Positions 1 to 64,000 of a DNA stretch of 64,000 bases are shown piece by piece. The notes under the pieces are model-generated. The model was not told the origin of the DNA, ran no database searches, and saw only the letters and a list, made by a program, of their open reading frames with translations. A program made the position numbers and the translations under genes. The DNA comes from Paralichthys olivaceus (Eukaryota; Chordata; Actinopteri; Pleuronectiformes; Paralichthyidae), in NCBI RefSeq assembly GCF_024713975.1, contig NC_091099.1:14427501-14491500 (forward strand), read 5' to 3'. The first letter of the stretch is position 1. Every line of letters begins with the position of its first letter.

Positions 1-330
1 CATTTTTCAACATTTTCAACATTTTCTCAAAGAATTTTTCACTGATATCTTGATGAAAGAGATCAGACATGTTTAGGGAACTGATACATATGAGTGTGTG
101 AAATTTAAGGGGACTGTTGGACCTTGGTAGAGAAACTTGATGGAATGGATTCGTTTTTCTCAGACTTCTCAGAGAATAATTCATGGATCTTTATTTTTAA
201 AATCAGACATGTTTGAAGATTGAGATCTTGTGAATTTAAATATGTTTTTTCCCCCCAAGGGGACTGTCAGGCCTTGGTGGATGTGTGCACTCTCCTGAAT
301 CCCATTCTGGTTAAAGCTGTCCTTGTCTTC
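1..330 (+). repeat. Teleost interspersed repeat, two degenerate units
   Basis: Two adjacent degenerate units share the order: cue like 'ttgatgaaa', 'atcagacatgttt', a 'gtgaatttaa' stretch, then 'aaggggactgt..ggccttgg'. The second unit ends in a 'gtgcactctcctga' stretch. Related copies lie at 36745-36860 (same orientation) and 56829-56930 (reverse). I recognise the motif order as a very common teleost repeat but cannot assign a class. No coding potential is seen. Confidence 0.55.
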
Positions 331-969
331 ATTAATGTTGTCGTTCCCAGGTTGGCCTCTAGAGGGAGACAGACGCTTTCTGACTGTATCACAACAGCGA
401 GTTTGCAGGCTGTTTGCAGCAGCTGCTGAGTCAGACAGAACATGTGTAGGTTTACATATCACAGGACAGTCACAGTAACAAGTTTTCCTGGGCCACATCC
501 ATGCGAATTTAAATCCACTTCCATTGCATTTGCTCGATATATAAGCAGGTCAAAGCAAAATCAACATGTCAATCCAAGAAAAGAGGTGAGCTTGAGGAGT
601 TTGGAGAAAATGAAAAGCTCTGACACGTGTCTTGAAATTGATGATGAAAACGCCTGACCACAGCTTTATTAGTTTAACAATATTATTTTATTTATAATTC
701 AAGTTTGAGATTTCCTGTAAAGAAAAATACAACCCTGTGAGATGTGATAAATACATTTATTTGGTCATTTTCATTCAAACAGTAATTCAGTTTAAATTGG
801 GTCAACAAGAGCAGGCTTTTAGCCTTGATTCCTGAAAGAGATTCTGATGCTGCAAAAGCATTAGAACGTTTAAATAGATTGCAGATGATGGTGACACCAC
901 TCCAGGGAGCCTAAGAAAATATACATTTTGACTGAGATGATAAAATTATTGACAGTTGTGGTGTCTGAA

Positions 970-1430
970 ATGCTATGTGTAGTCCTCCCCATAAAAGAAA
1001 TTTATCGTTGGGTTCGAGGCCCACTGGTCCTGAGGAATTTGGAGAAAGCCTGAACGTATGGTAGGGCATTAGGTCACAGTTTTAAGGGGTACACTAAATT
1101 TGAGTTAGTGCCTTCTCTCCCTGTCACCAGACAAATGAGAAGAGCTGGATGAAAACCAGATGTGTTTTCTTTAAATTAACGAAAACAACCCTCCTATATA
1201 AACGAGGAGTTGAAGTTGTCCCCTTAGAAGAGATTCACATTGGCTCCGAATCTCTCTCCAGGCAGGAGAGATTCACATTGACTTCGGATCTCTCCAAAGG
1301 CAGATTGCATTGCTTGTATTGATGCTGAACTTTTTTGTAATAAACATTTTATACAATTAAGACGGTGTCATCGGAGATTCCTTCATCATCTTCACATCAT
1401 CGCAACCCCAATATACGACGCAGTCTTTAC
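970..1430 (+). mobile_element. Possible solo LTR-like fossil
   Basis: The segment has LTR-like order: a TATA-like 'ctatataaac' near 1194, a GC-richer leader, then an AATAAA signal near 1340 followed by a short tail. The leader holds a tandem duplication (1229-1259 and 1267-1295). No internal retroelement genes flank it, so if real it is a broken remnant, a lone LTR. Family and ends are uncertain; boundaries are approximate. Confidence 0.35.
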
Positions 1431-1559
1431 TGTCCCCTAGTGGTGTTGCTACACTTTTAAAACTTCTGTAACAGGAAACCAAGTTTTGTCTGTAAATCAA
1501 ACATATAAATCACAGCAGTTAAACTATAGCCACAGCTCACGTGTTTTTCTCTTACCTCT

Positions 1560-1870
1560 GAAGGACGGGGCCCTCTGATCAAAACTCGTAAGGCCTGGTT
1601 AAAATCACAAGTCACCGAGGCATTTTAATGGTCTGTTACATTTGAGCCTAGAAAAATCTGAATCATCCACTCTTGTGTGGATAAAGGAATCAGGAAACAC
1701 TGATGATACTTCCTTAAATAGTCTCATCTAGAACACTGAATTAGTTGGGCATAAAAGTTCCTAGGAGTTTCCCCTAGCAGAGCGTCAACAGGTCAGATTG
1801 TCCTCGGGGTTGAATCTAAATCAATACGATTTAGCTCCGAATAAAGTTTCTTGTACGTAGCCCTTTAGAT
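1560..1870 (+). mobile_element. Second possible LTR-like fossil
   Basis: A 'gcataaaag' TATA-like box near 1750 is followed about 90 bp later by an AATAAA signal (near 1840) in a GC-richer context, echoing the architecture of the preceding candidate without close sequence identity. No associated genes are seen. Weak evidence; ordinary intergenic DNA is possible. Confidence 0.25.
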
Positions 1871-4635
1871 AAGAAAGCTCTGTAAATATAATGAACCTTG
1901 TTACCATTTGCAGTTTAAGGAAACCAAAGCAAGAACTTTGTTTAAAATCAACCAGCTGAGCTTATATGAAAAAAACTGTCATCTTTCAGTAAATGTGTTT
2001 CATTTGGTTTTTGAATTTTACCTTCACCTCCAGATTTTGCATGGCCAGACAAATCAGACTGCAGGCAGGACCCTTATTCCCCTCAACCTGGTATATGAGA
2101 TCACCCTTCTCACATCTGACTGAGTCATTGGAAAAACCCCTGAATTACAGGGAGATGCCTTTGTTCAGGGTGGAAGCAACTTTTCATTGTTTTCCATCCT
2201 CTTTAATCCACACGACGAAAAATGTAATAACTTTAAGGATACAAAAAAGCTGGGCTTCCTCTCATAAAATGCAGCTGAAAAGTATTTGCAATGGAAATGA
2301 TGGTACATGTGCAGTTAACTCTTATCGTTGGTGATTAATTAACAGCTCACTTCATCTGCATGACATACAGTACTTTATTGTATGGATCTGGAGAGGTGCA
2401 GCTCTGGCAAGGGATGATCATCAACAATGTGCCAATGAAACACCTTGATCACTGTTGGATGCATATCTGTTAATAGAACAGATGAGTGTGTGTGTGTGTG
2501 TGTGTGTGTGCCTGCATATGTTTGTGTGTGTGCATGTGTGTGCGTGTGTGCACTTAACACACACACACACTTAACAACAACCAGAGCATTCAACAAAATC
2601 ACCCTGAACTGAAACCAGGGGAAGTCCTCAATCTCAGTCTTTTTTACAAAACACTCTTGCACACTTTTGCAGGAAAAGAAAAGAGCACTAAAAACATTTG
2701 ATTTAGTATATCCAGTCCAAACATTAATCAAGCTTTACAGGATGAGCTTGCTTATTCAAAAGTAAGTTTGAGAATTTGGACATTTCTGACTTGCTGAGCC
2801 AAAATCATCCTGAGACAAAAGCTGATTGAAGGTTTCCTGACATGTACTTGATCAGTTTTAGAAATAAATCAACAAACCCTTGCATCTGCCTGAATAACAG
2901 AGAGACACTTAGGCCACTTATTAAATGCTCAGTAGCATAACAAATCCAGGGAAACTTGCTAAACAAGCTTTGACGGAACCAATCATGCATGACTGACATT
3001 TTCCAGCTGATAGTTAACATGTTTATTTCTGGCATTTTTGATTACACGTTCTTAATTTTCTTCTTTTCTGAAATTTGAATTATTACACTCACTATTTATG
3101 ATATGATTTGGGTTTTATTTATAAATGCAGGCACATCCTGTGTACTTTCATTTTGACAATGTTAAGTCAAAGTACCATTATTCTATTAGCTACCACTGAA
3201 AACACAAGCATTTGGCTGTGCTTCCCTGGTCTATTGTAATTGTGGGTTTTAGGGACGGTATAGGCCCACACTGACTGACGAGTGAACCGTTGTCTCTGCT
3301 AAGCCCATTGATCCACTGTAAAAGCCAACATAGTCTTGCCTCTTAAGGGCTCGGCTTTGGTCCCCATGAGGTCCACTGGTCCTGACAAAGTCACTGTTTA
3401 TGCTGGAAAAGAGGTGAAAAATAAAATACCCATACATGTACACATGTTATATTAAGTATCACTGAAACACAAAAGTACCTCTGTAAATATATACCATTTT
3501 GTGACTGGATCTTTTACATGCTCCAAGGTGTATGATTGTAAAATTGGCAGACTATGAATTTTTAAGTCTTAAGAAAGTTTTAAGTCTTTCTTGTTGGTCC
3601 TAATTCCACCTCAATTTATCACCCACCAGAGACTGAAAATTTTGCATCCAGATGAGAATTATGCAGCACTTCTGGCCTTCTTGTGGCCTGGAATAAATGG
3701 ATGTGAGTCTAGAGATGCTTGTAAAATAGCAAACATGGCCGATATATCCCAAAACAAATGTCCTGTTTTGGCAAATATGCAATGCTCTAAGAAAGGTGTA
3801 ATCTGGATGTGAACCCAATGTGGCCCTTGTAGAAAATGATCACTATGGCCCTAATAGCACAAAACAAATTCGGGCCACCCTTGGTTCACATGCAGTGTTG
3901 CTATGGCTTACTTGCAGAGCTGGCAAACAGGAGCAGACCGGCCAGGTGCCATCATTCCACTTGGTATGTGGGATGTGAGCCAAACCTGGGCAAAAAACAG
4001 TTTTGCTATGTTGCTCAATGTTTACCCTGTAACCAAAGAAGAAGGTCCTTGGGTTCATATCATATACTATCTATGCTTTTAATTAATAGACCTAATAGCA
4101 AAATAAACTTTAGTCAAGCTAACGAACCATACCTGACTTGCATATATGTCTATTAACTGGATTTTTAATTACAGAGGTGTGGGAGTTTTAATTTTATGTT
4201 ATTCTTTACGTCCTACGTCATCGGTTTGATGATCAATATTTAGGAATCGTTATTTCACATGTTTATTCTTTCTATTTTTTTTTTTATTTCTTTCTTCACA
4301 ACATCATTCTTCTAATTATTTGCACGACGTTGCTTTGCTGTTGTGAACAATGAATATATCACTCACAGCTAAACTAAGTGCAGATCGTACAAGATGCGGA
4401 TAGACAGAAACGCGTTTTACAAAATAAAACATTTTGTTCGTTGTATCTTTCCAGCGTTGGTTGTGCCTGGACTTTACAAGGGAGGGGGTGTGTTTCATCA
4501 ACCTGATGAACACTTAAAATACGCGCGTATGAATCAGGCGCTGGGTTATTATTACATTATCAATTGCGTGTTGAAAGTCGTTTCGGAGACGTGTCCTGGT
4601 GAATAAAAAAGTTTTCCATGTAAATGTCTTTTATT
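1871..4635. other. Intergenic DNA upstream of arih1, no gene seen
   Basis: No recognisable exon on either strand. Short open frames here are in AT-rich or repeat sequence and show no family resemblance. The stretch 3590-4060 looks like a degenerate repeat, with recurring 'gtgaacccaatgtggccc'-like and 'caaaacaaat' words, of unknown class. Confidence 0.5.
2485..2570. repeat. (TG)n/(CA)n microsatellite
   Basis: A TG run is followed by interrupted TG and then CA repeats. Open frames crossing it are repeat artefacts. Confidence 0.9.
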
Positions 4636-4862
4636 TTTTTGACGTCTGGTCTCGTACAGCCCGGCTGACGTAAGGACGTCGTCAGTGGGTGACGCCGTGT
4701 CTCTTTGTTGGCTTAGCAGCGGCGACGTTTTGTTGTTATTTTCGCTGCAACTGAAAAGCAGGCTCGGATAATTTTTGGGTTTATCGTATTGTTCCTCGAG
4801 CGACATCCCACACACCGTAGAGCCTCTGGTGTGCGTGTCGCGGGTTGATAACCACCCCAGGA
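4636..4862 (+). promoter_or_regulatory. arih1: arih1 promoter and 5' UTR with clustered CRE-like sites
   Basis: Just upstream of the arih1 start codon are TGACGTC (4640-4646), TGACGTAA (4666-4673), another GACGTC (4675-4680) and a GTGACGCC near 4690. These are full or near-full ATF/CREB sites in a CpG-containing stretch without a clear TATA box, which fits a housekeeping promoter. The transcription start cannot be placed exactly. Binding is inferred from motif only. Confidence 0.5.
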
Positions 4863-7800
4863 ATGGACTCAGACGAGGGTTATAACTATGAATACGACGA
4901 CGAGGAGGAGGAATGTAGCGAGGACAGCGCCGAAGAGGAGCCCGAGGACGACACCCTGGAGCTCGGAGAGGTGGAGTTGGTCGATCCCGTGGTGGCCGGT
5001 GGGGAGCGGGACGAATGCGGCGAGACAGGCGGAGGCAGCCACGGTCCCGGCGAGGAAGAAGAGGAGGACTACCGCTTTGAGGTTTTGACCGCCGAGCAGA
5101 TCCTCCAGCATATGGTGGAGTGTATCAAGGAGGTCAACGAGGTCATCCAGGTAGGTATTTTGGTGTGTCAGTGGTAGGAAAGACCGGGGTCCGAGCTTGG
5201 CTGAAGCGTAAACAGGCCGTGGACGTTAGCTTAGCCGTTAGCATGGCAGGAGTAGTTTACTTGCTGGAAGTTGGCAGCTCCAGTGACCCGATTTACCCAA
5301 GACAAAATAATATATTTTTTCCTTAATAAAGCCCCCGTTTGTATGCGTATTCATTGAAACTAACACGTGGACAACTTCAGATCCGCACATTAAAGCAACA
5401 ATTTTTAAACGAATAGTGTTCCAGGAAGTAGTCTAATCCCTATTGAGAAGTTGGCAGAAACGGTTGCTAAGCTAAGGATGGCTCGCAAGTTAGCTAGCTT
5501 GCTAACTAGCCAACTGTAACCATTTAAGTAGCACCCGACTGTAAATGCATTACGTCCCCAATCAGGTCACTGCCAAGTCGCGCTGGATGACAATTGCGCT
5601 GCGTTAGTCGAGCAGATTGAAACTAAACCTTCAGAAACGTATAGAATAGCATGTCCGTTGACGTTATTTCAGTGTTGGACGAAAGGCTTGGTCATCGAGT
5701 TGGTTAGCAAGTTTCATGCTAGGTGACTTGCGTTTACGTTAACAAACTAATTCGTGGCAAATGTATCAATAAAATGGCCGGTTAGATGGATCGTACGATG
5801 ACGTTGAAATCTGTTGAAGACTAAAGATCAGATTTGAGGGGGAAAGTCAATGGAGTCCTTCAGGTTTGCGTTTACTTGGGGCCTCCATTTCCTTTCCTTT
5901 AGCTTCACTTGGGTACAGAATAAAATGGAAAGGGGTCGTGATAAATCTGTCACTATTTACCCTCCTAAGAAATAGCGTTGCCTTCAGTGTGTATTACATA
6001 TATGTGAGTGTCATCATTCACCATGGAGAAGCCCATAGAACTAGATTATATACATTTTAAGTACTGTGGACGCAGTACAGCCACATGGGAGTTATTTCTA
6101 CAGCAGAAACAACAACTGACATGGTGTTTCTGCTATAAATAGTATTTATGTGTAGCTACTTTATTTCCAGGTTTTTGCAACACTAACCAATAACTAAAAT
6201 CAGAAGTCTGTTCTCTTAAGTAAAGTTGTCAGTGTGGGATATGTGACAAGATAGTAAACTTCACTTGAATGTTATTTTCTGGTTTTGTGACTGCCAGTGA
6301 AGAGTGGCAGGTTTTGCCTTGTGTCTGAAAAGGCTGCCAGGAAAAGTTAACTCTGTACAGATAAACATCACCACAAACTACAGCCCCTATAAATGAATGT
6401 GAAATTGAATCAGCACCTCACCAATACATTACCAACCCAAAATGAACATTATAACCTTGAAAGTAAGATTTATTTCAGTGCTGTCATATTAGATTGTATT
6501 AGTTTTAGCTTGGTGTTCCTAATAAACAGGCATTTTAGTATGCTCTCGCACTCTCATATGTTATCGATACATTGACACTACTGTCATTATTGTTTTTTGT
6601 ATCCTATTTAAACTGTACATGTTTTTATGTAAGAAACACCAACCACATATTGGGTGACAGCACATGTGTACATGTGGCTGTACAATTGCAACACTGAAGG
6701 TACTATGTAGTAGTGCTTTGAATTAGTATATTTCCAATTGATTACTGCATAGTGAGGAAGTATTTGATCATTCTAAATTATTTGAGGATTAGTTACAGGT
6801 TTACCAAGCTTCAACACTAATAATTGGCAAATAACAGAAAACAATCAGCAGCAGCCTCACATTTTTAGCTGGCACTGATCATTGCTGTTGCTTTTCGGAT
6901 AAAATAAGAAACATGCTGGTGGTTTGTGTTATCAGTTGTAACTAATCAGCTCGATAGCAGGCCTGAATTAAACTTGTCTGTGGTCAGTTTGTCAGCTCTC
7001 TTCACACGTCTGTCACTACTTGTCAAAGAACATATGACCACAAGTTAACTTCACTGTTTTGTGGGTTCCAGCAAATCCAACGTAGTGAGACATCTTAGTG
7101 TTTAACTCCGTGTCACTGTCTCAGATGTCATTTTTCAAATATATAACATACCAATAAGTTAAGCTTGCAGACGTATTATTTTCTGTGACAACACACAGAA
7201 GCTAGAACATGCATATGAGCATATGACAGCACTGACTCAGAACAATATCAGCATTTAACAGAAACACAAGATCTTTCCTTCTTTCTCGTGATGTTAATTG
7301 TTCAGCTTGTATCGATGCCACAGAGAAAAGCACCAGTTCCACTCTCATCACATATTCACACATGCAGGTCAAGAGTTAAGCATAGAATTGAGTATTTTTG
7401 TTGCTCCTGGACTACAAAACTGGTGGTAGGAGCACATGTCTATTGCATCTCTGCAATATTATATGGACTTAATGCCGAGGTACACCAATGCTTTTTTGTG
7501 GCTCTTGTTGACCAAGCACCTTGCTAAGATACTTAATGTTGGGTTTTTCTTTTAATTTAAACCATCAGAAGAGAGTAAGTTTGTACAGTTAATGGCCTGG
7601 TCAATAAATAGTGGTGTACATAGAGCATATGCACATAGAGCACAAATCCACCAACTTTCAAATGTTCCACTTGCAAGTGGAACATTTCCATTAGTGACTT
7701 TTAGCTGACTCCAGCTCCAGGTAGTAACTTCATTAATTCAGCAATATTCAGTATTCACTGCCTTCATTAGTGTTCACATAATAGGATGATATTTTAAGCT

Positions 7801-10800
7801 ACGTATGCACTACATATATACACTACGTATACATACATATATACACTACGTATACATACAGTGTTATGTGTTTGACATTATCTTTATTTGCAGCATCATC
7901 ACCAATATTTCAGTGCTGTACAGTATGGTGTGCTTCTGTGAAGGTGCACCATCATATTAACGTTGTAGAATCCATGTTACAAATAGAAATGATAATTCAA
8001 ATGGCAATTTACTTAGAACTATCTAATTTCATACCAGAACTTGGGGAGATGGGAAATGAATGCGATGGAACCATTTACATTAAATGTTTCAATTGTGTGC
8101 ACATGGTTCACTTTAGTTTTGTTGCACTTTGAGAGTTTAGAATTGCCTGACTTTCTATTGGGCCAATAGTACATTTCAAAAGAAGTTATTCTTATGTATT
8201 TCCACCAGACGCACATACTGTGAACAGAAAAAAGATATCTGAAACTCTACCCTGCAGTGAAAACTTCCTGCTGATTCATTCAGAAACATTCTTCAGAAGG
8301 TTTCAGTAGAGTTGATTGAACATTATAGTCACTTAAAAGGCTGTCGTTTGTGATGGTATAGCATTGTATTTTACTCTGACTTTTAGTGGTGTTTCAGAAT
8401 TTTGTTAATACAAATGTCATACATGGGTAGACTATGAATCACCATGTGACAACTATTAAATCTACCTTTGATTTCATTGGCTTAATTTGTTGTAAAATTA
8501 AAGCAATCCTGCTAACATTAGCTTTAATCTTCATCTGAATTACCTGGATCTTTAAAGCCTTCTTAAACCTGTAGCTCCATAAAAGAGATTTGAAATTGTA
8601 ATCGGAGTAGAATTGTTGAAATACAATTGACCTTTTCATGTCAGTTATACCCCCAATCATAGGTTCCTCTTTGGCAGTAGTTAAATGTAAATTTGGGTTT
8701 ATTTCTGACCAATCATTTGTCCCTCCTTTAGAATCCTGCAACAATAACACGGATCCTTCTCAGTCACTTCAACTGGGATAAAGAAAAGCTTATGGAAAGG
8801 TAAAAATCTCTGCATTACAATTTTTCATTTGTTCCCATTTGTCTGCTGTCTTAATGCTTTTTTTAAAATTCTGGTTTGTATTTTAATTTTTACAGGTATT
8901 TTGATGGTAACCTGGACAAGCTTTTCTCTGAGTGTCATGTCATTAACCCCAGTAAGAAGCCTCGGATCCGTCCTCCAATCAACACTAGATCATCGGCACA
9001 GGACATGCCATGTCAGATCTGCTATCTGAACTTCCCCAACTCTGTGAGTCCTATGATGACACTTGCATTACATTGAGTGTGTGCTCAGTTTCAAGTTGTA
9101 GTTTTACAATGAGATGAATTTAGGTTTTCTTGGCATGATAGCACACAGGAGATTTGATTTTAATTAGTTTCATTTAAAGGGTTCCCCCTAACTGATGCAT
9201 CATCACAGACTTTTAATCTTATGTGATTAGTTATGTGTAATTTTACTCCTTATGTGTTATGAAGAACCAGGATTATTGTCTTCTGGCACCTGTGATACAC
9301 AGATATAATGTAATTTAAAGGTCATTGATTTAACTCAGTATTCAATACTGTGGGTTAGATTCATAAACAGTACTGTGATTGATTTTAGTTTTCATGCATC
9401 GAAGTATTTTTTGGACTTTTGCCTCAGGGGAGTCAAATTAGGAACCTGCTGCTCAAGGAACATGTACCCATGTCTTATGTGTATAGGGATGTCATGCTAT
9501 GATGACTGAGCCTGTAATGAGCCGTCTCCCTACCTGCTTTTCTGTCTGGGTTAGCATAGAAAAATGTCAATGCATACCAGATGGTAAAAATGCTTGAACA
9601 GTAAGTTGTTCCAATTGTAAGTAAAGATTATTAATACAAAAACAATTCGGACAGCTGTGTTATTATAAGAGTTACATAACTGTTGGAAAGTTCGATGCTT
9701 CTATTTCCATCTCACTTGGAATTACTTAAAGAGCTGTTTAGTAGCATAGCTATAGGATTTCAACAGGAAATAGCAAATGATTGTGTTCCAGAATTGGTAG
9801 AAATTATAAACTTCATCGAGCCAGCTCTTGTCTACTCTGCCATTCACTTCCACATACACTCAAAATTTGTTAAAAACTGATACAAGATTTTATGTGGATG
9901 TCGCCAAATGAGCAGGGTGTCCATTATCCATGGTTTAATACAAGACTGTAATGTATGAACACTTGGACGACATATAACTGTTGAACAGGTATTCTTTTGG
10001 AAGTCACAGTTTGGATTAACATATAAATATTCATGTTTTGAAGCACATGGTTCACTCCAATGACACACTCCTCCCTGTGGAAGAGCAAGAATGTTTCTGG
10101 GAACAATATTAATAAATCCTTTATCAACATAAGAAGCTTAAATGTCAAGGTGAACACAAATCTCTACAAATGAATCTAAATTAAAGGCACATTGCAGAGT
10201 GTATGGTTTCACTCATATAATACAGGATTAATTCATACAGTAGCAGTTGTGGTGGCAATTTCTGTGAAACAAGCACAGTCAAACACTTGTTTCTGTAAGT
10301 TTTATTCAGCATCTGCAGATGGACTCACAGTACACATCACCTGAATGACATGCACAAATGAGCAAAGAACAGAGGAGAATCTGTGTAATTAAAACTCAAA
10401 AGTATTTATTACCCGTTGTTTATATGTTTGTGGACCAGATTTGAGATCCCAACCGGAGATACCAAGAGATAACATATAGTTGTGGTTTCTCAAGGCCGTA
10501 AAGTTAAAGTCTCTTCAGCAATAATCGCAAACCTAAAGTGGCCCTTTTAGATAAACAATTAGGTCAGTCCTCCACATACACGCCTGCTCATGCATACATA
10601 CACAAAATACACATTTCCAATACACAGGTTTAGTGTATTCAATATTAATTTGTCAGAGAGAAAGCAGAAAAGAACAAAATAATCTGTTTCTGGAATATTT
10701 GTGCTCTGGAGTTTGTAGCACATAGAATTATCCCCTTTTCTCCCTTTAGTGAAAACAAAGCCGTTTTGTCAAATCAAGATATTTTTTCTTTCAATAGCAT

Positions 10801-13800
10801 CACTGAGGCCTCTTGACTATCCTGCTCCCCAAAAGTTCATATGCTTCCAATCATGTGACGCCTTGTTTGTCTTATCTGGAATCACAGTAGATGCTTCTCT
10901 GCTTCTCTCTAACAGTATTTTACAGGCCTGGAGTGTGGACACAAGTTCTGCATGCAGTGCTGGGGAGATTACCTGACCACCAAAATCATAGAAGAAGGAA
11001 TGGGACAGGTACCCACTAAGATTTACTGAGATGTCTTCAGTCATCTAAGGAAAAGCTGTCTTACTAATGATTTGCCTCCTTTGTTTTCTTCTTAGACCAT
11101 TTCTTGTCCCGCTCATAGTTGTGACATTTTGGTTGATGACAACACAGTCATGTGAGTATCTGTTTGTGCTTGAATTTGTTACTATGTCTTTTACGATTTT
11201 GGTCAGCAATAATCAGCACAGGAACATTAATACGATTGTCCTTTAATCAGACATGCTGTCTTTACGTTTTTGTTATTTCAACAGGAATATAAACTGTAAA
11301 TTGGATTAATTTTAACCTGACATTTCTCTGTCTTTGATCAGGCCACTACTTAACTGCTTCACAAAACTTATGTTCAGTCTGTAGCACACAGAAACGTACC
11401 TCCATATTAGAAGCATGGACACTAATCTCATGTATCAGCTTTTAAGCTGACAGTAATAGTCTTAACCTACATTCTGATCTCACTAGCTAGCAAGAGTCCT
11501 AAAAGTGTTTTCACTCATCAGTTAAAGATGCAATATGCACCGACACACATGTTCCCCATGTCAACATTTAATGTCATGAAGTGCATGTTGTGCCAAAATG
11601 AGTCGCCTCCATCCAATCTCTTGGTTTTGTAATAATATGAAATGTGTTGTTGGAACAATGTTAACTTAAGGAAAGGTGAAGTTGTGTGACTCTTTTTTTA
11701 TTATTGCATTGCTGTTAAGAAGGTGCAGTGCGCATAAAATGGAGGATGTTTTGTTTTATCAATTATTCATTTTCTGTAATGAAGACTAATTGTAAATTAT
11801 TTGACTTTTCTTATAGGCGCCTCATAACAGATTCAAAAGTGAAGTTGAAGTACCAGCATTTAATTACAAATAGTTTTGTAGAGGTAAGCTTTGATTTCTT
11901 TTTCCTACTCGAAATGGATATGAAAACATACTCTTTTTTATTAGTTTGAGTCATCAGGTGATCTGTATACACAACTTGTAAAGCATCCATGAAACAGACC
12001 TTATATTCTATCTCTCATTACTTCTTTCAAGTGCAATCGACTGTTAAAGTGGTGCCCTGCGCCAGACTGCCATCACGTTGTCAAAGTCCAGTACCCAGAT
12101 GCCAAACCAGTGAGGTGCAAGTGTGGTCGTCAGTTCTGGTATGAGAGCTTGTTTTTAAAAAATGTTTTATTAGACTATTATGAATTGACAGTAACAGTAC
12201 TTGACTGTCGACTATGTCCATTTAACAGTTATTATTAAAGATGATTTGATTTTGACTTGTTTTTCTGATCTCTTGTTGCAGTTTCAACTGTGGAGAGAAT
12301 TGGCACGATCCTGTTAAGTGTAAGGTAAGTCGACAGAGATCTTATCACCTTTTTATTATCAAAAATATTAAACTTTATCTCTTCATCTTTAATAAAATCT
12401 ACATTGTGTTAACATGATTATTTCCTCTTTTCATTTCAATTATTTTGTAGTGGCTGAGAAAATGGATTAAGAAATGTGATGATGACAGTGAAACGTCAAA
12501 CTGGATTGCAGCAAATACTAAGGTATGGAATCAACAAGGTCTGTTAGGTTCCCTCAAGTACTGGTTCATGATTGTAGAGAATCATTACAATGGAATTTGA
12601 TTATTTTCAATGTGGCAATACTGAAATATGCAAGTGTTTTTAAGCTTTTAAATCATATTTTAAATCGTGTTTTAAATAATTACAGTCAAATGACTTATTT
12701 GATTGAATAATGTTCCCAGTTCCAAGCTAGCAGGCCTTCATTAATGTTTTGGACAAAACGTCAGACTGAAAAATAAACATCTACTGTCTTTTAAGTACTT
12801 TCTTTACTATTTCTCCTAAATTCCTCTTTGCCTTTAATTGTATGTTTTATTTGTCCTGTTTTTTATGAAAAACAATAAAATCGCCATCTCGTGCAGAGAT
12901 TTACAAAAATAATAAATCCCCTCTCCTGACAGGAGTGTCCAAAATGCCATGTGACCATTGAGAAAGATGGTGGCTGCAATCATATGGTTTGTCGGAACCA
13001 GAACTGCAAAGCTGAGTTCTGCTGGGTGTGCCTTGGTCCATGGGAACCCCACGGCTCAGCCTGGTAAGAACTGACTGCTTAGAGAGTTAATGAGTAAATG
13101 ACTCTTTCCATGTCGTATTATACCATAACTTCACAGGTATAAATGCAGATGGTCATGCCATTTTATATCTTAATACATAATACATAAATGTAAACCATGG
13201 ATATGGTATTAATTTATCTTCTCCATCACAATTTGCTTTTAGCTTAATCAGCACACTGTGGTTGTGTAAAACATGCCAGGAGACTGCAGGCCTATTAAAG
13301 TATTGAAGGAAATATGGTCTGGCTGGACTTAAATGAATAGTCAGCCGTTTGGCCATCAGCCAGTGTTTATGGAAAGCTCTGAACAGTAGCAATGTGTTAT
13401 CCTGGAAAACATTTTTAATGGTCCTAATGTTTCAGGTACAACTGCAATCGCTACAATGAAGATGATGCCAAGGCAGCCAGAGATGCCCAAGAGGTAATAA
13501 ATGATCCTGATTTAAAAAAAATTAGAATACTGTTGTTGATGTATATTTGCTACATAATCACTAAATATCTGTGCAGCATTCAGACTTCCATTTATAGATA
13601 CATATGCAGCAGCACCCAGTATTGTTTCCATCCTTCTGCACTGGCTAACACGTGTATATTCATACAAGAAGTTGAGAAAAAATTATACAATTTGATAAAT
13701 TCCAAAACAATTCTAGAGCCAGCAACAAGAAATTCCAATGAGTTATGTCAGAATTTAATCTGTTCAAACTCATCAGTTCCTCTTGTACAAAACATTAATA

Positions 13801-16223
13801 CAGTGAATGCTGCTGTGTTGGCCTGAAAAGACATTGATCAGCCACAACATTAAAACCACCTGACTGCACACAGTCTCTGAAGGTGTATTAAAGTATCAGA
13901 TTCGAATATCGTGAATTTGGAGACATATCCAATATCCAAGCCAACCACTCCTGAATAGTGGCAGTGGAGGTTATCCTTGTTTAAGATGGATGTCCTTGCC
14001 ATGTAGGGGTTTACTTAGTCTGAAACATTGTCATGGTGGAATATATACGTGTCAGGGTAACATCCACATGAATGCCAGTACCCAAGGTTTCTCAGGAGAA
14101 CATTGCTCAGAGCATCACACCGTCTTTTTGTTTTTTCCCACGGGGCATCCTGTTGCAATCTCTTCCTCAGGTAAATGATGCACCCTGACGTTCCACATGA
14201 TGTAAAAGAAAATATGACTCATCAGACCAGGCCACTGTCCTCCATTGCTCAATGGTCCAGCTGTGAGCGCAATGTGCCCATTGTGCATGGGTACACAGTG
14301 AGCTGTGATGCTCTGTGTGTTCTGACAGCTTTCTATCATAACCAGCATTTCTGATACAGTAGCTTTTTCATGAGATTTGACCACACAGGCCAGTCTTCCT
14401 TCCCCATGCACTGTGCCATGGGTTCCCATCACCCTGTCACCAATTCAGCAGTTGTCCTTTCTTGGTATTCACTTTTTAGAGGTAGTGACTGCTGCGTTCT
14501 AGAAACATCACTCTACACCTGCCAGTTTGGAGATGCTCTAACTCTCATCTCGCGATCACAGTTTGGCCCTTGTCAAAGTTGTTCAGATCCATACTCTGGC
14601 CCATGTTAGTGCTTCCAACACACTAACCCTAATAAATTACTATTTACTTGCTGCCTAATATATCCCACCCTTTGAGAGGTGCTACTTTCATGAGAAAATC
14701 AATGTTGGTCACTTAACACTTCAGTGCTTTGTGTGTTATGGCTGAAAGCATAAATGTCTGTTACATCTTCAACAAATATGGTTAATTGTCCCACACTGAT
14801 AAATGATGCATTGCCTGAAATGTTTGCATTATAAATTCTAGATGTTTAATTATACATTGCTGGTTGTCCGGTACCCATGAGCTATAGTGGAGTAAAAGTT
14901 TAATTGAGTTAAATCTGGTTCCATACTGTGTGTGTGTGCAGCGCTCCAGGGCAGCCTTGCAGAGGTACCTATTCTACTGCAACCGCTACATGAACCACAT
15001 GCAGAGCCTGCGCTTTGAGCACAAGCTCTATGCTCAGGTCAAGCAGAAGATGGAGGAGATGCAGCAGCACAACATGTCCTGGATTGAGGTGCAGTTTCTG
15101 AAGAAGGCTGTGGATGTGCTGTGCCAGTGCCGCTCCACACTCATGTTCACTTACGTCTTTGCCTTCTACCTCAAGAAGAACAACCAGTCCATTATTTTTG
15201 AGGTATGTATATAAGAGACATTATTGCCTCAAATGTCTTAAATTCACAGAACAGTTTGTGCTGTTTATCCATTATAATATAATCTGAACTAATCGCTGTT
15301 TTCACACCAAAGAATCAGACTAAAACGTAACATGAAAGCAGTGACAAACCCATGTACTGGAATAGGCTAGAGAAAGCATACAACCTTTGATGATGTAACC
15401 AGTGACATCATCAACACTTGCCAAGTTTAAAGTTGATCGGCTCAGTGGTTGTCATGAAAACTGTTATCTATGAGCTGTGCTTCAGTCTTGCTTCAGTGCT
15501 TCAGTCTTTCAACTCGGATTACATTATTTAATATTCATAACAATTGTAAAACCACATTTCATTACTCAAAATGTCAAAATATCATCCTACATATTATAAG
15601 ATTACAATGCCAACATTACCTTTCTTCTTGTCTTATTCACATACGCTCTTGACGCGTTTGATCCAATCCCAACACTTCTCTGTACAGTCATATTTTTTTT
15701 TGGGAGACAGATTATACCAGGATGTTCTGGTCACATTTCCATTCATGGTTCTGCTCTGGCAGCAGATCTACTCTACTGACCAACACAGTCAGCTGGTTGT
15801 TGGGAGGGGCAAATGTGAAGAAATGGGCTCACAGTTCCTGTAGTCTGAGTTGGGCCTTATGCAGGACATCATGGATTACTGACATTTCTGTAGTCTGTGT
15901 TGGGACATAAAATATTTTTTGTCACCTTTTTTTTTTTTAAAAGAACAACCAGGCAGACCTGGAAAATGCCACTGAGGTGCTGTCTGGCTACCTAGAGCGG
16001 GACATATCCCAGGATTCCTTGCAGGATATCAAGCAGAAAGTACAAGATAAGTACAGGTCAGTGAAGGAGGAATGGTAATCCCTGTCTTCCACTGTTTGTG
16101 CATTCTTGGACTAAAATGAATGTCTCTTGTGTCTGTAGATACTGTGAGAGCAGGCGAAGAGTGCTGCTACAGCACGTGCATGAAGGCTATGAGAAGGACC
16201 TGTGGGAGTACATTGAGGATTGA
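4863..16223 (+). CDS. arih1: E3 ubiquitin-protein ligase ARIH1 (ariadne-1, RBR ligase)
   Basis: Complete gene of 14 coding exons, 529 aa: 4863-5150, 8732-8799, 8896-9043, 10916-11008, 11096-11151, 11817-11883, 12032-12138, 12282-12324, 12451-12522, 12933-13063, 13436-13493, 14942-15202, 15944-16056, 16139-16223. All junctions are GT-AG and keep frame. Order: acidic N-terminus starting [13 protein letters not shown]-like region ([20 protein letters not shown] onward); RING1 beginning CQICYLN; IBR ([17 protein letters not shown]-type ligands); RING2 with catalytic Cys329 in GGCNHM; C-terminal Ariadne domain ending EYIED-like (WEYIED). The family forms a thioester on the RING2 cysteine and works with neddylated cullin-RING ligases, using UBE2L3. 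The acidic/glycine N-terminus is about 28 residues shorter than human (557 aa). The ATG at 4863 gives the conserved N-terminus; an upstream in-frame TTG is not needed. Confidence 0.97.
5151..8731. other. arih1 intron 1, no embedded gene seen
   Basis: A 3.6-kb first intron, AT-rich, with no convincing exon on either strand. It holds an AC/TA-rich minisatellite at 7798-7862. A short palindrome-rich patch of 'gctagc/ttagctag' words lies near 5480-5510. Confidence 0.6.
7798..7862. repeat. Short tandem repeat, CACTACGTATACATACATATATA-type
   Basis: About two and a half copies of a unit of roughly 23 bp containing 'cactacgtatacatac'. Confidence 0.7.
9044..10915. other. arih1 intron 3, nothing recognised
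   Basis: 1.9 kb of AT-rich intronic sequence between the exon that opens RING1 and the exon that completes it. No exon, RNA gene or transposon end is recognisable. Confidence 0.5.
13835..14745 (-). mobile_element. Degenerate Tc1/mariner-type DNA transposon in arih1 intron 11
   Basis: The left end begins 'tgatcagccacaacattaaaaccacc'-like sequence and the right end mirrors it ('..tttgtgtgttatggctga'), the terminal inverted repeats of a common teleost Tc1-like family. Between them, transposase-derived sequence reads on the minus strand (for example around 14115-14432 and the 'tgctgcctaatatatccc' stretch near 14645). At about 0.9 kb it is shorter than full-length relatives and carries several frame disruptions and internal loss, so it is a dead copy. 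It lies antisense to arih1. Confidence 0.8.
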
Positions 16224-19200
16224 GGACACGTCCCAATGCAACGGACTCTTGAGTATCTTGACAAACTAGAGCGCTGATGCAATTTAACAGGGCAGCACTG
16301 GCCTTCTGCCGCCTTCCTTTGGCAAAACAACCACTTTTGCATCATTTTTCCTGGATTTGTTTAACAAAATCTTAAAAGTAAATTATATTTAAATAAAAGG
16401 TAGAGTAATAAAAAGAAAGTGTACTACAGTATTGTTAGCAACAGAGTGGAGTCTTGAGAAAGCAGAAAATCCATCTTAAACAAATACATCTTTTTGGCTT
16501 GTATTGTAACACCTCCCCTGAACTATCTTATTTTCCTCTGTTTTTTGCTTGTGAATCTTTTCTGTTTTGATTTTGACTTTTGTTTTCCCATTAGTGTGAA
16601 AATGTTTTCAATACAGCTTTAATTGTCCTGGCCATGTCTGCTATATGTGGTGAGATCCTTGTCTGGGTGGCTGAATGTTAATAGGCTGATTGCAAAGGGG
16701 CAAAGACATTTCAGGGGGGTGGGGAGAAAAAAACATCATAGAACAAAATAGCAAGTCTGTATTTTTCAATTTGTAAATAGTCCTTATGCATGGAAGTTAA
16801 AGAGCAAGAGTGGCACGTGTTTGCATAATTTTGAAATTTTGAAATATTTATTCTTTACCAATATTGATAAAGGTGTACTTGCCATGTAGGTTGAGTCTGT
16901 GTGATCCCTCCACAGTTTGTGGGGGTTTGGTTTTTGGCAATAAGGCATTCGCCATATCATCCTCAGTCTCTTCCCAGCTGTGCACAAGTTACACCTTATC
17001 ATTGGATCTAAATGGGGACTGATAGAAAGAATTTCTCTTAGTTGCCAAGCGATCAGATAAAGGATTCAGTTTTACAGTGCAAAGGAAAGGTCGTACGCAC
17101 CGGTTCCGTGCCCCTCTATTCTAACCGTTTGCTGTACCCTCTTAGTTGTTGTTAGAGGTGTTTAACATATAAGAAGATTACTAATTATTTGCAAGAGCCA
17201 AACTGAGTGACATTCACTCTTCTTTTTTTTTTTTTTCTTTGTTTCTTTCTTTTTCTCTCCTCCCAACATGGCTTGGAGTAGCCCTCTTAAAGCAAAGCTT
17301 GCACCTTGGGGATTGAAGGAGGGTAATAGAATGCACTGACAGCACAGCTTTGTAGTGCTGCTAATTGGGCTGGATCACTGTCAAACAGGGTCAGGCATTT
17401 GCATTACTCTTGCAGGGAAGACTTGGACGGGATGGGGCTGACGATGGCCGCACCTCTTTGAAGCGATCTCTCTCCTTGCAGTGAGACTGAACATTGCTTT
17501 AAACAGAGCTACACAGATGGACTTGCGTGATTCTTTGGCAGATGAGGAATATAGGGCAAACTTCTAAAGGTTGTAGGACTGTTTTATAACGCTGATATGC
17601 TTTTGCATTAAAGACTTTTTTTTTTCGCACATAGGTTGAGGATTCGACATTGAAATGTCAGTGCCCCTCCAGGTTTTGCATTGTGGTGGTTGCTCTGGTT
17701 GTCAAGCTCTATGCTTGTGGATGCTTGTTCATGTCTCTGGAATATGGCAGTCTTCACAAGATTGACTGGAGGGGGCATGAATACACAGGCACTGATACAA
17801 GTCAGGAGATGACACCAAAGTGTCAGCCATCATTAAAACACATCCTTTGTCCCAGTTTCCGATCTTTGGGGAATTCTCTCCCAAATGCTTCTTATGTGTT
17901 AAAACTCATTATTTTATCCTAGCAAATTATAAACTGTATTGTTTATTTGAATAAATGTCATGAGAAATCTCATTTTTGGGAGTACTGTGTGAGTCATTAG
18001 AGTAGGTTTGGTCTCAATCATATTAAGAACTCAAACATCCATGATGCATTTCTGCGCTATGTATTTTGCCAAGTAGTGTACTACAGAACTAGATAGAGCT
18101 GTCTTCCAGAATAGCGTGAATTTCAATTGGTAACTTATTGATTCATTTTGATTTTTAGATGTTTGCTTGTTTTGCACCACTTTTAATTTGCAGATTGTAC
18201 GATAAACAATCAAGTGGTTGTTTGTTTGATGTCACTTTTTGAATTGATTTTGTCTCAAGTCACAAACCAATGATGGCACGCGTTGAATGGATGATAACAA
18301 AAAGATGGGCTCTTTTCACTAATCTGTCTTGCAGGTAACACAGCAGCTATCACTACGACCATTAGGCTAATACGCTCTCCTCTGTTTTCATTGTGTCTGC
18401 TAGAAGATAATAAACATTTCATAATGTTTGAAGTAACAGAAGCAGCTACTTACATTAATCTGAGACATCCAAAAACTTTTAATACTTTTCTACATATCTT
18501 TTCTTTATGCTATCAAAGTTGTTTTATTTCCTATTAGTGTAAATTGTGGGAGAAATTAGTTGTCTGTTTTGGAGAAAATATTAAAGTGCAAAATGTTGCA
18601 AACATTGTTCTGACATGGGTGGTTGTTTGATGATCGACAATGCTTTTTGTTGTAACAGCAGCCATTTTAATTAAATGAAGAAAAAAAATCTTTCCCCACA
18701 ATCAATATGAGTTTTTAATCTGTGTCACATGTACAAGCTCTGCCATTCCCTGCCAATGCAGCAGCACTTCCAAAAGTTTCAAAAGGGGTTTTGCAACTCA
18801 AGCCTTGCCACTGGATGGGGACAAAGACACGGTCTCCTTAAAAGGTAATATTTACAGAAGGAACTGCTCTTTTTTTAAGTGCTTTGTCCTTTACAGCATG
18901 ATAAAACTGACAAACTTGTTATCTGTAGTTTGACAGGTTAAAATAGTTCTTAGCTGCAGCAGACTCAGTAATCACAGTGTGTTTCAAGATCGTATGGTCA
19001 GTGGTAACAACAGTCCACAGTTTTAAAAAAAATTATATAAAACTCTCAAAAATATGTATTGTCAGAAACCTATGGAATCACTCCATTTATTTATGACAAC
19101 AGTGAAAGAAACAATTCAGTCTGCACAAGTCTTATAAAATGATACAAAAATTCAAAATAACATACAATGAAGTGAAAGTCTTCAGGTTCACAGTGATTGA

Positions 19201-19867
19201 AAACACTGCGACATAAGAGCATCTCAGCAGCCTGCGTGTCAACGAAGACAACTTGAGCAGATCAGTACAGAATATCTGAAAGTCCGTCCAGCCTCAGTAA
19301 CACACAACAAAACAACCACAATCATCAGGGTAAAAAACAGAAGCCCTCTGCTATCACGACATGCTGACACTATTACTGTAAACCCACAAACACAGGGCCC
19401 GCACCGTCTAACAGTTAATTTGCTGGTTTCTTTCCCACTAGCAAATAAAGGGAAACTAAAAGATTAACTTCTCTTTTTTTAAACCAGAAAAGTGGAAAAT
19501 GATTTAAAAGTCAAATGCAAAACTTCACATATGCTTAATTTTTTTTTCTTTTTTTAAAGAGTTGTATATTTATTTTTTTCATTATGGCTGCTGACCTTTC
19601 TGTGACAAAAACGAATTAGTTAATAAACCAGAAACGCCACATGAGTCAATGATAAGAGTAACAAAATGCTACATATGGTCCGTCTTTAAAGAAGAATGTG
19701 CCCTGTGGCTCTAAAGTGACAAAGCTGACCTACAAAAACAAAAATTCTGTCCGACTTCTTTATTCAAGAAGTCAAACAGATAATTTAAGGCCTATCAGCA
19801 AACAAACCATTTCCAAACTGCACAATTACCAAAACAAAACTGGCTGAGTGACATTTGTATGACGGAA
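16224..19867. other. arih1 3' UTR and convergent intergenic region
   Basis: Downstream of the arih1 stop, AATAAA-type signals occur near 16391, 17949 and 18407; ARIH1 3' UTRs are long in other vertebrates, so a far site is plausible. On the opposite strand, TTTATT words near 19083 and 19567 could serve as polyadenylation signals for the minus-strand gene ending at 19868. No additional gene is seen. Confidence 0.5.
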
Positions 19868-22800
19868 CTAATCATCAATTTTCAACCAGCCCTTTTTATA
19901 GTCTATCAGCAGCTCTAAGTAGTACTTCCACTCTGGCTCGCTGTCATACCTGACCTCAAATATAGTCTTTAGAGGGTTGGTGTGGGCCTCATGGACACGC
20001 AGCACCTCTCCTCTATACCACACTTCTGATTTGTCGTCTTCTTCATACAGGTGGCATATCCTCTTTCCCACTAGGTCAGGGTAGTAGATCCTCAGGGCCC
20101 TCTGAGCCCTCTGGACGGCCGAACGAAGCACCCATCGCCTCCTGTGCTCAGCGCTGTGGCAGGCAGACAAGTAGGGACAGTATTTGATCTTCAAGAGGGA
20201 TCTGCGTTTTCTTTTGGAAGAGCTGCTGAGGGGTCTCAATGTGTGAGAGAAGCTACCAGTTCTCTGCGACTTGTGGGTCGCTTGGGGCATCCTCTTGTCT
20301 CCCTCCAATCCCTCGGTTTTTGAGAAGGAGGGATCATCTAATGTCCCAGAGTCTGACACCGTTTGGTAGTGGGCCTTTTTTCTGTTGAGGCCTTCGCTAA
20401 ACATCCTTCTCAGTTTGAGAATCACGCCTGAGCAAGTCTTAGATCTAACCTGAGTCTTAGCTGATCCTACAGACTGATGAGCAGGCTGCAGAAGGGAGTA
20501 TTCCTCCGTTTCTGTGTCAGTGGGAGACATAGAAAGCTCGTCCAAGGTTAAAGGACACATCCATGAATTCTCAGATGATAGGCTCAGTGGATTGAGTGAG
20601 GAATCCGGCTCTGCAACTGCACCGTCACTTCCTTTGTCCTTACTCACTTCAGACTGACTGGCTCTCAAGTTTCTCTTGCACAATTCTTTCAGCATTCCTT
20701 CATTTACAGAGTCGCCTGCTTCTTCCTTATCTGACAAACTGTTGTCCAGAAACCTGCGCCTCGAGCTGCTCTTTACCCTGCTTTTTGTTGTGTTAGTGTT
20801 CAATTGTGGTTTCATTTCCACGTCCTTTGCGTGTCCCTGTGGACGTAACTCTGGGGGGGAGACTGGTGAGGCGCTGATGTCTGAAAACACTGGGGCCTCC
20901 TCACTACCGTCGTCTTTCTCCCCATAAGCAGGATCGTCCATATCTAATCCTGCAACACAGGGAATAAGAAGAAGTCAAAACAAATACACAAATACGTCAC
21001 ATGTATAGGAAATAATTAATTTGCTGAAAAAACAGGAAGAGTTAAAGCGTTTATAGAATTTGGTCAGAGAGGGATGTTCACATGTTTTAAGTCCTAAAAA
21101 GCCAAGCTACCAACTACATAGTCCAACACCTCAGCACAGGTTGACAAATCGAGCTTATTCTGCACACGAGAACAAGGAGAAACCTGTTTTATTAATATCA
21201 GTAGATACGGTAACTGAGAGCAGAATCCCACACCATGAATCACCCTTTCTGCAGTGAGAGAGAGAGAATAGAAGTCTGTGGGAGGAAATGTGTAGGCTGT
21301 GGGGGGGGGGTCAGCTTCTACAACGGATGCCATCAGTCGAGGATAAAACAGCATCGAGTCGAGGGAAATGTTCAGATACCACGGTCAAGAGCTCCCAAGT
21401 CCCAACTGCTAATAAAGTCAGCACTGAATAGAAACCTGATTAAACCCAATGCAGTTAGTTGCAGTTAGCCTGTGCCAAATAAAATGAAAGCTGACAAAAG
21501 ACATGAAGTAAAAAGGCTAAAAGATAATGGACAAGTCTGGTGATGCTCTACATTTCTCCCTGGTGACAAGGAAAGCACAAAAACATTGAATTGATCCTTC
21601 TCAGCATGGAGCGTTACTGACCCTGTAGTGTGAGGGGTTTCAAATCTTAATGTCAGCGACTGAATCAGAGTCCGTCTGTTTTAAAAAAGTACATTTTTGA
21701 TATTTGCAATTCAATTATTATTGGCTATCAGGACATGAAAAGGACCTCAACAAATCATAATCATTGAGATTTGAAAATTGGTTAGTGTGCAGCAGGCATT
21801 ATTTAACTGAGGATACTATACTGAGTTGATCAGCATGGACAGTTTATTTTTTTACTCTCCTTCAAAGTCTCCTGCAACTTCAAATGCTATCTAACAACTA
21901 ACTAAACAAATATTCAGCTGAAAATAGTCAAAACTAACTGAAGAAAAAAAAACACATTACTGGTTCGGCTCGTTTCATTTGATTTGACTATAACGAAACA
22001 GATCATCATCGGTCTTGTCTTTTAAACTCACGATGATGTTCACAATCTTCAACACAAAGGGCTCAGAAACATGCCAATGCTCAGTCTGATCCTCAGTGTG
22101 CTGCAGAATGTCCCTTCCTTCCTCCTGTGCTATGACCCAACAGCTGGACCTACACTCTGCACCCCTTCCCTCCACCCATCTATAACAATGTAGTCGTGTG
22201 ATTGGTCAGTGGCTGTGGGCACAAACTGTTGGTGTTATATAAAACAGGGAAAAAAAAAAAGCAAAGAACAGGAGATCGAGGGACAACATAAAAAAATTAA
22301 TATACCTGGACTCTCTTTTGGACGTCAGGTGAAGTTGATTCTGTAAAAAATAAATGGATTTTATATTGAATATGTATGTATTGAATGAATATGTTGCTCT
22401 GTTCTTTACAAGAAAGGGCCAGTAATGCAGAACATATGACTAAAAGGCAGCTTGAAGGAAAACTAGATACAGTTAGCTGTCAAAATGTTTTATTCTAAAA
22501 TCCACACAAATCTCTAAATCACACCCAAAGGGGATTTCCAAATATCTGCAAGGGAAGGCAGGAAGCGCTGTAACTTTGGCCATCATGTTGCACACACAGT
22601 GCAACAAATGATCACAGTAAAGAAGCACGTGTCAGGAAACAAGGATTTGTACGTGGAACAGCATCATATGAATGGTTTCAATGTGTCTTGTGATCCATTA
22701 TAAGCAACATTAAGAACAACAGACGTAATTTTTCCCTCATGACTTACATTTGTATGACTGCCAGACAAATAAGCTGTGCTTAACTGAATAAATAAGTTGC

Positions 22801-25800
22801 ACTCTCAAAACTGAAAAGCAGAAGTAGTCAAATTTTATTTTAAAAGTTATTTGTGTCAGCAACGTATGTGTCTATTCTCTTTTCATTTCGTGTCTCCTTC
22901 ACCAACATGTTTGCTTCAGTGTTCGTCATTGGTGGTTGGTGTCCAGGATACCCCAGGAGGGGTAATTAACACAACTGTTGCTCATTGTGACATGTCTCAT
23001 TTGTGTGCCTTGATACTACCAAGAGACTAAATGCCATGTTTACATCCCAGGGTGTCATTAATATGGAAAATGGTCATTTTTCTTTTTCAAAAAGACTAAA
23101 ACTTCCATTCCTACCTTTCTTTCTTTACTTTGAAGAAATTCAATGTACTGTAACTCTGACATGCACTTACCCAGGTGTTTGCAGACACAAGAGTAATACA
23201 AGATGTTGACCACGTCTGCGTAGATGTCAGGCAAGTGTTTGAGGGACATCAGCCTCCTGAGGCGGGAGGAGCAGGCCCGTTTGTGAAGCTGGATGAGGAT
23301 CTTCTCTTCGGACAGCGTCGTAGGCCGAAGCGCCACTTTGTGCTCGTGCAGGACCTGGTCGATGAAGCTGACCTGGACCATCGGGAACAGCAGCTCCTTC
23401 ATCACCAGCATGGGCAGGAACACCGCCCCCGTCCGCATGACGTGCGGAAAAGGACACAGCTCCTGGGCGGTGTACTCTTTCAGCCTCTCCAGGACCTTGT
23501 GGAGAGCAGACTTCATCTCCTCGTTGAGCCACACCTCTCGGGCTCTCGCACCCAACAGACACGACACTTTCTGGACTTTGGTTGAAGCGGATGCAGGCTC
23601 TGTAAGTGGCAACTCGGACAACCAGGTTCTGAGCTCCTGTTCTGAAGAAGCTGACACAGATTTTGATATCAGCTTGCAGAGGGAATGGTGTAACTCAAAG
23701 AAATGCTTGCGGACTGGCGTTTCAGGCTCTTGTTTTGGAATCATCTCAATTACTGGCTGTGCAGGTGGTTTCTCAGGTGGTGGTGGAGCAGGATTGGAAT
23801 GTTTCATATCAGGGAGAATGATTCTGTAGCTGGAAAGTTTTAAACACTGGGGAGGAATGTTTTTGAAATTTATTTTGCTCTCAGGTGGCTGAGGTGGAAT
23901 AGTGGGTTTGGATTGAAGGGTTGACACCCGCTCCTTCAGTGTGCTTGCATCACCCTCAGAATACAAACTCTTCTTTCCAGTCAACTCAACGGTTTTTGAC
24001 TCATCTGAAGTCTCGCTTTCATCTGCAACTGAGGCTTCGATTTCAGGTTCATCAGGTTCACATTTCTTTATCACCAACATGGGCACACAGTCAGAAGAAT
24101 CAGCCTCTTCAGGCTCTTGTTTGATTGTAACTTTGATGCAGTGCTTCTGACTAACAGGAAACTCTTCTGTGTCCGATGGATCGGCTTGTTCCACTTTAAT
24201 AACTTTCTGTTCAAAGGTTTCAACAACAGCCTTCTCTGTTGGAGTATCTGGACAGATTTTTTTGGGAACGGGACAGACAACAGGCCGCTGTTCGTCTCCA
24301 TCTGACTTTTTTGCTTTGAAGTCTGGCTTGGGCTCAGAGGACTGGATGCTTCTTACAGGCGCTCTGCCCGGAAATAGCACTCCAGAGACCTGCAGGTACG
24401 CTTGGTACGGTGCCAGGCTGAAGACGCTGTCAATGACAGGCAAAGGAGGAGAGACAGTTTTATTTCCTGCTTGTACATTCTCCATTTCCACCTTTTGTCG
24501 TTTCTTCATGAGTCCCACTTCACATAAATCCCTACCCTCTTCTTTTATTTTGACTGGTGGCGATGGATAAGAAATGCTTCTCTTCAGGCAACCTTTAAGA
24601 ACCGAGCTGCCTGAAGTAGACGTGGGGGCATTGTCATTATTTCCTGTTGCATTAACAGGGGAATAAATAATTTTTCTGACATTGGCACTATTGGCTACAG
24701 CTGCGTGGATGCGATCAGCACTGTGACTGGGAGACTGTGGAAGCCATGCCGCCATGGAAACAGGATGCTGTGTGGCCTGGGCTTCACAGGAGGAATAGTC
24801 TGTGAGTCTTTTCAAGCCACCAGGTGAAAGGATGTGTGGGTCCATGTGCCAGTTGGAGAACGAGGGGAAAGGTCTGTTTACTTTTATCATGGGAAGTGAG
24901 AGGCCAAGTTGGCTGCCACATCTGGTGGGACTGGTTAGAGCCATGCCACGGAACGGTGAGTGAAGTTGTGACTGGGCGACGTGCAGGCTGCTGTTGGCTT
25001 TGTCCTTATGTGGGTTGGTTGCAGAGGTTAAGGGGTGATCCATACGTTGTCTGGTTGGGGACAGATTTATGCCATTACTGTGAAAACTAGGCGATGCATG
25101 TGGCCTTTTTTGGGGTGCTCTGATATGGCTTGGGATTACATTAAATCTAGGTACTGCATAACATGGATAGTCAAAGCCCTGTATAAAGGAATGGTTTGGT
25201 AATGTTTCAGTGCTAGGCAAAGGAATTTCACCACGAAATGACTGGGGCACGATGTAATGGTCCCTGGGGTTCGAACTTGTGTGTTTAAGAATAACAGGGA
25301 CATCTCTCTGCTTACTGCCCATGTTTTTACACCGTGTGCTGTTTTGTACCTCCTCATTTGCGTGGGTGTAGTAAAACACTGGGTGCTGTGTTAGCTGACC
25401 ATATTTGGACATGGGAGAGCGTTCCTGATAAACCTCTGAGGTCATATGCTCGTATGGAGGATGGGAGGGGTATTGGCTGGGGTAGCCTCTAGGGGAAGAC
25501 TGTAACCGTTGGCTCTGCTCGCTTAAAGAACCAAACAGAGTGCGAGTCGGGGTGCAGGGGTAACTGCTGTAGTTGGGGTCAATCACTGTAGGCAACGTCC
25601 TCCCTGCACTTGGGCTGTACGTCTCCACGCTGATCCTCTCCAGTGGTTCAGCACTGGGATCAAACTGTAAACCTCTCTGCTGCAGCAGCACCTCTTGTGT
25701 CTTTGTCTGGATAGCTGGTCTTTCAGCGTAGTGGGCATCACTTTGCATCCAGTCGTGCTTGTATAAAGGGTTTGGTATCCTCGGGGAGCCATGCTCCACA

Positions 25801-26342
25801 CTGTATCGGTGCCCTATAACGCAGCCCAGCTCGTTACAGCAGGGGTTATGTCTGTAAACTGGCTTTGGAATTGCAAGGTAAACAGAGTTTTCGGATGGAG
25901 GAGATGAATTCTCACCTCTGCTTGTATGTTTCCTCACAGCAGCTGTGGGGCTGCCCAGCCCTGGACTTTTAGTGTATAAGGTAAAGCCCTGTTTAACTGG
26001 GCTGTGACACCGGGAGGAAGACTGAGAATGATGGTCCTCTGGAGAATTGCTGTCTTGCCTGTAAAATATGTGGTTTTGCCCCTCCATGCCAGAGAGGTGA
26101 CTCATAGGACTTCGGCCATCCTGCAGCGAGGTCTTTGAGCTGCTCCACGGTGGAGTGAATCCTGCGCCGTCCTTTCCTCTGGGGTCATATGTTAAGTAGG
26201 CCCCGCTGTACTGCTTATCCAGGTAGCCAGACATATTTTGCGGCTTTGGTAGAACTGTGGCTGCTGTAGTCCCGTCGAATAAAGGCATCTTGCTTTGAAA
26301 CGCTGGGCCAACAAGGGTATGTATGGCCTGGCTGTTCATCAT
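19868..26342 (-). CDS. C15orf39-family protein with C-terminal Spin/Ssty (Tudor-like) domain
   Basis: Two coding exons, 26342-23171 and 20949-19868, join in frame (phase 1: CTG G|GA TTA GAT ATG) to give 1417 aa. Start ATG at 26342; the exon opens at an acceptor at 26384. The first 1057 residues match human C15orf39: PVIDSVFSLAPY near the middle, proline-rich linkers, and a conserved block with CPFPHVMRTGAVFLP and ALRPTTLSEEK near residues 970-1030. The last exon encodes a disordered basic Ser-rich stretch, then residues about 1350-1417 (LVGKRICHLY .. EVWYRGEVL .. FEVRYDSEP .. YYLELLIDYKKGWLKI), which resembles one Spindlin Spin/Ssty repeat (compare Spin1 IGKAVEHMF .. DEWRGMVL .. YQLLDDYKEGDLRI). 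Human C15orf39 as I recall it lacks this. The function is unknown; the domain suggests a nuclear chromatin-linked role. Alternatively 19868-20941 (357 aa from its own ATG) could be a separate gene. The C15orf39 match is firm; the joined structure is my inference. Confidence 0.8.
22306..22340 (-). other. Candidate alternative 35-nt exon in the C15orf39-like gene
   Basis: On the minus strand a good acceptor (TTTTTTACAG) precedes 35 nt followed by a donor (CAG|GTATATT). Spliced after 23171 it continues the first ORF by 12 codons, then meets GAT TAG in the last exon, ending the protein. The ATG of the 357-residue downstream ORF follows that stop by two bases. It may be a real alternative exon, a poison exon or a chance splice-site pair; there is no transcript evidence. 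Confidence 0.3.
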
Positions 26343-26606
26343 GTTGTAACTTTGTTGTGATGGTGCACGGATGTGGCTGCAGATCTAAAAACACAAAAAT
26401 AAAACAAGAATGACACACTGGCATTATTTTTTAACAATGTTTTGCTAGATTAGTTCAAGAGATTAGTCTCTTTCATTAGCTGGGATACACCCAAGTCATT
26501 AGACATGAGGGCAGAATACATAACAGAAAAATACACTTCACACATTTAAAGGAATTATTGTTATTTAACTTCTTACTTGAGGCATTTTCTAAACATTGAA
26601 AGATCT

Positions 26607-26649
26607 TGTATGTATGTATGTATGTATGTATGTATGTATATATATATAT
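26607..26649. repeat. (TGTA)n(TA)n microsatellite
   Basis: About eight TGTA units grade into TA repeats. Confidence 0.9.
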
Positions 26650-27099
26650 CACATGTATGTCCTTATCAGCTGATACACACTGGTGGTGAAATCCATCTAT
26701 GTTCCCCTCATAGACCGATAATAATAATTTTACATAAGGAACGGATGAGGATGCACATCGTCCCTTATTACCTGCAATTATTTATGTCAGTCTCAGACAT
26801 TGATTGGATTTTTTCTGGGTTCAATTTACAATAGGTCATTAATGTCAGCTACATTCTTTACTATCAGCTCCATATTATAAAAAAGGCTGTATCCAACACA
26901 GTTACATTTCATATTCCATATTGTTTAAATATATTCAATTATGATTACTATTAATTAATAGTTAGACATCTCCCAAATCTAATAAAGTCAGAAACAGAGG
27001 CCGCTCAGTTGGACTGACAATCCATAAGAATGCTACTCAATTAGAATCGCCCCACTGTGAAACTGTAGGGGGAGACAAATTCAATTTAGAAAAGTATGA

Positions 27100-27350
27100 T
27101 ACCATTATGTTTGAGACAAAGCAGATGTTTTGAACCCTAAAGGAGGTGGAGAAACCCACCTCCTGATTGGCTGAAAGAGCAACAGCACAGACGAGGGGGG
27201 GCAATATAGGCAGAAGGTTTCAGGCTCAGTCTTCAGTTGGGTTCAGGAACCAGCCTGGGTTTGCATCTTATGAAAGCATAAACTTCTGCATTGAACTTTG
27301 ACCATCTCCAGTGAATTCTTTTTACCAACTATTGAGATTCCAGTAACAGT
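27100..27350 (+). mobile_element. Possible LTR-like fossil
   Basis: A GC-richer island in AT-rich intron has a 'gcaatatagg' TATA-like word, a 'ctcagtcttcagttggg' leader and a downstream 'gcataaact' stretch, suggestive of a lone LTR remnant. No terminal repeats or viral genes are evident and the limits are guesses. Low confidence. Confidence 0.22.
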
Positions 27351-28249
27351 AAAGTGCATGTGTTAGAAAAGAAGCCTAGACTTAGTATGTGGCCCATTGT
27401 TAGAATTTTTACTTCAACAAGACAGTGTTAACAACCTAATCTGATTGGTCAGATCAGATACTGGGCCAGAATGTGTCATGCATCACACCAAAAAGGTTCG
27501 ATTCCCCTTTAATCACAGCAGAACTTATCACCTGATCAGTCACACACACGTCATCCTGTGCTGGTCCCGAGACTCAGCCTGAAACTCTCTATTCTGCATT
27601 TCATTACCAAGCAGTTCATTTTTAACACACACCACTGAAATAACTATTGTTTTCTTTTTGAATCAATGTGCTGATTATTTTGTCGATCGTAATTTTCCAG
27701 AACACACTGTGATGTCTTCTGATGGTGGTCTGACGCTTAAAAGTGGCTGGAACCAATTAATAGTTGAAAATGTTTTTCAAATGATGAATAACTGTTCAAA
27801 ATAGCTGCTGAGCAATTATCTACAGATTTTTTTTCAATTGATTATCTGTGGTACTTGAAACTAATTATTGCAATATCATTCTATACTTACTACATTTACT
27901 ATACAATTATTTGCAATATCTAGAGAGTGAAATAATGACTAATATACAGAAGTGCAACTTTTTCACAACTTTATCTTACATGCATGTTTTAAGACCTTAT
28001 GAAAAGTGATAAATAGATGTTTGAGGTGTGTCACTGCAGCTGCTGGTCTCATATTAGTCATGTCATATTAGTCACTTATGAGAAAACAGTATATGTCAGA
28101 CTTGTATATGCACATACACACATACAATATTTATGCATTCATGACACTGATTATTTGTTAAGGGTTGGGAGTCCATTCAATTTGACACATACTTATACAC
28201 GTGTTTATATATGTTACAGAAGTTGAAAGGAATATATCTGTCCCTGACT

Positions 28250-28352
28250 GTACCCCTTCTATCTATTGATTTCTGTAATGTTTTTAATGCTGTTGCACAG
28301 CACCTTGAATCTACCTCTGTGTATGAAATGTGCTTTATAAATTAAACTGACT
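28250..28352 (+). mobile_element. LINE (L2-type) 3' tail fragment
   Basis: The sequence 'gcacagcaccttgaat..gtatgaaatgtgctttataaattaaact' has the form of teleost L2-clade 3' ends, which finish in 'gctatataaataaa'-type motifs. Only the tail is present. Confidence 0.55.
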
Positions 28353-28867
28353 TTATATTAATCCATGCTTATCTCCCAATTTTGGCTTTTCCCACGGGCA
28401 CTTGAAGGCAGCGCATGTTATCTGACAGTGTGTCAGCTTGTAGGAGGAGAAAGAAAGATGACCTCATCACGTGATGAACTCATAACGCTGCCACACAAGA
28501 ATCTGCAAGAACCGGCCAGGCAACCAAACTACATCCTCAATTATTTATTGTTAATTTCTGGCTCCTCTCCACTGAAACTCAAATTATGGCCTCTGAGTGG
28601 CACAGGCAAAGGTTGGCATGGGCCAATTTTAAATTCAGATCTCAGGAACCTATGAGCAAAATGTGTCTAAACTGAAATAGTGATGACATATGTAACACCT
28701 CTGGATTTTGCGAACACAGCAGTCCTGCCAGATGTTATCAGCGCATCCTGTTGACACCTTTCAGACAAAAGACATTAAAAAAAGAGGTTTATTTGCGCAC
28801 AGCGAAGAGTTCTGTGGGTTGTACGTGCGTGGAGGAAACTGCGCGCGGAGGTGTTTGCAGCAACAGA

Positions 28868-28937
28868 CTGTGTCTGTGTGTGTGTCTGTGTGTGTGTCTG
28901 TGTGTGTGTCTGTGTGTGTGTGCGTCTGTGTGTGCAT
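28868..28937. repeat. TG-rich minisatellite
   Basis: Tandem 'tctgtgtgtgtg' units. The open frames that cross it on both strands are products of the repeat. Confidence 0.9.
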
Positions 28938-29578
28938 TTCCAGATCTGTGGGGGCATGCGGGGCTGTTGGAGACTTCCGAGAGCAAACCGTCCAAACGCA
29001 CAAACCACGTGGAGGGAAAAGAGCGTGGGAAAAAAAATCCCACGGCTTATGTTTTAAAAACGTTAAAATCATTTATCTGATTATAAATTAAGTGTGTCAG
29101 GTCCAGGGTGGCTGAAGGATTTCAACACGTTCGCATAAAAGATGGTGTCAAGGTTGACTCAAAATAAAAAACGGAACTTCAAAAAGTTTCTTGTCAGCTT
29201 GTTTTGACAGACAGGTTCTAGATAACTATGGAGCGAGTGTACGTGCTGACCAGGAGCAAAAACACATGCCATGTACCTTCGTTAATAGTGTCAAAATAAA
29301 GAAAGGACGCAAATATTATTCAAAATGATAATTAGCAGACGTCAGTCCCATACAAGCTGTGGAAGTGACATTTCAACACGAATCAAACTGAAACCAATCC
29401 GTGCGTAAAAACGCAACGCGAATACAAATGTTTGCCACGGACGCGCTGACTTGTATATAAAATAGTTCCACATGCTTTCCTGTTTGTTGCACCTTCTGCT
29501 CTTCCCCTCTTTCGCAATCTGCGGCACAGTATCTGCCTCGCATGAGTGGGTCTGAGCGGTAAATCAAACTTTCCTTAC

Positions 29579-29905
29579 CTCGCTGCTGTGATGCCAAAAG
29601 GTGCCTTCCACAAAGACTCCATGAACCACGGCTGCTCAGAAGAAGAAGTGAAGGAAACAGTCTGTCCTACAGTCTATGGTCCTCTGTCTGTCTCTGCTCG
29701 TCACACAGTGGACTTGTGTCAGGCCCGGGTGCGCCAGAAGAAGGGGACAAAAAGGAAAAGTCCCTGAATGAAGTGAGAGGGAGGCCTGGCACAGGGTGTG
29801 AGGCTGGAGCGGCGCGTCCTGCGTCCACGCTGTTGCAGGAGAAGTTAACAAACCGAGGAGAAGACAAAAGGGAGGAGGAGGAGGAGGAGGATGGTCCTTG
29901 ATCAA
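29579..29905 (-). promoter_or_regulatory. Probable noncoding first exon and promoter of the C15orf39-like gene
   Basis: A strong donor on the minus strand (CAGCGAG|GTAAGG, exon end at 29579) lies in a locally GC-richer stretch upstream of the coding exon whose acceptor is at 26384. This fits a 5' untranslated exon. The transcription start is not visible; the upstream limit is arbitrary. A GA-rich purine tract lies at 29865-29895. Confidence 0.4.
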
Positions 29906-30611
29906 TAGGCGGAGTCACACCCTCTGTCTGTTTTGTGCTCATGTGATGTTTTCCTGCTGCTCACTTTCTTAACTGTATTGGCTCGATCCACTGCTGCTGT
30001 CGCCAAAACAAAGGATGACACATTAATGAGTCATGTTTATTATAATTCCTGGACGAGTGAAACAAGTTGTGGGCTGTTGTTTTTTTTCCCACAGGTTTCA
30101 CTCCTGTTCCCAAACAAGAAACATTATGTGTTCCTTATATCTCCATGCAGGGCCATTCTTGTGATAAATATGTAAAACTAGACTTCTTCATAGCCACTGA
30201 TTGATTTCATTACTGTACTCAAACACATTTTCCATGCATGTTTTCTGTAGTAGATTTCTGATGGGGTATTTTTTACTTTTACTCCATTACATATATCAGC
30301 ATATTTCTGTACTTTGTATTCCTCTACATTTTTACAAATCATTTTGTGACATACCAAAAATTGATCAGGTCTTCACCAAGACTCTTAATATGACAACACA
30401 ACTCATAGAGCATTCGTCATAATATAAGAGTCTTGAGTTAAACAATATATAGTAGGCACGGTTAATGATGTAGTAGACTGTTGCATTAGCAAATAGGCTA
30501 GTAGTATTTATACTTTAAATACTTACATATTTTTACTTAAGTATAAAAGTTTGTGTGATTCCTTATAATTTTGCATGAGTAAACTATCTATTTGTACTTT
30601 AACGTAAAGTT

Positions 30612-30715
30612 AAACTGTGGCTGAGGGGTAGCGCGGTTGTCCTCCAACCAGAAGGTCAGCGGTTGGATCCCCAGTCTTCCCCATCTGTATGCTATATAAA
30701 TTTATGACAGGACAC
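30612..30715 (+). mobile_element. tRNA-derived SINE fragment
   Basis: 'gtggctgaggggtagcgcgg' is an A-box-like segment and 'ggttggatcc' a B-box-like segment, spaced as in a tRNA promoter. It is a known teleost SINE head type. The reverse-orientation relative is at 56935-57105. The tail is truncated. Confidence 0.6.
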
Positions 30716-32175
30716 TAAATATCACAATGTCATCAGTAAGTTCTATTAAGATATCATTAAGACAAAATGATAAATATATTGTATATAAATATAACATCAG
30801 TAAGATGACTTTCGGAAATATATGGATAATCATGATACCATTAGTTTGGACAAAGAACGAACAGACACCATTATAAAATGACATGAGGGAAATGATTTAA
30901 AAAGGAGTAGGTGGAGATCTCTCAAAGTTTAAAAGTGAATCCTCATTTCAGTTTGATTCCAGTGAACTACACAATATATACTACAGTCTTAGGCACAGAG
31001 AAAGTTAAGGTTTATTAGTACACAATGCTGTTGTGACTTGAGGGAATGAATTGGATTAAATTCTCATGACAGGATCATGTGCTGACCTCAAACACACCAG
31101 TGATACTTGTTTGTATTGGCAGGTGTAATGCTTTAGAATGGGTGCATTTCCAATTATTCCTCAGAAAATTAAGTGTGCAAAAAAGAGTTGAGGATGATAA
31201 TTTAAAAAAGAAAATGAATAGAAATAGTTTCTTTAAATGTAATAGTGCTGGTGGTTCCAGTACAGCTCTAATAGAGATTCACCATTTGTTGGACTCATAA
31301 TAGTTAATATAGTTAATAATTGACTTCATTTGACCAAAGTTAAAATCAGGTCAGTCATTACCTTAGTCAGACTGTTCTTCCTTTTTTTTTTCAACTCCTC
31401 TCATCATGTCCCTTTCTTAGTTTATCCACGAGCACTGACACACATACGTACAACACACTTCATTTTTATATTTTAATACAACTGGTTAATTAGTTTGATA
31501 AGATCATGAGGCTGAGATATATTAAAACCTAAATTCTTCCACTTGATTTACTCTCTGAATGAGTTCATGTCTTGTTGCACTTGCATCATTCCAGTCCCTC
31601 TTCACCCGTGAGCTGGAGTCTCATTTGCCTGTCCCACGGGGGCTGCAGTAGTTTGGTCTAGACAAGTTGGTGGCTTCCATCAGTCCCCGTGGCCTCACAG
31701 GTAAAGAGATGCTCATCAGGGGGGTTTGACTGAGGAGGGGAGGCGGGGACCTTTCCCCACTGAGCACTCTCACATCTCCCCCATTTCCAGTTACCATGAC
31801 ATTACAGCTTCAGGTGAACCAACACAAGGCGTCAAGGGGCTAACAATGTGCCATATGGGTACAACAACACAGGTCTTCAAACATAGAACGGAAAAAGGAT
31901 GCTTTACACTTGTTATAGTCAGTTTTAGAAATATGTTTCTAAACGGGACAGGAAAATAAACACAGGCAAACAATGCTGTGTTCAAAGACACAAAAGTGAA
32001 AAGCTGTAGCCAAAAAAGTTTCTGTATATCTTCTATAGAAGCATACTGTTTGTAAGGTTTAATATTATTTTCCTTTGTGAAACTGTTAAATGTTGAGTAC
32101 ATAACAACTCATAACATCCATTTAGCAGACAAGGTCAATAAATTAATTTAAAAAAGGGTTTCCTGTTCAGTAGGT

Positions 32176-32202
32176 TTATATATATATATATATACATATA
32201 TA

Positions 32203-32260
<58 letters not shown>
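32176..32260. repeat. (TA)n microsatellite
   Basis: About 85 bp of TA with occasional CA interruptions. Able to form cruciform structure; the length in the assembly may be unreliable. Confidence 0.95.
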
Positions 32261-32262
<2 letters not shown>

Positions 32263-32740
32263 AGATATATGCTGTTTCTAATGACAGAGCTTTTTTGTGT
32301 AACATACAGAATCCATAATTCATACAAATAAGATGTAAACAATATGTAAATATAAGAACAATGTGTCATACATTCAGGACACAATGCCATTTATTCATTC
32401 CCTCTTGTTCCTGAGTGAAGCCACGCAGTGCTTACCACTTTTAAACGTCAATAAAGTGAGTGGTGGACACGGGGGGAGAAGGGGCCAGTCTCTGAAGATG
32501 GAGCTTCTGATGAAACACTGTTGAACATTCCCAGAGGCCAGAAACTACACGTTGAGCCTTGAGACTGCTCGAGTTGCATCAGTCACATGAGATGCATGTG
32601 TACCTGAATATGCACATATTGCCACAGAGAACAAGATTGCATGTATGTAGTGGTTTGCACAGAAGCTAATGTTTAACCTAAGCCATACAATCGCAAAAAA
32701 TGTATTAAGTCTTAGTAAAAATAGGTAAAAGTCCTATTTT

Positions 32741-32748
32741 GTATATAC

Positions 32749-32782
<34 letters not shown>
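32741..32782. repeat. (TA)n(TG)n microsatellite
   Basis: A short TA run passes into TG repeats, directly before the MITE at 32798. Confidence 0.9.
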
Positions 32783-32797
32783 CCTCAAATCTCTCAT

Positions 32798-33175
32798 TTA
32801 AAGGTCCAGTGTGTAAGATTTAGGTGACTAATGGCAGAAATTTCATATTCTACATTAAATTTCTGCCATTAGTTCCTCATGTTTTCACTAGTTCATCTAA
32901 ACTGTATGAATTGTAGTTTTCTTTACCCTAGAAAAGGCCCTTTATATTTAAATACTTTATATTTACATCGAGGGGGTCCTCTCTACGGAGGCCGCCATGT
33001 TTTTTACATTAGGCCAGACTGGACAAACTAAACACCTTTTGAGTTTTTATGACAATTAAAGGCTACCACAGGTTCTTCTCCATGTTTGGAAGGAGAGGGT
33101 GAGGTGAGGGGTGTTCAGCTGCAACATGCAATTTCAACACTAGATATCACAAAATTCTACACACTGTACCTTTAA
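32798..33175 (+). mobile_element. piggyBac-type MITE with TTAA target duplication
   Basis: Element 32802-33171 (370 bp) is flanked by TTAA on both sides (32798-32801, 33172-33175). Terminal inverted repeats AGGTCCAGTGTGTA and the complement of TACACACTGTACCT differ at one position. Inside, 32827-32843 and 32857-32873 form a perfect 17-bp inverted repeat with a 13-nt loop. No transposase, so non-autonomous. A diverged reverse-orientation copy lies in ints14 at 46391. The piggyBac assignment rests on the TTAA duplication. Confidence 0.75.
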
Positions 33176-35474
33176 ACCTTGGAACTACAGTACATAATAC
33201 AATAACCTCTGTTTAAAACTATGTGTGTTTCCAAAAACCAGGTGTGTCACGTGTTATTTTTACTTCCTGCTATTGATTGTATTCATTATATTTCATGGTC
33301 TGAGATGTGTTGCTTAACATTGTTCTTAGAACAACATGTTCCTTGTTCTCAGCTCCCTCCATTATGACCAGATGACCTGAGTGACTAAAGTTAAAAACAT
33401 TTGAAGGTAACGAGTTATGAGGGAATCACTGGTGACAGTGAAGCATGAAGGCTGCTTTGTGATGAGCGGGTGCTGCAGGATTAGTCTCTTCTTGTTTTTT
33501 TCATGTTCGGTCACATTCGCCTTCATCTAGAATTTGAGGAATGCAGAACAAAAACAAAAAGATTTGATGGAGCTGGGTGTGATCATATTATCTGTGACAA
33601 TGTTCACAAATGTCTTGCAGTAAACATTATTTTTCAATAAACAGGAATTGAAGTGGCAGGAGCGAGGAGCAACATGTTTTGTCTTAAAAAGCACAGCCAC
33701 AGCCATATCTGCAGTTTTGCTGATTTGACTATAGTTGTGAGAACACAGTGTTTATTTCCATCATGCCCACCTTGCAGGCCACACACCCTCCCACAGTGCT
33801 GTCAAGGCCACAGTGAAAATCCCTCCCCTCATCCCTGTGGCTGATGTAACTCGCCTCTCTGGCCTCATTAGCAGAATCACACTTGCGGCAGCCAATCGTA
33901 GGAGGACAAATTATGGCTCAGGGTAGGATGCTTTTCGTTTTTGCAGAGCCATTCATAAGGCTCCATGTGCTGCATGCACCTCAGCTCAACAGTAGCAATG
34001 CCCTGGGGTTATTTGCAAACCAAATTTCTCCCCTGTTTACCTTGGAATTGGAGGCAACAGAGATACCAAGATAAAATATAAGGGCATGGAGAAAAGAGCA
34101 GGAGAGCCAAGTTTATATATGTCCGTTATTGACAATGTCTGAGAAATAATATCTGGAGCTCTAGTCTAAAATGCTTGTTATACTTCAAATAGGAGACATA
34201 CCTCCAATATGAGCACCCACAAGGTTCAGCTGCTTTAAATGACACAGTTGTTACTCTGCTTTTTCTCACAGATACAATATAAACAAACCATTGTCTGGTT
34301 TGGTTCAACATGCTCTCGTCTGTCTTCACTTGACACAGTCCAGACTGGTACATTCACTCTGTTAGGAGATGGAGGCTTTTCACAAAGATAAACACACCTA
34401 ACACTAATGTGAACCATGGGCTTTATCACTTTTCACCTTTGATACTTGAAGTCATTTTTTAACAAAAGAAAAACCCCCAAGATGTGTGAAAAGATGTTTT
34501 CCAAAGGTAAAGTAAAAGTGCATCTTGGCTGAAATACAGCTGTAATTAGCACTGCGATGGTCACTGAGGCATGTGTACCTCAGTTAACAGTTTTGATGTG
34601 TAAAGCCAGTCTGTGAAACTGCCTTAAGGGACAATACTTACCGCTGCTTTCCCCTCTCATAATTAACCCCATAGGCACCATGACAGCTAAAAGAAAATGT
34701 TGTTCACTATAAAATTACATGCACGTGCATTTATTTATTGCATAATGACTAGTTTGCTGAAGCACACCCGCAGTATGCGACGCAGTGAACATTTGTTTCT
34801 CTGCACACTACAGGATCTAATCTCATCGCACAATGAAACCTCTTTATATACAGTCTATGAATGAAACACAAAAACTCTTTTTTTCAATGTCCATTTTGCT
34901 ATTCAGAATAAACAAGAGAAGATAAAATGTTCACAAACATGGGTGAAACTTTGTAAACAGTATTTTTAATCCGATGTTTTGTATTTTACCATTAATAATG
35001 ACAACATTCATATTCATCATTCTGTTGTAAAAAGACACAATTCCAATATAAGAAGGTGCAACAAGTGGCCATAACTGTAGTGATTCTTTTGGTATTGATC
35101 AAGCTTCTTTCAAGGAGCACATTACTACACAATCTTTTGAGGCACTGTTTCTTAACCAACTTCTTGAAATGAAACAGACATGACTGAGATGCATAGTGAA
35201 TATTTGCAGAGTCGGAGTGACAAGGCAGATCTGTGTGGCAGACATTTAGACCATAAAAAAAACTCTAAATGCCTGAACTGCATTTCTCAGCTCATGTGTG
35301 TCAGCTGCATGAAGTCAACAATGAAATTTTACTTTGTTAACAGAAATGTAACATTATACACTATTGTGTAAATTTGGTATAAACATGTCTCTGTTGAAAA
35401 GGGGTACAACAATAAAGTCAAAGAGATGCCAATTAATACCAAGAGGACAAGTCATTATGAAAAATCATTGTAGT

Positions 35475-38400
35475 TCATTTTAATGGGTCTTTGTTGGCTT
35501 CTGACTGCAACATGACGTGGCATTCAAGAATTTTCTGAGATGACTCATCTAGTCTCTGAAGATACTGCTTGACAACGCTGACGATAGTTGTCACCTCTGC
35601 CATGCCGCCTTTTCCTGAAACAAAATGAAGAATTACTGGTTCCACAAACAGCTTCTGCAGGGAGGGGACAAATGATTCAAAAGTACAGAGCGTACATTTC
35701 TCACAAACACACTTTAATGAATACAGGTATATAATTCTGTACTCCCACAGGGTTTGCATATCTCCAGGTGTGTGAGGTAGGTTTTGTTTAGAAATTACCA
35801 GTGAATCAATGAGACAAAGAACTATGAGAAAACGTGCCTGTGCAGAGACTTACACTGTTGCACTGTTGATGCAAACTTTACACTTGAATTTGAATATTTT
35901 TTGTTGATATATCATTCTTTAATTCTTTTTTAAATCTTCATATGCCTGCTTTACATTTGAATTTCTTCAGAAGAACAGTGTTTTTCATTACTGTGGTTTG
36001 TGCAAGCATTACAAACGATGATCATACATATGCTGGAGGCATTTTTTGGTTGCATTTCATGGATGGATTGACGTTTTTTCAACTGTCAATTGCCATTTAA
36101 GCTTTTTTTTTGTGTGGAAAATTCCTTCATCTCCGTACTTGAAGCGATCTGGAAAGTGAGAACGTGGGAGTATGTTGTATATCTAGTGATAAACACACCT
36201 GTAGGAGGCACACCTTACAGGAGACTAAAAAAGTTCCCATATAAGTTGGTCAAGCACACCAAACCTTTCTTGAAGCAATTCTCGGGGGAGCAACATATGT
36301 GTCGTCTATATTGCATGTTTGCTGACACCCACAGAGGTGTTATACAGTACAATAACACTAACGATCACACTGAGTGCATCACTGCAGCAAAGTGTGAAGT
36401 TCAAACACTGTGGAGGAAATATAAGTGGCTTATTTACAGCAACAGTGAAAATTATACATTTTGAAACCTGTTTTTACACAACAAAATAACCACTTGCACA
36501 ATTTGTTTTAATCTGCGGTGTGCAGTGTGTCTTGTTATGCAACTTTCATCTATGCTGTTCTGTCTGTTTCAATTTACTCACCATTGAACAATGGATGTCG
36601 TGCTTTACCCTGTGCTTCTACTTATACTCTGTTTGTACATGATTTGCATATAACAAACTGTTAAAGCAACAATAAAACCTCATATTAAAAGACATTAATG
36701 CAGTTCATCAGCAAGGAGATGATGTTTTCATCAGCATTTGTTTGTTAGCAGTGAATATTGATGGATCTTGATGAAAATTCAGGCATTATAAGGGGAACCA
36801 GCTCTATTAGGAGACTGTTGGGCCTTGGCCTTGGTACGGAGTGCAATTCGAATTCAAACTGTTGCAATTTAACTATATTGTTAGCATTTTATTATCTTTT
36901 TTCCTTATTCTTTTTGAAACTCACCTTCATCTCCACAGGCTAACTTTTTAAATATGCAGGGGATTTCCACATATCCAAACTCTTTCAGCCTGGTTACCTG
37001 CTGGGCTGTAATGGGATGCTGCCACATAGCTGTATTCATCGCAGTGCAGAAGAGCAGAGGTCGAGTGGTATCCCAGGCTCTCACCACACACGTCTGCCAA
37101 TAACAAATACCAATCAGAAATCATATAATAAACACAGAATTGTTTGACATTATAATTTGTAGGTAAGCAGATGAAAGTTCTCACCAGCAGATTGTCACAA
37201 ATGCCATTAGCAATCTTTCCAAGAGTGTTGGCATCCAGGGGAGCAATGACAAGAAGGTCTGCCCAGCGCCTGAGCTCAATGTGGAGCACAGGGTCGGATC
37301 TCTGTGTCCACAGCTAAAACAGAAAAAAGCGATTACCAAACTGACCAGAAACTGACTGACACTTCTTTCACTGAGTGTATGAGCCTTTAGAGTTTCTCAA
37401 TGCTTCCTGTCCTTTGTGCATGTTTCACAATTCTCCTGTGGCTCAGCATCTGGAAAGCCGTAAAGTCACTACACTGATCCCACACTTTAATTCACTCAAT
37501 GTGGTTTTGAGTGTGAGATTAGATTGTATTTTAATTCCACGGGCCTGACGGGAGCTTCAAATAATATGAAAATGATAGATGTAAATAGAGCACATTCATT
37601 CATTTTTATATTTAATCAAAAATACAAATGATAAAAATATCAACAATCATGTCAGAGGACTAATGGATAATGGATTACTAGAACAATGAAGACATTTTTA
37701 CCTCCCACTCATCCTTGTCGCTGTAGGTTTTTACAGAAATCTCTGCAGGATTGAAGAAGTGCTTGGCATGCTCCGTAGTGACGACTCTTACTTCCACCTA
37801 AACCATAAAACAAGACATTCACAGGGATGTTTAAAAAAAAAACGTTTTTACAGCATTAAGGATTTGCAATTTAACATACCATATAGCAATTCTCACAGAA
37901 TTGTGGGGTTGGATGTGTGTAAAAAGGCACCAAGAGAATCCTTTCCTGTGATATCTCAAGTCTGCCTTTAGGGAATATCTTCAAATTGTGACCAGTTATC
38001 CCATGGACACATGAACCATAATAACAAGACCGCATTGCTGTAGTGTTGCGGCTGTGGCTGTATTACTGGCTAACAGATGCAACACCTCCATCTCGTGGTT
38101 CAGATGCGCCAATGTACTGGACAGGTTGAGAAGCTTAGCAGCAATAACTTCAGACATCCAACTTGAACATCCTACAGTGCATCAGTGAGCTGACGACATT
38201 CGTCTTTCTTGTTGTGTTCTGTGTGTGCATAATCAATCCACTTTTTTTTAATGTGTAAGAGAATCTGCTTATCTTTTAAAGATTTGTAAAAGAGTAAGCT
38301 GCAGATGTGTTTTCAGAGTCTGTGCTATCAGATTTTTAAACGTGTGGAAATGTGCCATGAAATTAAAAGGTGCATTAAAATTGGCAATAAACATGCTTGG

Positions 38401-38859
38401 CTAATCAGAGTAAGTCTCAGTTGTCATTCATGACATTACACATAATTCTTTCCATTCTGTGAAGCACTTTGTGGTCCTTTTTGTGTAGTGCAATATAAAT
38501 AAAGTTTTGTTCTTATCATTTTTATTGGTATAGCAAAATTAACACTTTTTATATTACTATGACAAGAACACTCGAAAATGACAGAACCCATCTTTGGAAA
38601 AAAATGTATTTAACGTGTACTTTGAGTTTTTAGTTTGGTCCATCACAGACAGACAGGAAGCAATAAAACAAATCTGCTCTTACGGAGGTGCAACAACAAA
38701 TATGGAGCAGCTCACCTCAGAGAGCTGGAGAAGCTGGGAGACCAACAGAGGCAGCTTCAACGCTGCGACGCTTCCGGTCACACCAACAAGTACACGGAAT
38801 CTCCCGGAGGATTTCACCAAGTCACTGACTGGCCGACAGCCCTGGCCCTCCGCCTGCAT
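35475..38859 (-). CDS. ppcdc: Phosphopantothenoylcysteine decarboxylase
   Basis: Five coding exons, 225 aa: 38859-38716, 37797-37702, 37313-37185, 37093-36925, 35614-35475. The enzyme decarboxylates 4'-phosphopantothenoylcysteine to 4'-phosphopantetheine in coenzyme A synthesis, using FMN, in the cytosol. Seen: N-terminal FMN-binding Rossmann start [16 protein letters not shown]; catalytic His91 in [35 protein letters not shown]; the substrate-clamp region [10 protein letters not shown] (residues 139-147); and catalytic Cys176 in [15 protein letters not shown]. Human is 204 aa. The clamp normally reads PXMNXXMW; here the proline is Thr140. The first ATG in frame is at 38859; an upstream TTG was not used. 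Divergent from hacd3 with 284 bp between starts. Confidence 0.95.
36745..36860 (+). repeat. Teleost interspersed repeat copy in ppcdc intron 4
   Basis: 'gatggatcttgatgaaaattcaggcat..ggagactgttgggccttgg..acggagtgcaattc' matches the family at 1-330. Confidence 0.6.
38425..38510 (+). mobile_element. LINE-type 3' tail in ppcdc intron 1
   Basis: 'gaagcactttgtgg..gtagtgcaatataaataaag' is the typical 3' end of teleost L2/CR1-like LINEs. Tail only, antisense to ppcdc. Confidence 0.6.
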
Positions 38860-39143
38860 GTTTTCACATGGACCAGAAGAGCTGCTGGGGCTCGAACTGT
38901 GCGGTGATCCCGTCAAACCACCTCCACCTCAGTACTTCCGTATACACTCGCGGCTGGCCAATCAGAGGAGAGCACAACAAACAGCTCTGACGCACTCTGA
39001 CGCGCTCTGCCCCCCTGCGCGAGCACGTCGCTACGCTGACGCCCGGTGAGCGCGCTCGTTGACAGAAGCTTCTAGCTAGTGGCTAATGAGGAGTTAGCAT
39101 GAAGCAAGGAGCTCCGTCCATCTTTAGCTAAACTACAGCCACG
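38860..39143. promoter_or_regulatory. Bidirectional promoter shared by ppcdc and hacd3
   Basis: The 284 bp between the two divergent start codons is GC- and CpG-rich and lacks a TATA box. Motifs seen: an ETS-type ACTTCCG (38934-38940), CCAAT (38958-38962), three TGACGC half-CRE words (38988, 38998, 39037) and an NRF1-like CTGCGCGAGC near 39015. This is the usual build of a vertebrate bidirectional housekeeping promoter. Use by both genes is inferred from position. Confidence 0.7.
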
Positions 39144-39385
39144 ATGCCGCTCACACCGCTCGTTTACTGGGCTCAGCGACACGAGGACATTTACCTGCGA
39201 GTGGAGCTGACTGACGCTCAGGTGAGAGAACGTGTGTGTGAAGTACAGACCCTGGTAACACTGCTCAGTGATCAGCTGCAGTCTCCAAGAGTCAATATTA
39301 CACTGTATTCTAAATAATACCATCATATACACATGATGCAACCAGGACCACTGGTGGTGTGTTTAATTAATGAAGTATTTCTGAT

Positions 39386-39429
<44 letters not shown>

Positions 39430-42283
39430 TGTGTGCGCGTGTGTGTGTGTGTGTGTGTGGCATTACTTTAATGAGTGCCTCACATCTAAAGAAAGACATG
39501 GTAGTGTTTACTGCCAGTCACACAGATGGGGTTAAGGTGGTTAGCATATCTGTTACTTCACCAAAAGTGTTATTAAGTGTTATTGCTGGATAATATGTTG
39601 CTATTGTAACCCTAGCTTAACTTATCTGTCTGTTAAGTGTTTGATTATTATCTTTGTTCTGTGCTATCATTGACAGGAAGTAATGTGACGTCTGAATTTT
39701 CAAACTACATGAGGTAGTAATCTTATCATCTGTCTCTGTTTTTGCAGATTATTGACGTCCATGTGCGAGAAAAGGTTCTTCAGTTCAGAGGTGAAATATG
39801 TTTCCTGTGCATCTGATATGAATAATGTATTCTTTTTACATCTCACTTGTGACACTGCTCATGTCTGGTATTTTGTGTGTAGCCCAGGGCCATGGTGCAA
39901 AAGGACAAAATGAATATGAGTTCAGCTTGGAGTTTCTGTCACCAGTAAAGCCAGAGGTATTTATCTACTTGAAAAGATATGTTGTGTTCTTTCTTCCTAA
40001 TGATTTATAGTTTTGCTGACTGTGCTCATTTGTATCACCCTTTGTGCGCAGGTGAGCTACAAGTCCACACAACGGCAGGTAAATATCACAGTGCGGAAAG
40101 AGCAGCGTGGCTGGTGGGAGAGACTCACTGTGCAGGAGCGGAAACCTGTTTTCCTGACACCTGATTTTGACCGCTGGCTGGAAGAGTCGGACGCAGAGAT
40201 GGAGATCCGTGAAAAGGTAAGTAAAAAGTAAAGAGAAGTTGTATCTTGAACACACCACCATGTGCATTTAGCAGCTTTGTTTTGATTAAATAGCATACTC
40301 GTACAAAATTAAATGAAAGTTTGTTTTAATGTGTTTGGTTTTTTTATTTCGGAAAGGAGGAGAAAAGGAACAGGCTGAAGGCTGCAAGGCCTGAAGATGA
40401 AGGTAAATACACATATTGACTTTTAGTTTGTGGTTTATGTAAAAAGCTTGATACCTGTTTTTAATGTGAAACTTTTTTTTATCAGGTTGAAGTTTGTTTA
40501 TATTTTTGATGTTTTAAATTTTTGCTTCAGACCTTTGTCATATCAAGTTCCTCTTTTTTAATGTTTCAGGGTTTGTCAGTCTGAAAACAGGATATCTGTT
40601 TGTATATAACCTGGTGCAGTTTCTTGGTTTTTCATGGATCTTTGTTAACATGACTGTGCGTCTCTTCATCTTTGGCCAAGGTGAGAAATTGTAACATGAA
40701 AGTCTTTCATTATTTCTCCTTCATTCATCACTTACTTCACAAAAACCTGGTAAGACCTTTCATTTATAAGACTCTTCTCATTCCAGAGTCTTTCTATGAC
40801 ACATTCAACTCCATATCGGACGTGATGTTCTTCTGCCAGATCCTGGCATCAGTAGAGGTCCTCAATGCTGCTTTTGGTGTAGTCAGAACAGGTGTTGTTC
40901 CAACTCTTATACAGGTATAGGAAAATTTAAAAAATATATATGGCGTCACAGAGGTACTGCAATTCATTTTTAGAGTGAGTACAAATATATTAATCAGGGC
41001 TTTTGTTCTTTTACAAGGTGGTTGGAAGGAATTTTATCCTCTTCATCATTTTTGGGAGTTTGGAGGAAATGCACCACCAGCCAATCGTGTTCTTCGTATT
41101 CTACCTGTGGAGCGCCATCGAGATTTTCAGGTACATATGCGTCTGCCTCCTCATTGTTCGTGGTGAGCAGTCATGAAAGTGGACTCTGTAAGAATGAAGG
41201 TTATTTTCCAGTCAGAGTCCCAACACACCGGAAACAGAGAATCCAGAAATCCTCTAAATGTTCTGCTACTGAATTGTTTCTCTCTTTAATGTAATTTGTC
41301 AGTGAGACGTTTTTGGACACCAATATTCTGATATTAACCTGATTAAGACAATGGTCTGAATAAGACACACATGTAAACAGTATTTTCTGATTACCTTAAG
41401 CTGAATATACTCAGAATAATATTCTGACCTTAGTCACATTATGCAGACACTTATACATCTTGTAATTTTAGCTGTAGACTCTTCCCCCTCAGAAACATTT
41501 GCCTCTAAAAGAAAACCAGTTCTGCAACTAACGACTTCAACTTTTGACACAAGAAGCATTGTCAGTGAAACCATTATATGTAAATTCACATTGCCGCTTC
41601 ACATCAAAGCCAAACATAGACTCAACTTCACAGAGGAGTGGTTAATGTTTACCAACCAACAGATAAGAGCAACTGTTGTTTTTAGGATCAACATGTCAGT
41701 GGGTCATTTATGTTACATCATCATGTGGATGGATTCTTGCAACACGACTTGTTTCCTGCTTAAAACTAGCGTGATGTTTGAATTTTAGGTATCCATTTTA
41801 CATGCTGGGCTGTTGTAATACAGAGTGGAAAACCCTCACGTGGCTGCGGTACACAATATGGATCCCGCTCTACCCACTGGGTGTTCTAGCTGAAGGTGAG
41901 TCTCCCCACATTTTGTGAATTTATGCAATTCTCCTAAAAACATAAACTGAAGTTAATCTCATTTATCACTCTCATGCAGCTGTGGCTGTCATACAATCCA
42001 TTCCCATCTTTTACGAGAGCAAACTCTTCAGCATTCCTCTGCCTAAGGCGATCGGCACCTCCATCAAATTCCACTACGTCCTATACGTTTACCTCATTCT
42101 CATGGTGCTGGGTAAGTTAGAACATTGTGTAAATCTCTCGACAAATATTATGTTCTAATGTCAGACGGTTTTTTTTTATACCGCGTTGTTCCTCTGTCTT
42201 CCTCAGGGCTTTTTATAAACTTTCGTCATCTTTACAAGCAGAGGAAGAGGCGTTTCCGTACCAAGAAGAGGAAAGCTAATTGA
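39144..42283 (+). CDS. hacd3: Very-long-chain (3R)-3-hydroxyacyl-CoA dehydratase 3
   Basis: Eleven coding exons, 357 aa (human 362): 39144-39221, 39748-39790, 39883-39956, 40052-40216, 40357-40402, 40570-40680, 40787-40914, 41018-41130, 41789-41895, 41980-42111, 42207-42283. It dehydrates 3-hydroxyacyl-CoA in the third step of fatty acid elongation in the ER membrane; HACD3 (B-ind1/PTPLAD1) also binds Rac1 and chaperones. N-terminal p23/CS-type domain (PHVYWAQRH-like LVYWAQRHEDIYLRVEL; AQGHGAKGQNEYEFSLEFL), linker with PDFDRWLEESDAEMEIR, then the six-helix PTPLA domain. Predicted catalytic Tyr281 and Glu288 lie in LYPLGVLAEA. The basic tail KKRKAN has a dilysine-like ER retrieval form. No defects seen. 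Confidence 0.97.
39386..39459. repeat. (CT)n(GT)n compound microsatellite
   Basis: About 28 bp of CT followed by about 46 bp of GT with a short CG interruption, in hacd3 intron 1. Confidence 0.95.
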
Positions 42284-43124
42284 GTCTCAACACTGATAAC
42301 ATTCCTCAAACGCCTCTGCTGCCTGTTGATTTCTGGAGATATTTTTTAAATGATCCTAACAGTGATCGACCAAATCAGTGATGTTAAGAAAATATTTTCT
42401 GATCCCCAGCTTGTCTATGTTATAGTTAACATGAACATCTTAAGGATTATTCAATATTTAATTACTGCATTGACAGTCTCACTTACTGGTAATTGATTTC
42501 TAATATGAGTTTAGTAGATTAGTGAAAAACTGTAGTAAGACATAGACTTTGATGTCCTTTGTTAATTTGTTTATTTTAGTGCAGTGGTATTTTTGGTTTA
42601 ATACATTGCAACAAGCACTGATCAGGACAAGTATTTTATTTGTTATCATTCCAGATTTCTGATCCATCTCACAAACCTCAGGAAAAATGACACTGGTGAC
42701 TTTTAATACAGAAACAGTCATGTTCTGCTCAATGCTAACCTGCTATGAAGCATTTTTATTTGTGTCCCTTCCTCATTCTGATTCACCAGATCATGTGCAG
42801 TTTCGGAGGCAAACAGTAACAGTCACTTCTCTGGTTTCCTGTAACTGTGGCAGTTATGTGACACTGAATAAATTTGAAGTTTGTTCTTGTTAATTTGTGA
42901 AAAAAGATCCTACAAACTAACATGTAAAAAAATTATGTACACGCAAATGTTTTTACAAATACAAAATTATCTACATTTTTGCCATGTTCAGGCAGTGCCA
43001 CAGAGGAGTTTCTGTAATGTGTAAATAATTTCCAGCATCCAGCGTGTCCAGGTGTAGTCTCCACGTGGTCCACACAGGCTGAAGCTGCTATATTCTAGTC
43101 CATTATCACCAAGTCACACGTGGT
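42284..43124. other. Convergent 3' UTR region of hacd3 and ints14
   Basis: A plus-strand AATAAA near 42867 would end hacd3. Minus-strand candidates (TTTATT on the plus strand) include one near 42755, so the two transcripts may overlap at their 3' ends. No other gene seen. Confidence 0.45.
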
Positions 43125-46100
43125 TTAGCTGGAGAAGTCTGTGTGCATGGGGGCAATATTTTGATCAAAAGCAGCATACTGGGAATCCCCAGTGCTCGCA
43201 AGTTTGAGCTGCTGTGCGGCGTGGGAGAGCTGGAACGCAGCGTCGGGATGGGCCGAGTCGGGCAACATAGTGCACTCTCTCTCCAGCAGATCAGCCACTC
43301 CCTTCAGGAGCTCCCAGAAACCGAAAGCCAAGGCAGCCTTCCGCAGACGGTTGAGCTCCTGACAAGTTAAAAATAAAGAACAGTTATTTAAATTGTGAAG
43401 CAAAGATCTTAAGTTTAGCTGTGTTTTCAAGCCTGAGCAGTTTTTAGTCGAACCTACCTTATAGAAAGTTTGAGTTTTATCTGGTAATTTTCTTGCATTC
43501 CTCAGAATCTTCTGCACATCAGTCTGTAAAATGAAGAATAATAATTAAGACTCATTACTATATCACATCATATGGGATTTATAGCAGAGATAAGAAATTC
43601 TAATGTCAACAACTTGCGAGTGGTCATGAACGGTTGTTCAGTAACAGTTAACGGTGAGGGTGAAAATACTGTGAAAGGACAAACTAGCACCATATTTATT
43701 TGTTTTGGGAGTCATTACATTTTACCAGCGACTTTCCTGATGTGAAGTGTCCGTATTTGTTTCAACAGTATTTACAAGTCAAAAAACTACGAGAACATGA
43801 CTCATGAGTGAGCATTACCCAAGATCCACTGCAGAGAGGTGGGGGGGGGGCAGGTTGTGTTATCAAATGGAGATATCACAGACTTGGGCCATAAAACTGC
43901 ATTCCATTCTGAGCTGAAATTCAAATCACTTTAAAGGAGGTCTGAAGCAAAGTGACAATGATGTTTAAACTTTCTATAATATTTTTTATATTGTTTTCAG
44001 GTAATTTGATAGAATTCCTACACAAACGTTAGTGTTATATCCATATGTTGGTAGTTTAACATGTCTGGGCTCAATCTGTGAATATATTAGTGGCAATGCA
44101 TTATGGGAGCTCTTAATAATGGCCTCTGCGACACTAATCCTGGATATTATATTTGCACTACCATGTTATGAAAAGGTATTTTGTCCAATTCTTACAGAAG
44201 AATCAAAAGCCACTATTTTGGTCACTTCACCAAAGATAATAGTGCTGTGACACATTGGTGATTTAAGTATACCTGTAGTCCACTGGCCTTTATCCACACA
44301 GTAACGTTCTGGGCGTAGCTTCTTTTGGCCGACGGCTGCACAGGAAAGGGACTTTTATCATCCTCTCCATAGGGATTTTCAGCAGCCTCTGAAATACCAG
44401 AGAGGTTAGGAAACGTCAAATCTACGGTATCGCAATCAAAGCAGCTCAACTTTGTTTAACAACTGTGTAAATCATTAACAGCTTGATTGTGAACACAAAG
44501 AGTCCTTCAGGAATAGGCAGTCATTTACCTATGCACAGGGTAATGTGTCCTAAGTTACATGAAAATACAGTTTCACAATATCCAAAAATGTCATAAGCAC
44601 TTAAAATGATGCCTTCAGGAATTAGGATGTTTATGAGCAGTGTGCTAATGAGACAAAAGTTTCCTGTGAATCGGATCATTCTGTTTGTTTGTCTGCGACA
44701 GTTTACCTGAGATTGGTCCCAAATATGAGATCTTGCCGAGCCAAGGCAGGGGCTCTGGACCAGGCTCAAACAGAGACATCATCAGATTTGATTTCTTCTT
44801 GCTGTCTGCTTGAGAATATAGCATACCAAACCACTCTGGCCTTGGGAGAAAAAAAATAGATTTAGGCTATTTATTCATGGAAATGTGTCATCTCATGTAT
44901 TTTTATTTTATTTCAAATATGTTAAATATAATCAGCTTTGTTGATTCTCACCCCAGCTGGACCAGAGCCACCATGCCCTCAACTTTCAAACTGCCGTGTA
45001 AAAGGACACAAAAATTTGGACTCTTTCCTGCCATCTGACTGGCAGAGGGTTCCTCCTCAGGCTCATCTGTGGCTCCTGTGCCGACTTCATCCACTTCTGA
45101 ATTTAAGCAGAAATAATACATGTTGCTAATAAGATCTGAAGTGTAGTATACCGAGCCCATTTCAGTCTTTGAATTAAAAATGATGTGCACATTTTAAATA
45201 TGATCAAAGGGGCATCATTTCCAGCAGTTTAATATATAAATATTAAAAGAGAAATAAAAATGTTCAGCACTAACCTTTGTTTACAGCAAAAGGCAGAACC
45301 AAGTGTCTGGATATAACAGGAGGACTGGAAATATCGGCAATTTCGATGAAGCCCACAATTTCCAAATCTGAAACATGCATAACAGAATGAAAATTGTTCT
45401 GAAGAATGATAGTTTATATCAAACTCTAAACGAATAAATGTGAAGCTGGCTGGGTACCTGTATTGACTGTTCGTGGCATGGGCTCCACCTCTTCATCCAC
45501 CACAATAGGCTCAGGTCGAGGGAACACCTGAACATCCGACGACAGGTTCCCACAGTGCAGGACCGCATGGAAAGGAGAGTATGCGTAATCAATCAGCCTC
45601 CTGGAGATAAACACAGATGTAAAATGATATAAAAGATGCTTTAGTAAAGAATAAAATAAGAAAAAGTACTGTTCATTTCGTCAGTAATAGTCATACCCAA
45701 ACATGGCCTGTACACTCTTCATGCAAAGTGGTCCCTCCATAGTGAAGATCTGTCCATCCCCTCCACTGAGGTGAAGTAGTTCCTCCAGGTTGTCCATGGC
45801 ATCAGTCATCTGTAACTGCAGGTGCACAAGACAGGAAGTTGCATTTGAAACAGCAAACAAATGTATCGCAAAATGCCAAAATTATACAGGGATGCACATT
45901 TGAAAAACTGATATGCACTGGACACAAATGTGAGACACATAACACTCAAGACATTTTAATAAACATTATGTGTCAGTACATTAGTACTAAATAAATAATA
46001 ATAAATAAAGACTCAGTATAGGCCATCACTTTAGATCACGTTTATAACAGCTGCTTCAGGTTGTATGGTTTCTGATCAAAATTCCTCCTTGGTAGTGCAT

Positions 46101-47569
46101 TTGGATAAAGATGCAAGTAAAGAGAAAATAAGTGTTGAGCAGGCAGCCAAAACAATGTTATCAGTACCTCCTCTGCATTAGCGACACACATGATGAACAG
46201 TTTGGTGGGGAAAGGGAAAGGAAGTGGGAACTTCTTATCATCCCCACGGTGCTTCAGTGTTTGGAGGGAGTGCCGTAGGGAACCCTTTCCAATGCCAAGA
46301 GATCCATCAGTAATCAGCATCAACTAGAGGTCATCAGAGAGAGGAATACAAACTGAGATCAATATTCGTAGGGTTTCTGCAAATAACAACTTAAAGATTC
46401 AGTGTTCAGAATGTAGTGACATCTAGTGGGGGAAAATGCATGTTGCAGTTGAATACCCTCACCTCACCCTCCCCTTTCACACATGAAAGACAACCTGTGG
46501 TAGCCTTCAGTTGTCATGAAACCTCAAAAGATGTTTACTTTGTCTAGTTTGGGCTACTTTAAAAAACATGGTGGCCTCTGCAGAGAGGATCCGCTCCCAC
46601 TGTAAATATAAAGTATTTAAATATGGGGCCAATTCTAGGGTAAAGACAACAACTATTGCTACATCCAATTACTTGCACATCCTCATTATTGAAGAAAATG
46701 AAAGTGTTGTAGAGAATAACCCTTGAAACAGCAAGTCATCTCTTAAACTAGATTAAGAGACAATACCTATAGTCCTTCCCACAATCTGAGTGTATTGAGA
46801 TATATTCTGACCAGGGTGTTTGTAAACTAAGTTATCATTTTAATGTTGATCTTGTTTGAGGTTTTATTAGTCTGTATTATTGAAAATGAACACATGAAGA
46901 CACTGAACAATGTGCATGCCACTGACACATTTCTCTAAAAATAAAATGCATTAATGACAGTTAACATAATTGAGACCTACAAAAATGTATTTAAGATCTA
47001 CTATGAAATATTTTACATATTTAAGACTTTTTAAGGCTTAACATTTAGTTAATACTTTTAAGACTTTTTAAGATTAGTCGGTACATCAGCTTTATCTGAT
47101 CAACAAACTCAGAGGTGTGATGAAATTGTACAGAGAGCTTTCCAAAGTACCTGACAGGGACAGGCACTGCCCCACTCTTGTTGGACAACATTACTAACGC
47201 CTTGAAGGGCTGATTCAATGCAGGTCTTGTCATAGTCTTCCAAGCTGCTCAGAGCCTCCTGCACAGGAAAAGATGTGTAAATTAAATATTCCCTCACAGC
47301 TCAGGAGAGGAAAACATGCTCCTTCTGACTCATGAGGCACACTTCACCTGTAGTGCATTGTAATCCCTGGTGAATGGCACCAGCAACTCCCAGAGGGAAG
47401 AGAAGGCCATGAGAGCCGTAAACTCCAGGCGGTAGTTGGAGGCCATGTGTTCAAACAACATGTTGAGCCCGTGCACAGCCAGGTTCTTCCTCTGAAACTC
47501 CTCGCTGCCATCCAGTGACACCGGCCGTGTCATGGACAGAGACACGTCCATCAAGACCACGGTAGGCAT
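43125..47569 (-). CDS. ints14: Integrator complex subunit 14 (VWA9)
   Basis: Eleven coding exons, 511 aa (human 518): 47569-47348, 47258-47151, 46323-46168, 45815-45697, 45600-45458, 45367-45275, 45096-44952, 44840-44707, 44388-44273, 43523-43458, 43358-43125. INTS14 forms a module with INTS10 and INTS13 of the nuclear Integrator complex, which cleaves snRNA precursors and nascent transcripts. The N-terminal von Willebrand A domain has a MIDAS-type DVSLS at residues 8-12 (VVLMDVSLSMTRP). The beta-barrel region contains FPRPEPIVVDEE and NFCVLLHGSLKVEGMV. The C-terminal helical part has DVQKILRNARKLPDKTQTFYK and ends MHTDFSS; the short extra human tail is absent. An acceptor at 47637 shows at least one upstream noncoding exon. 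Intact. Confidence 0.96.
46391..46700 (-). mobile_element. Second copy of the TTAA-flanked MITE, in ints14 intron 2
   Basis: Starts TTAA-AGATTCAGTGTTCAGAATGTAGTGACATCTAG and aligns in reverse to the element at 32802-33171 through shared blocks ('ctgtggtagcctt', 'gtaaatataaagtatttaaat', 'ctagggtaaaga'). More diverged; the far end is unclear. Confidence 0.65.
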
Positions 47570-49320
47570 GGCTCGCTGCTTATACAGACTCACAACAATG
47601 CAGTGGACTTAAAGTGGCCTCCAGTGTGTTCCCACTGAAGGAAAAGACAAGAAGATGACAAAGTTGATAACATCAAAAACACAATACATGTTTATGAGCT
47701 TCTCATCATGTATTAGGATGGCAGATGGAAGCTGATCATGGATAGTGGTGGAGGATCATGATCGTGGTGGAGGATGATGATCATGGTGGATCCTTATCGT
47801 GGTCTATGATTACAACAAGACTGCTTGACATAAAATACACCTACTCACATACTCTATCATTACTGACCATAAATCCTCAATTATTTCTATTTAAATTCAT
47901 ACAAACCGTTTCTTCTTATCGATGTTGTAAATACTGTTATTTTGCTGATGTCCTCAGTTACAGTTATCTATTGGACTTCTGTCTGTCCTGGGAGAGGGAC
48001 CCCTCACATGTGGCTCTCTCTGAGGTTTCTACGTTTTTCCCGTTAACAGGGGTTTTTGGGTGTAGTTTTTCCTTACTCTTGTTGAGGGTTAAGGACAGAG
48101 GATGTTAAGCCCTTTGAGACAAATTGTGATTTGTAAATATGGACTATACAAACCGAACTTGATTGATATATGAAATGAGCAGTCGTCAGTTATCTGTCAT
48201 ATGACGCAGCAGTAGCTGCACTAATGTCAGCGACATCACAGAACAAACATTCAATGACGTTAAAAGCTAAAAAGTGAAGGACACATCACAGCAGCAGAGA
48301 GCTGGTGGCTAACAGTTGCTAATTATCGCTAGCACCCTGCAACAAAAAGCCCAAAAGCCCAAAGTAAATAAAGGCCTCGTTTCTATTGAACGAATATAAG
48401 AAAATAAACAGACACACGGTTAAAACTTTGTGTGAACATGAATTAACAGAGAGACATACAAATAAATACATATATTTAGACAGATACATGCCATTCAGTG
48501 TTTCGCTCGCCATACAGTTCTGTTTTGTGCTGGAGTGAGCAGCGCTATTTCCGTCCGGGTGAAACAAGTGTGCTGTATTCCTTTAACACATGGTTCCAAT
48601 GGGAGGTAAAACAAAAACCATGTTTGTGCGCTAAGAGATTTACACAAAAACAAGCCGGGAGTATTATCAGTCATTTCAACAATACTCGTGCTTACTCGTG
48701 CACATTATAAGTTCGAGTTTAGAGTTTGGATGTTAGTTCGTGTTTAAATGTGATGTGCTGGAAAAACAACTGATCGACATTAGAAGAAACAACATTTTTG
48801 TCTTTTCAGTTCAGGAAACATCGGACACGAAGGATTGATCCACCCCATTTCAGCCCTGGATATAAAAAACAAGATTTTGGATTGTTGTGTTTAAAATAAA
48901 AAATAATGGAAGACGTTCGGCCCCATTTCTAAAGGTGAGACAGAGTTCACACTGTTTCTGTGTTTGATGATAAATAAAATAAATAAAGTAAACGTCTGTC
49001 AGGCTGCAGAACCAAAGCTTCAGTCTGCGGAGGAGACTGTCATAATCCTTTTAAGACTCAAGGAGCATTGTATTTGGAGATGTTTGACTAACCTGCATCT
49101 GTGATTAAAAGTGTTTATTTTGCTGGTGCTGCCATGTCTGAAGAGAAGAAAATTGCTCCATGTGCTTTATAAATTTCACTTAATCTCAACTTCACGCTGT
49201 TTTATTTTTCCAGGGATCGAAGGATGTGAAGAGTCACTCGACTAAAGTTTTGGAATCTTTCACTCCATGCCCTGCCTGTGAGGAAGCTGGAGTGGACCTC
49301 ATGTGTGTATATTTGGGAAA
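47570..49320. other. 5' region between ints14 and the first slc24a1 copy
   Basis: Divergent genes face away from this stretch. The ints14 untranslated exons lie here (acceptor at 47637; a GC-richer patch at 48520-48580 with an ETS-like TTTCCG could be its start). For the slc24a1 copy, a noncoding exon ends at donor 48934 (AAAG|GTGAGA) and resumes at 49215 (TTTTTCCAG|GGATCG). A LINE/SINE-like tail lies at 47840-48170. Confidence 0.5.
47840..48170 (+). mobile_element. Teleost retroposon 3' tail
   Basis: Contains the very common teleost string pattern 'cttctgtctgtcctgggagagg', 'ctgaggtttc', 'cgttaacaggggttttt', 'agccctttgagacaaattgtgatttg' and the 'tatacaaaccgaacttgattga' end. This is a non-LTR retroposon 3' tail; the body is missing. 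Confidence 0.65.
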
Positions 49321-51688
49321 ATGAATTGTGCAACGGGGAAGACACTGAAGTTGAGCTGGGTTGTGATTCTCCTCTCTGGGGTTTTCCTCTACCAGCTGAC
49401 CACCAGTGCCAGACTCTACAGGCCTCAGATTGGAGAGGACTTCAGTTCATCAGAGGCACAGGCGCTGGAGGAACCTGCAACTGCAACTCATGAATTAGAG
49501 CCCACAGATCAATATACAACTGAGGTGCATGTGGTGAAACATCTGGATACAACAACATCACATTTGAAAGCATCCACCTCCACTGAATTTCCACCACTGA
49601 CAACCACAAACCAGACTATTGTGCACTGCATCTTCATGGCCCCTGAGCCTCCACCAGAGACCCCCACACCAGCTCCAGCTCCTCCTGAGGCTCCACATAT
49701 TAAAGGAGAATACCCTGAAGATGTTTTTACTATAGAAGACCGCAGACGAGGCTGGGTGGCCCTCCACATATTTGGGATGATTTACATGTTTGTGTCACTT
49801 GCAATTGTGTGTGATGAGTTCTTTGTTCCTGCTCTGGAGGTAATCACGGACAAGTTAGCCATTTCTGACGATGTGGCAGGAGCCACCTTCATGGCGGCTG
49901 GAAGATCTGCACCAAAGTTTTTTGCCTACCTCATAGGGGTCTTCATCGACCACAGCAACGTGGGCATTGGCACGATAGTTGGCTCAGCAGTTTTCAACAT
50001 TTTGTTCGTGATTGGAATGTGCGCTTTGTTGTCTCGGGAGGTGCTTCATCTCACCTGGTGGCCACTCTTCAGAGATGTGTCCTTCTACATACTCGACCTG
50101 ATCTTACTCATCATCTTCTTCCTGGATAATGTCATAATGTGGTGGGAGAGCATGATGCTGGTGACCAGTTACTCTCTCTATGTGATCTTCATGAAGTTTA
50201 ATGTGCAATTAGAACAGGCTTTCAAGAGCCAACTCCACAAACACAAGAACATCGTCAAAGTCATTGCTGTGGAGGAACCTGACAAGGTGAGCACAACTGA
50301 CAAATGTTGTTCTGGTCTAAAATCAGATGGTATGGATGATTTTTCATGTCCCTGTATTCCTTAACTGACATTATTACTGTGTCTTGTTTTCAAGTGTGAG
50401 AGAAATGTTTGGAGACAAAGTTAGTAGACATTTGAACAAAGTTGATCTGGATATATTGCATGTTACAACTGATCTACTCACCAAATGTCTATTTTTCCTA
50501 GGTGGACATGTCTGCAGGAGAGGGTGGGTCAAAAGACGTGAAAGACTCTGACAGTAATGATGAAGATAAAAATGATTGCGATCATTCCAGTAAAAGTGAA
50601 AATGATCATGAGAATGAAGTGATGGGGAAAGAAGAGGAGAATGAGGATAAACCTCTGACTTTAGAGTGGCCTGACACACGACGTAAACAAGCCACCTACC
50701 TCTTCTTGCTGCCCATAGTCTTCCCTCTGCGGCTCACAGTTCCTGATGTTCGCAAACAGGTGCGATACGGACGCATCTCTGGGATCTTCTGTGGAATCAC
50801 AAATACCTGAACACTGTGTTTTTGCTTTGGACCAACAGAAATCCAGAAAGTTCTTTGCAGTCACCTTTCTGGGCTCCATTCTGTGGATTGCTGTCTTCTC
50901 CTACCTCATAGTGTGGTGGGCACATCGGGTCAGTGGGGGTTGTAATACTTAGAGGTGACATTTGAAATAACTTGCTTTGTTTTCTGCATATAAAATTATT
51001 TTATTTTATATTCTATCATAGGCTGCACACTTTTCTACTTTAAATCATCAGTTTTTTCATTGTGTCAGAAATCCTTCAGAAACAGTTTATCCTAAGTTAT
51101 ATTGTGTGTCCTGATAGTCGATTATATTTACAGAGACTGAGTGAAGACTGTATTTGATCTGAACACTTGTTTTCTGTAGTAGATAGGTGAAACCATCGGC
51201 ATCTCACATCAGACTCTGATCATCCTGGCCTCAGAGACGTCCGCCCCCGACCTCATTACCAGCATGATAGTTGCACGTAAAGGTCGTGGGGACATGGCTG
51301 TGTCTGGCTCTCTGGGCAGTAACATCTTTGACATCACTGTGAGGTGAGCTGTAATATTCTGATGTGTCACGACTGAAAAAGAAATCCTGACCTACAGCTG
51401 ACAGGTTTCTTCCTCCCTCTGTCTCTTTTTCTCTGTCTGTTCCCCCTGCTCCATCTTTTTCCTTTCATAAGTCTGCCAGTCCCATGGCTCGTGCTCTCAT
51501 CCATCCACAGTTTAGCTCCAGTGGCCGTCAGCAGCAAAGGGCTCTTACGTGCCGTCACGCTCCTCCTCCTCATGCTCCTCTTTGTTGTCTTCATTGCGTC
51601 GTGCAAGTGGAGGATGAATAAGATGCTGGGTTTCATCATGCTCCTGCTCTACTTCATCTTCCTGATGTTTCATTTCATGGTTCAGTAG
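49321..51688 (+). CDS. slc24a1 tandem paralogue with altered ion-binding repeats
   Basis: Five coding exons keep frame for 563 aa: 49321-50286, 50502-50759, 50839-50928, 51183-51343, 51472-51688. It is a copy of the K+-dependent Na+/Ca2+ exchanger immediately downstream (54082-58826), lacking the four central loop exons. A leader hydrophobic segment, Pro/Thr-rich outer region and both membrane blocks remain. The alpha-1 motif reads [18 protein letters not shown] against [18 protein letters not shown] in the partner, so the key acidic residue is Lys199. In alpha-2 two residues are missing and AAGTSIPD has become [14 protein letters not shown] has become FPLRLT. Exchange activity is therefore unlikely. 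With no stop and usable splice sites it may be a recent pseudogene or an altered-function paralogue. Start chosen by alignment with the partner ([11 protein letters not shown] / [11 protein letters not shown]). Confidence 0.65.
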
Positions 51689-54081
51689 CTCAACATTAAC
51701 TTGCCTGTTACTGTCGGTCAAAGGCCTTAAATCTTCTGTGCATTTTAAATCATATACGCTCATGAAATTGCTTCTGAGTGTGCATACCCCTCCTTCATTT
51801 GCTCACAGACAGATGAAAGTATAACTACTTAAAAGGCAAAATTTACCATAATGTCCAAACAAATTATTATCAAATTACATCCTATATCAATTTCTGTTTC
51901 TACACACACACCAGCACAGTTCAATTCTGGATTAGCCAATAGGAATGCTGGATATGAGTCAGCTGGTCACTGCCAACATAAGGTGCCTTAATGGACACTC
52001 TCTGCAGCCTGCACCGTTATAAAGAAGACAACTCACAGAGAACTCTACACAGAACTCTTATTTCTCCTCTCATCTTAAACCTCTGCTCCAGAGATCTGTG
52101 ATGTTAACCTGATTCAAATGAAATATAGTAGCTGTTTAGATGAGACATGTTTGTTCATCTTATGAGTAATATTAAAGATTTTATGTTGTATTTTTCCACT
52201 GAATATTTGTATTTAAAAAAAGATAAGAGCTTGTTAGATTTTGTTAATTAGTTTATTTGTACATGTTCACATGCAAGCTGACTAACACACACTGCTCACT
52301 TGAACATTACTGTATACTGACATAAAGAAATATATATTTTTTTATCACATATATGTATAATTTCACATATTATCAAAATATTTGATTTTTGATAATTCTA
52401 TTGCAATTTATTTCTCTTTCTCTACAGTGTATTTTGTGCCAATATCAATAATTAAATTGTTCACTCTGTCGCTTTGTAAACTGCTTTGTTTGTTTGTGAT
52501 TTTTAAATGTTTTTCCTTACCTAATTAAGCTGAGAAAAAGTACAATAAAGATCATATTTGATCTGTCTAATTGTCTACATATTAAATTATGTAAAACTAA
52601 TTCCTTTTATTGCCAACATTTTAATTTCTTCATGTATGATGTGTGAATAAATATTTGTATTTCTAAATTGAAATTAAACAATGGTTTAAAATGGAGGTCC
52701 AGGGTTTTAGTGTGGGTAGCCCCTGATGTTCACAGTAAAATCTCTGTTGTGTCTTATTTGCCTTGAAGAGAATCTCATTATAATATACAGCATATCTGAC
52801 CAATGCTTTTAAGATTTGTTTTAGTCACTTTTATATCCATTAGTCCTTGTTCTACAAATCTCTCCCTGTTGACTTTGACAGATACACTGTGCTATTGCAC
52901 TTCAAAATATAATTTCAACATTATACAGTAGCTCTAAATGTCTCATCATACGTTGGGTACAGAACAGAACAAAAATAACTCGGAACATGTCACATTTTCC
53001 ATCACTAACTTGAGTTTTCACATGAATTTGTTTCTTGTTTGACTATAATCTTTCCTTGTATTATTCAGCAATAAATTGTATTAGATGTGGGTGGGAGAAT
53101 AAAAAATAGAGCAATCCTACAAGTCATAATACAAGTACAACTTCAACTTGAATCAAGATAAATTGTAAACTGATTAATTCCCTTTTCATTTCACCAGCCT
53201 TTCCGCCTTGAATTAATCGAGAAGCGACAAAGGAACTCAGAAGTGAGCTGTTCCCAGCAAACACAATGCTCCCTGTCTAATGCCCCTAATTTATATTTCT
53301 TAGAGCACAATGTAAACTTAAACAACATGAATGATATTTCCCTGAATGTAAATGCCTATAGACCACCAATGCCAAAGTACCTATGCAATACACCATCAAA
53401 CTAAAGCAACACTTTTATTTTGCTCTCAATGAAATATTACTACGGTAGGCTCACGATAAAGTGAGAGTGAGACAATGCACATAATCCTCTTAGAAGACCT
53501 CAGGTATTATGTATTATGCTGATCCTTTGTGAAGACTTGTCCCGTGTCCTACATAACTCTGTGGCCACTGTTTGCAATAGTTTGGACTTTTGCTTGTGCC
53601 ACAATATCCAGCTGCAGAAATCTGCTTTTTTGGAGACTTTGCTAAATCTTCACTCAGAGGTAAGTCTGCATTTGTGATTAAATTATCATACGACATTGTC
53701 TGTTTATTTTAATCATCATACAGGTTTAATTTCTCTTGGCATGTAAACACTGACTTTGCTTGGTGTTTTAGTTTCTTTTCTGGTGGTTAAGTTGTACACA
53801 TAAAACCATACAATGTGTAAATAATATAATCACGACAGCTTATGCATGAAGTGCATTGCATGGACAATTCAGATGTCTGGAAGCATACATTACTTATCAA
53901 TGATGCTTCTTTAAATTTTTTTCTTCTTTTCCAAGGAGCCGAGGATGTGACATGAATCAGTCCAGTGTAGTTTTGAATTCAGTCCCTCCATGGTGTGCTG
54001 GGGAGCGAGCAGGACTTGTCCTCTACCAAAGCCCATTTATGCAGCTTAATTCGACATAGCCAGTAACTACTTCAGAGGACC
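51689..54081. other. Region between the slc24a1 copies
   Basis: AT-rich, no gene recognised. At about 53938-54081, downstream of an acceptor (TTTTCCAAG|GAGCCG), lies the 5' untranslated part of the second copy; it matches 49215-49320 of the first, so the duplication included this exon. A short GC-richer stretch at 51900-52080 is unassigned. Confidence 0.5.
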
Positions 54082-57000
54082 ATGCATTGTACAAGAAGGA
54101 AGAGGCTGCAGCTGAGCCGGGTTGTGTTTCTCCTCTCTGGGGTTTTCCTCTGCACCCTCTACCAGCTGACCATCAGTGCCAGACTGTACGAGCCTCCACC
54201 GATGCCTCAGATTGGAGACAACTTTGGAGAAGGTTCAACAGAGGGGGGTGATGAGGCTACATTGGAGACTCAGGCACTGGAGGAACCTCCCACTGCAACT
54301 CATGAATTAGAGCCAACAGATCAGACGACGACTGAGGTGCATGTAGTGAAACATCTGGATACAACAACGTCAGATTTGAAAGCATCCACCCCCACTGAAT
54401 ATCCAACACTGACAACCACAAACCGGACTTTTGTGCACTGCATCTTCGTGGCCCCTGAGCCTCCACCAGAGACCCCCACACCAGCTCCAGCTCCTCCTTT
54501 AACCACCATCACTCCAGCTTCTCCTGGTGAGGCTCCACATATTAAAGGAGAATACCCTGAAGATGTTTTTACTATAGAAGACCGCAGACGAGGCTGGGTG
54601 GCCCTCCACATATTTGGGATGATTTACATGTTTGTGTCACTTGCAATTGTGTGTGATGAGTTCTTTGTTCCTGCTCTGGGGGTAATCACGGACAAGTTAG
54701 CCATTTCTGACGATGTGGCAGGAGCCACCTTCATGGCGGCTGGAGGATCTGCCCCCGAGCTTTTCACCTCCTTGATAGGGGTCTTCATCGCCCACAGCAA
54801 CGTGGGCATTGGCACGATAGTTGGCTCAGCAGTTTTCAACATTTTGTTCGTGATTGGAATGTGCGCTTTGTTGTCTCGGGAGGTGCTTCATCTCACCTGG
54901 TGGCCACTCTTCAGAGACGTGTCCTTCTACATACTCGACCTGATCTTACTCATCATCTTCTTCCTGGATAATGTCATAATGTGGTGGGAGAGCATGATGC
55001 TGGTGACCAGTTACTCTCTCTATGTGATCTTCATGAAGTTTAATGTGCAATTAGAACAGGCCTTCAAGAGCCAACTCCACAAACACAAGAATATCGTCAA
55101 AATCATTGCTGTGGAAGAACCTGACAAGGTGAGCACGACTGGGACAAAATGTGATCTGTTGCTATTTGTGATGCTTTCTATATATTTATTGGCAGCATTT
55201 ATGTTGGTGTTTTATCTTGTTAACCTCAAACATTGCACCAAAAAACTGATCCGTGGAGGAGTCTTAGCTCTGTTTAAACTGTAGCATCAACATTCACTGT
55301 GTGTGGCCCTGGTACAGGTGATTGAGGCCTTATTTACACGAGGTACACTAGAGGGCTTTTGTTGGGCTGGATACAGGTTACTATTGGAGCCAGGTCCCCA
55401 ATGAACTAATGTAATTAGTTAATCTGTTTAAAATGCTACTTCACATTAAATATACTGTAGTAGTATTATAGTGTTTTTAATGGGGGGATGGTAATTGTAG
55501 TCAAACAACATTATTAACACATCTCTTTTATTGTCATGTAACACTAACTGAAGTGTGAAACTTCAGTGAAACTGAAAGTTTAACTTCAATGCCTTTGGTC
55601 TATCTCAACCAAGGTTGATTATCACTGATCAAACATTCTTGCATGCAGACAAATGGGGACGATGAAGACAATGCTCCTCCTGCTCAACAGGACAAGAACC
55701 GGTTAAAGGTAAGAAATCAATTAACCATTTGACAAGAAAAAGACAATGAACAATATCTCCAGATTATGTTTGTAATAGCTTCTTACATTTCTGCAGTCCC
55801 ATTTATCTTAGCATCATGCTAAACAAGCCATCATCCATCACATGTAAATGCACTTGTCAAATTAATAGACAGGGCTGACCTCCAGTCTGACAGGATTATC
55901 TAACAGTGGTGTGTCCCTGTCTGTTACTGCGAGTAGCTGTCCTGACCTCAGGCGTCTCTCTCCCCAGTTGAAGCCGTCCCTTCAGCGAGGGGGAAGTTCC
56001 GCTTCCTTACACAACAGCACCATGAGAAACACCATCTTCCAACTCATGATTCACACGTTAGACCCTCTAGGAGAGGGTGAGTACCACGTCGCCATGACAA
56101 CAAGCCTCATGCCTGATAACTACGTGTCTTTTCAACTGGTTTATGACTGTTCTCATAATAAAATAGATTAGTGTTGCAAATGAAGCTGCACTAAGTCCAG
56201 ATTGATACTAAGCAGATAAATACCTCTGCCGGTCTATAGAGGGATCTAGAGGCCCACTGTCAAATATAAAGAAAATTCCCAAATAGAAAACTGTGTTGCA
56301 TACATTTCTTTTAAAATCATATGTATATATATCATTTATTTTGGTCACTGAGTAATTGTCATCATATGGTTCACCACAGCGTTCTGAGTGTGTTTTTCTT
56401 TGTGTGATTGTTCGTAGGGAAATTTATGGATAAGGCTGAGATTCTGAATAATGTGGCTTGCCGGAAGGCAGAGAGCAAAACTCAAGACAAAAGTGAAGGT
56501 AACATGGAAGCATGCGATGGTCATCCGATCCATTAAGCTTTCCGATTCTTCTGTCTGTTGTCTGTGCTGTTTCTCATTAAACCATAGATGAGTCAGGTTC
56601 TGTGACTTTAGAAAGATTAGACGTCTATAAAACATGCCTTCCATCATGTAATAAGATAACTTTGTTTTGCCACCAACAGAAAATGTGTCTTTATCATCTT
56701 TTCATGTTACTTGGTAGAAGGTGGGTGACCTGCACTAGAATATGAAATATATCCATTACATCCAACTATCCATTACACAAGGAATACATCAAGTTCTACA
56801 TGGATAAAATATATTCTATAACTAGAATTTCCCCCTGTAGAGCACATACCTCCACCAAGACAGTCTCCTTAAATTACATCAAGCTGCACCAAATTGCACA
56901 CACTTATAGATATATACACAGATAATAGTAAATGGTCTGTATCTATATAGCCCTTATCTAGTCTTGATGACAAACCTCTTTACATCACAGTTTTGAGGTC

Positions 57001-58826
57001 CAGCATCTTGCTCAAGGACAGGTTCGGCATACAGAGTGGATCAAACCACCGACCTTCTGGTTAGTGGACGACCTGCTCTACTTCCTGAACCCCAGTCCCC
57101 TAAATGTGCTCGATTTTTTTCACCTAGATCAATAAATTTGTTTGGTGAAAATGTAACAGAAAAGAGAGAGAAAGCTCTACCTCACAATATTGAAGAAAGT
57201 GAAAAACGACACCGGAGTTATTTTAGATAGCTGATTAAAAAGCTCCATGGAAACACACTGCATGTTTGGAATTTCTGTTTCAGATGGTGGAGGAAAAGCT
57301 GAGCAGACCAAGGAGCCAGAGGCTGTCGAGAAGAAGGAGCAGACGGAGGACAAGAAGGTAAGCTCCAACCAAATCCTGGTGATTATCACAAAGCCCAGAA
57401 GTCAGTCATTGATGCCTGTAGCTGCAACTTAAAGCCTGTCTGGGCTCCTGTGTTCTTTTGCTGTTATTTCTCTTTTTCACCCAACACGTCAGGAGGATGT
57501 GCCGGCAGGAGATGATGGGTCAGGGGGATCAGAGGACTCTGACAGTGATGAGAATTGCAGCGATGAAGACAGCGATGAGTCCAGTGAAGATGAGGATGAT
57601 GATGAAGAGGAAGATGAGAACGAGGATGAGCCTCTGTCTTTAGAGTGGCCTGACACACGACATAAACAAGCCACCTACCTCTTCCTGCTGCCCATAGTCT
57701 TCCCTCTGTGGCTCACAGTTCCTGATGTTCGCAACCAGGTGAGATACACACACATCTCTGGGATCATCTGTAGGATCTCAGATAACTGTAGACTGACTGG
57801 TTTTGCTTTTACAACAGAAATCCAGAAAATTCTTTGTGATCACCTTTCTGGGCTCCATTCTGTGGATCGCTATCTTCTCCTACCTCATGGTGTGGTGGGC
57901 CCATCAGGTCAGTTACTTAAAACGTATATGATAACATTTTGAGATGAGATTTGAAATTTGCATTTTTAAATAACAAAGCATCTTCCATATAAATGAGTGT
58001 GACCAGAGATAATGCACAAATGCAAATATATTTTTTCAACAAACCCATGAAAAGAGATTACGTAAAATGTTTGTATTTCTCAATAATAAATAAATATTCA
58101 GGAGACATTAAGACATTTTAGAAAACAATCCATACACTTCAAAGCTCAGGCAGGGGTTGTGTGTGTGTGTGTGTGGCATTTTATACAGAACAAATCTGGT
58201 TGGTGCTGGTAATGAAATAAATAATCTGTTTTGTGTTTACGAAGAGTTGTATGAAACTGAAAATCAATTTCAGGTTCCTCTAAAATCTAACTATGAATTG
58301 AAAATCTGTGATTGGTTCCTGTAGGTGGGTGAGACCATCGGCATCTCAGAGGAGATCATGGGCCTTACTATCTTGGCTGCAGGGACGTCAATCCCCGACC
58401 TTATAACCAGTGTGATTGTGGCACGTAAAGGCCTGGGGGACATGGCCGTGTCCAGCTCTGTGGGCAGTAACATCTTTGACATCACTGTTGGGTGAGCTCC
58501 AGTAGCCTGAAAACCTGTTTTTCTTAGTCTTTAGTTTTTACTGTTTCTCTCACTCTGTCACTTTGTTTTTCTAAAGGCTTCCAGTCCCGTGGCTCCTGTT
58601 CTCATCCATGCACGGTTTCGCCCCTGTGGCCGTCAGCAGCAATGGGCTCTTCTGTGCCATCGTGCTCCTCTTCCTCATGCTGCTCTTTGTCATCATCTCC
58701 ATTGCTTCCTGTAAGTGGAAGATGAATAAGGTGCTGGGTTTCACCATGTTCCTGCTCTACTTTATCTTCCTGGTGCTCAGCGTGATGCTGGAGGATCGAA
58801 TCATCATCTGCCCTGTCTCCATCTGA
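54082..58826 (+). CDS. slc24a1: Sodium/potassium/calcium exchanger 1 (NCKX1)
   Basis: Nine coding exons, 707 aa: 54082-55128, 55649-55708, 55968-56076, 56418-56498, 57284-57357, 57493-57738, 57818-57907, 58325-58491, 58577-58826. The family swaps 4 Na+ for 1 Ca2+ plus 1 K+ across the plasma membrane; NCKX1 serves rod outer segments. Seen: leader hydrophobic segment ([20 protein letters not shown]), Pro/Thr-rich extracellular region, first membrane block with alpha-1 [15 protein letters not shown] (Glu226), a cytosolic loop whose end is a long Asp/Glu run (about residues 500-540), then the second block with alpha-2 [18 protein letters not shown] (Asp594) and [18 protein letters not shown]. Much shorter than human (1099 aa), mainly in the outer region and loop. 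Linkage to ints14 and dennd4a supports slc24a1 over slc24a2. Intact. Confidence 0.92.
56829..56930 (-). repeat. Teleost interspersed repeat, reverse copy in slc24a1 intron 4
   Basis: The reverse complement contains 'gtgtgtgcaatttggtgcag', 'atttaaggagactgt' and 'cttggtggaggtatgtgctcta', matching the family at 1-330. Confidence 0.6.
56935..57105 (-). mobile_element. tRNA-derived SINE in reverse orientation
   Basis: Ends with 'ggatcaaaccaccgaccttc..tagtggacgacctgctctac', the complement of a tRNA-like head with A and B boxes; the upstream part has 'ggtctgtatctatatagccc' and 'ttgaggtccagcatcttgctc'. Same family as 30612-30715. Confidence 0.6.
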
Positions 58827-61018
58827 ACAGACGTTCTCCCTGGCTGTTGTACTTTCCAACAACTCTGAACCTTTACATGCATGGGTCACATCAGCATGGG
58901 TCTGGATATCTGAAGAAACACTGCAGAAAGCTGCTGCCAGTGACACTGGTCTCACTTCTTCGCAGCATTACATATACTATTTATACATTTTCTAGACCTT
59001 GTTACATTTTCACTTCCAGTAAAAATGGCAGCTTTTACCTTTTCTATTTAAATCAGCAGATGTAGATCTACTGTCTTATGTAGGGCAGAATGTGCAGTTA
59101 TAGCAATAAAAATGTATATTCTATATTAATAGACAACAATTTTTTCACTGGTTATGAAACAGCATTCACAGAATGAAAATCCAAATCTAGAAAATGGAAA
59201 AATATAGGTTTCTAAATGTAGATTTTGTATGAAATGTAAGTTCACACTTGCTCCTACGACTGTTTTATAACAGTATAGAGAACCTCACTCTTCTCACATA
59301 CACATCCGTTTTTAAAAAACAAGAATAATCATAGAACATATGTTTTGGAAAAAATTACTTTACATCCATTAAAAAATGTGTTTATTCATAAATCAAAGCA
59401 AAGTATAGATCCAGACAGATTTTGTTTTTTAGGTAAAAATCATACAAATTAGTATCTGTGTTACAAATGATAAATAATACATCAAAGACATTGTGTAAAT
59501 TGACAAATAGCGTAAACAACATGTAGACATCAATTGATGTTTTGGTCATCAGTATTTTTTTGTTACTGCGGTTAAAATGCAAATGTGCTTCTGTGGGACT
59601 GGTGATTATTCCGAACAGAAAGCTGTGTCTAATCCAGCATCTTATCATTAGGAGTAACTGTGAAGTTCAGTTCTGAGCCGTGCAGCTGCGTCACGCTGAG
59701 ATCAGCAGGGTTTTTTCAGTTTATAGTGAGAAACAATATCAGCACAGTGAATAAACACATTCATTATTGAACGTGGTCTTGAATCAGGGCAGGTCAGAGC
59801 TGTCGATCACACGTAACAGTCCTGCACTGTCATCTGTTAAATTAACTTTTTTCAACAGTCAGTTTTATTTTAAGTAGCTAAAATGACCATTAACAGTGCA
59901 CTGTTGTCCAAATGTCTAAAACTGACATCTACAACAGAGTGAAAAAAAAATACAAAATACTAGAATCAAATACAATTTCATAAATCTGTTACTAGGTCAA
60001 TACATGAATCTCTATAAAACTTGTGTTGATTAAATCAACAAAAACATTTATTTTATTTGTCTGATATAGTTTGATTGTACCGTTTTTAAGGACATTTATC
60101 CTTGATGGTCCCATATTTCACACATTTTATTTAGTCTTCATTTTAAAAAAAGGTATTGCATTAAAATGAAACATAAATTATTCCTAGAAGTATTACTCCC
60201 TTTTTGTTTTTTTGGTACATTGTACATAAAAATTATACATGAATAAACATTGTGCATATAATGTAAATTAATTGAGTTCTCCCTTTTTTAATTAGAAATT
60301 CTGTTTTTAAATGTTTTGATACTTAAGTCTACTCAGGCATAAGGACATGACCCTGTCAGATTTACAAGGTGCAGATCAGGGGGAATTTCTTTGCTTTTTG
60401 TGAACTGCATGTAATGGAAACATTAGACAGTGAGTCCTGCGGCTGCCAAACAGAAAAGTCACTTAAGTGTCTGCTGCTGGGCCACAGCGTCACATTTCTG
60501 AAAATGAACAGCGAGAGCTCATCTCGTCAAAGTGCTTTGTAAAAACATGAATGTCTAAAAGCTAAGTACATACTGTACACACACACACGCACGCACGCAC
60601 ACACACGCACGCACACACTCAACAACAGTCTTAACAAGGTCACCAGGACCACTGAGAACTTTAGACAACGTGATCATATACTTTGACAAACTTACTCACA
60701 GCTTTAACAGGAATTACAAGTCATAAAATAGACTGTATATTAACTGTATATATAACTGACTATAGTTATACTGAAAATACAGTGGAATTTCAAATATTTA
60801 CAAACACAAGTACTGTCCCATCATGCCTCTTAGCTCTATCAGTATAAGAAGCTGCAGTAGCTTTACATTAAGTGTAAAAGTTGTGCTTTAAAGAGCTCTG
60901 TGCCTCAGCCTGGTGAGATGGTCCTGAGTCTGAAGATCAGTCCAAAATAAAAGATAGAAAAGAAAGCAGTGACCTCAGTTGAGGGAGAAACGTCCTGGGA
61001 CAGAAGAAGAGAAGTAGT
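58827..61018. other. Convergent 3' UTRs of slc24a1 and dennd4a
   Basis: A plus-strand AATAAA near 59105 would end slc24a1. On the minus strand the complement of 'gtgtttattcat' near 59380 gives AATAAA for dennd4a, implying a 3' UTR of about 1.6 kb. No additional gene is seen. Confidence 0.5.
60576..60618. repeat. (CA)n/(CGCA)n microsatellite
   Basis: CA repeats interrupted by CGCA units, within the likely dennd4a 3' UTR. Confidence 0.9.
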
Positions 61019-63724
<2,706 letters not shown>

Positions 63725-64000
63725 CTGAAAGAAGACACACCTTTTTAAAGAGGCCACAGGGATAAATGATGTTGGGTCTGAGTTTGTGAAAGTGCTGTTC
63801 AGGAAAGTACCTGACAGCAAAACAGACTGGTGGGGCCAGGGGAGGCCTTTTTTTTAATTTCTTTTTTTTTTAAACTAGTTACTAACAACACTACCAATAA
63901 ATTAAATTTCAGAGGAAAGACAATCTAGCATAAGAGAGCATGGACATTATGCCTAATGGTATTATTCAGCATAAAATCATGATTATCATTTAAAGTGTTT

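Follow-up and report, generated by a model that had tools for sequence, protein, structure and literature searches.

Introduction

According to the available text of one report, human C15orf39 is mainly cytoplasmic and also nuclear, binds PRMT2 and dampens NF-kappaB signalling (PMC11173073). The accessible part of a second report places it among the proteins whose transcription-factor proximity-labelling signal differed between two studies (PMC10933267), a signal which would put C15orf39 near nuclear factors. A third report, in the part available, mentions it as a MAPK1 substrate only (PMC10298883).

The Spindlins are better described. In the accessible portion of a study of Spin1, the H3K4me3 pocket is formed by F141, W151, Y170 and Y177, while D189, D184, Q180 and E142 contact A1 and R2 of histone H3, D189 contacts the H3 N-terminus, and D173 and Y177 serve H3 R8 (PMC7864079). 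Spindlins also bind H4K20me3, through a pocket shared with H3K4me3, as stated in the available part of a further report (PMC5348760). Within the open-licence literature, no report was found that treats C15orf39 and spindlin together, and no mention of DUF5525 was found; a Spin-type domain for C15orf39 is apparently not in print there. The C15orf39 protein encoded by the fish locus described here very probably ends in a single Spindlin-type module, as judged from its sequence.

Results

The C15orf39-like gene and its neighbours

The window, i.e. the whole stretch of DNA that was analysed, comprises 64 kb of contig C7 (14427501-14491500) from a genome of 588 Mb in 25 contigs, whose size, contig number and gene content point to a fish. 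The gene has the following features:

23171..26384, minus strand: exon 2 of the C15orf39-like gene, coding from the ATG at 26342 (1057 whole codons and one further base)
23172..23708, minus strand: end of exon 2, matching the conserved C-terminal part of DUF5525 (E 2.5e-36, profile positions 735-894 of 1017)
28751..29750, no strand: CpG-rich stretch upstream of exon 2, from the CpG observed/expected ratio, possibly the promoter

The exon 2 frame, run on to its stop, matches DUF5525 (PF17663), which we take to be the C15orf39 family, with an E of 8.2e-44 and 150.4 bits, above the curated Pfam cut-off of 26.8, over profile positions 485-903; cut at its donor, exon 2 scores 142.7 bits. Among the window's 4,135 minus-strand AGs, its acceptor at 26384 ranks 68th. 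Exon 2 matches only itself in its own genome (E <= 1), and in the PDB neither exon 2 nor its C-terminal part had a match at E <= 10. An exon with a Flavoprotein domain (36948-37313), presumably PPCDC, adjoins exon 2 on the same strand, and we assume that PPCDC adjoins C15orf39 in human too. Given the DUF5525 match and the PPCDC-like neighbour, we read the gene as a C15orf39 orthologue, an assignment that forms part of an overall explanation held with moderate confidence (see Discussion). No likeness to the end of the family profile was found: the last ~115 of the 1017 profile positions were matched neither in exon 2 nor in exon 3, and exon 3 has no match in the profile, so that the modelled DUF5525 members seem to end differently from this gene.

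With regard to the CpG-rich stretch, windows starting at 28751-29251 have a CpG observed/expected ratio of 0.78-1.07, against a mean of 0.36, with a G+C content of only 0.40-0.47, and the stretch overlaps a TG repeat. It may serve the C15orf39-like gene as its promoter. At 11993-15214, on the strand opposite to exon 2, lie exons with Ariadne and IBR domains, which are presumably ARIH1; the interval between them and exon 3 was surveyed by means of an overview of the list of open reading frames.

A proposed third exon, joined in frame to exon 2

The proposed join and its surroundings comprise the following features:

20950..23170, minus strand: proposed intron, phase 1, GT...AG, 2,221 bp, from splice scores and phase
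19868..20949, minus strand: coding part of the proposed terminal exon 3 (1,082 nt; 359 whole codons after the split codon)
19759..19764, minus strand: AATAAA poly(A) signal, ~100 nt past the exon 3 stop
22525-22545, minus strand: frame-keeping 21-nt piece between the best acceptor in the intron and a weak donor, which would add DIWKSPL

The initial annotation had proposed splicing from 23171 to 20949 in phase 1 to give a protein of 1417 residues, and the frames and signals are as it described. Joining 26342-23171 to 20949-19868 on the minus strand yields 1417 residues with the last codon as the lone stop, and the junction reads G/GA TTA GAT ATG, the slash marking the join. Scored with weight matrices that were not trained on this genome, the donor at 23171 reaches 4.94 (rank 26 of 3,733 GTs on the minus strand of the window, and the best in its own interval) and the acceptor at 20949 reaches 8.39 (rank 9 of 4,135 AGs on that strand, i.e. 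the top 0.22%). The stop-free frame of exon 3, at 359 codons, is longer than the longest found in 1,000 shuffles (203), and its codon usage resembles that of exon 2 in this frame only (+0.23 bits per codon, the two other frames giving -0.15 and -0.13). A search of the genome found no further copy of exon 3.

Exon 3 could instead belong to a separate small gene that encodes 357 residues, begins with MDDPAYGEK and has a spliced 5' leader; C15orf39 would then end within exon 2 or use another short exon as its last. An in-frame ATG does lie 8 nt into exon 3, with a purine at -3 and a G at +4; the exon 2 frame, if continued beyond 23171, is closed by a stop at 23060-23058, with an AATAAA at 22839; and the candidate last exon at 22545 has the top acceptor of the interval. 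Against this, no CpG-rich window lies inside the intron, where the observed/expected ratio is 0.26-0.41 (windows starting at 21001-22501, wholly intronic), while the windows that overlap the flanking exons give 0.60 and 0.59. Translated in its three minus-strand frames with X at stops, the interval 19600-23170 has no DUF5525 match and, for other Pfam families, only two matches far below the cut-off (E 0.15 and 3.3). Moreover, the phase of the acceptor fits exon 2 and the frame is open across the acceptor. We consider a separate gene improbable.

The intron also offers material for further transcript forms. Its acceptors at 22545 and 21248 both outscore the one at 20949; four small in-frame internal exons are possible (acceptor score >= 3, donor score >= 0), and a transcript could also terminate in any of four short alternative last exons that have a poly(A) signal no more than 250 nt away, of which the one at 22545 is the most credible. 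If left unspliced, the 22525-22545 piece would form a last exon of this type, its stop followed 22 nt later by a poly(A) signal. A 35-nt candidate exon at 22340-22306 was discarded as a route to the fusion, since it shifts the frame and leads to an immediate stop in exon 3. Continuing the exon 2 frame past the donor lengthens the DUF5525 match by 8-9 residues, and shuffled tails can do so too. Across the junction, the DUF5525 score is 118.5 bits for the join, 119.8 for the run-on, 119.9 for an alternative donor and 115.7 for the 35-nt microexon, with six shuffled tails at 114.2-123.6, so that the run-on and the shuffled tails do as well as the join; these scores shift with sequence length, and scores from differing lengths were left out of the comparison.

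Two C15orf39 forms might coexist, a short one whose end lies in exon 2 or closely behind it, and a long one that includes the Spin-type domain. Such a pair is suggested by the four possible short last exons and by poly(A) signals at 22839 and 22494, but signals of this type are expected by chance in an intron of 61% A+T (G+C 0.386), and we regard two forms as unlikely. As regards the long form, this reading is compatible with the explanation that we prefer, namely a transcript in which exon 2 is spliced to exon 3.

The in-frame join to the C15orf39 family exon is supported by the sequence, through the donor, the acceptor, the phase and the DUF5525 match (E 8e-44). A transcribed fusion of exon 2 to exon 3 appears very likely, on the basis of a good donor and acceptor, a fitting phase, an intron free of CpG-rich stretches and a poly(A) signal.

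A single Spindlin-type domain at the probable C-terminus

Three features were located at the end of exon 3:

19877..20074, minus strand: Spin/Ssty repeat-2-like domain (66 aligned residues; PDB, genome, HMM and hhalign comparisons)
20144..20182, minus strand: Cys/His cluster YCPYLSACHSAEH (CPYLSACHSAEH) followed by a predicted helix, directly ahead of the Spin-like domain (sequence and low-confidence model)
20201..20215, minus strand: KRKRR, a basic run resembling a nuclear localisation signal (pattern scan), with a putative function only

When the last 72 residues were compared with the PDB (phmmer, E <= 10), the top 17 of 21 matches were Spindlins, with E values from 9.5e-7 to 1.5e-4, the best being repeat 2 of Spindlin-1 (E 9.5e-7); the remaining four were unrelated, at E 0.49 or worse. 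Whole exon 3 gave 17 matches, all of them Spindlins (best E 5.3e-4), and the best 5 of the 17 alignments all fell on repeat 2. In its own genome (E <= 10), the domain matched itself and repeat 2 of the four spindlin loci (C4, C18, C3 and C16), so that all four non-self matches are spindlin repeat 2 (E 0.03 to 0.9). Whole exon 3 matched itself, two spindlins (E 0.7 and 1.1) and a C20 sequence (E 1.2), the latter over exon 3 residues 214-295, mostly ahead of the Spin-like domain.

Profiles were built from the Spin repeats of the four loci. The all-repeat HMM comprises ten repeats (four of repeat 2, four of repeat 3 and two of repeat 1), the first repeats of the C4 and C18 loci having been left out since they are split in two pieces there. 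The domain scored 27.6 bits with the all-repeat HMM and 23.8 with the repeat-2 HMM, and none of 5,000 shuffles reached either score. The repeat-1 HMM gave 10.2 bits, a score matched or exceeded by two of 5,000 shuffles; for the repeat-3 HMM, with 1.3 bits, the number was 490. By hhalign, the probabilities were 94% for all repeats, 93% for repeat 2, 3% for repeat 1 and 0.5% for repeat 3; 300 shuffles reached at most 6%, and accepted Spin repeats compared with each other gave 91%, 37% and 92%. Its similarity to repeat 2 is about that seen among accepted repeats, and repeats 1 and 3 are distant from it.

These results bear out the suggestion that the last ~68 residues form a single Spin/Ssty repeat, which is most like repeat 2 (PDB E 9.5e-7; 0 of 5,000 shuffles). 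The HMM comparison with PF02513 that had been proposed along with it fell short: Pfam Spin-Ssty scored 13.8 bits on a 70-residue piece, below the cut-off of 25, and was not reported for a 117-residue piece or for whole exon 3. Likewise, the window is absent from the 13 matches of the Spin/Ssty family search of the genome (E <= 0.001). Scoring below the Pfam cut-off, the domain is best described as a single and divergent Spin relative, apparently neither a Pfam-grade family member nor a Spindlin. Its homology to a Spindlin repeat is nonetheless close to certain from these comparisons.

Several features are shared with the Spindlins (SPIN1-4 and Ssty; PF02513). The nearest relative found, in the PDB as well as in the own genome, is repeat 2. 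The match spans 66 residues; compared with repeat 2 of the C4 locus, 23 of 63 aligned positions carry the same residue, and the four cage positions are aromatic. In contrast to the three tandem repeats of Spindlins, only one repeat is present here, joined to an unrelated protein; relative to repeat 2, it carries insertions of two, two and one residues, stays under the Pfam cut-off and has a tryptophan at the D189 position. Agenet (PF05641), presumably of the same Royal/Tudor superfamily, matched weakly over the middle of the domain (E 0.03-0.05), but with 14.6-15.2 bits this lies below its cut-off of 27, and no Agenet protein is named among the PDB matches.

The first 240 residues of the exon 3 product (P0002) have no Pfam match at E <= 10, and NCBIfam gave no match. 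A resemblance of the C-terminal segment to the long isoform of LCOR/C10orf12 was considered and abandoned, exon 3 having neither a second genome copy nor an LCOR-type Pfam family. Relatives of P0001 and P0002 were not confirmed in the viral and prokaryote contig collections, which lie outside the vertebrates, and an alignment of the domain confirmed no relative among the viral contigs. The Cys/His cluster and helix at 20144-20182 have no convincing Pfam match and are possibly part of the Spin-like module. SUMO-type motifs are not enriched (four were counted, and 495 of 2,000 shuffles contain at least that number). The 26 S/T-P motifs compare with an average of 22.4 in shuffles, and no enrichment is claimed for them.

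AlphaFold2, run on single sequences, modelled a helix followed by five strands for 117 residues (pLDDT 43) and four strands for 72 residues (pLDDT 55). By eye, the order of the strands in these low-confidence models is compatible with a Tudor-like barrel.

The putative methyl-lysine cage and histone contacts

In alignment A2, the Spin1 cage F141/W151/Y170/Y177 corresponds to Y/Y/Y/Y in the exon 3 domain. The initial annotation had placed aromatic residues at all four positions, with a tryptophan at W151. The aromatic character holds throughout, whereas the tryptophan depends on the register: the hhalign and all-repeat HMM alignments pair it with W151, but in the MAFFT and repeat-2 HMM alignments it lies one residue off and the counterpart is the tyrosine of VWYRG, the position being aromatic in either register. 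With regard to the other contacts, the domain keeps E142 and D184, two of the four repeat-2 residues that contact H3 A1 and R2, while Q180 and D173 are each replaced by glutamate and D189 by tryptophan (alignment A2). The loss of D189 suggests either that the domain, should it read H3, would hold the free N-terminus in another way, or that it would recognise a different mark.

Provided that the homology and the transcribed fusion both hold, methyl-lysine reading is probable. The fusion and the Spin homology could also be real without the domain being a methyl-lysine reader, in which case it might serve protein contact or bind methyl-arginine, nucleic acid or an unmodified partner. Such a role would have a parallel in Spin repeat 3 of the same genome, which is kept as a domain although the first two cage positions are missing in alignment A2; it would also fit the replacement of D189 by tryptophan and a cage made up of tyrosines instead of F/W/Y/Y. 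In addition, the available text of one report has human C15orf39 working with PRMT2, an arginine methyltransferase (PMC11173073). These points have to be set against the four cage positions, all aromatic, and against E142 and D184, which are identical to repeat 2. We consider a non-reader role rather unlikely.

Discussion

The explanation that we somewhat favour overall is that of a C15orf39 orthologue, spliced from 23171 to 20949, in which a nuclear scaffold is combined with a reader in the form of a terminal Spin-type Tudor domain. The transcript would be spliced between these two sites in vivo, so that the DUF5525 part is followed by a linker of ~290 residues and then by a single Spin-type Tudor domain, related to repeat 2, as the C-terminus. 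The protein would probably act as a scaffold in the nucleus, with partners bound by its long N-terminal part and by the conserved C-terminal part of DUF5525, and the KRKRR run may aid nuclear entry. The terminal module would dock the protein on a trimethyl-lysine tail by means of a four-tyrosine cage, H3K4me3 being the first candidate mark. The mainly cytoplasmic location of human C15orf39, as given in the available text of its report, counts against the nuclear scaffold (PMC11173073). The Spindlin-type module itself is a hint of a chromatin role for C15orf39.

It is also conceivable, although we put it forward only tentatively, that ancestral C15orf39 was a chromatin reader with a C-terminal Spin-type Tudor domain and a cage of its own, which was kept in fish and lost in mammals through replacement of the last exon, leaving the scaffold. 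The Spin-type exon may just as well have been gained in fish as lost in mammals, the comparison covering one genome.

Given that C15orf39 has almost no known function, a terminal histone-reader module in one vertebrate lineage would, if true, give it a testable job. It would also mean that a Spin repeat can occur alone in a protein other than the three-repeat Spindlins, and that such copies can escape family models whose cut-offs are strict.

Additional observations in the window

Exons with IntS14_C and VWA_2 domains were observed at 43125-43544 and 47330-47608 on the minus strand. We presume that these, together with the Flavoprotein and Ariadne/IBR exons, match genes on human chromosome 15.

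Two tandem and very similar exchanger-type exons lie on the plus strand, at 49282-50364 and 54067-55284, the second of which matches Na_Ca_ex. They differ at six of 40 residues, including the glutamate of the SAPEL motif, which is replaced by lysine in the first copy. This glutamate is ion-binding, and its replacement suggests that the first copy (49282-50364) may be decaying or altered.
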